Of a DNA stretch of 64,000 bases, positions 1-64,000 are shown one piece after another. Positions within the stretch are counted from its first letter, which is position 1. Every line of letters starts with the position of its first letter. The stretch is from assembly GCA_023105745.1 (NCBI GenBank), contig JALGQZ010000018.1, positions 23,272,132 to 23,336,131 of the forward strand, written 5' to 3'. A program made the position numbers and the translations under genes. The stretch is from Austropuccinia psidii. Lineage: Eukaryota; Basidiomycota; Pucciniomycetes; Pucciniales; Sphaerophragmiaceae. The notes under the pieces are model-generated. The model was not told where the DNA came from, did no database searches, and was given only the letters and a program-made list of their open reading frames with translations.

Positions 1-766
1 TCTCAGAAAAGACATTGCTAAACCAAAACTACATGTCTCACCAGCTGAAAAATCTCAACTATTACAGGTTCAAAAGATATAAATAGAGGTCTTCTCTCCC
101 TCATTTTTCCAAAAACAATGGACAAAGCTCCCACTATTGAGGATCACAACAGTTCATAAACTAGAAGGATATCTATAGTACTAGTTTTTTATTTGTGGAA
201 AGCTCAGTAGCTTAGTATTATTTAAGAATAGTAGTATAACCATAGTAAAAATCTCAGTATCCTTTCTCAGTAGCTTAGTAGTATAATCATATTAAAAAGC
301 TTAGTATTATTGAGAAGAAAGAAGTAGTGATATAAACATAGTATTAAAATAAATTGAAGAATTATTAGTATTATTGATATTAAAAAAAACTTTTTATTGG
401 TCTTATTAAAATGAAAATAAAATATTAGTCTTTAGTTTATTACAAATTATAGCGTTTCATCAGACTTTTGAATATGGGGTGACTGATGGGTCTTATTTTG
501 AGACTAATTATAAGTCTTCTCCAACTTTTAAAACCCCACATTTTCTTTTAATTTATTATTCTCCATAGGCTTACTATTCATTATCATTCAGAGGGGAAGC
601 TAATACACCTTAGCACCCATGTTTATTGGACAATTATGAAATGCAAAACATACTTACCAATAAATTCCCCCTCAAGGTACTGCCTTATTTCATCCCACAC
701 TGTAAAATTTTGTGTCTTGAAATTATCATTACTCTGTTCAAGCCTACCAAAACAATTTTGTTCTTA
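1..766. other. Left edge, unassigned A+T-rich DNA
   Basis: I recognise no gene. Positions about 203-312 hold imperfect direct repeats built on the words ctcagtagcttagta and aagcttagtattatt. The segment may be the left part of the Harbinger-like copy A that follows, but I could not align it to the left end of copy B at 56123-56600, so the left boundary of copy A is unknown. Confidence 0.4.
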
Positions 767-1057
767 GGCTGTGAAGCAAATGATAATGCTTGTTTGATGT
801 GGGAAAAGGAGAGGTGGCATGAAGAGAAAGTGGGGAATATTGAAATTCAATGCTTTGAAGAGGTAAAGCTACAAGGAAAATGGAGTTTTATGTGAAACAA
901 CACAAAATTGAACATGGATTTTAAAAAGAAAAGTGGAATGGGGAATTGGAGCTGAAGGAAAAGCAATTCCAGATTAATCTCACTATAGCATAATTGTCAT
1001 AAAGAAATCCAATATCTGAGCTTAAATTTATTCTGACATTGATTAATAAAAAATGAT
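767..1057 (+). pseudogene. Myb/SANT-like protein, last exon only (Harbinger copy A)
   Basis: This stretch parallels the last exon of the copy B gene at 57342-57631. Both carry the order W-x-[KR]-ERW-[HN]-EEKV, then a Q-x-FEEVKLQ block, then a K/E-rich coiled-coil-like tail. In copy A the frame is lost soon after EEVKLQ, with stops and small indels, and none of the upstream exons seen in copy B are recognisable. Proteins of this shape (N-terminal Myb/SANT-like domain, charged coiled-coil tail) are the usual second protein of PIF/Harbinger elements, thought to carry the transposase to DNA. This one cannot make that protein. Confidence 0.6.
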
Positions 1058-2488
1058 TTTTGATCATTATTTATTATTTATAAATGATTTAATTTTGATT
1101 TGGTAATTCATAGATATAGAATATTGATTTTTGAATGGTTCCAATGAATGATAAATGCAAGAATATATTGAGGTCATCATATCATTCAGTTTTTCATGAT
1201 GGTAAAGAATTTCCCATGGTTTATCCCATATTTCATTTGGATACTAAATAGTAATGAGTTTCAATTGTTTTTATGTTACCAGGTCACCAAAGTTTTCTTG
1301 TGAAAAGTTCCATTTCAAAGTTTAATTGAACGTTTTGGCTGATTATGATAAAGTTTTAACCACTTTTCATGTTGGGGGATTTCCGTTTTTGAGGTGAGTT
1401 TCTTCTAATTTGGTGGTATTTACAAATAAAAATTAATTTTAATTTCAGCTTTGGCACAAATCATAAATTCAAACATTCATTTGGACATTCTAATTCAGTT
1501 TATTTTGAAATTGGAATTTTGGATAATTTTCCACTAAAATCTTATTTGCAAAAGTTAATTTTATTTTATTTTTCAAATTCAAATTTGAATCTTCCCCTTA
1601 TTTCTATTTTTTTCTATAAAAAATAACCCCAATTAATCAAACTTCATTTTAACAAAGAAAACAAACTGGTATTTTTCTCTTTCAAATTCATCACTAAGCT
1701 TATTCTTAATAAAACTCCTCTCATTTTTCCTTTTTTTGAGAAATTCCAGTCAGGCCTTTTTTAGTTATTTCTGATAATTATTGAATAAAAAATAAACCAG
1801 TGAGTCTTTTGTATTATTTCTTTCTAACTTCCTTATTATTCAATCAGAAATCACCTCAACCATCTTCACCATCACCATCTATCACTCACCACCCATTAAT
1901 CCTTACTTCTAACCCCACCACCCATCCATTTAATCCTTTCAGGCATCACCAATCACCCCTTCATCATTATCTCCAATGCAACCACCCACCCAGAACCTCT
2001 CAATAATCACTCTGGGATATTCTAAAATGGAAACAATTCAATTTGCAATTCATTGAGAATGCATCCCAAATCAATCAGAACTCTTTTTAATAAATATCAA
2101 TGTCAATTACCCCAAAATTTCTTTGGATTGCCATCTGAAGCCTTCCGGGGTTTCTCTCCCCTGGCCATTCATTTATTTCATTTTATTTTTATATTTCATC
2201 ATCATCATCCATGATGATGATGAAAACAATATTGAATTATATTTTTATTATTAATTTTTTGATGATGGCTAATTGTTTTGTGTTCTTTTTAATATGAATA
2301 ATCCCTTTTTTTTAATGCTTCTTACTAACTTATTTCAATTTTAGGTTTGAATTTTAATATAGTGGTGGAGAATTCATAAGGATTTTACTTTCTCAATTTC
2401 ATTTCAAACCATTCACCTCCCTTCATTTTTAAAGGTTGAAAAGAAATCTTCTTCTCTCCCTCTCTCCCAAAACCAATCTGATTATTTC
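1058..2488. other. Spacer in Harbinger-like copy A, no gene seen
   Basis: A+T-rich DNA with long T runs, a His/Pro-rich open stretch near 1800-2006 caused by a cac/cat-rich tract, and a small catcatcatcatcc/ggatgatgatgatg inverted repeat near 2198-2222. It occupies the place where copy B has 3.5 kb of extra DNA (57632-61181). I see no equivalent of the host-like gene pieces of copy B here. Confidence 0.5.
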
Positions 2489-3744
2489 ATGGTTAAGACT
2501 AAAACAGATTTAGCACATCAACAGAATGATTTGAAAGATGATGAAGCACTTATTACTATTCTTGATGTCATTGTTAGGACTAAACCAAATATAAAACATC
2601 ATTAAGTTAATAATATAGATTCAAATCATAAGAGAAAACTCACCTGAATTCAAAGAGAACCTATTCATGTTTCAAAAAAATAACCTCACAACTTGGGAAT
2701 TCCAACAGACAATATAGAAATATCCCATCCATCTCAATTGATAGAAAACTGATGATTCCACATGGTTAATAATTCCATCAATAAAGACTCTTCCTAATCC
2801 CTATTCAATCATTGATAAAACCAAGAATCCTTTCTTTCCTGTTGTAATTTATGAAATCACCCCATTTTAAAATTCTTCTACCAACTCTCACATCTTAAAA
2901 AAGTTTATTTTTAATTTAACAAGCTTATCCAAAAATCAAAAATAAATGAAAACCAATAAAAATATCCTATGTGTAATGATTGAATTCATTGGATTTTTTC
3001 CAGGTTCTGATTCTGGAAGATTTGCAGGTGTGGAATACTTTTTACTTTTTATATTAATGATTACTAATTCATTTATAAATCATAGGTTTTTACTCCCAAA
3101 AACCTGGTTTGACACCTCATGGAATTGAAAAAAATAATCTTCAATGGAAACAACTTCAACAATATGAAGATTTCATTTACCCTATAATTTCTCATTCTTC
3201 TGAATTAGCTGAAAATGAAAATAAAGCATTAATGGAAGCTTCTAAATTATCAAATTTCAGTAACCTTAAATGGTTTTTGGCCAATAATAAATAAGAATGC
3301 AAATAATCTACAAATATCATTGTCACTAAAGATGTAGTTTTCAATAAGCCACATCAAGTTATCAATTATCTCAGTTCTTGGACTTATTGTATCTTTTCTT
3401 TCTTTTCCAAAAAGGATTTTTATCCACTTCTAACTTTATTCACTCCAACTGGACATTGATTTCACTTCCCTGAATTAAAAATGGAGATTGATTTTTCAAA
3501 AGAAAACCTGTAATAATGGAAATTCTATGGAAGAAATCATAAATAGTCCCTCATACATCAAAACCTCCTCTAGGAATTATTAATAATGAATAAATTACTC
3601 ATTTTGTATGTTATTTTCAAATCAATAACAAATTGTTTGATGTAGGTGAGAAATCTTTGAAAAATGACATCTAATGAAATCAAATCAAAAGTGTATGGTT
3701 ACTTGGAAAGAAATATGCAGGACCAAAAGAGAGCTAAAAATTAA
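2489..3744 (+). pseudogene. Tet-like 2OG-Fe(II) oxygenase-like gene, dead copy (copy A)
   Basis: This is a decayed paralogue of the gene at 61182-62446. The intron is at the same place: exon 1 ends at 3027 after a GSD-x-GR-x-AG motif, and exon 2 starts at 3086 with YSQKPGL (copy B has YSRKAGL). Exon 2 continues with W-x-QL-x-YEDFIY, NEN-x-ALMEAS and FNKPH. The family's presumed iron-binding H-x-D reads H-Q-V here (His 3352-3354, Val 3358-3360), so the active site would be dead even without the many stops and frameshifts. The block KMEIDFSK is still readable near 3479-3502. It lies between the Myb/SANT-like remnant and a convergent transposase, as in copy B. Confidence 0.6.
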
Positions 3745-3834
3745 AAATTGTAAATAGTTTCATTTTATCAATCACATCCCCTCTCCATTTTAGGCCTTGA
3801 AATTTATTAAATAAGTAAATAATCATGATAAAAT

Positions 3835-5052
3835 TCAGAATTGATTATCTTTCCATGCCAAAGTAATTGTCTCAACTTTAGCATGCATATTTACAATATC
3901 TTCCCCATTTCCCATTTTGTACAGATTTCCGATTTGTGGTGGATCATCATCTTCTTAAAAATCAAACCATTCATCTCCAATTTGTGCTAACATATCACAT
4001 AAAATTTTCAAAGAAATGACACAACAAAAAAAAGTATTTTATTTATTGATTATCCATCATTTTATTTTTCATTTCCCTGAGAAAAAAACACCTACCCTTA
4101 AAAATTCCAATTGCATTCTCAATTCTTACCCTTAATATTTCTAGGCAATAATTGAAAGAAAGGTTGTCTTAATTCTGTGCCACAGCTCCCTTATAATCTG
4201 GAACAACCCAAGGATAGATTGCATATGCTGAATTGGCAAGTAATTACTGATCCTTTTCATAAAACCCTTGAGGTTTTTTTTCTATTTTCATATGTTGATA
4301 TACATTTGAATCATAAAGTGACCCAGTACAACCCATATGTAGAGCAGTGAACCTTTTGTTTATATTTCAAACTAGTTGTATTGACATAGAATACCTTAAT
4401 TCTGATTAATCTGTGAGAATGATATAAGTATGTAAATCCAAAAAGTGTATCTCTTTTTACAATATAAATAGGCTTCACCATCATTTGGGGGTCATTTTGA
4501 TAAGGGTATGAGACTGCCATCAATAAATTCAATACACCCAGGGAATCCTGATGATATTAAATATAATAATGATTGTGTGGCGACACACAATCATTATTAT
4601 CTTGAACTTCATCAATTTTCTAATCATTTCTTTAGTGTACAACAAAATAGCCCCATGGCTAATTGCAAACAACATTCCAATTTTTCCTAAAGCTGACCCA
4701 TTTCCATTTGATCCTAACCTTGATGATGCCACAGCCAATTGTATGGCAGGATTACACTGTTTTTTTGTGATGAATTTTGAAAGGTTTTTTCTACCAATAT
4801 TTCAAATTAGTCATGTGTTGTGTGACAAAGTTGGAAAAACCTTTCATATGATAAGGTTTGTATATCATTTAATATATAAGTGTAATTTAAAGGATATATT
4901 TCACAAGAATTGATGTATCTTTGTTATTTTATCATAATTAATATGGTTATATCTCCCTGAATATCGGAGTCACTGTTGAAGTCAAAAGAATTCATGAACT
5001 ACAGTGATTTTGATGTCTGAAGCAAAGGTAACCTTTTGGATGCCTTTGGCAT
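3835..5052 (-). pseudogene. PIF/Harbinger DDE transposase, decayed (copy A)
   Basis: Read on the minus strand from an ATG at 5052 (MPKA start shared with copy B). Recognisable pieces in order are SRLGSNGNGSALGKIG (about 4670-4730), a GC-x-EFIDGSLIPL block with the first catalytic Asp (about 4510-4545), GSLYDSNVYQHM with the second Asp (about 4290-4330), and RVRIENAIGIFKGR with the catalytic Glu (about 4095-4140). This order and spacing fit DDE_Tnp_4 nucleases of the HARB1 type, which cut and paste the element. Frames are broken throughout. The gene converges on the oxygenase-like gene at 2489-3744, with about 90 bases between the two stop regions. Confidence 0.65.
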
Positions 5053-5278
5053 TGAAAATTATGAAAATTTCTATATAAGATGTAATTTGGAAAAAAAAAT
5101 CTTTAAGAAATTAACAGGGTTATTTCATTTGATATAAGGCAATTTTCATGCAATTATACATTCACTTACTGAGGTGTATGTCAAAAAAATGATGCTTTTA
5201 GCAAAGCCAAAGGTAGGATTTTGAGGCAAAAACCCTGATTTTTTGTACCTCAAAAACCACACCTTGTGAGTTGTGGAA

Positions 5279-5317
5279 TTCCCCAAATACCAAAAACTTA
5301 ATTTGGTATTTGGGGAA
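5279..5317. repeat. Subterminal hairpin of copy A
   Basis: Perfect 14-base inverted repeat: ttccccaaatacca (5279-5292) pairs with 5304-5317 across an 11-base loop. It sits 31 bases inside the right tip of the element and could bind transposase or form a cruciform. The function is not known. Confidence 0.75.
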
Positions 5318-5331
5318 AAACACAAGATTTT

Positions 5332-5348
5332 GTAACTTTGACACCCCC
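5332..5348. repeat. Right terminal inverted repeat of copy A
   Basis: Reads gtaactttgacaccccc. Its reverse complement matches the left tip of copy B (56123-56139) at 16 of 17 positions. This is the main evidence that the two loci are the same DNA transposon family. Confidence 0.65.
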
Positions 5349-6030
5349 TCTTTAATGGTTTTTGATTAAAAATCCAAGATCAATTTAATAACAACTCATC
5401 TATTCTATCCCATCAAAATCCTCTATTTAATTATATCAGAGAACTTCATAAATCATAATAAGCTCAGAAGCATTACTTCAATCATGATCAAAACATCTTA
5501 TTTCTCAAGGCTTCACATGAAAGAAATATTTGGTACCATATAAATATATACCTCATTCCCAAGTTTGTAAGGAAGATTATATCTTTTACTATTACAAAGA
5601 TCTAACTAAAACCATTAAGAAATCATTCCTTCTTCTATTGAATATGATTTGATTCATTAAATATTGCAGCTGGAATTTATTCCCTTTGATTAAGTGCTAA
5701 TTAGGCTTCAAGTTCACAAATGGAACATATGTTTTAACTATGCTGTGGCAATATATTTTCACATACTAGAAGTCTTTTTTAAAACCATTTTTTGAGCTCA
5801 AGGAAGTTTTGTATCATGCAGAAGCTACCAACAGTAGCCTGAAAGCTCTCAATAAGGAAGATAGAAGAGCTTCAAGGATTTATTTACTTTTCTGATTAAA
5901 AACCATAGAGCTAAGTAGGAATCCTGAGCTTTATTTAAATCACTAGTTTCCTGATAAGAAACAGGATTAATTATTTTATTTCTGATTTGATAAAAAAATT
6001 AATTATTTTCTTATCAAATATTCTATTTCA
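5349..6030. other. No gene seen between two Harbinger-type loci
   Basis: A+T-rich sequence with no readable protein. It may include the eroded front half of the transposase remnant that follows, but I could not identify any of its motifs. Confidence 0.4.
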
Positions 6031-6372
6031 GTAACTCTCATTTTTGATATAGAGAATAAGTTTATCTCTGTTTATTCAGAAGATCCAGGATCTTTATATT
6101 ACTCTTGTGTGTTTCAAAAGGATGAAAATATTTATTTCAGGAGCAATGAATATCTTTCAGCCAGATCAGAATATGTTAGCACATGTTATGCAGATCCTTT
6201 CTACCACAAACCCTTAATTTCATATAATGATAATGTTAATTTTAATCAATTACTTTCTTTCTCAAGGATTAAAATAGAGCATGCAATTGTAACTTTGAAA
6301 AGATAGTGTTCATCACTTCATGATATACTTAATCAACTTAGCAAAAGCTCAGTTATCCTCAAATTGAATAAA
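6031..6372 (+). pseudogene. Remnant of a second DDE_Tnp_4 (Harbinger-type) transposase
   Basis: About 110 codons stay open in one frame. The order is a PGSLYYSCVF block, then a NEYLSARSEYV block, then FNQLLSFSRIKIEHAIVTLKR. In HARB1-like nucleases these places read roughly G-S-x-H-D-S-x-V-F (second catalytic Asp), Y-L-[LA]-A-D-S-A-Y, and S-[SA]-R-[VI]-x-I-E-[HN]-A-[FI]-G-I-L-K (catalytic Glu). The Glu is kept, but the second Asp position reads Tyr and the ADSAY motif is blurred, so it cannot be active. The wording differs from copies A and B, so it is another lineage. The start at 6031 follows a ttcag acceptor-like site. The front half is missing. Confidence 0.55.
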
Positions 6373-9300
6373 TTCTAATTTCCTATTTTATTTTAAGAAA
6401 ATTTTTTCTAAAAAAAAAAAAAAAAAAAAATTGGGGAATAAATATTTATTTAAAAATAATATTTGATAATTTGGATTTTTAGAATGATGAATGTCATTTT
6501 CAGGATTAAAGTGAATGGTTCTTAGTATAACCAAACACAGTTATTCATTTTTATTATTGGAATTCAGATTTTTAATCAAGTTTATGTTTTATGTATTCAT
6601 TTTATAGATGTTTCAAAACAAAAAATTCATTTTTAAAAGTTGAAATACATAATTTCATTCAAAATATTGAAATATAATACATTTCCAAATTATGTAAAAT
6701 TAAAAATCAATAGAATATATACAACAAATGTCCCTAAAATAGAACTAACCATCAATACCTTTCCCAAATCTACTTCTTCTATCTCTTTAGAAAAGCTCAC
6801 TAGCCCTAAAGGAAGTTCAGCCAAGATTCCTTAATTAGTGTTCATAAATGCCTGTCCTAAAATTCAAGATAAATAAAATGGGTCAGTATAAAATATTTTA
6901 ACATTGTTTTAGTGGAGAAAGCACATTATAGATAATTTTTCAGAAGATTTTCATGTCTCAATTAAAGATAGAGGGTATCGTTCCAAAAAAATATTAATTA
7001 ATAAGGAACTGATATTTCAAGTAGTATGTGTTACTAGCGCCTTCTGAATAGATTCCTTTCTTTCTGGTGGCTGGATGGAGAAATCAGAAATTGAAATGAT
7101 ATTTATGGATTTTCCTAGATAATTGAGCTTGATATCTCTCTTGTAAATATCTTCAAGATTAATGAGGATTATTTCCTTCTCAGTTGATTCTTTTTGTGTG
7201 GTCTGATATTTATCCTCCTAATATTTCATGAAAAAAATTCAAATATCTTGGTACACGACAAAATGTTTATAAATTACCCAGTTTTCAAAATATGTAAAAG
7301 CATATTTACGAAAATTTTCTAAAAAAACTCAAATGATCCATTTAATTACAATATAATTTAATTTACAAATCTAATAAAATTAACACATAAAAAAATGAAG
7401 ATAATTTTAATCATGGTCTTTCATATTAAAGAGTTCCAAAAATATCTCATTAATTTTTTTATTTAAAATCATTTCTACCTATTTTCAATACAAAAGGATA
7501 GTCTTTATTCTTTCCAACGCTTATACTGGCCTGTATTACAAGATAAATGCTATTATAGTATCATTTTTTTTCCTTTTTGAGATATCATTTCTCAATATTT
7601 TTCTTGCTTTTCATTCTAAAATCTTGGCTTCTCTTGAATTCATTTCTTTTGGCATTCAATCTTCTCTTTTTTACTTTTAAATCAGCCTCAGATTCCTGTT
7701 CCCTGAGTTTTATTTTGAATTTTTCTCAATTCTCTGATTACATAAATTTAATATGCTATATCCTTCTGTCCTATGAAAGCCATGCCCTCTCAGAAAAATT
7801 TTTGGTTTAAGTAAGTAAAATGAAAGATGAGCTTTGTGGTTTGTTATCAATAAAAGGTAGTATATCATCTTTTTGCTGATAATTTTCCAGTAATTTATGT
7901 TTTCTAAGTACCAGTGGTCTTTGTCTCTATTCATTTATCTCTTTATTGAGGTTATTTAATATTTGAGGTTTTCTAATTTAATGATAACCCTTTCATCGAT
8001 TGATAATTTATAAACTTTGTTGAAAAAAAGATTTTCAAGTGAAAGTAGTTTTGACTTCTTTTTCATTCTAATAACTTTTAATCTGAAAAATACAAAAAAA
8101 ATATTCTAAAAAGCTATAATTAAATACAAATATGTACCATTGACACTAAAATCGGAAAATTGGCCACCAAATTGAGACATTTCATTATAATTCAACAACC
8201 TCTGGATCCAATAGTTTCTCCCACATTGTGTGTGCATTGATTTCTTATAGTGGCCTTGATTCGAATTCTCTCCAAATATTATATTCATTTATTGATAAAA
8301 AAACACACAATAATTCTATTTCTTTTTTGATATTATAGCGTTTTTTTTCCTCATCATTTTCATTGATTCCAAGTTCAGTTGAGTTTACTATTTATTTGCT
8401 TTCATATATTTGGTCTTGTATGTCTTAAAATGTTCTCTCATCTGTTTATCAGTTAGGTGATTCTTTGACTTTCATTTTATCTTTTCGTGCCTTTTTATCA
8501 TTTCAGATCAGTTCAGTTTACTTAATTGGGTCCATCAAATATGTGTGTGACTATCTGTACCAAATAATGAAGAATGAAATTTTTCTTAGTCCCAGGCGTG
8601 ATGATTTCATAATCTGTGTATTTAAGCCTAAGGGTGTGAGCTGGCTTTTTTGATATTTTTTCATATAGGGAATTCCTTTGAAAACATGAGGGTTTGAAAT
8701 ATTAATTATGAAAAATTTCTGGATTATAAAATGAGACATTTATAAATTATTTTAGCATCATGAAAAACGAGACTTCAAGGAGAGGGTTTCAATTTTTCAA
8801 AAAAACTGAAATATCATATATATTTATTGTTTCTTTTAGTTTGTTTATTGTTTTTTTCAATAAACCGATTACTCCACACCAGAAATATTCTTTTCATAAA
8901 AGGCATATTTCACCCATTCATAATATTTTTGGAAAAGGCTTATTTGGGAGTTTTTGATAACCATTCATAATATAAAACAATACATAAGCCCATAAATATT
9001 ATCTCTTTTGATATTTTTATGAGAAATTGGAATAGAAAAATTTGAAAAGATATTCAGTAATAAATCACATGTTTCATTTAAAAGTACCTATCCCATTTCT
9101 ATATTTTGATTCAATTTGATCACTTAATTATTGATTAGTTCAAAATATTTGATGTTAATTTGATTTATATCTCTTTAAGTCTAAGTAGAAAACAAACAAA
9201 TTAATTGAAGCTTTTCCAGATATACTGTAAGAAAGTTTTGTATTCTTAAATCTCTTCATGTTTAAAGAAATATGATTTTTTATGATAAATGGAGTTTTCT

Positions 9301-11330
9301 TTGAAAATAATTTCAATGGGATAGATATAATTAATAAACTATCTTTTTGTAAATTTATTAAAAATGGTTTTTCTTTGGTAGATTTCTTTTTTGAATTATT
9401 TAATTTTTGATCAATAATATCGACAAAGTCTCTTCTTATTTACTGATATATATATTTATAGCTACATATATATATATAAGCTATGTCTCCGTTTTAAAAA
9501 TTAATAAATCATAAATCTAGGCCCTTTTCAATATAATTGAGCATCTTTTTTAATCTAATAGCTAATAAATCCACTTTCTTTATTTTTAAAAAAGATAAAT
9601 TTCTTCTACATTAACTGTTGTGGTGCCTCAAAAGATCTCCAGAATCTGATAAGCTTATATAGGCTAGAATCATTCCAGAAAGCGCATCAAGGTTTAATAA
9701 TTCATGTTCATATTATCACTAGTAACTTCTAATTGTGTCATTTCTTATCACAATATGTTCAATTTTCAACACATACTTATTTTTAAATAACTAATCACTG
9801 CACAGGGGTTAAATAAATGAAATTCTTCAAGTAAAAAATATTTCCATCTAAAAATGGCCCAAGAAAAAGTTTTTTTGTAGTAAATTCAAGGATGCATTTC
9901 ATTTTAATCAGGAATTTTTCAAAATCTACTCGGTCACCGTTGTGGGGATCTGTATGTGCGGGGAGAAATATAATTATTATACAAAATTAGATGTTGGGAC
10001 AGATACTAAGTGGAGAAAATTTGAGATTATTTTAGCTGAATTTCCTTTTATATATACAGGAATTACTTCCTGATTTCCAGAAGCTTATTGATACCATTTA
10101 AAAGTGAAGTGGATCTTAAAAACATAATTTTCCTCTTTGATGGTTTTACAGATAGGATAAAAACCAAAATATTTTAGCGAAATAAGTTAGGCTATCACTA
10201 TACAGCTTGAAGATGAAGTAAGTTAAAAATAACTCAATAGAAATACTTTTTCACACTCTCTGGAGATAGAGTTAGAAATAAATCAAAATAATTCTTGAAA
10301 TTACCTTCCTTAAAAATTCTCTTGAGCATGTTCACACCTATTATATATCTCTAATCCTTGAGGATTCTAAAGTGATATTAGTTGTTCTTATAATTAAAAT
10401 TAAGGGACCAAAAAAACTCAAAGTAATTTCTAGATTGAATTCATCACATATTCCCTATAAGGAGGTTGAATTTCCATAAGGGTTAAATAATTATATTAGA
10501 CATCTACATAAAAGGTATTCTTTCTCCTTTATTCGTGAACATATTACTGAATAAGATTGACATCTATATAATATATTTCTAAAGAATTTTCTTAGCTAAA
10601 TATGTCTTATATTAACTTACAGTCTTTTATCTTATTTTCATAACTACATTTCAAAAACTAACTTTTTTGACTCTGTAAACCCTCAATCTTGTTTTTCGAG
10701 AGAGAGATTAATCGATCTCTTTGTGTTTACTTTAAGTTTATTTAAAATTATCTCTCAGAATATTTATATTATGTTGTCTCTGATAATTACTGGTAGATTT
10801 TTCAGTATTGTCTTAAGAAGCTTATGTAAAGGCTATTTGTGTCTACTGATGGTCATTTCATCAAAGCCAGAGAACCATAATTACACTTCAAATAAGATAA
10901 TTCATTTTATCACATTAAAATATTGAAATTAATTTTTTGTTCCCTGTAATAAACTAGTTGGAGAATAACAAGCTAATAAAACTCAAAATCAAAAGCTATC
11001 CAATAAACCTCCTAAGGCTTAATATCTTGAGTATGAAACCATTTACTTCCAAAATATATTATTTATACCCATATTTGACAAGAAATACCATATATAAAGG
11101 GCTTTATAATATCTTAAAATAATAAACTTTAATATTCACATCCCATGTAAAGTCTTTGATGTTGATAAAACTCATAATGTAAGATTTTACATTGAACCTC
11201 TCAATTATATCTATTCAATTTAACTAGCTTCAATTCTGTGTAAATAAAATATCTCACTCTGAATTCTTACTGACACTTGAAATGGTAGAATATAGAATAT
11301 TCTATTTTCAACTCCCATACAGCTGTTACA
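6373..11330. other. About 5 kb A+T-rich DNA without recognised genes
   Basis: No convincing protein or RNA gene on either strand. A pure A run lies near 6411-6430, and a short TA-rich tract with mirror halves lies at about 9443-9480. Small open frames near 7577-7810, 8465-8653 and 10723-10926 have the hydrophobic, F/I/L/S/K-rich composition expected by chance in such DNA and no motif. A 6-base-arm hairpin (agagat / atctct) lies near 10704-10721. Confidence 0.5.
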
Positions 11331-11960
11331 GTTTTAATTAAAGATCCGCAAGCTGGAGTATTCCATAAAAGGAATGAGAAAAATTTACCAAATCATACCA
11401 TCCACAAACCTGGATCACACACAGGAAAAAAAAATATCAAGGATCTTCCCTTAAAAAATACTATTTTCCAAAAAATTAAAGATATTTTTGAGCCTTTATT
11501 CCTTTTTCATATTTGACTGCAAGTAAGGCTGCCACTTGATTCCAAAAAAGAAGAATTTTCCTGCAGGAAACCCCAACCAATCTGGGCCATGGTCCAGAAT
11601 TTTTCAAAAAATTCCAAAGGGAACAGGGCATGGTATGAGTCAGAGAATCCAAAAGGGTTCCTGAAAAAAGAAAAAAATGGAAAAAATATTAATTGCATTT
11701 TTCCCCCCGGTCCCAGAAATCCCAGGTAGGCTGGCTCTGTCACAAAAAAAATATCAAAAACCACGAGGTACGGGATATGCCAAACCGTCCAGGAATTACA
11801 TGGGTTGAAGCCGTAGTGGCTAAATAGTATATTTACTTTGTAGATCTCGCTTATGGATACAAATTGCGAAGCGAATAAGCCTTAATATTCAAAACTAACA
11901 AATTTCCAAAGCCTTCAAGGTTACCATCCGACAAAAACCTGTCTATTTCTGTATGGGGTT
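11331..11960. other. Unexplained block richer in G, C and CpG
   Basis: This stretch stands out from its neighbours. It has several CpG sites (for example near 11347, 11763-11785, 11850-11875, 11928), a ccccccggtccc tract near 11703, and an 85-codon open minus-strand frame at 11507-11764. A short plus-strand frame near 11760-11826 reads MPNRPGITWVEAVVAK and then stops. I recognise no family. It could be a younger insertion, an exon of a dead gene, or a foreign fragment. Confidence 0.35.
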
Positions 11961-14900
11961 ATATTATCCAATATAGCTGCGTTATGTGGTTTAAACCCTA
12001 TATAAAGTCTTTCATAATTCCATTACTAATAAACTAAATAGTTTGAGCCCTTAAAATGTATCTTTTACAGTTTCTGATGTTTCTTACCTGTGAGAACATT
12101 TTTAACAAACAAAAATATATAAATCTTCAGCTTTCATGAACAAAACTGGGAGGTTTTGGTTCTGGAAAACATCTTTTATTCAATAACTTTGTTATTAAAT
12201 GATTATAATAATAAGAGAACCATCAGGAGGGAACATGGAAATATTATAAACCCATCCTCCCAATTACAATTGAGATGAAAAGAGGATTTCCAAAAATAAT
12301 CTTATTACCACTATTGTAAGTAGTTACACTTCCAAGAGTAGAAACTCTTGGAGTACTTGGATAAGATTACATTTTTTAATCCATTTAATTTCTATTTAAT
12401 TAAGAATATTGGTGATTATTTCCCCAAGTTTTCTCAATATATTAATTAATACTAAATTATTATAGTTGAAAACCTTGATAGATCATTAATTTCCTTTCAA
12501 AACCAAAGTTCTCGTATCTTAATTAGTAATTCATGAATCAATCCTGAATCTTTCAATTCAAAATTCTCTGAGCTTTCTAAATTCTAATGTAACCCTAATA
12601 GTTTCATTCACACACCAAAAAATCCTTTTTCAAATCAACCTTAGGCAATAAACCTCCAACCTCATATCATATAATAATATGAAAAATATTTATGAATAAA
12701 AGTAAATCTTTCTTTTAATATTTTACAACGATCTTGGTAGTATTAACAAAACACAATAGCTTAAGAAAGGAAACCTAGTGGATACCTCAAAAATCAACTT
12801 TAATCATGCTGAATATATTAATGATGTAAAATAATTTCTCTTTTAATATAAAGCTTTAGATTATTCACATAGAATGAATAAATCTAAAATATAATACAAA
12901 AATTATTTATAAGAGAAAGTTTCTATATTCATTGTAAGCTACTTGAAGCTTTCTTAATAAAGTGATATAATAGCCTTCCACTTTTTTGGTATTTTGAAGT
13001 ATATAAAAATAAAAATCTCCCAGAAGATAGACCCTAAATATAATATATTGAATATATTATTTAATAGCCTATAGTTAATACAGCTCCATCACTTACAGAA
13101 ATATCAAATGAGAATGAAAAATTACATTATAGACACTTTCTGAATAATCCTTAATCAAAGTTATTTTCATTCTTTATATCAAATTTGAGGAAATGGGTCT
13201 TTGAGTTATTAATCCTTTTTTTATATCTATCAAACAGCCCTCAAAATTTAGAATAAAATTTGATATTGGTTGTATCAAATTTGTATATCTGGTAATGCTT
13301 AAGCTCCTCAAAAATGAATACAAAATAGTGTTCTGTGTTTTTTATTTTATTAATTTTTACCTTTTATAAAGCTCTAATAAGTAAGAAAGAGTAATTATCT
13401 TCATAAACCAAAATATTATTTTGTAGTCTAAGGGTCCTTCTAATTACCTTGCTTAATACAAGATATATTACTATTTTTAGAAAGGAAATTAAGAAATTTC
13501 GCATACTCTCCTCCAATATATTTATAAATGAGTTTAATTCCACATATAATCATTTTTTATATATTAATTAGATACCAAATTCTAATTATCTTTTATCTTG
13601 TACCATCTTAGCCATATCTAAAATTATAATTTCCATATATCACTAGACTAAAATAGTAATATATCTAGCTACATTAGAAATTCAATAAGTCAATATTATT
13701 CAAGATTATATATTTCTTTCTCTTATGATTTGGCTTTTATTTCTACTCAATACCTGTGTATAATGAAAACCCTCTCTTTAAAATAGTTAAAGTATTCCTA
13801 TAATATGAGTTGGCGCCAGCTTTCTTCAATTTTATTTGATAGCTTTCTTTTCCTTTTTACTTAAATCACTTTATTCGTTTACCTTCATATTAAAATCCCA
13901 ATTTGTGACTGGATTAAAGATATTTTCTAAACTTATCTATGGTTGATGTTTTGAAGACTTTTTTGAGGGTGTAGCGACTATTCATATGTATTTCCCATTA
14001 TTTGTAAAAAATAAATATTATCATAATTTGGCTACTTGATGTATTTTGAGATAGCTTTTGAAAAGTTTTTCTTAATGATTATAACATTTTTCCAAGTTTC
14101 ACAATAATTTATTGCAATATGAATTACATATCTTTAAATTATGAAAAAAAAACTATGTTTTTTCATTTTCCTTAAGATAATAAATTTTCATTATAATTAT
14201 TTCTGAAAATTGTAGAGAAGTTGGAATTAGACATATGCAAACCTATGAAACTGCTATAATGTATTTCCAGTAAGTGTGTTTTTTTGTAAAAATTCAATTT
14301 TCACATTATATTAATTCCTTCCGTTATTTCTATATCAGCTCTTATTGTTCAAAGAGAGGTATGAAAATGGATATTATTAATCCCTCATCTCAAAATTAAT
14401 TTAACAATTCCTCTATGAATTCACTCTATACTTTTCATCTTTTTCATATTCCTCACCTTATCAAAACCTTTATTAAAACTGTTTCTGAAATTTTCTTTTA
14501 GAATCCATACTTTTAAGCTTTCAAGAGCTCATATATGATGTTGAATGTTTTTTAGCTCATCAATTCAAATTAAATTGGACCTTGATTATTGAATTCATAT
14601 TAAACTCATTTATCTGTAAGTTCGAGATCTATAGCTCTTTAGCTATTATGTATGATCATTATTTTATTATGATTTCTCCTTAATATTTAGAATTCTGTAA
14701 CCCAGAAACATTATCAAGTAATATAAGAGTAACATGAAAGGCTAATGATTCCCCATACCATTTCAATTACTTCAAGGCATATCAATTAGAAACACATTAT
14801 TCAAAAAGAAAGCTCTTCATATAATCACTTAGTTTAGAATTTAACACAATCAATAAATCCCATTTTTGTCCCCTGTTCTCATTGATGGATTCAGAAAGAA

Positions 14901-17900
14901 ATTCTCTGAAAATAGGAATATTAAAAATGAAAATTGAAAGACTAGAGAGCTTACTTAATTTCAATCCAGAATCTGAATAAAGACGCGCAATCAAAAAGAT
15001 TCACTCGATTTGATTCATGATTTCTATCCTTTAGGGATACTTTAATTGGTTCATGTACTACTAAATTGACTCTTTATAAGAAAATAAACTTCCAAAAGGA
15101 TTGTCTTGAAGTACGAATTTCTCAAATGAGAGCCCATCATTCCCCTAAAAATGGGGATTAAATATTTCTAATTATAAAATTTTAAATTAATTTCTTCTCC
15201 CTCAAAAATTCCATTTATATGCTCAAATAGAATCCCAAATGGTGTCCTCAAAAGCTGAAATAGGCTCTCTTTGAAATTATTTGGTCTCCCTGAATCGAAA
15301 AGCCCTTACTATTCTAATCTTCATAAAGAAACAAAATAATGTCGAAAGCCATACTTCTTGTATAAAAAAATGCATAAGCTAAAATGAAAATTAACTCACA
15401 TTTATAAATGGAGAGATTTTGGTAAAATTTTAAGAGTGTTTAGTAATCAAAATGAATGGTAAAAATATCGAGAATCTCTTATAAAATAAGAATCAATCCA
15501 TAAACTCTTGGAAATATCATTAACTCTCCCAAATCCCATTTCCAAGCTACCATCAAATAGAAAAACTTCATACATCTTTGAGTATTTTAATCCAACCTTT
15601 AGGAACTAAAGATATTTTGTCCTTATTCAAATTTTAGTTCAATTTAAAATACCAAACCTATTGATTTCAATTAATTCCAACTTTTTTTTAAAACACAAAG
15701 AGAAATCCCCTTTATTTAATAAAAAATGAGATTTTTTTAATTGAATTAAACACATTATGAACATTTATTCTTGGTTAAAAATTTCATTAAATACACCATT
15801 CTTCAGTTATTTGGTTTTTAAAATTCCAAATGGGAGGCCAACCTTGATGAAAAAATCACTTTCAGCTTCTATAATATGGAAGAATAATCTTGATAGAATG
15901 AAACTGTAGTACTTTCCACTTTCTCCTTTTTTAATTTTGAATATTTTTTTTTCTTTCAAGATATATATCAAATTGGTATTTAATGAACATAATTCTCATA
16001 TATAAGAGTCTTATATGGTAACAATGAAAGTGCAATAAAAAATTTCTTTTTATTATCATAATTATTTCTCTTTTTTTTAACAGGATGAATATTAAAATCA
16101 GAATTATCATCGTTATTCTATGATATATAATGTCAAACAAATTTCCATGCTTATATAGGGAAGATGATCTCAATTGATAAAAGATAGGATCTAAATAAAA
16201 TATCGCTTTCTTCTTAAGAGCTAATTTCATCCAAATATTAAAAAATGAAACAATGAAATAAACCTATTCAATGTAACAGCACCATTCCTACAGTGAACTT
16301 ATTCAAAACCTTCACTCAAAATAAGTAATTCAAGCCACAAAAAAATCAATAATTCTTGTAATAAATTTAACGACGTCAAATATCTATTAAGTACCAATAT
16401 GGGTATGGACCTATCAGCAAAAATATAGAAGTAGAAGAATATTTGCCTCCTTCAAATAATATTTAACAACACTCACTAATAAAGTAAATATCTATCTTAT
16501 ATTAATAAATCCAGATTAAGGTAGAAATCTAATCACACTGCAGGATTCCTTATTAAAACCCGTCTATTAGTTAAGTTTTATTCTTATACTTTGAATCCCT
16601 TGCTCCATATTATATATAAATAGAGCTTCTTCTTTTTTTATATTTCCTTCTCCATATTCATTATATTGATTTCATTCTAATTTAAAGATTCATATTTATC
16701 ACGTTCCTTCAACATTTGATGGGTAAGATTTTCTTATTCCCATGGTTATTTTAAATCTCAATCCTTCTTCTTTTTCTGTGTTGTTATTTCATGTAAAAGG
16801 AAGTTTATGTTATATCCTGAAAAAAATCTTGTATGAAATTTAAGGTAAATTTATTCATAATTTTGAATTTCATATTATTTACATTTGAGTTATCATAAGC
16901 AAATTGAAAAATTGGGACTAAACAAAGTCATTACAAATTGTTGGAATATGTTAAAGTAATGAGCTATTTCTAATATAGTTTCAAATACTTTATTATCCAT
17001 TGAATTATAATCGATTTCAGAAGAATAGATATTCCACCTGAGCTAGATACAATTTTCTAATAAGTAGCGCAGAGATACAAGGTAAAAATATTATTAAATA
17101 GAAGAATTTCCAACAAAAATATTATATATTGGATTTTAAAATCATTAATTATAATTATTCACAAGATAGTCAAAATTAAATGAGAAGATACTAATAAATA
17201 TCTAAAAGAATAATAAGAAGGAATGTTCAAATTTAAAATAAACAGTAAAACTATATGGAAGACCTTCATTTCTTATAGAATAAGTTGTTGAATAAAACCC
17301 ACCAAAGAAGATCTGTGGTAACCTTCCAGCTACCATGTCATCAAAATACGACATATGAAATAAATAAATTCACATAATTTCATTTTAAATACAAAATTTT
17401 TAGAAAACAGATTAAAAACACGTTTTGAAAGAGAAATAATAAATATCTTGTGTATTTTTAATATTATTATTATTCATTACATCTTCTCTTCACTTTTAGA
17501 ACAATATAATCAATATATCAGCATTTCTATTTATTTATATTTATATATAAATCCAGAAAATAAAGGTTTTTATAAAATTATGTTTCTCAAAGTAGACATA
17601 AATTCATCATTTAACTTCTTTTCCCTAAATCATTTGAATATATAAATATTCTCAATTAATTTTTATTTTTAAGGTGAATATGAAGGAAGTTCATTAAATA
17701 TTTTATTATTTATGAATATTAAATATAAATCTTGAAATGGTACTTTGGGGCTTTTAGGTAATGGTTTTTTTATAATTTGATTCAAGAAAGAAATTACTTT
17801 TACTGTCCTCAGTATTTTATCAAGGTAAAAATGAATTTAAAATAGTAATTTCAAGAGTCTTGAAGGAAAATAAAACCCATGATTCAATTCTTAAATTCTT

Positions 17901-17999
17901 TATTCCAAGAAAATAACAATCTAAGAATTTATTAAGAAATACCTCAGAGGATATATTTAAGACTAAAGAATGATTTATAAAGTACTTCAAAGCTCCTTA
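11961..17999. other. About 6 kb A+T-rich DNA without recognised genes
   Basis: I see no protein family. One compact hairpin occurs at 12331-12352 (tccaagagt, 4-base loop, actcttgga). Open frames such as 15931-16230 on the minus strand are low-complexity I/K/L/F-rich reading of A+T-rich DNA and lack motifs. This may be deeply eroded transposon sequence. Confidence 0.5.
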
Positions 18000-20900
18000 G
18001 AGATAATTTTGGAATTTAAAAGCCATAAATTACATCATTGGGCTGTGTTTTGGTCCAAAAAGGGTTTGATATTTGAGATTTTTAGCCATTTTTTCCTTTG
18101 AAGCAATTTTCTCTATAGCTCAATTTGGATTGAAGAGCTCAAATCACTTCAAAATTTGTTAAGTACCTTCTCAAGCAGTTGAAGCTTATTTTGTGTGTGT
18201 TTTTTTGCTTAATTGTAGTTTAAATATCTTTGGAAAAGCTAAAGCTTCCTTTAACTCATTTAAAATACGAATTGAATTGAGTTACAGAACCTTTGAATCA
18301 AATTCAAGACAAAATTAAGAAGATTTTGTTGATATTTTGACACTTTATTCTGATAATAACAAATTTTGGGGTATTCTGGAATCTTTAAATCCAAGATTCC
18401 TTTTCCCCCTCATATGTAATAAATTAAGTTTACTATTATTATGATTACTCAGTTCGTAGTAAAGAATTATACCATGTATTCAATTCAATTGATTTTTTTA
18501 CTTTCACAAATTTAGAAAGTAATTGAATTAAGTTTTTTTTTTGAAACACATACACATAATTTAATTTTATAAGCTTCAATAATTCATGACTCTTAACTGA
18601 CAATCAAAGCTAATTTTAAACACGAAAACCTCGGGTTAACACAAACTGTTGTTTTAATGAATTAGGCGAAAATAGTTCTCAGATATTAATAATTAATACC
18701 TTCGAAAAAACATTTAAGCTTATTTATAGTTGAGCTACAAGAACTTCATCCATATGATACTTCAATTTATTTTTAATGGGTAATAAAATTTTCAAGCTGA
18801 ATTAAAGTATTATCAATAAGATAGAATTGATAAAATAATATAAATTTATTCTCAGAAAGTATCAAAATATAAGAAATTTTAATAAATAGCTATTCTTACT
18901 TACTTTTTATACAAAAACAAAAAAAAAATATTTAATATTTAATATTTTTATTGATTATTTCTTTAATTCTCTATTTTTTTCAAGAAATAATGAATATTCT
19001 TATTTTTAACATTTTTAGTATCTGAAATTTCCTCTAAGGCTAAGGAATTAGCAGATCAATTATATATTTTAACTATCAACCCAATCAGTATTTCATTCAT
19101 TTGACTTAAAAAGGTTAAATTTTTCGAATTTTTTATATAAATAAATTATTTAGATATCCTTTCTCTTGGAATTAATATATCTAATTAAAAATTTTCATGA
19201 GAAATAATAATAATTCTAATCTCCCAGAATATTTTCAAAAATTTTAATTATTCATAATTATTCCCAAATTAGTAACTTTGGTATTAATATTTTATTTATC
19301 AATTTTTGAAATTAATGTTATAGTTTTCACTAAGCTTTATATATATATTAAAAAACTTACTCTTAAGTTTTTTATTCATATTATTTTAATATTAAGGAGT
19401 CTAAATATAAGGATTTTAGTATTAAACGAATTTCAGAAATTATAAATATTACATCCTACCAAAAGGTAGGAAGTCTGAATTATTTATATTGATTTTATTA
19501 CATATTTAAACTTTATATTTGTTAATTTTATTAGTTATTTTTTAAAAAGTTAGAATAAATTAATTTTACTTATATTTACTAATCATTTTTCTAAATAATC
19601 AATTAATAAACTTTATTTAGTAAATTTGTATCAATTCCAAAAGTTAGGAGTCTCAATTAAGGCATAAATTCAGTTTTAATTTAATATTCGAAATAATTAT
19701 GAATAATGTTTTAATAATTAAATCAGAATTCTCTGAAATTTTTTTTCCAAAAATAAAAAATAAAAATATTAACATTTAATTAAAATTACAATTTATCTTT
19801 TTTTTTTCATTCTATTTTTTCTTTTTTTTCAAAAAAAGAAAAATATTTTTGAGGAAATTTTTTTATAAGATATTTCATCAAAAAATAAATTTCAGTAAAT
19901 TTAATTTCATGCTGTGACTTAAGGCCATAAAATAAGAATGAAACCCAAAATACCATCAAATATTGTATTCAATTACAAATCCATCCCTTTTACCTGTATT
20001 AATCTAATTAAAGGGAAATAAAATCTCATAAATACCAAATCCATTACTTAGCCAATAAATTTTTTAAATTTTATCTTCTGATATGATGAAAATATATCTT
20101 CCAGAATACATAATTATTATCTTTAGAGGTAAAGAAATGACAAAATTCTAAGCTGGTAAATCCCTTTTGAGTATAAACCTTAAATTCAACCTCTCCTACA
20201 AAATATCTAGATTTTATAAGTAACCAATAAAGTGGGATAATCTCCTTAACAAATTAAAAGATAGATATACAATGGTCCTATTTATGATAGCTTATAATCC
20301 AAAAATCAAACTCTAAAGTACTAAACCCACTTCAAATAGTAAAAATGAAAAAAATTTCTTTCACCTTTGATATATCTAATAAATATTTTATTAAAGACCC
20401 ATCAAATGAAAGATTTCCTAGTGGACCTGAATATGGATATTCAATTATACCACTCACAACCCTGTATCTCATATTTCTCAAAAAGTGTTTAATTTTTTCT
20501 TCCTAAAAATAAAAAAAAAACTATTCTTTCAATATTTGATCATAAATTTGATTATTTACATATTCTATAGTATATTCATTATTTAGAGATCCCTTAGGGG
20601 TAAAAATTGAGCTACTTTTGAGTTTTTTTTTGAACACTGACAAAGGTATCAAGGTTTTTAAGCTGAAAACCCACATGAGCTGGTGAAGGTTTATGATGTG
20701 GGATACTTTCCCACATAATTGAGTTTTGAGTTTTCGATCCTTCTCTAAGGCTTTTCATACTCTCATTAGGTATAAATATATTAATATGAGACCTTCAGGA
20801 ATTTCAATACAGCTTCTGACACATCTGGAATGGAAGAAGATTTCTAGAACATAAATTGAAGAATATTTTCAAAATTTATGCATTAAAGTTTCAAAATATT

Positions 20901-23740
20901 TTTTAAAAACCTCATCTGGGTTTTGATATTTAATTTATCAATTTTTTTTTACCAAAATTTAACTAACCAGGGTAATAATATTTAATATGAAAATTTGAAA
21001 GGATTTTCTATTCCTCCTTTCACCTTTATTTAGAATAAAATGAATCCTTTCCTTTAAGATAAAAACCCAAACTTTATTAGAAATATCTATTTTTTGACAT
21101 TTTCATTAAATTTAATCAATAAATAGAAATATTTAATATGGTTAAAATTTTAATGATTTTATTAATTATTAGAAAAAATAAATAAAAAATCATTTTTGAA
21201 ACCAAGTCTTTCAACAGTTTCATCACCAATTACTTTTAATATGAGAGACGTTATTATTTCTATTGATCAATTTTTTACATTCTACACTTATAATTTGATT
21301 TTTAAGTAATTCTCTTAAGGCTCCAATATAAGCTAATGTCAAAACTTATAAATATCCAAAAAAGAAAGAAATTACTTGGTTTTATTTATACCTTCTCAAA
21401 AAAAAATCTTTGAGTTATCAATTTGAAATAAAATGAAAGTTTTCAAAAAAAAAAAAATCAAATTTAAAATTTATTAAACATTTCTTTTATGAATAATTTA
21501 TCTTAAAATCTCTCAAAAAATGAACAAAGTATATCTAAAATAATTATTTCTATTAATTAGATTATATGAAAGAATATAATATTTTGATTCCTTCAAAATT
21601 TATCTTCTTTATTAATCATTATAATTAAATTTTACATTAATTTCAGTGCTTGTATTTATTTTTAATCGATAATTAAAAATAAATCAATTTTTTCATAATA
21701 GAAATTTTCTTTTGAACTTTTGATATAAAGAATATTTCAATATTTATTTTTTAAAACGAATTTAAAAATGTATGGGTTTTCATTTTTTTTAATCAAAAAA
21801 ATATATATATATATTAAATAAAATTGAATAAAAAGAAAAAAGAACATTATTCTTATAATTATTTTATTCAATTTATCATATTTAAAAAAGGAAAATGAAA
21901 TCTTAAGCCTAAATTAAAATAATAATATTAAATAGTTTCTCCTTTTTTCAAAAAAAAAAAAACAGAGAATAAAAACCTGAATTATTATTATTGTTATTAT
22001 TTTAATTTATCCTGTAAGGATAAAATAACTTTTTAAATATTTTAGTATATAAAAATTTAATTATTTTTATTTTTATTTTTTCAAGATTATTCCTGAATTT
22101 TAATTATTTTTAAAAAAAAAGAAAAGTAATCAAAAAAAAATAAAAGTAAAAAAAATGATTCAGATTTTTTTTTATTAATTATAATTTTATTAATTTCTTG
22201 TTTGAAAATAAAAATAAAGAATGGTTTTATCTTTTTTTATTAGTTTTTACCCAATAAAATGATGAAATAAACTAAAAGATCTTGAAAGTTGTAAAAACAT
22301 TTTTTCTTGTTCAAAAAAATAACTCTGGGATTTTTCCAATATATATATATATATATCATTTAAAGAATATTCATTTTTATTTCAATTTATGTATCATGAA
22401 TATTTTAATCAAGTTTTAAATAATAAATCATAATATTTTGATATTTGGAAAGCTTTCCAATTGAAATTTTACTTGCTTTATTTTGGTAAAGTGTATAACT
22501 ATCAAAAAAACTTGGATTGGAAAATAATCTTGCAGTAATTCTTAATTTTTGATTTATATTGAAAGAATAATTTCTCTATATAATAAATGAAATAATATTT
22601 AACCTTTTAAAAGCTTTATTATTAAATGAGTTCTTTTAGAAACACTTATTCAAAAAAAATCACTGTTAGCCATTTAATTCCATTTTGTGTGGATTTTTTT
22701 GAGGAATTTTTATAAATCTTTATATTGAATTTAATTAAATAACTTGAAATTATTCAATTAAAATTTAATAAATTAAATTTTGAGACGTATTTATTTCTTC
22801 TACCTTAGTAAATATAAATATAAGGTATAATAAAAATTCAAGGTTTTCAAGTTTGAATTTTTTTAAAAAATTAAATTAAATTTATAAAGTTCTTCATAAT
22901 TAAAATGATTTTTTGATTTAAAGAAGTGAAACTATATTTCAAAAAATTTAAGCTTTTTTCAAGACAAAAAATAGGAAGGGAAAATATTCCTTTTTGATTT
23001 CCAAAATAATTTTCAAATCTCATTAAATAATGATATATACAAATTACTTTATGGATAAGGTCATGAGATAACCATTCAAAGTATGATTAAGCTATATCTA
23101 AACAAATTGAAAAATTAAAAATTCAGTTCAACAAAACCCAATTTCTAGGTTAATTCATGATATAAATGTTTAAAACTCAACAGTTCAAGATTTTCAATCA
23201 TTTTTAGCTTATCAGAAAAGAATTGATATTAACTATAATTTTGAAAATGTATATCATTTTTCATTTTTCATTTCCTTTTTTATTAAAAATAGTTTTAATA
23301 AGAATTGATTATTCTTCAAGATTATTATTTAATTTAGAAAAATTGAATAAAGATTTCTGTTTATTCGCATATATAATATTTTTTCAATTTGAAGATTTTA
23401 CTTGAATCTATGCCCCTATCCCAGTTTTAGTAGATCATCATAGAAAAAAAAGAAGGTTCGATAAAATTAATGTTTTAAGATAAATAATTAAAGATACCAA
23501 ATAGATTTTTTTTTTTGTGAATTAGAATGAAATTTGATTTAGTTTTTTTGTTTTAAGATTTTTTAAGATGAATTTTGATAATCTTACTAAATTTCTAAGC
23601 TTCTCTTTATCTGTTTAATTAGACTAAATGATTAGTGATTTACTTTAAGTCAATCATTTAAAAGTTTTTATAGGAATTCCGTAAGATAACCCATCACAAT
23701 TTAAATAAGAATCTTGAGAAGATGATCCTCATTAATTTTC
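18000..23740. other. About 5.7 kb extremely A+T-rich DNA, no gene
   Basis: From about 18.9 to 23.4 kb G and C become very scarce, with many A and T runs. TA dinucleotide tracts lie near 21801-21815 and 22341-22357. Two neat hairpins stand out: 19454-19471 (tcctacc, loop aaaa, ggtagga) and 20696-20716 (atgtggga, 5-base loop, tcccacat). I see no coding signal. The block ends just before the promoter side of the J-protein gene. Confidence 0.5.
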
Positions 23741-23782
23741 CCAATTCCCAATTCCCAATTCCTAATTCCAAATTCCAAATTG
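23741..23782. repeat. Six tandem 7-mers (ccaattc type)
   Basis: Three exact copies of ccaattc are followed by ctaattc, caaattc and caaattg, with no gaps. It lies about 770 bases before the J-protein start codon, where CpG-containing sequence begins to appear. Confidence 0.8.
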
Positions 23783-23862
23783 TACTGTACTTTAATTCTT
23801 TTAGTTTAAAATTCAATTTTTGAATCAGGCCTTTTTCTTAGCGTAGTTGGATTGACATAATT

Positions 23863-23910
23863 AGTGAAAGCTTTAGTGAAAGCTTTAGTGAAAGCTTGAG
23901 TGAAATCTTG
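23863..23910. repeat. Four tandem 12-mers (agtgaaagcttt type)
   Basis: Units start at 23863, 23875, 23887 and 23899 (agtgaaagcttt twice, then agtgaaagcttg, then agtgaaatcttg), with a partial fifth at 23911. It lies upstream of the J-protein gene and could be a cluster of regulator sites or a simple microsatellite. The sequence alone does not decide. Confidence 0.8.
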
Positions 23911-23929
23911 AGTGTGAAATGCCTCTATT

Positions 23930-24547
23930 TTAAGATTGATGACGTAATTTGATCATGTCGTCATACGGTCAAACGATTCACGTTAAAGTTTCAAGACGGT
24001 CAAGAGGACCCAGATCAATTTTTTATGATTTTTAAATAAATCTTGACTCCTCTTCTTTGGTCAACAAGCATTGCAATTCAAATTTTTAATTTCTAATGAT
24101 CTATTTTCCAATCTTTCCCCCTTTTTTTATTAAAAAGAAATACTGTATAATAAATAGTAATGATCAAAACAAAATCTTGATTTAATTCAATTAAAGGTTA
24201 GTTAAGTATCATAGTCGTCGAAACTGGAGACTAAACCAAATCAAGCCAAATAATTTCGATCGATTCAAACCAAAAAATCTCAAACCGATCATTTAAAGTA
24301 GTAGTGTACTGTACTCAGTACTGTACTACAGTACAGTGCAGTAAATTCAAATTGATCGGATAGAGCCAATGATAGTCTCATGATTAAATTCATCAAGTTA
24401 AAAAGCAATCTTTTGGCTTTTCGACCTCGATCCAGCTTTTGATACGCATCTTTAATCTTTCGAATCAAATAATCGAAATTTGATTAACCTTTTTACAGTA
24501 TATCTGTATCTGTCTAAGAAAAACAAGCAAGCAAAAACTCTTTTACC
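23930..24547 (+). promoter_or_regulatory. Probable promoter and 5' leader of the J-protein gene
   Basis: CpG sites are common here (gacgtaat, gtcgtcatacgg, cgatcgattc, gacctcgatcc), unlike the surrounding repeats. A dense self-complementary cluster built on tactgtac / gtacagta lies at about 24305-24342. A pyrimidine and A-rich stretch leads to the start codon in a good context (accATGcc). I cannot place a transcription start site. Confidence 0.45.
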
Positions 24548-26183
24548 ATGCCATTCAATCAAGAAGTATCTTATTATGATTTGTTGTCAATCAATCAAGA
24601 CGCAAACTCAAAAGAAATCGAAAAAGCTTATAAAAAATTAGAATGTTTTTATTTTATTAAAATCTTATTTTTATCTTTAAACTAACTTTTTAATTAATAA
24701 ATCACTAACTAAACATTTCTTTCTTTTTGCTTTGATTTTTTATTTTTACACAAATTAATGTTTGATTAGGCTTTAATTCATCATCCAGATCGAAACATAT
24801 CAAACGATTCAACCAAAAAATTTCAATTATTAGCTGAAGCTTATGATACTCTAAAAGATCGTAAATTAAATTCCTCTTTAAATTATTTCAATCGAAACCG
24901 ATCATTAATAACTATGTATTCAAATTCTTTTAGCCATCAAACGAAAAAGTTATGATAGGAAATTGTTAAAATATCATCTCAAAACATCAAACTCATCAAA
25001 TCTTAAACCTACTCCATCTAGATCAAAATCTGATTCAGAAAAATATCCTAGCTCAAACTCTAATAACCTATTTGGTTATCCAGGTCAACCGCCTGTTCAT
25101 ATACCACCATTTAATAGAACACTTTCTTCAAATCATTCAAGCTTTTATAATTCTCATTCGACTAGTCAATCCTCAAATCAACAACATCAAAAACCTTTTT
25201 TTCAAAAATTAAACTTAAAAGATCTCAATTCAATCAATCTCTTCTCTCATTTCACTCACCCAAAAAACTCTTCTTCATCTACTTCGTCAAGAACTTCATC
25301 TTCCGATCTACCCCCAACTCATTCATCATCAAAACTAGCTTCAATCGATCCTTATTCAACCTTTGAACAAGCATGGGGTAAATCATTAGATGAAATTGTT
25401 GCTGAGGTTGTTGATATAACTTTAGCAAAAAAACTCGATAAAGCTTCAACATCAAATCATACATCACCTTTAAATCATTCAAATGCGTCTTTCGATCGAA
25501 ATCAAAACAAAAAACTCAATCGAAGCTCCTCAACAAATGTCAGATCACTTAACAATTCACCTACGGTGTCTGTTCAACGATCAGCTACCACTCCCAATGC
25601 ATCCTTTCACCATCAACCATCACGATCACCAGCATCAAGCTTTATTCACCAACGACGACCTCATTCGGAAACTGATAATCGACCCTTGAGAAGATCATCC
25701 TTGCAGACTGACCATCAAGCTTACAAGGAGTTTTGCTTACCTGAAGCTTACATTCCTCTCAGCTCAAAGAAAACCAGCCCGGTCCGCTCTGATGGACTCT
25801 ATCATGAGCCTATCAAGGATCGCCTTTGTCAAGATTCGCCAACGCGGCTACCATCATCAAGCCAAAATCAATTTAGTAGCTTATCGACCACACCAACTAC
25901 CTCTCCAGATGAATACACCCCACCAGGATTTAACCTAAACCAAGTCCATCAAACTCACAGAAACCCGCTTTATAGTAGAAATGATGAGTGCCCAAGTCGA
26001 ATGAGGAGGCAATCAGCATCTTCTGAGGCGTTTAGTAAACAATTTCAAGAGGTTGTCATCCGATTTGAAAGAGAACGAAATGGCCTAACAAAGATTAGTA
26101 GGGATTATAAAGCTCGCACCATCGATCTTGATGGCACAGTTCATGACCGTTATCGTAGGCAGAGAGCATCCCTATTGAAATGA
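24548..26183 (+). CDS. J-domain (DnaJ-like, class C type) protein with long Ser-rich tail
   Basis: Predicted three-exon gene: 24548-24640, 24770-24860 and 24934-26183, giving about 477 residues. The N-terminus is a J-domain: YYDLLSINQDA (helix I/II), a KEIEKAYKKL helix, the signature HPD at residues 36-38 (ALIHHPDRN), then FQLLAEAYDTLKDP and KRKSYDR (helices III/IV). J-domains stimulate Hsp70 ATPase activity. No Gly/Phe region, zinc-finger or C-terminal substrate domain of classes A/B follows. Instead there is a long Ser/Asn/Pro/His-rich, probably disordered region with an acidic patch (TFEQAWGKSLDEIVAEVVD, around residue 200) and a basic C-terminus. The second intron has a normal GTAAAT...TTTTAG pair and restores the DP-x-KRKSYD motif exactly. 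The first needs a GA-AG splice to keep the frame. Coding DNA keeps many CpGs. This is the only intact-looking host gene here. The partner Hsp70 and location in the cell are unknown. Confidence 0.75.
24641..24769 (+). other. Intron 1 of the J-protein gene with GA-AG ends
   Basis: The J-domain frame is continuous only if KKL (ending 24640) joins ALIHHPD (starting 24770). The 5' end then reads GAATGT instead of the usual GTATGT. The 3' end is a normal GATTAG, and there is a good branch-like ACTAAC near 24703-24710. The only nearby GT (24645) shifts the frame and runs into a stop. This is a rare GA-AG intron, a mutation, or a base-call error. Confidence 0.6.
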
Positions 26184-26770
26184 TGAACCTGATGATTTTT
26201 TTTGTGAGGAAACTCAATCAAACTTTAATAAACTCAAATACCGCTTTTAATATTCTTTCTTACATCCCTTCTTTGTATTCATTAACTGTTTGAAAATTAT
26301 TTTTTATACGTTTTACATCTTACGAGATCAAATCAATAGTTTGAATTGCACATTTATTTTGTGCATCAAAAGAAAGGCATCGAGCTGTACATGCACTAAT
26401 GCTAGAGGATATCCTTGGGTTTACTCCATAAACCGCAGGTTGTTAGTAAAAATGACGATATGGTATTATCTTTAATGTTTTGATTTGTTTTTGTTTTTGC
26501 AAAGTCAACATAGCCAATGCTTCTGACAAGGCATAAAATGAAACTTCAGACTGCTCAACGCTTTTCAAGACCCAATGGCGCACAATATGTTTCTTGCCTG
26601 AGCTGCATCCAAAGAACAAAATACATGATAATCGCGTATTTTGCGATATCACCTCATGACCATGGCTTTTTCATGGTGGTTTTTTATGACTTTCAAGCAA
26701 ATGAGCCCATGTGTCCCCTCTGCACAATTCAAGAAGTGCTAAATCAGAGGAACTCATGCTCGTAGAGCTT
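26184..26770 (+). other. 3' flank of the J-protein gene with an unrecognised open frame
   Basis: A possible poly(A) signal (aataaa) lies near 26228. Base use stays gene-like, with several CpGs, to about 26770. An open frame at 26517-26765 (82 codons) has a CLSC and a CPLC pair about 40 residues apart and a hydrophobic middle, but I recognise no family. The minus strand is also open over 26443-26652. It could be untranslated mRNA, an exon of a second gene, or chance. Confidence 0.3.
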
Positions 26771-26879
26771 TTTCACATTAAAGAAACAGGAACCTTGAAA
26801 GATTCAATGGACTGGACTTTTCATGCTTGAGCTGGGAAATCACTTGATTAAAATCTCAATTCTCTTCATTTTTCAAAAC

Positions 26880-27942
26880 AAACACACCAACCACTCAATT
26901 AATTAAGCAAAATTAATTTTTTTACATAAATAAATTATATTGATTCATTTAGATTTAGGACTTAATTTTTGTTTTTTCAAAAAAACATTTAAATAATTCG
27001 AAATGAATCATTTTATTTAAATAATTTTAATAATTATAATCAATTGTCCAAAAATTATGATTTTGCTGGGTTTTTTTTTTGAGAAAGAAAAAAAGCTTGA
27101 ATGATTTTAAAAAAAAGTTAAATTAGCAATATTATTAATTCAAATTTTAAGTCTTCAACTCTTTTTTTAAAAAAAAATAAAAAAATAAAAAATAAACTAT
27201 AAGGTAAAAAAATAAAATATAAAAAATAGTAGAAAAATGAAGGTTTTGTTTTTATTTTTATTTTTTAGAAAAATCCACAAAAATCAAAAAAGAAAAAAAA
27301 AGACATTAATAAAATAAAAATAAATTTCATCAATATTATATTTAAATATTAATTTTCTATACCTTCCCATATATATATCTTGAAAAAAAAAAAAACCGTA
27401 TTATCCATACTTTTTTTTTTAGCAAAAAATAAGAAAATAACTTGACAATTCAAAATAACTTTTTCTGTTGTTTATTTTTCTAAAAAAATAAAAATGAAAA
27501 TCCAAAAAAAAAAAAAACACATTTGTTTTTTTTTTTTTTTTAATTTCAGAGAGAATAAAAAATGCAAAATGTAAATCAAAATTAGAATTAATTAAATTGA
27601 ACAAAAAATCTTTTTTTTTTATGTAAACTATATAAAATAATGAAATGTAATTTTATAAAAATATTTATTTTCATTTTTATCTTTTTTTTTTTTTTTTTTG
27701 GAATTAAAATAATAATTATAAATAAAAATAATTCTTTTATTTTTTTTTTCATTCTTTTAATTAATTAATTAATAAGTGACTTTAAAAAAATAAAAAATTG
27801 TTGAAAATAAAAAATATAATAAAAATCAAATTTTTTAAATTCTGATTTTTTTTTTAATTGAGAACCTTATATTTTAAATTATAAAGATTTAAATAATAAC
27901 AAAAAAAAAAAAACTTTTTTTTTTTTTTTAATCAAATTAAGA

Positions 27943-27978
<36 letters not shown>

Positions 27979-28335
27979 TTATTTAATATTTTCAAAACAT
28001 AAATAAATGAATTTTTAAAAGATATGAAATGATTTTTTATCATTTTTAAAACTTTTTTTAGATTAATTAGAAAATTTCATATTCCTTATACATAAACAAA
28101 TATCAAATAAATAAATAAATAAAAATATAAAATATAAAGTTCATTTTAAATAATGAATTATAATATTATGAGAGAAAATATTCTTAAAAAGGATTAATAT
28201 TTATCAGAATTGATAACTGTTAATACTTAAAATTTTTTTTTTTTTCAAAGTATATTTATAAAGAAAGTGATAAAAAAAGGACATATTTTAATTCAATCTT
28301 AAAAAATTATTTTTTTTCAAAGAAACAAAAAAATA
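26880..28335. repeat. Homopolymer-dense A/T block
   Basis: About 1.4 kb made almost only of A and T, with repeated runs of 8-20 identical bases on both strands (for example T runs near 27527-27541, 27682-27699 and 27951-27967, and A runs near 27382 and 27507). G or C occurs only every ten to twenty bases in places. No gene. The block begins just after the CpG-retaining J-protein region and ends where the next transposon remnant starts. Confidence 0.75.
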
Positions 28336-28379
28336 CAGTTAAAATTTCTCAAATCCATTTTGAAACCAATCCAACAGCT

Positions 28380-30558
28380 CTTTACCCTGCTCAACAGGTC
28401 CTGAAGACCATGAGCCCACCCAACCCTATAACCCATGCCCAAAATATCCCCCAAAATATTGAAACCAATACTATCCTACCCCAAAGATTTGTACTTAACA
28501 GTACTTCTGAATGTATTTTATCCCCTCTTATGGCTAAATTCTATTCCAAAAGGCATGGAAATATAGTTTTTTTATTTTTAATCTTCCTTTAAAATTTCAC
28601 TTACTCAACAAAAGTGCATGATTATTAACAAGCATGACCTGGGTGAATTTGAAGAAAGCCTAGGAAAGATTTACAAAAGGATTGAAGAAAAAAAGAGAGA
28701 TTAATTGAGAAAAAAAAGAATCATTCCAATTACCAAGGGGTAAGAAAAATGGATGGATTTAAAAAGGAACCTTTTCAATGAGAATTTTACTGTTGACCAT
28801 CTTCTTTAAGAAAATAATGATGGTAAAGAAACAATTTTCCTGAAAGAAGTCAAATTCAAGGAATTAAGAAAATTGATAAATTTTTTCATAAGAAAATAAA
28901 TCAAATGAACAAGAAATAAAATGGAAAGAGTGTATAGAGAGGATTGAATATGAGAATTTTGAACAAAAATCAAAATAAAAAAGAAAACAATAACATCTGG
29001 GAAAAAATTTGCACAACAAGTTAAAATCATTGATTTTTATCATCAAAATGGATACAATCAAAAATTTATGGCAACCCATTTTGATCAAATTTAACCACAT
29101 TTATTCCTAAAACAACCCAGAATATCTCCATGGCTCATGGATTAAACAATAATTCAAAAATGAAAATCAAATATCAAGCTCAATTGATGTCAAATGTCTG
29201 GGAGTTGTGAAGCATGGAAAGATTAAAGAAATTCTGGAATCATGAGCTCAACAAGAAATTCAAAAAAACCTTCTTATAGCAGGTGATATTATACATTGTC
29301 AACAGAAGGAATTTGCAAGACTTTGAAAGGTCTAAAACAATGAATGTTTGAGGTTATCAAATGGGTGGATTGATGCCTTCAAACAACACAATAACCTGAA
29401 GAACTGAAAAAAAATGGTTAATCAGGATCAACAGAAGTATTCAAGGTTACTGATGAATCAAAATAACTAGATCCTTTTCTTTCACCGTTTTCACTTGAGG
29501 ATATTTTTAATATTGATTAAACAGGATTATTTTATGCGTGAGCTGTTCTTTTTTTTGAGTGAGATCCTGTGCTAAAAGAGTCTCTTCAGAACAACGCTAG
29601 ATAGAGGACTGGCACAGTCTCAGTCTAATTGAGTCAAAAATGGAAAAAATTCAAGTTGAATTAGCTTGCGATGCAACAGGTAGTGCACATTTACCACTCC
29701 TATTAATTGGACAATATGAGAAACCACAATGTTTTAATTGAAGGTATGGTTTTCAATTAGGTTACCAATATTTTTTCAATTCATATTCAAAAAATGGATA
29801 ATTGGCTTTAATAGTAATCTCTGTGAGATAAATTGGCAGGTTGTTCTGTTTTTGGAAAACTTAAAGGGTCATGAAGAGCCAGAAGGAGGATTGTCAAAAA
29901 TAAAAATTATATCATATTTCCAAAATATTGATTCAGGTGTTATTTTAAAATTATGGGAAGATTATTTTAATATTTTCATATAATTGGGAATCCAATACTA
30001 CTGTCAAGATTTTACTGTAAGCCAGATTTATAACATTGATCAACTCAACATCATACATATTTGTCATATGGCTTGGAATTAAATTACAAAATCCGCAATT
30101 AATAACTTCCGGGAGCATACTAAAATAATTCTAAGTCTCTACGCTCATTACCATTCTAAATGACTATGGTTTAGTAGAAGATCAAGCCTCTCTGGAAGAA
30201 GCAACAGCAAGTTTGGAAGATATTGGACTCATAACACAACATAATCAGATTTCCACTCCTGAATTACTCAACCCCATAAATGAATATGAGTACAGCCTCA
30301 ATTCAATGCGCACATCAGAGGATAAATTTAATGACAAGCCATTTTCAGAAGATCCTGAAGAATCTGACTCAAATTAACCTGAACGTCAAATTAAACTTCC
30401 TCTAATTTTGTAAGCTAAAAAGGCCTTTAATACAATATTAAATTACCTGTTTCATCTGTCAACAAAATATTCTGATGAATTGAGCTATTATTTATATTAT
30501 TATACAAAGTATCTTGAATTAACTGAAATAAAAAAATTAATCAGTAATCATTATTGAC
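28380..30558 (+). pseudogene. Dead pogo/Tigger-like (DDE_1) transposase
   Basis: Fragments in several frames follow the order of a Tigger/pogo transposase: a D-x-TGLFYA block near 29510-29540 (family: DETGLFY, first catalytic Asp; the Glu codon here is a stop), ACDATGSAHLPLLIIGQ near 29668-29715 (family pattern C-N-A-x-G-x-x-x-L-P-x-L-x-I-G-x), and ENLKGHEEPEGGLSKIK near 29855-29905 (family: D-N-x-x-x-H, second Asp, here Glu). A short IDSGVI block follows near 29928-29945 (family: MDxGVI). The acidic tail LEEATASLEDIGL...STPELLNPINEYEYSLNSM runs over about 30190-30310. Stops and frameshifts are frequent and at least two catalytic positions are altered. A basic front part at 28610-28870 may be the eroded DNA-binding domain. 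No terminal repeats were found. Confidence 0.6.
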
Positions 30559-32009
30559 ATATCTTTATTTGTCTTGAATTTTTGGTACTCTAGTAATATG
30601 AAATTAAGGATGAGAGTATTGTAGAATTATTTTCTAATCCTGTTAAAATGAAATTTATTGAAATCTACAAATTTACCTCATTTTAAATTTATGGGTTTGA
30701 GTATATTTTGTGAAAGGAATCCTATTTAAACACATAACCTACCAAAAACAATGTAAAAACCCTTCAACTAAGGGGTATGTTTTTGAGAAATTTTAACTAT
30801 ATAAATTATTTAAAAGTAATTTTTAAAAATATTCAAAATTAGAAAGTTTTTTTTTTTAAAAAAAATAATTCGATTATTTTATATATAAAAAAAAATTGAT
30901 ATTTAAATATAATTTTAAGTTTTAATTTTAAGAATTATTAATAATTAAATTAATGTATAATTAAGAATTATTGAGATTTTATTTTATTTTATTTGTTTTG
31001 AAATTTTTCAATTTTAAATTATAAAATATTTTAAAATATTAATATAATTAAGTTTAATTAATAAGAATTCTTAAATTAAAATTTCAATTTAATTTAAATT
31101 AATTTTAGTATTATAAAAGTAATAAAATAATAAATTTTATATTTAATTGGATTAATTCTCAATTTATAAATAAAGTTCTTTTTAATTAAAATCATTGATT
31201 TTAATTAATATTGTTTTATTATAATAAAAATAAGGTTTTTTTTTTTTTACATAAAAATTATTTTTTTCAATGAATTTCATCAATTTCCCTTTAATTTTGA
31301 TTTTAAATTTATTCTATTACAATTTAATTGTTTTTTTTTTGATATAAAAATGTATTTACAGATTTTAAAATTAATTACTTTTTAAGTCATATAAAATAAA
31401 TTGATTGATAAAAGTTCCCTGAAAGAGATATCTTTCTAAATACATACTTAATGGATGATTAAGCTTATGTAAAATCTTGATTCTGTTTTTGAAAATATAA
31501 AGTAATAGAAAAATTGGAAATAAATAATATAAATGAAATATCAAATTAAGAGTTAAATAATTCATAATTATTAATTAAAAATTCAATTGGATTTTTTAAG
31601 TAGAAATATTCTATTTATTTTAGAGATGAAAAATCTAATTGTAAATTCTTATTATATTCAAATACTTTTTGATTGGGTTTCTGATATATATCAATTTGAA
31701 AACTTTCTTTTGGAAAATAAGTGATTAATGTCTCAATAAAGAATTAGTTATAAAAATATCAAAGAAGTTTAAAAGAAGGTTTTTTTTAGATCAGAAAATT
31801 ATGTGTAAAAACTTCTAAGATTTTCTTTAGAGAATTAACATTTTTATCATTAATCATTATGAAGTGATCTTTGATGTCTAATATTTATTTAAGTATGGCT
31901 GTTATTTTTTGTTTGATTATGTTGTCTTTAGGTTTCTTTATATAAAATGACTATGATTCTTCTAAATATATTGATTATTTTCTTTATTTTATTGTTTATT
32001 TTAATGAAG
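30559..32009. other. A+T-rich DNA, no gene seen
   Basis: No coding motif on either strand. Long A/T tracts lie between 30780 and 31350. The minus-strand frame at 31371-31565 is hydrophobic low-complexity reading and has no motif. Confidence 0.5.
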
Positions 32010-32082
32010 GGGGTTGGTAAAAGCATGTAAGGAAATTGGTAAAAACACATAAGTTCTTAAATGTTTTTACCAATTTCCTACA
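32010..32082. repeat. Small palindromic element with MULE-like ends
   Basis: The left part reads gggggttggtaaaagcatg, close to the left tip of the MULE at 33125. It is followed by a long hairpin: ggaaattggtaaaaacaca (32031-32049) pairs with most of 32061-32080 (atgtttttaccaatttccta). The word ggtaaaaacac plus ataag also occurs in the subterminal part of the MULE. It is probably a solo end or MITE-like derivative of that MULE family, about 1.1 kb to its left. Confidence 0.55.
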
Positions 32083-33116
32083 TTTTTTTTATGGAAATAA
32101 TAAAGTGATTTTTATTTCTTAAATTGGGTTACTTTAATTGTTTTAAAAACACTATGACTATTTTTTTCTCAATACAATAAACCTTTTTTATAACATTTTT
32201 TCCATTATTTAGTCCCGAAAGATTTACCCCTTCATTTAAGGTTCTTCAAAAATTTATTTTTTTCTTAACTCAAAAATCTTTTGCCTAAACAAGCAAAGTT
32301 TTGAATTTTTGTAAATGATAAAGATACTTTTATCACAAATATTTCTTGTTTTTTTTTATCAAGAACAACCTTTTAAGGATGTAATTTTCCCTTTGAAGAA
32401 AAAATACAAATCTTTCTCTTTAAAAAAAAAGTTCAGGAAATTTGATTTTTCCATTATTTTGAATTTGTAATTGAGAAAAAAAATATTGATAAAATTCAGT
32501 GTTCTTGATAACCTAACACAAATAAAAAAAAAAACATCAAAATATTATGGAAAGAAATTTTTTGAGGAGTTCTAATAAAAGAACAGCCCATTTAGATGGT
32601 TTTTACAATAAAATTAGATGTTTTGGCCATAACTAGGTAAAATAACATAAGGAATTATCTGGTTTTTGTAAGGCTTGACTATGAAAAAATGAGTAAAAAT
32701 TACTAATATTTTACTTATTGAGCTCTTAATTCCCCAATTTTTACTGAATAATAAGATTTGAAATAATTATCATAATATTATGGTGTAAATATTTCTATTA
32801 CTTACAAAAATAATAAAAGAATAAAATAAAACTCATATATTAATATTTTATGAATATATTTATGGAAGTTTATTATTGTTTCAAACAAATGATAAATCCA
32901 TGAAGAATTGGGATTTAATAATAAATAACAATTTATAAGAGTTATATTACCAACATCAAAGATATATATTAATATAAAGACTATTTATATTAACAATAGA
33001 ATTATTAAAAAATAATAATAAAGAGTGAATAACATACTTTTAACACCTAAGATAATAATTTGAATTGTTTCTATTCCTAATAATGTAAATACAACTTATT
33101 TAAATTATATTTAAAA

Positions 33117-33124
33117 TAAAAAAA
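33117..33124. repeat. Left target-site duplication of the MULE
   Basis: The eight bases taaaaaaa directly before the terminal GGGTGTTGG are repeated directly after the right terminus (37144-37151). The length is within the 8-10 bases usual for Mutator-like elements. The word is low in complexity, but the empty site in the paralogous LTR supports it. Confidence 0.65.
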
Positions 33125-33164
33125 GGGTGTTGGTAAAAACACGTAAGAGCTTACGTGTTTTTAC
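33125..33164. repeat. Left terminal inverted repeat of the MULE with perfect hairpin
   Basis: It starts gggtgttggtaaaaacacg. Inside it, gtaaaaacacgtaag (33133-33147) and its exact complement (33150-33164) form a 15-base-pair stem with a 2-base loop. More diverged copies of the same word follow to about 33235 (tggtaaaaacatgtaag and similar). Confidence 0.8.
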
Positions 33165-33730
33165 TAAAAACTTATGTGTTTTTGCCATAAATTGGTAAAA
33201 ACATGTAAGTTTTTAGTAAAAACACATAAGGGGTGCCCTGGGCCCATTTTTAATTAAAAATGAAACACAAACACACCTGTATTGGGCCAAAACATTCTCA
33301 AAAGAGGTTTTTTCCCCACAAAACCTCTCTAACTCCCAATTGTTTCAGATTTTTTTGCCCAGCCCCCCCCTAAAAAAAGGCCAAGAACCCAAATAATCCA
33401 CATTATCCCCACCCCAAACCAATTTTTTTTTTGGAGAAAAGCATTACCAAAGCCATTTTGCAAAGCTTTTCACACTTTTTTTTCTTTTTTTCCCCAAAAG
33501 ACTGCATTTTCCACCACAACAACCTGCTTTCAAGCCTCTCAATTTTCAATCTTTTACCTTCCCTCATCCATTAATCCCACATTTAAACCACTTTTTTTCA
33601 CTCTTAACCACTTCTGTCCATTTTTCACACCTTTTTTCACTTCTTTTTCACATTTCGAAAGGGTCTTACCCCATTCCAAATCCCCAAATTCCCCCTTTTT
33701 TTCACTTTTATACATATTTTTCATTCAAAA

Positions 33731-36123
33731 ATGCTTCAACCCCCCACTGAAGGTGAATTTCAGACCCTTGAGCTTCTTTGGCAACATGTGCATAATGTTG
33801 CCCGGGCTCAGGGGTATTCTGTGTCCACATTGAGGTCCAATATGACCCACAACCAAATTGGAATAGGTTGTGACAGGTCTGGCACCCAAAATCCCAACAA
33901 AAGCCCCTCAAAAACAGTCACCACAAGAAAGCTTGACTGTACTTTTAGACTTTATGCCAGAAAATATGTCAAGAGTATCACTTGGACTCTTAAAGTCAAA
34001 AATCCTGAACATACCCATGATGCCACTGAAAATATCATGGCACATCCTGCTTTCAGGAAATTCAATGAAGAAGAAACATCCCAAATTGCTCAAATGTATG
34101 AATCACTGCTCATTCCAAGGCAAATTCAGGCCCAATTATGCAGCCATAGGGAGTCTGACAGGCCTGTAATCCTTCAAGACATTTACAACCAATTAAAGAA
34201 AATCAAGAAAGACAAACTGCAAGGAAGAAGGACCATTGATGCTCTTATTGACACTCTCAAACAAGAAAGTTTTGTTTGGTCCTCTGCAAGGGATTCTGAG
34301 GGACACATTACCTCCTTGTTTTTAACTCACCCCCTGGCCATAAAAATCCTTAATGGCTTTCCTCATGTCATTCTTATGGATGGTACTTAGAAAACTAATA
34401 AGTACAAGATGCCCCTTTTTCATATTGTTGGATTCAGCTCAACCAATAAGACCTTTTCTAGGGCTTTTTGTTTGATGAAGAATGAAACTGAACCCTCATA
34501 TACTTGGGCATTAAATAAATAAATAGAAAAGGTCCTCAAAAACATCAATCTTGTCCCCCTCCCAGTTATTGTTATTGACAGGGATCTGGCCTTGAAGAAT
34601 TCTCTCAAGAAGGTCTTTCCAGACTCCAAAGTCATGCTATGCATTTGGCAAATCAATAAAAATGTATCTGCTCATTGCATGAAGAAAATTGGTCATGGAA
34701 CTGATTTTGAAAATTTTATGGGCCTTTGGAATCAAGTAATATACTTTTATCTTTCCCCTTATTTCAATTTTTTCTTATTATTGTTTTTATTAATGACTTT
34801 GGGATTCATTTCTCAGGTTATGTATTCATCCACTGAAAAGTCTTTCAAAGACAACTGGAAGAAGCTTCAAAAGCAAGTCAAAAATCCTGAAGTCTTGCAG
34901 TATTTGGAAAATACCTGGCTTCCTCTAAAGGAGTATTATGTGCCAGCCTGGACCAATCACCATTGCCACCTGGGTGTGGGCTCCAACTCCAGAGTTGAAG
35001 GTGCCCATGCCATGGTGAAACATTGGCTCCAGAAGTCCACTGGTGATCTCCTGGAGGTAGTTAGGGCTCTCCACATGGCATTCAGAAAACAATTTATTGA
35101 AATTATCAACAGAATCTCCAAAGAAATGATTTTCCATGTCAAGAATTTTCCTCCACACATCTGTGCCCTCAATGGCAAGGTGTCTCATTATGCTCTTCAG
35201 ATGGCCTTTGACAATTTCAAAAACAAATTTCCTGCCAATTTAAAATGCACCAACAAATACAACAATTATCAGGGCATTCCTTGCAAACATAAGACCCAAA
35301 AGGCACTTGCCAAGCACCAAAGGCTTGAAATATCAGACTTCCATCCTCAATGGAATTTTAATTTACCTGTGAGGGTTTTTTAATTTCTTATACTTATTTT
35401 TTTCTTATTAACTGATTTTATTTGTCATATTCTTCTCAGGATGGTTTTCAAGGTAATGATCAAAGTGTAAAAAAAGAAAGAAACAATGAAGCCCAGAAAA
35501 TATTTGAAGCTATTGGGGAAGACCTTTTTCAAAGACCAATGGCAGAAATCACCCCAATTCTTCAACATTTTCAAGATGTTTTGACTGGAAAAGTCCCATT
35601 TTATCAAATTCTCAAGGGTAAAGAGGATTATCAATATTATGAAGACCCTCTAGAATGCAAGAATATCCGTGGAAGACCTCAAGGAGCCAAGAATAAAATC
35701 AAAAATCCAAAAAAAAGAGAACCTTCAAGATTTGAAATAATTTAAAGTAAATCCAAGAGAAGAGGAAGACCCCCATCAAAAGTGACCAGCACAACAATAT
35801 CAAGATCACAGTCAAATTTCCCCTCTCCAATTGTGGAAGTGGACCCATCTGAAGATTCTGAAGATTCTGAGGACTCATTATCTAAATCAATTAGTTCATC
35901 AGATTAACTACTCTCAGCAACTGAATTAAATAAATAAGAAGTCACCCTTAGAAGGTCCAGAAGATTGGAAATTGGAAGCAAAACCTCAAAAAGAAAATCA
36001 CACAAGCCTGAAACCAGTTTGAAGATATATGATGCAATTGCCTTGACCTGTGAGCATTGTCAAAGCAATTATCACACAAGTGATGAATGCTCCAAGCTTT
36101 TGTCAGTTTCTGATTCTTTTTAA
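33731..36123 (+). pseudogene. MULE transposase with AT-hooks and CCHC zinc knuckle, broken by stops
   Basis: One reading frame from ATG 33731 carries, in order: a WRKY/FAR1-like zinc-binding region (LDCTFRLYARK...HTHD, about residues 70-97), a helical region, then the MULE DDE core. The core has MDGT (34377-34388, first Asp), DRDLALKNSLKKVFP (second Asp, about 34579-34623) followed by LCIW-Q-INKN, and SRVEGAHAMVKHWL (Glu, about 34990-35030). It cuts and rejoins DNA at the element's ends. A TAG at 34388-34390 replaces the residue after MDGT, and a TAA follows near 34520. Introns are likely at 34736-34816 (81 bases) and near 35369-35439 (GTGAGG...TTCTCAG). Past these come two AT-hook-like RGRP motifs, an SED-rich acidic stretch, a run of stops, and a perfect C-x2-C-x4-H-x4-C knuckle (36049-36090). 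Confidence 0.75.
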
Positions 36124-36180
36124 TGTATATTTCTCTTGTTTATTTTAATATTTATTCATTTTTTGACCTTATTTTATCAG

Positions 36181-36468
36181 ATAACTGGCTCAGAAGACTT
36201 GCCCAAGTCTATATTGAAATACACCTTCAAGGCAATCAATGTCCAGGGTGATGGAAACTGTGGCTACAGAACAGTGTCCCACTACATTTACAAGAATCAA
36301 GATCAATGGGCTGATGTCAGAGGTGACTTTGCTGAAGGAATTCAAAATCAAGACATTTATTTGGGGTGGGCTGATAAATTTAAGAAATACAGAATGTTGT
36401 ATTTGTCCAATCTTCCTCCCCCTCTCAGAAAAAACCCACTCTTGTGGAGGTTGATTCTCATTGATTGA
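36181..36468 (+). pseudogene. OTU-like cysteine protease domain exon of the MULE (incomplete)
   Basis: Starts after a ttatcag acceptor. INVQGDGNCGYRTVSHYIY contains the OTU catalytic motif D-G-N-C (Asp and nucleophile Cys present), followed by W-x-x-VRGDFAEGI as in other OTU folds. OTU proteases usually cut ubiquitin or ubiquitin-like chains. In MULEs they ride along with the transposase and their role is unclear. The frame stops at 36468, and I cannot find the catalytic His region beyond it, so the domain looks truncated or frameshifted. It may be spliced to the preceding exon after CSKLLS (donor gtttct). The relative at 39400-41760 has the same transposase-then-OTU order, which argues that it is part of the element. 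Confidence 0.65.
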
Positions 36469-36598
36469 TTTTTGTATATACAATTTATGCCAATTATCCC
36501 CCTCCTCAGTCATATTTATTGCTGAAGTACCACCTCAGTCTCCTTTTTTATCAAACATGTGGAACTTTTGTACTTAGAAATAGTCATATTACAAACAA

Positions 36599-36970
36599 GG
36601 AAAAAAAAATCTGAAAAAATCCATTATTGCCCCTGCACTTGCTGTACCACCAAAACAATTCCCCAAAATCATGGGCTTCTGGTTATTTATTGTCCAGATT
36701 GAACCCTTCAATTGAAAAAAAAATTAAGGAATTTAATTAGTGGGAAGTTATTAAATTAACTTTTCAAAAATAGGCATATTCCAATGACAGGAAAAAACAT
36801 TTGAAAAAAAACCCTTTTTGCACCTTCACTTGTCCCACCAAAGAAAATTCCCAAAATTATGGGCTTCTGGTGCTTTATTTTCCAGATTGAACCCTTCATT
36901 TTTAAAAAAGAAATTGAGGAAATTAATAAGTGGGAAGATTCTAAATGAATTTTTGAAAAAAATATGCCAT
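36599..36970. repeat. Tandem duplication of about 185-190 bases near the MULE right end
   Basis: Two diverged head-to-tail units, about 36599-36789 and 36790-36970. Shared words in the same order are attgcccctgcact / tttgcaccttcact, ccccaaaat-atgggcttctgg, tttccagattgaacccttc and aattagtgggaag. It lies between the OTU exon and the right terminal repeat. Confidence 0.75.
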
Positions 36971-37102
36971 TTTAGCATATTGGCCAAATTTGTGAAATTT
37001 GAAAAAATTTGTGCATATTGACATGCCAAGTTGGGAAAAATATGGCAAAAAAAATACTCAAAACTGAGCCTGAGGAATGTTTTTTGAAAGATAAGGTCAA
37101 TT

Positions 37103-37143
37103 ACATGTTTTTACTAAAAGCTTACATGTGTTTACCAACACCC
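37103..37143. repeat. Right terminal inverted repeat of the MULE
   Basis: Its complement starts gggtgttggtaaacacatg, continues with taagcttttagtaaaaacatg, and so matches the left tip with a 2-base gap. It marks the right end at 37143. Confidence 0.75.
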
Positions 37144-38445
37144 TAAAAAAATAGAGAGAATTACAAATTTTACTATTTTTAAATGGTTTCAAAGATTTTA
37201 AGAAAAATTAAAAAATGGAAACAGAATATTGATTTACTCAGATATAATATAGTCATCACTATAAGATAAAGCTTTGGTCTTTAATAATATAAGATTTTTA
37301 TATTGAAGAATAAAGAAATTTACCTTTTTATTTAATTAATTCATTGTATTTTTTGCATCTGAGAGGGAAACAGAGGAATAAGAGGTTCTTTTTTGCAAAT
37401 ATCCTTACTTATAGTAGAAATGTACTGATTTTATCCACTGGAATTGATTAGTATTTTAAGGTTTGGTGATGATTGCATCATCATTAAACCTTTTTATATC
37501 ATTATTACACCATTTCTTAGAGCTATCACTATAAATATAGTTTTATGACATAATAATATTGGAGAATTATTCATTTCTGTGGATTATAGTCGTTTTAATC
37601 ATGAAATACTAATATCCACCAGTTTTATCTCCTATTCAACTGTTAAACCTACATTAAGATTAGAGTTATTGATCAGAAATGATCATTTTTAATCCTTAAT
37701 TACTTTTAATTTATTGATTATAAATAGATGCAGGGAGTGAATTCTGATAGGTTGAAATATTCCTACTAAGCTTAAAAGAGGATTTTATTACATAATCAAA
37801 GCCCTATTCTTGATGATTTTTCTTGTTGCTCCCCTTTTCTGTCAAAACTTACTATTTTGAACTTTAAGCCATGATTTCATGGGGTTTTACCTTGAATATA
37901 ATGATAAAAATTACATCATTATTCACTTATGATCCATTATAACGTGAATATTCTCTTATTTATAAGTTAGACAACTTTTAATTTTAAGTGGTCAGCAGCT
38001 ATTGATATCTTACACAATATTCCATTCTAAGTTTTAACCTTGTTTATAACTTTACAAATAAATTTTATATATTTATTGTTAAAGTTATTTTGTGGAAACT
38101 GTATATTTTAATGAACTATCTATCATGTTTAACTCAAAAGATATGAGCTAAAAACCATGAATATATGCCATGATCATAAAAGTACATATATGCAGGTTAT
38201 CTCAGTAAGTATTGGATTTATAGATATGAAATGAAAGGGTAATATATATAGTATTTGATGGGTAATCCAATTTTGTAATGTATTTCAGATCTTTATACAT
38301 TGGGTCTGATATAATCAAGAATTTATGCCCTTTTATGGCATTTTTACTTATTTTAAGATTATAATTTTAATTCTTATTATTAAAAAAATATTTTTAAAGT
38401 TGTTTTTTAGCCTTTTTGGATAAGTGGTTATATCCAAAAGGCTCA

Positions 38446-39399
38446 GATTCTTACCAAGACCTTCTCTTCTTTTACCATAAACCTTAATTAACTTTATTTC
38501 AAACATTTTTTATCAAAACACTTGAATAAAAAATATTTTATTTTTACATTATGTTTTTTTTGGTATCTTAGTATCTGAAAAGATTCAATGATTCAATTAA
38601 TTTGATTTCAGATTTTTAATTAGAAAATTAATTTCAGATTACTCATTAGAAAAGGGTTTTCTAGACACATTCTGTATTGATTTTCCTGTGGATTTATGGG
38701 TCAACAAAGCCCTTCAACTACCAAAGCCCCCCCAAAAAAATTGAATAAAAATCTCTTGAATCTTCCTTAAATGATTCCACTTATTTTTTTTTAAAAATAA
38801 TACTCTTTTTTCAATTAAAAATACCAAAAAATTTCATTTTATTCCTCTTCTCAAATCAAATAAACTCCTCTTATTTAAAAGAAATTATTCCACATATGGT
38901 TTTTTTTGAAATAAGAAATTAAACAATACTATTGTGATTTTTTGTATAGAAAATTATAGTAAATTTAAAAGTAGAAAGAATTTGAATTATTTAACTCCTT
39001 TGAAGGTAAAAGTACTTTTGAACAGTGGAATATTCCAAAAAGCCACTCACAGAAGGGGGATTTATAACTGACAAGCTCTTTTTTCTACATTGCAAAGAAG
39101 TTTCTATGGATGAAAGCTATTCTGTTTTCAAATAAAGAGAAAAGTATTCTGAAAATCCAATTGAAAGAAAATGTTTAATATCAGGAGAAATATGTAATAG
39201 TAAAGCTCATAAAAGACACTTTAAATCAAAGAAGATTTACTTCCCTTTTGTCTGTTTATTAAAAAAAATATTTAAAAGATAATATTTAGCAGTTAAAATT
39301 TTAAAATAATGAAAATGACCATGGTACTTCAGGTAGTATATGGGAACATTAATCCTACATAAAACTAAATTGAGAAAAGTCATGAATTGATCCGTTAAA
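38446..39399. other. Spacer between LTR relic and second MULE copy
   Basis: About 950 bases of A+T-rich DNA. I see no gene or repeat boundary. It may contain the eroded left end of the second MULE copy, but no GGGTGTTGG-like tip was found. Confidence 0.4.
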
Positions 39400-41760
39400 T
39401 TCTTCACACATTAAGCCTAATCAAATTAAACCAAGTTTTTCTTACCAAAGGTATTGCTCAAGAGAAAATTGAATTAATGACATATAAAATGAAAAGACAA
39501 AAAATAGACAAGAAGTTCTTAAGGGAAGAAATACCATTTATTGAAGCACTCAAATTACAAGATCTCATCTTCAAATTCAAGGCTTATGAATTGGGTAAAA
39601 TAAAATCTCTATTTATCTGTCATGCCAAATGATTGAAGTGTTTCAATATTTTAAATGATTTTATTCTTATGGATTTGAATTACAGGAAATACAGTTAAAA
39701 TTTACCCCTCCTTCATATTGTTGGATTTACCACAAAAACCCAGACCTTTTATCTGGAATTATGTTTTCTTATATATGAGACAGATAGATCTTGATTCTGG
39801 GTTCTAAAATCCTTTGGATATGATATTCTTGAGAAATATAATATTCAACCCCCACATGTCCTTGTTATTGAAAAAGATTTTATCTTGATAAATATACTTA
39901 TAGGGACATTGAACAGATTGAAAATACTATTATGCATTTGGAACATTAACAGAAATATCCTCCCATATTATATCAAATTTTACAGGAATACTCATGAATC
40001 TGAATAACTTATAAATAATTGGAAAAAATCTTGTTTTCACTTTTCATTAATATAAAATTACATACTCATATTTTAATTTATATTATAGGTTACTTATTCC
40101 TCTAATGAATAAACATTTGACAAGAATTAAAATAATATCAAAAATACCATCCTAGAAGGATTTTTGAATCATCTTGGCAATACTTGGGGCTCACCAAAAG
40201 AGTATGTTATTAATTATTTGACAAAAAAAGTCACCCACCTTGGCTAAATCAGCACATCAAGAGTTGAAGGGGCCCATGCCATGATCAAGATATGTATTTA
40301 GAACTTTATTTGAACCCTCTTGGAAGTAGTTGGAAGAAAAATATGGAGATTGAAAGGAAGTAATATAAATTAATTGGAAAAATATCTCATGATAAGCTCA
40401 AGACCCTGATAGTTTTCCCACCTAATTTCTCCCAAATTTCAGGGAAAATATCCCACTTTGACATCAAAAAGCTTAATAAATAAGCCAAAGAAAAAATTTA
40501 GAAAAAATGGAAAATGAACCAAGAATTATAAAATCATAATGGAATCCCTTGAAAACATATAGCTAAAAATAATCAAAAAAAGGATATTATTTGAAATTTG
40601 GTATTTTAATCCATAGTGTCATTTGAAACTTCTTGTTAATTTTTTTCAAATGAAAAAAACCTCACTGTATAATATAATTTTCAATTTTTAACAGAAAGGG
40701 TTGGATTCTAAATTTTTGGAGATGACTGAATAAAGAGAAGAATAATTCAAGTGAAGTTGGAAGGAATTTTCCAATGACATATTTTACAAGCCCATAAATC
40801 AAAGAGTTTAATTTTTCAGGGGATTTAAACAGTGACTTAATCAAAAATGACCAAATCAACTTATACTAAAGAGTTTTGAGAAGCAAATGAATATTTTGGA
40901 AGACTAAAAGCAGAAAAAAATACTACTGAAAATTAAAGCTTTTTTGAGTTCATTGAATTCTCACAAAATGGAGGGAAGCCTTGGAAAGGAAATAATTTAA
41001 ACCAAAACACATCCAATTATCAAACTAGAATATCTTATTTAACTTCAGTAAATGAACCTTATGAAGATATAGATTTGTATTAATCAGATGTTTTCAAATA
41101 CAAAAGAGAAATTATTCAAGTGGTCAAAAAGAGCAATTCACACCATAATTTAATGAATATTCAATCCATAACCCCAAATTAGAGATTCCACAAGAATAAT
41201 TCTCTTAAGCCACAAATTGGAGAAGTAACTTTAAGGAATTGGAATAAAAATATCAAAAATGTGGCAGAAAATATTGTTTCAAAAAAGATTTCTCAAAAAT
41301 AAACTTATGTGTCTTTGGCTCCATAAATAAAAAATAATTATTTGAATTTCTATTTTGAGGAATTTAGATTCCAAAGCTGTAATATTAAACTGAATTTATC
41401 ACCCAATAATTCAAAAAAGGAAATAATCTCCTTGGGGACGGACATTATGGCTTCAGAGGTGCATTGGATTTTATATATAAAAATGAATACTGATTGAACA
41501 CTTTAAGAAGTAAGCTTTAAGAAGAATTGGAGAAAAAAAGAAATTTTATGACATATTAGTAACAATATGGGATGGTTTGGATGACTACTTGAAAAGATTG
41601 AATTTTAACCATACCCAAGAATCCAAAATGTATTGGATTTTAATTCAAGAAATTGGGGATTTAAATCCTAATAGATATTCAATACCAGTATCATTTATTC
41701 CAAGTTTCAGTCTGTATCTTCTTATCCCTCATTTTTCCCCCCAATGAAGATTTGTTCCTC
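39400..41760 (+). pseudogene. Second MULE-OTU copy, heavily decayed
   Basis: Scattered but collinear matches to the element at 33125-37143: FGFTTKTQTFYLELCFLIYET (about 39715-39780), HVLVIEKDFILINILIGTLNRLKILLCIWNINRNI (about 39855-39960; the Asp of DRD reads Glu), STSRVEGAHAMIK (about 40250-40290, catalytic Glu kept), and an OTU-like GDGHYGFRGALDFIYKNEY (about 41434-41490). The OTU nucleophile Cys position reads Tyr. Most codons between these islands are out of frame or stopped. Terminal repeats were not found. It confirms that transposase plus OTU is the family's normal layout. Confidence 0.65.
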
Positions 41761-44605
41761 TGTCTTCCACATACCTCATATTAAACCTTATAGGAAGAGA
41801 AAAACCAATAATATGAATTGGGCTGGTAAAATATCTACTATAGACACAAACTGTTTTATATAAAAAGCTTGTCACCTCAGTAAAAATCCTAACTTCTACC
41901 CATTGAGGTGTTGGAAAACTAAAACAGTCCCTTTGCCTTTTGGTTTTGATACCAGTGTATTTTTAATTGAAAAAGATTTGGTATCTAAAAGGTGTCTTTC
42001 AATTGAAAAATTCATGTTAAAATACATCCCTTAAGAATTTGGCCAAATTTTGGGTTGAAAGCTACCAGAACAAAGGGCTTCCTCTCAAGATAGACTTATA
42101 CTAGAATCCATAAAAAGTTAGTTTTTTTTATAAAACTCTCTGTGAAAAAGGTATATAAATGTTCATTTGGGATTTTTTGGGTTTTTTTTTTATTGTTACT
42201 GGGAAAAATAAAGGTGACAAAAGGAATAAAATTTCCCTTTTCAACTTAAAATAATTTTTGACACCAAAATAGCAGTTCAGTCTGCAACTAGAAAAAATCA
42301 GTAGGTGTCTAGAACTATAATTTTCTGGGAAAATTCTGGGAAAGGGGTGTAAATGGAGCCTCAGAATGTACCTTGAATCCACCAGAATGCATCTAGAAGG
42401 AAACTAAAGAATAAACTCAAAAATTACTATTTTTTAACATATCTTTATCTCTTAGACTTTATAATTCTTACCAATTAACTCATTTTCATTTTATTTCTGA
42501 AATTTTCAATATGAAGAATATTTAGGTTTATTTTTTGTTTCATTTTTCTCAATTAGCCTCTATAAGTACCTATGAATTATTTCTTTTTTAATTATTTTAT
42601 TTGATCTCATTTTGGAAAGAAAAGTTCTTATGTAATTTACTTTATTTTCCCTTATTAGCTTATATTAGAAATTTTGACCATTTTAATTTTAAATTTTGTT
42701 AGATATTTTATCTTTGAATTTGAATTTTCTCTACTATCCTTATCAGAAGTTAAATTCAGTTTTTTAAAAAGTTATTCCCATTTTTAATTGTTAATTTGGT
42801 CCATAAATCTTATAGAAACTCCCCATGCAGAAAGAATTTATACTAGACACATATAGGAAATAATTAAAAGTAAAGAATATAGCTGTGAGAATTGTGGTAT
42901 ATCTTACATACCCAAAGAGGCTACAATTAATATGAAAATAAATTTTTAACTATTTATAACCAATAAGTAATGCATATATCCAAAATTTATCATTTTTCAT
43001 TTAATAAAAGACAAATAACTTTTTTGTTTAAATGTAAATCCATGGATTCTGCACATAAATAAACCAAGGGTAACTCCATAGAGTAAATAAGCTTAAATTC
43101 AATCTCTGAGTTGGTAATATGGAAATTACTTCAGCACCACATTAAAGAGTTGTGAAATTCTTTGGTTTTCTCAATTTCATGCCAAAATAATGAGAATCTG
43201 AGAAATTCCATGTTACATATACACTAAGAATAGTGCTCTACATGTTTTTGGCACTCAAATGTTCTTTATTTTTACATACAGTCTTGATACACCCATAGTG
43301 GATATCAGTATTTAAGCCCGACTTACTATTTTTGACATGAAAATAGCTAAAGGGGAGAAAAGACATCAAAGAGAGCCAGTTTACCCAGCTTCTGAGGCCT
43401 CCAAGGCATGGAAAGATATAAATCTTTGATGAATTGTTTATAATGGCCAAATTGGTCTATTAAAACCTTTCGGGAGTCTAGTAATCAAGTAAAAGTACCA
43501 TTAAATCATGAGAAAATAGCAAAGATGCTGCTACTTTAATGTGACAAGGAGGTAATTAGGAGTCCTTACTCTTTTAACCATGTCTATTATTAATTATTTT
43601 CCCTAGATAAACCCAAAAAGAGTAATTAAACCCAGTTTTTGGCCTAGCATCTATTAATTTACCTTATGGAAACTAGCTGTAGCTATACTATTTTCTTTTC
43701 TACATGAAAATGAGGTAAAAAATTTCAAAATTCCTTAAAAAATATCCTGAATTAGTACTTATTAAGCTTTGAGGACGAATGGAGGAAGGGATACTTCAAA
43801 ATAAAAAAAAGAGGTATGAGCTAATAATAATTCAAATTGGAACTTTTACTTACAGTTCATTTTTGATGATTTCATGCAAAACACTGAATCTTTAAAAATT
43901 CACAGAAAATACATCCTTTGATTAAATTCCCAATAACATCTATAGCTTTGATAAAATAACTTTTATTTTGGAAAAAAAAGAATTAAAGCTTTTACTAATT
44001 TATTTATTAGCAATAAATGGGTTTGTAGTCATGTAAAATGACCTAATCAAGGAACTATGATCATTTCACATGACTACAAGTGATTGAATCATTAAAACAA
44101 TTAAGCTAAAAGATTTCTCACTAAATTTCTTTCAGGTTTATTCATGTAATGAATCTGTGAGCTTTTGTAGACTTTAAAGAGGCCTACTATTGCTGTTTTT
44201 TACAGAATCATCCAATTATTCAGCTTTATCATTAATAGGAACAAGTAAGTATTACTTATAATCAGTCTCAGAATTTTGAGCTTGTCAAATAAATCATAAA
44301 TACTTTTTCCAATAGTATTTAACTATTTTTTATTTTATTAATACTATGAATTATGGATCCTTTGAATCCAAAAATAATACATCAACTCTTTTTGGGGTAT
44401 TTTGGAGTATTAGTGAGTTTTTGATCAATTCTTAAAGTTATTTTGCTGAATATCTATAGTTTTATTCATAAATTAAATATAATTATTAATCAAAAAGACT
44501 TTATATTATTTTAATAAGAATATTTATTAAGAATACTTGTAATTGATTTTAGTAAACAATTAATTCTTACTATTATAATCCACTGGTAGTGCATAACAAG
44601 TAAAA
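41761..44605. other. A+T-rich DNA without recognised genes
   Basis: About 2.8 kb up to the target site of the Gypsy element. The minus-strand frames at 42128-42382 and 43238-43450 have no family motif. An inverted repeat at 44022-44080 is listed separately. Probably eroded repeat sequence. Confidence 0.45.
44022..44080. repeat. Inverted repeat with 22-base arms
   Basis: The arm tttgtagtcatgtaaaatga (44022-44041) pairs with most of 44061-44080 (tcatttcacatgactacaag), with two or three mismatches and a loop of about 15-20 bases. No gene is next to it. It may be a MITE remnant. Confidence 0.65.
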
Positions 44606-44610
44606 GAAAT
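44606..44610. repeat. Target-site duplication GAAAT, left
   Basis: The five bases gaaat just before the LTR start TGTATGG are repeated at 55973-55977, right after the far LTR end. Confidence 0.8.
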
Positions 44611-45171
44611 TGTATGGTTTGTCTATGAAACGCTTGATAATAGTAGCAATATCAAGAGTACTATTACTGTCCTCAGTAGAAATATATAATATAACAAAAT
44701 ATTATAACCACAAATTTAAATATAATTATTAAAATAATTATATAAAAAAAATAAATTTAATTATTATTATAAAATATAATAATTATAATAAATTATAATT
44801 ATTCTATCATTGCTATAGTTACTGACAGTTATAACAATAAGAAGTGTACAGCTCTTAATGAGACAATTACACATGGAAAATATGAATATTAACCACTTAT
44901 AAATAATATAAATATTATTTATAAAATAATTAAAATACACACTGTGCAGAAAGAATTCTTATAGAATAAAATTCTATATAAAAAAACTAATACTAGATAA
45001 AAAAGATATAGAACTTTAGAGAAAACTTACTTATAATATTTCTTTAATACAACAAGTCAAACAACAACAGTTATTATATTAAATAATAACTATAAGTTGA
45101 AAAAACAACAAAAATCAATATTTTCAAAGATAAAACAACTTTTTATAATAAAAACTATGATTAAAGAGTTT
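44611..45171 (-). repeat. 3' LTR of the Gypsy element, truncated
   Basis: Parallels 53806 to about 54385 of the full LTR (shared cttgataatagtagcaata, agtactatnactgtcctcag and later blocks) and then ends abruptly in a T run at about 45171. About 1.6 kb of the LTR is absent. In element orientation the missing part is the U3 start, so the deletion also removed the normal polypurine tract/LTR junction. Next to it is an imperfect palindrome, tacccccaag...ttggggggggg (45185-45209). Confidence 0.75.
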
Positions 45172-45275
45172 TTTTTTTTAGCATACCCCCAAGTTATTTG
45201 GGGGGGGGTATAATCCACTGTCCAACCTCTCTACATATACTTTTCTAAGTATTTAAAGCACACAATTCAAACTTG

Positions 45276-46908
45276 TCATTGAGCAATTGGTCTTCTCTCA
45301 TGTCTGAATCTTCTGAGAAACTTTTGGGAATCAGGTATTTTGCTTTCTACAATCCATTCATCTTCATGTTGTGGATTTTTATACCTGACTAAGTATTCTC
45401 TCTCATTTTTTCCCATAAGTCTTCTTTCTTTCAAGAGTTTCAGTACCTTTTTATCCTCACTTTGATCTAGTTGGGGTACTGCTAAGCGTGTTTCATTTCT
45501 CAAAGGAAATAATTCCTTATCACTTGAAGTGTAATGCTTTACTAGACTGACAGGGAAAGTTGGATGTTTGTTTTCCAGTTCTCCTGTCAGTTCTACTTGT
45601 TCTGCATTTGTCCCATGAAGGGCTTTAATAATAAATGGTCCTGCAAAGGAATATTTCAATTTCTTTTGGCTTTTAATATTATTAAAGTTCAAGGTTGAAA
45701 CTAGTATTAAGTTTCCTACTTTGAATTCTGGGGTTTTATGACTCTTATCCCATTTCTGTTTAGCATATTCAAAGGCATCATTCATGCTTTGATTTGCATG
45801 ATGTCTTACTTTATCAAGCAATAACTTAAAGCTTTAAGAAGCTGGATTAATATCAACCAGATCTTTTTTCAAAGTATCAATTGGAAGTTTGGGGTTCCAT
45901 CCTTTTTCCAACATTGAAGGAGTTTTGCCTGTTGAAGCATGGATGGAGGTCTTGTAGGCTAATTCCAATGCTGGTATAAGAGTACACCAATCATGGGTAA
46001 AGCCATCAGAATCTTTAAACTACAGGCCATAAGCACAAAATCTTCTGATCATGTCCTCAAGGGTTTGAATCATTCTTTCTGCCAGCCCATCTGTTTGTGG
46101 ATGGTAGGCTGTTGAGAATGATAGTCTTGTACCCAAACGCTTATGTAAATTAGTCCATAAGGCTGATGTAAATTTTGGGTCTCTGTAACTAATGATGTTT
46201 TTAGGGAGACCAGTATGGGATATTACTCTATTCCAGATAAAAAGAGCTGTATCCATAGCTGTGTCATCTTTGTGACATGGTAGAAAGATTGGTGTTTTGC
46301 TATATCTGTCCACAATGACAAGACATGCATTGTAACTTTTATCACCTCCAGGTGGTAAGGCAGTTACCCAATCCATGTGAACCGCTTCCCATGGGGTACT
46401 TGGTTCTTGAATATGGATCATTAACCCAAATCTTTTACAAGTAGCTTTATTGGCTTTCTGGCATCTATCACAACTGTGACAGTACTCAATGAAATCTTTT
46501 CTCCAAGCTGGCCACCAGGCACATTTCTTAATTCTTTCCATAGTTCTGTCTTCAGACAGATGTCCAGAATATATGTTATCATGCATTCTAGTAGTATTGT
46601 GTTAATTAACATCCTACTACATAGGACCATGACACATGTGTGTTTAGATCTATGATATAGTATACCATCAAACAAATGGAATCTTCCATTATCATAAGAT
46701 GTTTTCCAAATATCATCCAGAGAATTAGCCAAGGCTACATCTTTGCAATCTTTGTCAAGTAGAGCAGTAATAATATGACAATTCTTATCTTGCTTATAGC
46801 TTTCTCTAACTTCTTCAAAAAATTCTGTTCCAACATCCATGATATTAATTCCTTCAATTGGAATTTGAGGTTCTGAACTTGTAGGAACATAGGCAGGGTT
46901 ATCAGGTG
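45276..46908 (-). pseudogene. Gypsy integrase with chromodomain, broken
   Basis: Reading down from 46908: an N-terminal linker, an HHCC zinc-binding region (His in CHDN and GHLS, then YCHSCDRC, around 46570-46460), the catalytic core with HMDWV (first Asp, about 46370), S-Y-R-DPKF (about 46170-46200; the usual SDRDPKF has lost its first Asp to Tyr) and DGLAERMIQTLEDM with the Glu (about 46050-46095). The C-terminal part FKVGNLILVSTLNFNNIK and the chromodomain EREYLVRYKNPQHEDEWIVESKI (about 45325-45405) follow. The chromodomain targets insertion to marked chromatin. There is a frameshift near 46590, a TAG at 46020-46022 and another stop near 45834. Confidence 0.85.
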
Positions 46909-46913
46909 GATTT
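46909..46913. repeat. Target-site duplication GATTT, left of solo LTR
   Basis: The bases gattt precede the LTR start at 46914 and recur at 48897-48901 right after its end. Removing the LTR plus one copy restores the Gypsy reading frame (WALPNPPDNPAYVP). Confidence 0.85.
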
Positions 46914-48896
46914 TGTAAGGTTTGACTATGAAAAAATAAGTAAAAATTACTAATTTATTACTTATTGTACTCTGAATGTCCTTATAATTGAAATAAATAA
47001 GATTAAAATAATAATAATAATAAAGAAATATTATTATTATGGCGTAAAAATATTATATTATTAAATAAATATAATAATATAATTAATATTATATGAAATT
47101 ATAATATTATAAATAATATATTAATATAAGATAATTAATATATTATAAAGCTCTTTATTATTGTTACCAACAAATAATAAAGGCGTAAAAAACAATTAAT
47201 AACAATAATATTACTAATATTAAAGTTATATATTAATATAAATACTATTTATATTAATTAAGAATTATTAAGAGTAATAATAAGATGAAATAACCTACTT
47301 TTAACACTTAAAATAATAATTTTGAGATATTTTACGCTAAAAGAATATAATACAGCTTTTTCAAATTGTATTTACAATAAAAAATAAAGAAAATTACTAA
47401 ATTTCTTGATTTTACGTGGAAATGAGTTTATAGAGAGATTTATGACAAAAACAATTAAAGAAATGATTAAATCACGTAAAAATAGTGATTAATATTAAGA
47501 TGGTCCTTGGTCTTTAATAATATAAGAGTTTTATATATAAAGAATAAAGAAATTACCTTTTATTTAGTTGATTTAATGTTTTTGATGCGTCTGAGGGCAA
47601 AATAGAGTAAAAAGAGCTCTATTTATAGTAAATACCTCCCTCCTAGAGTCCATCAGGCTTCTAGTAGACGTGTACTGATCATATCCACTGGAACTGATCA
47701 ATATTTTAAGGTTTGAGGGTGATTACATCATGATCAAACCATATTACATCATCATTACACCATTATTTAGAGTTATCACTATAACTCTAAGTTTGATGAC
47801 ATCAGAGGCTTGGCAGAACCCCAAATTTCGTGGATTTTATTAGTTTGAATGATAAACTAATAGTATTCACCAATTTTGTCACTCTTAAGACTGTTAAACT
47901 TAAATTAAGGTTACAGTGTGTGATCATAACAGCTCAAATTAAGCTCAAACTTTGATCCTCAATAACATTTAAGATTTACACGCTACAGCAATTCAGAGAG
48001 TGAATTCTGATAGCCTGGCATAACCTTATTATGCTGCCAAGAGGTTTTCATTACATCATCAAAACTCTAATTTTGATGATTTTTCTTGTAACTCATCTTT
48101 TCTGTCAAAATTCAATATTTTAAACTTCAAACCTTGATTTCAGGGGGTTATACCCTGAATTTAATAATAAAAATTACATCATTCTTCACGAATGAGCTCG
48201 GAGAATCCAACTGTATCCTTTTTTTTAAGTTTGGAACACTTTCACAACAAAGTGGTCAACAGCTCTGTTGATTTTTATCAATAATTCAGAATAGGTTTTA
48301 ACCTTGTTTATAATTTGTAAAATAAAGTTCATATCTGTGTTCTTACAGTAATTACGTGGTAACTTTATTTTTGGTTCATCATTCTATCATGTATAGTTTA
48401 GAAGATATTAGCTATGATCCTTGAATATATGCGTTGACCAAAAAAGTGCATATATTCAGGATAATTCCTTAAGTATTAACATTGGAAATTAGCTTATTAA
48501 TTGTTTTATGTGTGGATTCTCATGGGGAATCCACTGGTATAATTTATTTCACATTTTGTTTCATTAGTTCTTGAGATATGTAAGGTTTTATGATTTTTAT
48601 AAGGTATTATACCTTATAATTCCTTAAATATTGACTTGACAGATATGCCATAAAAATGGTATATGTGTATTTTTCCATGGGGAATCCAATGGTATAATTT
48701 ATTTTACATGTTGATTCATTGGCTTTTAAGTTAAACCAATTTTTGTACCAATTTATGGTATTTTTTGTATATTTAAGTAATTATTCTTAATGTATAATTA
48801 TTCTAAGTAATTTTAATATAATTATATTAAAGGTATAATTGTTCTGAGTCTTTTTGTGACCTTATTGGGTATGTGGTTATATCTCAAAGGCTCACA
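46914..48896 (+). mobile_element. Solo LTR (1983 bases) inserted in Gypsy pol
   Basis: Starts TGTAAGG and ends GGCTCACA (TG...CA), flanked by GATTT duplications. No internal retroelement sequence is present, so it is a solo LTR left by recombination. Its plus-strand polarity matches that of the host element's LTRs read on the same strand. It is related to but distinct from the Gypsy LTR (shared TGTAAGGTTTG start and GGCTCACA end) and is the same family as the relic at 32667-38445. It separates RNase H from integrase and by itself would have killed the Gypsy copy. Confidence 0.9.
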
Positions 48897-48901
48897 GATT
48901 T
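48897..48901. repeat. Target-site duplication GATTT, right of solo LTR
   Basis: Second copy of the five-base duplication made when the LTR element entered Gypsy pol. See 46909-46913. Confidence 0.85.
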
Positions 48902-49434
48902 GGTAATGCCCATCTACTTAAGCCATCAAGATTCTTATGAATATTTCAAGCTTTATGTACTATGGTCATATTGCCTCTATACTCCTGTATAGCAATTTGC
49001 CATCTTAACATGTGTCTGTTTGGATTTTTCATGTTAAGAAGTGATTTTACTGCATTACAATCAGTAATTACTTCAAACACAATACAATCAAGATATCAAT
49101 GAAGTTTTTCCAAAGCCCAAACAAGGCAAAGGCACTCCATTTGGCTAGCTCCATATCTGGCCTCAGTAGGTTTAATTTGTCTTGGAATAAAACAAATTGG
49201 ACCTTCATAAGGTTTGTCATTAACAATTTGAACTTGATGAAGAGCAGCTCCTAAACCTTCACCACATGCATCAATATACAGCTTGAAAGGAAGTTTACAG
49301 TCTGGCATCAATAATAATGGTGCATTGGTCAAGGCATACTTGATTGTATCATATGCTTGAATACTCTCCTGTGTCATTTCAAAAAACAGTTTGTTGATGA
49401 TAAATTCTGTATAATGATCTGGCATGGATTGCAA
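48902..49434 (-). pseudogene. Gypsy RNase H domain, broken
   Basis: Minus strand. LYIDACGEGLGAALHQ (first acidic residue), QMECLCLVWALEKLH (Glu) and [12 protein letters not shown] (Asp) follow in the right order, then [14 protein letters not shown] and DGLSRWALPN up to the solo LTR. A TGA follows EKLH (ending at 49096) and another stop lies in the HKA-x-NIHKN stretch. The frame differs from that of the reverse transcriptase because of a small indel in the T-rich stretch near 49380-49390. Confidence 0.8.
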
Positions 49435-50425
49435 AATCTCTAAGGTGTTGCCTGTAATAACTAAAAACCCCCAAAAAGGACATCATTTCTTTGTTGTTCT
49501 GGGGCATTTGTTTCAGTAAAACTGCAGCCACTTTGTTTTTGTCAACACCAAGGCTCAGTCCTGAGACTACATGTCCTAGAGCTCTTAACTCATGAAACCC
49601 AAAATTACATTTCTTCAGCAATATTTTCATGTTCACTTCAAGTATTTTTCTAAGTACTAATGAAAGTCTCTCTAAATGTAATTGCCAAGTTTCTGAACAA
49701 ATGATAATGTCATCAATATAAATTATTAACCATCCTTCTGACGATTCTTGTGGGAAGATGGTATTCATCATTCTCTGATAATGAGAGTGTGCATTTTCAA
49801 TACCAAAAGGCATTCTCAAATACTCATAAATTCCACAATGAGCAATTATTCTCAAGTATTTCATAGCATGAGGTGTCAAAACATTCTGATGAAAGCCTTT
49901 CAGAGCATCCATGGAAGTAATGAATATTGCTTTGGATAATTGAGTCAAAGTCTCATGAATTCTTGGGAATAGATACCTGTCTGGAATAGTATAGGTATTT
50001 AGTGCTCTAAAATCACCAACCATCCTTGAATTATCATTATGCCAAGTAATGATTACTGGAGTTGTGACTTCTACCTCCTCATTGTGTCCAACCTTTCTAA
50101 GAACTCCCAGTTTAATTAGTTCATTAATATGAGTTTCTAATGCTTCTCTAGCCCTAGGGCTAGCTGCGTAAGCTGCTCTTCTTAATAGTGGTGGATAAGG
50201 CCTTTCCACATTAAGCATAATGTCCACTTCATGGCCTTTTATAGCTCCAAGTGGTTCATTATCTGAAGCAAAGGCTTCTCTGTATTGAAATAAAATTTCA
50301 ATTAGCTCTTCCTTCATTTCTAGTGTTAATTCAGGACTAATTTGTGCTTCAATTAATTGACCTGACACAAATTTTTCCTTATCAACATTTTTTACTTGTT
50401 TAATGACAGTAATTTCTCTTTTTTT
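49379..50425 (-). pseudogene. Gypsy reverse transcriptase
   Basis: Minus strand. In order: VERPYPPLLRRAAYAASPRAR, the finger/palm strand VTTPVIITWHNDNSRMVGDFRALN, FITSMDALKGFHQN (first catalytic Asp), EYLRMPFGIENAHSHYQRMMN, and the polymerase signature YIDDI (about 49705-49720), then CNFGFHELRALGHVVSG. It copies the element's RNA into DNA. The domain itself is open for about 330 codons. It is cut off from the Gag-protease frame by an indel in the A run near 50424-50431 and from RNase H by one near 49380. Confidence 0.85.
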
Positions 50426-53106
50426 AGAGGAAAAGCAAATTTATGTCTTTTATTTTCCCCTATAGTGAAATACCTGTCTATATGATTATTAATATCAATA
50501 CCATACATATTGAGATAATAATTCCCAAGTATAAAGTGTTGTGACGTACAATTATTCATGACAACAATTTCAACTTTCAATCTTATAGTTCCTGCAGGAT
50601 GAGGAAATATTATTGCTGCTTCAAATATACCCAAGGGGTGCATATTTTGGCTAGCACTTCTGAATGTTATACCTTCAATTGGAATTAATTTGTCTTGCCA
50701 ATTCATACAAACTTTTTCAAGATAATATTTTCCAACACAAGTGCAAAAAGCACCTGAGTCAAGGTGTATCTTGGATTCTGTGTTGTTTATCACAATATTA
50801 GTGATACAAGATGAACCAGCTGTATAGCCTTTACCTCTGGCAGGTTTGGCTTTCTGCATTTTAGCATCTTTCACATGTATGAGATCCATAAATTCATCAC
50901 TATACTGTGGTAAATGAGTGTGTACCTCAGTGAATTTAAAATAAACATTAATGTTTTCTATACTAAGCTCTTCTGGTACTTCCTCTTCTTCTGAAGGCTC
51001 AGAATCACTTTCATGTAAAGATACATCAGTTGTTTCTTTTGTGTCTTCCACTTTTTCAACATTTATCTCATTGATTCTTGTCTTTTTTGGGCAAGTGTTT
51101 GCTAAATGAGATGTACTCTCACATTTGTGAAATTTCAAAGGAAGTCTGTCTTGTGGCTTATTTGGATTTGAAATTGGTTTCCCATTAGTCTCATTGTCTA
51201 TTGGGGATCTGGACCAATTTCTTCCAATTTTTGTTCTAGTAGTGATGTCCTCCATAGCATTGATATAATCTTCTGTAGAGCAAGGCTCAATAAATCTGCT
51301 TCTTATAGCATGCTCAAGGTCACCACCACACTTTCTTAATATCCTTTTATGTACCATTGTTTCAGACATATCAGGATGAAGGGCAGTTAATCTGTCCTTC
51401 TGTTTAAGAAACCAAGACATGGGACTGTCCCTCTCAATATTAAAACTGGCTTCTTTAAAAGAATTTTCCTTTCTAAATCTCCAGGAATCATTTGCCAATT
51501 TGGAAAGAATTTGTTCTTTCCACCAAGGCCAAGAATGTTAATCATGGTCTTGTCGCATTTTGTAATACCATTTCTTTGCTGATCTGGTAAATAATGAGTG
51601 TAATCTGGCACTTATGTATTCATCTGGTATGTTAAAGTCTTCTTTAAACATATCAATTTTTTTCATAAATTCCATATGATTATATTCTCCTTCACCATTG
51701 AAGGTTGGCCATTCCTCTAATTTTGGAATGTCTTTGAAATTGCAAGCAGTTTCCACATCATTACTTAAAATTGTATGATGTAAATCATTATTAAAGTTAA
51801 GCACATTTCTGTCAAGAATTGGTGTGGATTGCCTTGGCAATTCATTTTTTAGTGATATATTATTAATACTTGATTGAATGTCTTCTTTCAGTTCAAGTCT
51901 TGCTTTATCACTTTTTTCCAATTGTTCTTGGAAAAGAGCTGCATTGTGATCAGTTGAATTTTCCAAGTTTTGAACTTGTAATTTCAATTCTCTTAACTGT
52001 CCAGTTATAAAAGAAATTGAAATTTCATCTGGTTGATTGAGAAAAGTAACTTTAGACTCAATTCTTGCACAAATTTGCATCAAAGACACAATATTGTCCT
52101 TATTAACATTTTCAAGTCCAATAATGGTCTTTTGTTGGTCTTTCACTTGTAATATCTCATTACCCAAATTTTGTTGGATATACTCAAATGTTTTAAACTT
52201 TGCCATAATTTCTTTATTACAAGATTCAAATTGAGTTAAAAGCTTAACAAGATCTATCTCTTTGGGAAAGATTGGTTCAATCTTTCCTCCTCCTTGTTTT
52301 TGAATTCCATCAGAGTTCTTGCCATATTGAACACATTGTCCATGGCTGTCTTTTCTTTCTTTGGGAAAGATTGGTTCAATATTTCCTCCTCCTTGGTTTT
52401 GAATTCCATCAGAGCTCTTGCCATATTGAACACATTTTCCATGGCTGTCTTTTCTTTCTTTGGGATTCTGTAATTCTGTGGGTAAGGCTTTTCATTTTTC
52501 TTGCCCTTCTGATTGGTCTTTGGGGCTTGCTTGGGCTTGCTTGGCACTTGTTGACGCAGAATTTTGCTGGTGGATGCTTGGGGAGCTTCCACTGGGCTGT
52601 TTTCCTTGACTTGGGCCAACTTCTTCTTCTGATCCTCTGATAACAGGCTTTGGTTTTTCAACCAAGCTTTTATATGTTGGACTTGTCCTTTGCAAGACAT
52701 TGGTGTCCAACCCTTCAGAAGATCTTCTGTCTTTTCTGGCCCCATGAACTTCTTCACTTGAAGATAAGAGTTCATTGTGCCTATCCAAAGACTTGGGAGA
52801 AGTTCCCACTCTTGCTGTTTTGCGGCCATAAACCAGTTCTTGTACTGAGACTGGTAAATCTCCACTGCTGCCTGTTGGAAATGATTCAGGTGTAACAGAA
52901 ATAGCAGTTATGTCAGCTTCTGGACTCTCAATAAGAGGTTCAAAGGTGCTGGCTAACATTTGGGAACTGGTGGAAGTTCTGGCATCCTCCATTTGTGCCT
53001 CTCCTCTGGGCTGACATTCTTGTCTTTTTGATTTGTGGCTGGAATGTCCTGGTTCAAATCCATTTGATTGGATGGAGTAATTACTTCCACTTCTAGTAGG
53101 ATTCAT
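50392..53106 (-). pseudogene. Gypsy Gag plus protease, one frame with two internal stops
   Basis: A single minus-strand frame of 905 codons from ATG 53106 (MNPTRSGSNYS) to a stop at 50392, interrupted only near 52492 and 51538. The order is a Ser/Pro-rich N-terminus, an in-frame 33-residue tandem duplication, a coiled-coil-like part (IESKVTFLNQ...LRELKLQVQNLE), the Gag core (WPTFNGEGEYNHMEFMKKIDMFKEDF; W-x-x-WF-x-KQKDRLTALHPD), a zinc knuckle with its first Cys changed to Phe (F-x2-C-x4-H-x4-C, about 51100-51145), an acidic linker, and an aspartic protease with LDSGAFCTCVG (about 50735-50770) and FILGN. Gag packages the RNA and the protease cuts the polyprotein. Confidence 0.85.
52261..52458 (-). 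repeat. 99-base in-frame tandem duplication in Gag
   Basis: Two units, 52261-52359 and 52360-52458, each starting tttgggaaagattggttcaa on the plus strand, with a few substitutions. The first bases of a third unit follow at 52459. The period is exactly 33 codons, so the Gag frame is kept (each unit contains a DSHG-x-CVQYGK-x-SDGIQ-x-QGGG stretch). Confidence 0.9.
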
Positions 53107-53107
53107 T

Positions 53108-53274
53108 TCACGTCAATTTTAAGAAAAAATAGACTAAGAATGGATTGAATTCACCTGCTGGACCTTTAAAGGGTTCTTTGGTTATCAAACCCCTTGGTGC
53201 TGGGCTGGTTTGAATTTCAATACTAGACTCTGAGGCTTCAGAGTCTGAAGAGCTGTCTCTAATTGATGACACTA
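53108..53274 (-). other. Candidate short leader exon upstream of Gag
   Basis: Minus strand, opening after a ttctctag acceptor-like site near 53274. It encodes SSIRDSSSDSEASESSIEIQ, then TSPAPRGLITKEPFKGPAGEFNP, and stops just before the Gag ATG. Acidic/Ser-rich start, no known domain. It could be a spliced 5' coding exon of Gag (a gtgaat donor follows GPA) or a short upstream open frame. Confidence 0.4.
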
Positions 53275-53805
53275 GAGAAAAAAAAAAATATAAGTTATCT
53301 TATCAAACAATAAAAATGACTTATAAACTCAACTTATTGAATAAAGTTGTTTTAATGTAATTTATGGCAAATTATGTCAAAAATAAAGAAAAGTGTCTAA
53401 GATTAAAAAAAAATATTTTTAGCAAAGATTTTTAATTTTTTTAATTTCTTATTTGATTTTTTATTTTCTTTAAAGAAATAATAATTATGCAATTAACAAG
53501 TTTATTAATCAAAATTGTATTATTATTCACTTTATACTAGAATAACTCAAAGAATGAATTTCAAGTCTGTGATGTGAACAAGCCACTAGTTAGATTCCAA
53601 GTCACTCAATAGTATATTGTTTCAAACAATATTCTTAAGAAAAAATAACTTTATTGATATTATAAAGATTATTTATAAGGGATAAATCCCAAAAAAGCCA
53701 ATATTAAGATAAATATGGCAATTTTCTGTCAAAAAATAGTAAAATAAGGTCTAGAATATGATTTATGTCCCAAAAATTGGTTAAAATCACAGCCAGGCCC
53801 CCAAA
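53275..53805 (-). other. 5' leader of the Gypsy element
   Basis: Untranslated region between 5' LTR and Gag, A+T-rich. Directly next to the LTR (element sense) it reads tttgggggcctggctgtgat, where the primer-binding site should lie (TGGGGGCCTGGC). I could not match this with confidence to a tRNA 3' end. Confidence 0.5.
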
Positions 53806-55972
53806 TGTAAGGTTTGTCTATAAAACTCTTGATAATAGTAGCAATATCAAGAGTACTATGACTGTCCTCAGTAGAAATATATAATATAAAAAAATATTAT
53901 AACCACAAATTTAAATATAATTATTAGAATAATTATATAAAAAAAATAAATTTAATTATTATTATAAAATGTAATAATAAAAAAAATATAATAATTATAA
54001 TAAATTATAATTATTCTATTATTGTTATAGTCACTGACAGTTATAGCAATAAGAAGTGTAAAGCTCTTAATGAGACAATTACACATGGAAAATATGGATA
54101 TTAACCACTTATAAATAATATAAATATTATCTATAAAAGAATTGAAACACACACTGTGCAGAAATAATTCTTATAGAATAAAATTCTATATAAAAAAACT
54201 AATACTAGATAAAAAAGATATAGAACTTTAAAGAAAACTTACTTAGAATATTTATTTAATACAATAAGTCAAACAACAACAGTTATTATATTAAATAATA
54301 ATTATAAGTTAAAAACACACCAAAAATCAATATTTTTAAAGATAAAACAACTTTTTATAATAAAAACTATGATTAAAGAGTTTTTAAGAGGAATTTGTGG
54401 ATTTTGAAAGATATTTAAGACAATAATTTTATATAATAAAATGTATTATTGGTGATTACAACAATAATCTGAATTCTATGATTTCAATTCTTTAATTTTA
54501 ATTAATAAAGAATAAAATAACTTAAGAGTTACTTTAATAATAAAATTTTATATTTAATAAAACTTTACCTGTTTGAATTTCTAATATGATTGGATTGATA
54601 ATGAATGATGGACAAAAACAGTGATGAAAAGACTCTTTTTATGTCTTCAGAGAAGCTCTCATGATTCATAATGAATATAGAGGGCGTGCTCAGGTCAAAA
54701 CTGAAAAAACATGCTTCAAAATAAAGTTCCTAACTTAAGGTAACTTATTTTTAATTCCAATTTAAAGTTAACAGGGTTATTCTTAACACCATGTAGCTTC
54801 AATCCTCATTTAGACTAATTATTTTAAGCTTTTAATATAAATAAACTTATTCATATTAAAGTTCATCACATGAAAAACTTAAAAATAGAGTTTCAAGCAG
54901 AAATCTCTTAAACTCAATTTTTAATTAATTTTTAAAGAAATTATAATTTTCTTTGAGCTTTAATTAAAAGAGTAAATTTCCAGGCTAAATACCCACGAAA
55001 TTTATTTATAAAAGATACTCAAAATTTAACTTATATACAGATAATATTGAATTGTAATCTGTGTGAAATTTTCAAGCAAATCCATTAACAATTGGAATTT
55101 TAATGAATTTTTGAAGTTATTGCTATTTTTCCACATAAAATAGCAATACACACCATACCTTAAGTTTTGTTAAGGTTTTAATGCTTGTAACCTTAAAGGT
55201 TTAAGCTTATTTAAGCTTTGAAAGTTCTTAAAACGTTAAATTCAAGCCTGCGTATTGGGATTTACCCTTTGGCAACTTGAAATTCCTGTCTAAATTAGGA
55301 TAAAACCAGTTTAAACTTTAATATTGGATCAAAGTCTAATTTTGAAGTTTAAATCAGGTTTAAAATCCTCCAATACAGGTGGACAACCTTAATTGAATCC
55401 TTGCAGATCCAAAAAGTTGGGTACCCCAGCTCTATTTGGCCTTTTTCCTTTGTCCCACCTTTCTGCGTGGATTTTGCCCTTTTATTTATTTAAAGCCATA
55501 CTATGGCCTTAAACCCTTTTAAATTGAGCTCACACAGGATTTACATTCTGTATGGCAAATCCTTAGCCAATTCAGTAAATATACACAACACCTCAATTTT
55601 AACTAAAATTTTGGTAAGTTTGCATAAAACTTATGCAACTTTAAATTTAAGCTTATTTAAGCTTAAATTTAACAATTTTAAAAAAATGTTAAAAAATTTA
55701 CATTAGTACTGTGAGATTCTTAAATATTCCAATAACATAAGAAATAAGTGTTTTTGGGTATAACACCTTATGGATGTACCCTAGGTTATTTTTGGTGTAG
55801 AATCCAAAAATGACATAATGTTTATAACTTTGTCTATCCAAAAAAAAGTTATACTTATTTTTTGTTATTGTTTATTTTAAATTCAATGAAAAGTCTGTTG
55901 AAGACAAATTTAACTGTGTATAAAGTTATTTGTGGTCTTATGGGTATGTTATACATACCTCACAGGCTCACA
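53806..55972 (-). repeat. 5' LTR of the Gypsy element, full length (2167 bases)
   Basis: On the plus strand it starts TGTAAGGTTTGTC and ends GGCTCACA, followed by the GAAAT duplication. In element sense it begins TGTGAGCC and ends CCTTACA. It should hold the element's promoter and poly(A) signal, but I cannot place either. The plus-strand open frame at 55503-55706 inside it has no motif. Confidence 0.85.
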
Positions 55973-55977
55973 GAAAT
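55973..55977. repeat. Target-site duplication GAAAT, right
   Basis: Second copy of gaaat. It pairs with 44606-44610 and closes the Gypsy insertion. Confidence 0.8.
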
Positions 55978-56122
55978 AATCAAGTAATTAATTATATATT
56001 TGTGTTTATGATGTAGCTATTTGTTACATTTAATAAGAAAAATCATAGTAATATTCATTAATAGTCATATCATCAAAAGCTTAATGAAAAATCTTAAAAT
56101 AGTGTTCCTTATACTTTTATTA

Positions 56123-56280
56123 GGGGGTGTCAAAGTCACCAAATCCCGCCTTAAAATAACATGGGATTTGGAACCCAAATCCAAACACTAAATCCCAGGC
56201 TTTTTATGTGTAAATCCCATGGCACTTTAACTGAGTCCCCTGGTATTTTGACCAAATCCCATGCATCTGGGATTTGAGTT
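56123..56280. repeat. Left terminal repeat and subterminal aaatccc motif cluster
   Basis: The tip is followed by six occurrences of aaatccc or its complement gggattt in about 140 bases, on both strands. Clusters of short subterminal words are typical transposase or Myb-protein binding sites of cut-and-paste elements. The same word appears at the right side (about 63985). Confidence 0.65.
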
Positions 56281-56524
56281 TGAAATCTAACCCAAATGAG
56301 TGCGCACAATTCATACCTGTACAAAATATTCTCCCACACTCCATTTCGGACAATCTGACCAAACAGCTTACAGTCCATTTATAATTCATCCATATAATAA
56401 TTCCTTGTTCCAAAGAAAGACACATCAAGTCAGATCTGAAGATCACCTCTGGCCTGCCACATCCATCAGGTCACTTAATACATACAGATTATTTAACCAT
56501 AATTCATTGGCTTTCAGTCAAATC

Positions 56525-56618
56525 CAATTTTGAGTCATGTTTTGGTACTAGTGGTTCAACATCTATTGGAAGACCTCCCTCATCAAAGCAGAATGGCTTT
56601 CAGCTCATGGCCATAGAG
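56525..56618 (+). pseudogene. Candidate upstream exon of the Myb/SANT-like gene, disconnected
   Basis: Open frame SNFESCFGTSGSTSIGRPPS, then SKQNGFQLMAIE, ending at a gtaaac donor-like site. I cannot join it in frame to the next exon: the acceptor at 56653 leads either to an early stop or to a frame with a TGA just before W-Q-TYKKKY. It probably encodes the N-terminus of the Myb/SANT-like protein, now broken. Confidence 0.35.
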
Positions 56619-56699
56619 GTAAACAAAAATTAACAAAATTTCCTAAACCTTAGCTCAAGCAGCATCCAAGATTGATGGCAAACATATAAAAAGAAGTAT

Positions 56700-57631
56700 A
56701 TGGCAGCCAAAAAATTTGAAAATTTAACTGAGGCTGTACTAACAGAAGAAGATGAAAGTAAAGGAATAAAATCAATGAGTGAGAAGCTTGAAAGTACGTG
56801 TCCTTGCTATGCTGAAATGGATTTGCTGTTTGGCCACAAGCCCAATGTCACTCCCATTGCGAGTTATGATTTGCAATACAAAGATGGGTTAAATGGTGAT
56901 GATGATGATGTTTTGCTTTATAAGGTAAGTTATCATCTCTTCCTCTTTTTACCTGTGATAATTAAATCTCATTTACCTTTTAAAGGAGAATAATTGCTTG
57001 GATTCACCTCACAATCTGGATCCTTTGCTTAATAATGATGATAACATGGTTCCAGAGGAAAACCTTCAAGATGAATTGGTAAGTACATTTAGGAGCAATA
57101 TTTATTCACTCCAATCTCGCTTATCTCTCCTTTGAACAGCAAAGTAAATCCATAACACATTCAACACAAAAGCATAATCAAGAAATGACACCCAGCTTGA
57201 ATGAGAAGAGTGGCTCTAGTAAAAGGTTGCTGGATATGTTTGCATCTACTTATGCAAATTTTCTTGAATCACAGAAGAAAGGTATGACTTGCAGTTAAAG
57301 TTACTCTGATAAATCCTACTGACAAAATTCTTGATTATTAGCCCGTGAAACCAGTGAGAATGCACACTTGGAGTGGGACAGGGAGAGGTGGAATGAAGAG
57401 AAAGTGAGCAACATGGAAAAGCAATGGTTTGAAGAAGTCAAGTTACAAAAGCAAATGGCGTTTGATGAGAAGCAACATGCCAAGAAAAATGAATTTGAAA
57501 AAGAAAAGTGGAATCGGGAATGTGAACTTAAGGAAAAGCAATGCCAGATGGATCTCACTATAGCAGCATTGTCATCAAGCAGGCCAATTGTGGAGCTGGA
57601 AAGAATTCTGACGTTGATAGATAAGAAATAA
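56700..57631 (+). CDS. Myb/SANT-like DNA-binding protein of the element (C-terminal 249 residues intact)
   Basis: Four exons splice cleanly: 56700-56924, 56986-57078, 57140-57281, 57342-57631 (donors GTAAGT, GTAAGT, GTATGA), 250 codons including the stop. Just before and after the ATG the frame reads TYKKKYMAAKKFENLTEAVL, then KGIKSMSEKLESTCPCYAEMD and LLFGHKPNV, the pattern of Myb/SANT-like proteins common in rust fungi. The middle is acidic and Asp/Asn-rich. The last exon is a W/E/K/Q-rich coiled-coil-like segment (WDRERWNEEKVSNMEKQWFEE). In Harbinger elements such a protein binds the element's DNA and helps the transposase into the nucleus. A TGA near 56676, upstream of the ATG in the same frame, suggests that the complete SANT domain is no longer made, so this is either an N-terminally shortened protein or a pseudogene. 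Confidence 0.6.
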
Positions 57632-58244
57632 CATATTACATATATGTCATGTGATCATTTGACACATGGTGATTTGTCAAAAACAAGCAATGCTTATTTG
57701 AAATTGATCTTATGTTTTGAAACGGGATCTCAATTTATTACAAAATTGAAAATTTGTGCCAGCCTGGAATCATGATGTTATGTGCCAAAGATCAATGTCT
57801 GTGCTTGAACCAATTGAATTTGAAGGTGTCCTTGAAATTTCAATTTTGTGGTGAATTTTTGCCAAAGAAGAGTGGATTGTGCCTTTTCTTTTTCTTCCTT
57901 TATTTTTGTCATTTTCTTTTAATTTATTTTAATTGAAGATCCCTTTACCTTCCTTTTTCTTTATTTTTGATGATTTTGGTATATCATATTTTATTTTTTG
58001 GGACTTTGCCTTATTTTGATTGTTTTTAATATATTCTTATTATCCTTTGTGTTGATCTATTTTATTTTGATTTTTATTTTGTTTGATATAATTTTGTTTC
58101 ATGTGTTTTCAATTTTTTCATTTTGTTTTTGGGTTTTGAGTTTGGTTTCAATGGTCTCAATTTATTATAATCTACTTTTATATGTTTAAGCTTTTCTGTC
58201 TTTTCTTTGGGTTGGTTTAATTTTCTTTAAATTTTTTAAATTTG
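57632..58244. other. Spacer with T-rich tract, no gene
   Basis: Between the Myb/SANT-like gene and a tandem repeat. The open frames at 57754-57936 and 57998-58189 are hydrophobic readings of T-rich DNA without motifs. Confidence 0.45.
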
Positions 58245-58870
58245 ATTTTCTTTTTAGTCAAAGAACCATCCCTTTTTATATTTTTTTCTTTGGATTGATG
58301 TGAGTATTTTGAATGCTATGGTTTTTTTCAACAGGATTCAAGGCAATTTATCTTGAATTATTCACTTTCTAGCCGGATCAAAATATTTTCTAAAATTTTT
58401 GGTTAGATCATTGTCAGTTGTATGAATTCTATTTTTTTTGCAACAGAATTCAATCCTGTCAATTTATGAATCCATTTTCTTTTTAGTCGATTAACCACCC
58501 TTTTTAAAAGTTTTTTTTTGGATTGAGGAAAGTTTTTTCAATTCTATCAGTTTTTTTCAGCATGATTAAATGCCACTTATTTCTGAATCACTCTTTTGTA
58601 AATATTATCATCTTTGATCAAGGTGAGTATTTCAAATCATTTTTTTAAAAGGAATTAATGCAACTTATTTTTGATTGAATTTTCTTTTTAGTTGATTAGA
58701 AATCTTTTTGTTTTTTGTTTTTTGGGATCGAGGTGAGTATTTTTACTTATATTTGTTTGTTCAATTGTATGCCATTTAACTAATCTTTCGATGAACTATA
58801 TTTGTAGTTCATTACTCATTAATTTTAAATATTTTTAATTGGAACGAGGTGAGTCTTTTAATTATTTTAT
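58245..58870. repeat. Degenerate tandem repeat with splice-site-like words
   Basis: At least three diverged units begin with ttttctttttagt (about 58245, 58475, 58678), so the period is roughly 200-230 bases. Within them recur a gat(c/t)gaggtgagtatttt word (about 58293, 58615, 58727, 58844), which looks like a 5' splice site, and ttttttcaacag-gatt words (about 58328, 58438), which look like 3' splice sites. It may come from repeated duplication of a small exon-intron unit of the gene piece that follows. Confidence 0.5.
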
Positions 58871-58879
58871 CTAGTTTCA

Positions 58880-60477
58880 ACACCACCAAGTCAGACCCGA
58901 GTATTATGCTTTCGTGCGTGACTGGAAAGCAGACAAGCTTGGCAACTGTGCGTTTAGGTATTCAGCCCAAAACTTTGCAGGGGTCATGGCTCGAAATGCA
59001 AAGTTGACCATTTTCTATGGCACCTATACTCAAGATGAATATTTCAAACAATTAAAAGAACATCGAAATATCAAAGATTTAATCCCTTTGTTTGTAACCA
59101 CTGCTACTGGTGTCTTAAAGAAATGTTTAGAAGGTGACAAATCAAAAATTCATTTAAACACTCAAGTAGGAGTTTTCTTCACCATCTTTAGAGATAGTTT
59201 TGCAATTGTTCTTCTGTTAATTCATCAGCACAAGCAATGACCCAATAAAAGGGTTTGTTCCTTAATTCATTCTTTATTTCAATCTTTAATTTCCAATTAA
59301 TCTCCGTTCATTTATAATTTTTCTCTCTTACTCTAGATGATTTTCGTGTTGATTTACAAATTAATAAAGGTTTAAGATGTATGCATTTTAAAAAAAACTC
59401 AAAATCAATTTCAAATCTAAATCAATTTTTTAACTTTAATCTAGATATTGAAAATAAATGAGACAAATCACTTCATGTAGAAAGACAAGTTCATAGAAAT
59501 CCTACTAGATTAGGTGATGGTCATGTTCATTTATCAATTTATTTTATTGATCCATCAACTATCTTAAGGCCAACCTCATCTACTCATTCACATGTTGAAG
59601 CAAATCATAAACCTCATTTTCAAATCGAGCACATGTCCTTAATTGATTTAAATCAATTAAAACATTTAAATAAATGTACAAACGTCTTACCAGTATGTTT
59701 TCTTTCTTAAAATCAAATTAAGACTCTCATCAAAAACTTTTTTTAATTGATTTCTTTCTCTTATCAAGTGGATATTGGGTCATTGCTCGTGCTGTTTGAT
59801 ACCTTGCTATGTCGTATATATGAGGCAATTCAACTGGTTATAGAATTGAAGCCTCCAGAAGATATACCAAACGCTTTGAGCTGTTTAATTTGAATTTATG
59901 ATTCCAAGCCATTAAAATTAGTTACAGATTTGCTTCAACGACACAAACGATTTGAAGAAGCTGTTGCTGAGTAATACGACAACCTATACTCACTGAAATG
60001 GGACAGTATCTTGGCATCTGAACAACCAAAAAAAGTTATCTTATTTTTAGAGTTGATAGCATGGATCAAATCGTGTTCCAATCATATCAATAAAAATTTT
60101 AAGCAGCCCCTTCTCAATTTAATAGATTCGGTGTCCACTGCCACCTCCTCCTATCATAACCGCGAAAGATGGTACAGTAAATATCGGGCTGGTTAACCAA
60201 GAGGCTGAATCATATTATAATGATGCTGATGGACTACCTCTCTATCATGCCTTGACAGAAATTAAAAAAATGAGATGTGCTATTCAAAGTAGGTGACATT
60301 TTTTATCTATAGAAATTTTGTTTAGATTATTTACATTAACTGAATAGCCATTCAATTCTCCTTTAGAATGCCTTTGGTTATGCCAACCAATTAATGCATC
60401 CAACCTTATGTACAAAACCCGCTAGACGCAGGGGAAACCAAAATGAGCGGATGGGTTCAATCTACAATAAAAGCTGA
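58880..60477 (+). pseudogene. Host-like gene pieces, including a septin-like segment
   Basis: Three islands on the plus strand. (1) 58880-59238 encodes about 118 residues (FVRDWKADKLGNCAFRYSAQNF onward) of a protein I do not recognise. (2) 59336-59692, ending at a GTATGT donor, contains VERQVHRNPTRLGDGHVHLSIYFIDPS and then LNQLKHLNKCTNVLP; this resembles the septin G-domain stretch where R-x-N-x-x-x-D-x-RVH-x-x-LYFI precedes NV-x-PV, but it has an extra His/Ser-rich insert and a stop. (3) 59769-60477 encodes KRFEEAVAE, an ELIAWIKSC stretch, then in another frame GLVNQEAESYYNDADGLPLY, and after a small intron a basic tail ending at 60477; no family recognised. Stops and frame changes show decay. 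CpGs are retained, unlike in the flanking element genes. Either two host genes are mixed or one unusual protein is meant. Confidence 0.4.
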
Positions 60478-61181
60478 CAAAGTGCAAAAAATTTCTCACT
60501 CCCATCTTTCTTACTTCTCAGTCCTTTGCTAATTGTGGGACCCACTTTGCTACAGTTTATTTAACTCTTGTTAACCTTTTTTTGTATGTCCCATCGCAGT
60601 TTACACCAGAAGGCAACAATTTCCATGGTACTTCATTCAGAAATCTTATGGATTCTTGTTGATCAGCAAGAATCCATAAGAATCCATAAGACGGAAATGG
60701 CCCAATAAGTATGCAAATCTCTACAATCTTACCTACAACACCAAAAATACCAACCAGAGAATTCCAGTGCATCTGAATTTTCTTTTTCAATTTTTGTTTT
60801 GTTCTTATGTTCTTAACTTTTGATCATTATCATGATGCTCATCACTCACCTTTTTATTTTCTGAAAATCATCACTGATCTTTTTGGATTTTTTCAAATTC
60901 AAAGATGATTAATGCTGATCATCTTTTTTTCTTATTTTGGTTTTTTTAAATCATCATGCTGACTGACTTATGTTTTTTTTATTAAACTCATATGAAACTA
61001 ATTTGATTCAATTATCATGGTTATCATTTTTTCTATTGTTTCGTAATTGTTTTTGATCATTTCTTAATCTTATAAGGATATTTTTTGCAAGGTCATTCTC
61101 TTTCACCCCCCTTCCATCATCATTAAAATTAAAAAAAGTGCTCCCCCTGTCTCTCACTCTTTAAATTATTCTGATGATGTT
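60478..61181. other. Spacer before the oxygenase gene
   Basis: T-rich, with repeated gatcat/atgatc words (about 60824-60960) and a strong hairpin at 60645-60680. A pyrimidine-rich tract ending near 61160 leads into the oxygenase gene, as at 2440-2470 in copy A, so this last part belongs to the element. Confidence 0.45.
60645..60680. repeat. Perfect hairpin, 14-base arms
   Basis: cttatggattcttg (60645-60658) and its exact complement (60667-60680) with an 8-base loop, followed by a direct repeat of aatccataag at 60681-60690. It could be a terminator-like or MITE end structure. There is no clear link to the gene that stops at 60477. Confidence 0.75.
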
Positions 61182-62446
61182 ATGGTTAGGACTAAACCAG
61201 AGTCAGCACATCATAAGAATCATTTGAATGATAATGAAACTATTATTCCTCCTATTTATGTCATGGTTATGACTAAACCAAAGATAGCACATCATGAAGA
61301 TAATAATAACCAAACCAATCATAAAAGAAAACTCACCCGATACCAAAGACAACATATCCATGATTCAAAACAAATCATGTCTCAACTTGGCCATTCAAAA
61401 ACAGCATATAAGCACTTTTCAACCATTTCAATTGACAAGAAATCAGCCAATGCATAATGGTTAAAACTTCCATCAATCAATACTTTACCCTGCCCTTATG
61501 TACTAATTGATAAAACACACAAGCCATTTTTACCTGTCTGCATTTATGAAATCACCCCTTTTGATGTTTCCTCAGGCCACTCTGAAACACTAAAAGACCT
61601 TATCATTACATTGATGTCCTTATCTCAAAATCAACACGAAATTAAAACTAATAAACAAGACCTAGGTGGAATTATGAAAGGTATTGGCTTTTGTCCTGGT
61701 TCTGATGCTGGCAAATCAGCAGGTGTGTGATATTTTTTACTTATTATTTTAATAAATATAATTACTAATTAATTCCAAAACCATCAGGTGTTTACTCCAG
61801 AAAGGCTGGTTTATCTCCTCTTCAAATTGAAATGGATAATATGCAATGGACCAAACTTCAAAAATATGATGAATTCATTTACTCAAGAATCTCCCATTTT
61901 TCAAAATTAGCTGCAAATGAAAACCAGTAATTAATGGAAGCAGCCAGATTACCAAATTTCAGCCAGCTCAAATGGACTTCTGCCACTCCAAAGGACAAAT
62001 TCAAATCTTTTTCCAATGTCATTGTCACTCAAGATGGATTTTTCAATAAGCCCCACCAAGATTTAAATGATCTCAATGCCTGGACTTATGGTATTTTTTA
62101 TTTTGTATCTAAAGAAGATTTTCATCCCCTTCCAACTGTCTTCACTCCCTCTGGACATGGCTTGCACTTCGCCAAATTGAAAATGGAGATTGATTTCTCC
62201 AAAAAACCTGGCATTATGGAGCTCTTTTGGAAAACATCAACAATGGTTCATCATACAACAAAACCTTCTCCAGCAATTATCAATCATGACAAAATAACTC
62301 ATTTTGGATGTTCTTTTCAAATAAATCATAAATTATTTAATGTAGGTCACAAATTCTTGAAAATGTCACCCACTGAAATCAAATCAAAAGTCCATGGGTA
62401 CTTTGAAAGAAATGTGCAGGACCAAAAACGTGCTAAAAAGTTGTAA
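61182..62446 (+). pseudogene. Tet-like 2OG-Fe(II) oxygenase-like protein carried by the element (two in-frame stops)
   Basis: Exons 61182-61722 and 61788-62446 with a 65-base intron (GTGTGT...CATCAG, branch-like ACTAAT), 400 codons including the stop. The N-terminal third is basic and His/Asn/Lys-rich (KPESAHHKNH, NHKRKLTRYQRQHIHD). The C-terminal domain reads VIVTQDGFFNKPHQDLNDLNA, WTYGIFYFVSKEDFHPLPTVF, TPSGHGLHF, KMEIDFSKKPGIMELFWKTS, VHHTTKPSP and THFGCSFQIN. This matches the layout of the Tet-like 2OG-Fe(II) oxygenase domain annotated in many rust and other basidiomycete proteins: H-x-D iron ligands (His 270, Asp 272 at 62054-62062), a distal His (335 or 336), then a late basic residue, usually Arg, here His. 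TET/JBP enzymes oxidise methylated bases in DNA. TAA codons at 61455-61457 and 61931-61933 interrupt an otherwise open frame. Confidence 0.6.
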
Positions 62447-62563
62447 TTGGAAATAGTTTTATTTACCCAATATTAATTGTAAATACTTCTATTTTCCCAA
62501 TAACATCCCCACTCCATTGTATGTCATTAAACTAGGAACATAAATTAATGGTCCTGCAGAAAT

Positions 62564-63817
62564 TTACAATTGACTCTCTTTCCATGCCACAGTAATTGGT
62601 TTAATTTTTTCATGCATATTTACCACATCTTCCCCATTTCCATTATTGAATGGATTCTCTGCAAGTGGTTGATCATCATCCTCATATAAATCAAACCATT
62701 ACTCACCAATTTGTGCCAACATATTATGTATTATTGTGCACAAAACAGCCCAACTGACAAAGTATTCAATCTCATGATAATCCCTCATTTAATTACACAT
62801 TTCCCTTAGAGAAAACCACTGCCCCTTCAAAATGCCAATTGCATGCTCAATTCAGACCCTTGATTTTGCTAGACATTAATGGAAAGAACGGTTGTCTTCA
62901 TTCTGTGCTGCAACTCCCTTATATGCTGGAACAACCCAAGGAGAACTTGCATATGCTTAATCAGCCAGTATGTACTAACTTTTTAATGAAATTCTTGGGG
63001 TTTTTGTGCAATTTTCATATGTTGATATACATTTGAATCATGAAGTGACCCAGTACAACCAAAATGTAAAGCAGTGAACTGTTTGTTTATGTTGCAAACC
63101 AGTTGTATTTACATAGAATACCTTAATTTTAAACAATCAGTAAAAATTAAATAAAGGATAATGATTAAAAAGCCTACCCCTTTTTATGATCAAAATAGGC
63201 TTCACCATCATTGGGGGGACACTGTGATAATGGTATGAGACTCCCATCAATAAACCCAATGCACCCAGGGAAGCCTTCTGCCTGCATTACTTGAGACATC
63301 TCCCTTTGTTTTTCTGTTGTTCTATTGTTGGCCACACAATCACTTTGTGCTTCAACTTCATTAATATCTGGATAACTCTTTTTGTGTACAACACAATAGC
63401 CCCATGGCCAATTCCAAATAAAATTCCTATTTTTCCCAAAGAAGCCCCATTTCCATTTGATCCTAGCCTTGATAGTGAAACAGCCAATTGGATGGCAGGA
63501 TTGCGTTGTTTGTTTTGTGATGAGTTTTGAAAGGTTTTATAATCTTGAATTTTTGCAACCAATTTTTCAAATGATTCATGTGTGGTCCTACATAGCTGTC
63601 AAAACCTTTCAGATGATAATGTTTGTAAATCATTCATTGTATACATTTAATGTGATGGATATCTTCCACGGGGATTAATTTATCTTTGTGATGTTATCAT
63701 ATCTAATACAGTTATATCTTCCTGGATATCAGAATCACTATCAGAGCTGAGAGCATCAATGAACTGCAGTGAGTTTAAGGTCTGAAGTAAAGGTAGCTTT
63801 TGCAATGCCTTTGGCAT
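62564..63817 (-). pseudogene. PIF/Harbinger DDE transposase (DDE_Tnp_4/HARB1 type), broken
   Basis: Minus strand from ATG 63817 (MPKALQKLPLLQTLNSLQF) to a TAA at 62564-62566. Order: an acidic SSDSDSDIQED stretch, ERF-x-QLCRTTHESFEKLVAKIQ, AIQLAVSLSRLGSNGNGASL and GKIGILFGIGHGA (helix-turn-helix-like), GFPGCIGFIDGSLIPL with the first Asp (about 63240-63275), an intron near 63120-63190, HFGCTGSLHDSNVYQHMKIA with the second Asp (about 63010-63060), SRV-stop-IEHAIGILKGQ with the Glu (about 62820-62865), and the tail DLYEDDDQPLAENPFNNGNGEDV. The D-D-E residues are all still encoded, but stops (near 63695, 63650, 63610, 62850), a frameshift near 63320 and others prevent a full protein. It should cut and paste the element at TWA sites. 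It ends 118 bases from the stop of the oxygenase gene, tail to tail. Confidence 0.75.
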
Positions 63818-64000
63818 GGTAAATGAAGAAAATATTTATAGAAAATGCAGTTTGAAATCAAATACTTTAATAAATGACAAGTTTATTCAGATTTTATTCA
63901 AGAGAAGGGGATTTTTATGAAATTTAACATGCCCTTACTGAGTTTTATGTTGTAAAAATGTCCCTTTAAGTAAAGCTAAAGGTGGGATTTGGTACCAAAA
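63818..64000. other. Right part of copy B running off the window
   Basis: Non-coding region upstream of the transposase start, parallel to 5053-5240 of copy A (shared word tgcctttggcat before and aaagc-aaaggt-ggattt near the end). The terminal repeat itself is outside the window. Confidence 0.5.

What the first reader, a model, noticed from the sequence alone, without database searches (positions are those of the whole stretch)
61182..63817. A Tet-like 2OG-Fe(II) oxygenase gene travels inside a PIF/Harbinger-type transposon
Seen: a gene with H-x-D...H iron-ligand pattern and the block order of rust Tet-like oxygenases lies tail to tail with a DDE_Tnp_4 transposase and downstream of a Myb/SANT-like gene, within one terminal-repeat family. 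Known: TET/JBP enzymes oxidise 5-methylcytosine or thymine, and fungal TET/JBP genes have been linked to Kyakuja-Dileera-Zisupton transposons. A stable link to PIF/Harbinger is not one I know. Inference: the element may carry its own base oxidase to relieve methylation silencing, a three-gene self-activating transposon.
Basis: partly seen in the sequence, partly recalled or inferred. Interest (0 to 1): 0.82.

Follow-up and report, generated by a model that had tools for sequence, protein, structure and literature searches.

The report
Rust-fungus transposon carrying a TET-like oxygenase
A jumping gene in what looks like the myrtle rust fungus carries, besides its transposase, a TET-like enzyme gene that may strip silencing marks from DNA; this pairing was published in 2025, but this family also carries a piece of one of the fungus's own genes.

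Summary
The observation largely holds. Window 61931-62443 scores as Pfam 2OG-FeII_Oxy_6 ("Tet-like", E 1.4e-17). It lies tail to tail with a DDE_Tnp_4 transposase, identified on relatives (E 1.9e-21), inside an 8,014-bp element, 56123 to 64136 (136 bp past the window end), with matching inverted ends and TA on both sides. The window copy is decayed: Tet and transposase frames carry stop codons. The "Myb/SANT-like" third gene is there, but its relatives stay below Pfam's cut-off. A second, more decayed copy lies at the window's left edge.

The link itself is not new: Kojima 2025 (PMC12730594) reports TET+ Harbinger families with TA duplications and a third protein without Myb/SANT in six rusts, Austropuccinia psidii included.

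Added here: the 30 closest copies read all carry Tet with at least part of the transposase. Tet is as constrained as the transposase (dN/dS 0.43 and 0.42; non-coding control 0.77-1.13). Some copies carry host-gene DNA between the third gene and Tet, including a septin piece traced to its apparent parent gene. Demethylation remains inference; the element is itself CpG-depleted.

The parts
56121..56122 (.). TA on the left flank (target-site duplication; partner TA at 64137-64138, outside the window)
56123..64000 (.). element copy 1; true right end is 64136 (8,014 bp)
56123..56158 (+). left terminal inverted repeat (33 of 37 aligned columns match the right end; first 14 bases identical)
56382..57631 (+). 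third gene: diverged helical N-terminal domain plus long C-terminal coiled coil (predicted on a relative); readable exons 56676-56924, 56986-57078, 57140-57281, 57342-57631; at least one in-frame stop upstream of these
58880..60700 (+). variable slot between the third gene and Tet
58880..59200 (+). CoA-transferase (SCOT)-like piece, weak match; DNA relatives at 9 further places besides the 5 with the whole slot
59257..59717 (+). septin-derived piece, 84% identical to an apparent host septin gene at C5:20581387-20581863
61182..62446 (+). Tet-like 2OG-Fe(II) oxygenase gene with one intron; domain scored on 61931-62443; frame broken by stops
62570..63817 (-). DDE_Tnp_4 (PIF/Harbinger-type) transposase, frame broken by stops; family assigned on relatives
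1..5348 (.). copy 2 of the element (about 7,840 bp in all, starting about 2,490 bp left of the window); badly decayed
713..1054 (+). copy 2: third-gene piece
2416..5221 (.). copy 2: Tet (+) and transposase (-), 73.7% identical to 61110-63990

Best explanation
The feature is a decayed copy of a high-copy DNA transposon of the TET+ Harbinger (PHISTA) kind, in a rust fungus that is most likely Austropuccinia psidii. Family members encode a DDE_Tnp_4 transposase, a third protein with a coiled coil (probable DNA-binding partner, inferred) and a Tet-like 2OG-Fe(II) oxygenase. The transposase moves the element by cut and paste at TA sites (from ends and flanks; activity not tested). The oxygenase most likely oxidises 5-methylcytosine at or near the element, easing silencing so that the element can be transcribed or cut out (inference). 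In addition, family members have taken up host DNA, apparently introns included, into a slot between the third gene and the Tet gene, and the content of that slot differs between copies.
For: Tet domain E 1.4e-17 here, 1.4e-22 and 8.4e-28 in copies L041 and L054. Transposase 1.9e-21 in L049. TA on both sides in 3 of the 6 copies looked at (copy 1; L063 and L066). 30 of 30 copies align in one piece from Tet into the transposase, 26 of 30 to within 200 bp of the transposase's 5' end. dN/dS over all pairs: Tet exon 0.427 (30 copies), transposase exon 0.424 (26), a non-coding stretch of the element read in three frames 0.77-1.13 (23). Ligands in 31 copies: H 29, D 25, distal H 30. In A. psidii, transposons are hypermethylated at CpG, young ones most (PMC12774611, passages), so there is a mark to remove. 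Kojima 2025 gives the same architecture.
Against: No catalytic activity is shown for this Tet type; Kojima also says the function is not validated. The structure prediction of the Tet protein failed (mean pLDDT 43.6) and no solved structure matched by sequence beyond chance, so the fold rests on the Pfam profile alone. The element is CpG-depleted (observed/expected 0.235 in copy 1, 0.217 in the window between the two copies, 0.105 in a Gypsy stretch), so it was probably methylated and deaminated all the same. Of the other copies looked at, copy 2 has TA on the left only, and in L064 and L065 the end pattern that I searched for was not found, although the element alignment reaches its last base there. 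The window copy is broken and cannot act itself.
Confidence: 0.8

Rival explanations
1. The Tet gene is only passenger DNA, picked up like the septin piece and copied along without use.
For: The element has demonstrably picked up host DNA, and most sampled copies of the Tet exon are broken: 19 of 31 have a stop or an indel relative to the window.
Against: Tet is kept in the more diverged copy 2, while the slot content changes; its dN/dS equals that of the transposase and lies below the non-coding control. The other copies were found with Tet as the query, so its presence in them proves nothing.
Confidence: 0.1
2. The oxygenase acts on another substrate or does another job (for example 5mC to another adduct, thymine, N6-methyladenine or RNA), helping the transposase directly and not countering silencing.
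For: For PU-type enzymes Kojima lists CMD1, which has a different reaction, among the nearest solved structures and leaves other substrates open.
Against: CcTET, NgTET and human TET2, the other nearest relatives he names, oxidise 5mC; 5mC marks transposons in this fungus.
Confidence: 0.25
3. Two separate elements lie side by side, a Tet-bearing one inserted into or next to a Harbinger.
For: Insertions into copies occur here (copy 2 carries about 2 kb extra; L064 lacks the left part in the stretch fetched).
Against: The same Tet-transposase stretch recurs in 30 of 30 copies; two copies at other chromosomal sites, L063 and L066, have the same ends with their own TA flanks.
Confidence: 0.02

Closest known systems
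TET+ Harbinger families / PHISTA (Kojima 2025, Biology 14:1741, PMC12730594)
   Same: Harbinger-type transposase, PU-type Tet/JBP gene, a third protein without a detectable Myb/SANT domain, TA duplications, rust fungi including A. psidii.
   Different: The main text has no occurrence of 'septin', 'fragment' or 'transduplication'. Whether this exact family is among his fifteen could not be checked (Table S1 not readable here). He gives the name PHISTA to the lineage of the Puccinia families; whether he counts the A. psidii ones in it was not clear from the text.
KDZ (Kyakuja-Dileera-Zisupton) elements with TET/JBP genes (Iyer et al. 2014; known here only as cited in PMC12730594)
   Same: Transposon with its own Tet/JBP gene in fungi.
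   Different: Different transposase superfamily; 8-bp duplications for the Dileera example.
Nuwa branch of PIF/Harbinger (as described in PMC12730594)
   Same: Transposase plus a partner protein.
   Different: 3-bp duplications and a true Myb/SANT protein.
Pack-TYPE transposons of plants (PMC8903248, passages); hAT elements with histone H3 in fungi (PMC6710886, passages)
   Same: Host coding DNA carried between transposon ends.
   Different: Pack-TYPE elements are non-autonomous; the fungal H3 copies lack introns (transcript capture), whereas the septin piece here aligns across what reads as an intron.

Membership tests
Tet-like 2OG-Fe(II) oxygenase (PF20515) | Score above Pfam cut-off | tested here: met
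   64.8 bits against 27
Tet-like 2OG-Fe(II) oxygenase (PF20515) | H-x-D ... H iron ligands | tested here: met
   present in the window copy; H 29, D 25, distal H 30 of 31 copies; which H is the distal ligand is assigned by the recalled TET2 motif
Tet-like 2OG-Fe(II) oxygenase (PF20515) | Double-stranded beta-helix fold | tested here: inconclusive
   model mean pLDDT 43.6; no PDB sequence match beyond chance
TET/JBP dioxygenase | Oxidises 5mC or thymine in DNA | not testable with these tools
   needs an assay
PIF/Harbinger superfamily (PHIS) | DDE_Tnp_4 transposase between inverted terminal repeats | tested here: met
   colinear copies L049, L050; ends. The window's own broken pieces reach no transposase family
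Canonical Harbinger | 3-bp target duplication | tested here: not met
   TA, no 3-bp repeat, in copy 1, L063, L066; related lineages make 0, 2 or 3 bp (PMC12730594), so this speaks against the canonical branch only
TET+ Harbinger / PHISTA | TA duplication | tested here: met
   TA on both sides in 3 of 6 copies; copy 2 left side only; L064 and L065 end pattern not found
TET+ Harbinger / PHISTA | Third protein without Myb/SANT | tested here: met
   4 of 22 relatives match Myb_DNA-bind_4 at E <= 1, best 0.014; the two scores seen, 16.3 and 13.6 bits, are below the cut-off of 27
TET+ Harbinger / PHISTA | Transposase groups with the PHISTA branch | not tested
   reference sequences not at hand
Nuwa | Partner gene with Myb/SANT domain | tested here: inconclusive
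   sub-threshold hits only; predicted helices 28-41, 66-72, 79-109 fit a three-helix domain but residues 44-86 have pLDDT below 50

The most novel reading that the evidence does not exclude
This is an autonomous transposon lineage that combines its own anti-silencing oxygenase with DNA-level capture of host-gene pieces (introns kept) at one interior slot, whose content is replaced from copy lineage to copy lineage: a self-protected gene shuttle.
Probability: 0.35. Interest if true: 0.6.

Novelty: new member of a known kind. Interest (0 to 1): 0.35.

Why it matters
It gives independent, quantitative support to the idea that a Tet-like enzyme works for the transposon: the gene is about as constrained as the transposase in the same copies. 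It also shows uptake of host-gene DNA by the same element family, so an element with a possible demethylase also spreads a host exon in a gigabase rust genome. The main claim was already in print.

Tried and rejected
Structure prediction of the Tet protein (P0086 with 28 rows) gave pLDDT 43.6 and of the third protein (P0130, 22 rows) 60.7 with a poor N-terminal part; neither was taken to a fold search. PDB sequence searches gave no Tet relative and nothing for the third protein. The septin-like piece, taken from the element alone, stays below Pfam's cut-off (E 0.0024 here; 0.0084 in L063) and matches no PDB sequence; the claim rests on the DNA match to the host gene. The SCOT-like piece is also below the cut-off (17.5 and 18.9 against 23 bits), with a PDB match at E 7.4e-4; its parent gene was not found because the searches did not complete. 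In the slots of L065 and L066 some ORFs looked to my eye like host coding DNA (one like an aspartic protease), but Pfam found nothing for the 7 ORFs tested and a PDB search of one found nothing, so no claim is made for them. The 'copies with stop' column counts gap codons as stops and is not used. A plasmid search was uninformative.

Full report
WHERE IT IS. The window lies at C18:23272132-23336131 of a 1.015-Gb, 84-contig assembly. Of 85 database proteins found with its Tet piece, 84 are named Austropuccinia psidii MF-1 and one has no name; the best is 88% identical. A. psidii, the myrtle rust fungus, has a gigabase-sized genome (title of PMC8063080, search listing). The species is inferred from these, not proven.

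THE OBSERVATION. The stretch 61931-62443 scores as 2OG-FeII_Oxy_6, Tet-like (PF20515), at E 1.4e-17, 64.8 bits against a cut-off of 27; the three open pieces upstream in the gene score no such family. The window's gene is interrupted by at least two in-frame stops. On the other strand, tail to tail, lies a transposase whose window pieces are too broken to reach a transposase family. The same stretch in colinear copies scores as DDE_Tnp_4 at 1.9e-21 (L049) and 1.2e-14 (L050).

THE ELEMENT. Reading 136 bases past the window shows the right end. Copy 1 runs from 56123 to 64136, 8,014 bp, with ends matching in 33 of 37 aligned columns and TA on both sides. A second copy of about 7,840 bp spans the left window edge and ends at 5348; it keeps the same gene order at about 74% identity but is badly decayed, has TA on its left flank and not on its right. 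Copies L063 (8,016 bp, 92.9% identical over its whole length) and L066 have the same ends and TA flanks. In L064 and L065 the end pattern used was not found, though the alignment with copy 1 reaches its last base in both.

THIRD GENE. It lies left of the slot in 5 of 6 copies examined (copy 1, copy 2, where about 2 kb of other DNA splits it, L063, L065, L066); in L064 only the right part of the element lies in the 9.9 kb fetched. Its relatives (105 hits) mostly have no functional name; four are called 'Myb/SANT-like' and a few 'No apical meristem-associated'. Pfam's Myb_DNA-bind_4 matches 4 of 22 relatives at E <= 1, best 0.014, below the cut-off. AlphaFold gave helices at 28-41, 66-72 and 79-109, with residues 44-86 below pLDDT 50, and a long C-terminal helix typical of a coiled coil. 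This agrees with Kojima's statement that the third proteins contain no Myb/SANT domain and leaves a diverged version open.

LINKAGE. A DNA search with the Tet stretch scored 40 of 1,889 first-look candidates, at 88-100% identity; 30 were cut out as loci, the window's own included. In 30 of 30 one alignment with copy 1 runs from Tet into the transposase, in 26 of 30 to within 200 bp of its 5' end; the other 4 stop earlier. These are the closest copies by construction. A PF20515 profile search scored 150 of 7,498 candidates; its 30 best loci fall in two other Tet families that share no detectable DNA with copy 1, and 5 ORFs scanned from one member of each, with 1.5 kb of flank held, gave no transposase. 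So the Tet-like gene as such is not tied to Harbinger, but this subfamily is.

SELECTION. Over all pairs of copies, dN/dS is 0.427 for the Tet exon (30 copies), 0.424 for a transposase exon (26) and 0.483 for a second Tet exon (30); a non-coding stretch of the same element read in three frames gives 0.79, 1.13 and 0.77 (23). The 12 unbroken Tet exons give 0.34, the 19 broken ones, copy 2 included, 0.47. Pairs are not independent and no test of significance was made. Both genes were thus under similar constraint while the family multiplied, which argues against Tet as a mere passenger.

SLOT CONTENT. Between the third gene and Tet, copies differ. Copy 1's stretch 58880-60700 occurs nearly whole at 5 places, its own included, one of them split (40 of 67 candidates scored). 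The part 59257-59717 was found only there and, at 84%, at C5:20581387-20581863. That place reads as a septin gene: its first open frame scores Septin at 1.4e-9, and the frame that matches the element at 7e-6, just under the cut-off (26.0 against 26.2 bits). In the element itself the piece scores only 0.0024. The DNA alignment covers 485 columns (E 6e-149), including what reads as an intron between the septin exons, which suggests capture of DNA and not of a transcript. The distal part of that gene is masked. A neighbouring piece, 58880-59200, resembles CoA transferase weakly and occurs at 9 further places. L065 and L066 carry other DNA over most of this slot, whose origin was not settled.

MECHANISM. 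Shown: gene content, ends, TA flanks, multiplication of the family, constraint. Inferred: transposition at TA by the encoded transposase; oxidation of 5mC by the Tet-like enzyme; easing of silencing. PMC12774611 (passages) reports CpG methylation enriched on transposons of A. psidii, highest in young families, so a target mark exists. Against a strong protective effect, copy 1's CpG observed/expected is 0.235, close to the window between the copies (0.217) and above a Gypsy stretch (0.105); the part of copy 2 inside the window is at 0.062. Age confounds this comparison.

NOVELTY. Kojima 2025 (PMC12730594; abstract, sections 3.1.4 and 3.4, part 1 of 2 of the discussion, and passages) reports fifteen TET+ Harbinger families with TA duplications in six rusts, A. 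psidii included, and the same anti-silencing idea. Host-gene pieces in such elements were not found in print in the listings of two searches nor by a word search of the Kojima main text; the library holds open-licence papers only, and supplements were not readable.

Noticed in passing
L001 (C5:15831313-15831924 region), also L002, L003, L016: A different Tet-like gene family (17 of the 30 best PF20515 loci) has a Cys/Met-metabolism PLP-enzyme piece (PF01053, E 1.8e-33 in L001) about 0.9 kb from the Tet gene in 4 of 17 loci over full length and in 3 more in part.
   Followed up: partly
window 44608-54385: Two 92.5%-identical direct repeats (44608-45173, 53803-54385) enclose gag-pol-like ORFs on the minus strand: an LTR retrotransposon, probably Gypsy (label recalled).
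   Followed up: no
window 33731-35383: Two ORFs that look like a MULE/FAR1-type transposase (recalled, not scanned).
   Followed up: no
window 24963-26183: A 406-aa ORF with high CpG observed/expected (0.80 against 0.22 in the window between the element copies): probably an ordinary host gene.
   Followed up: no
C5:12178115-12179103 and C5:12208651-12210331: The Tet part and the slot part of what seems one element copy lie about 30 kb apart, as if split by later insertions.
   Followed up: no
copy 1 and L063 flanks: The bases flanking both ends read TATTA on both sides, longer than the TA of the published kind; in L066 only TA repeats. Possibly chance in AT-rich DNA.
   Followed up: partly
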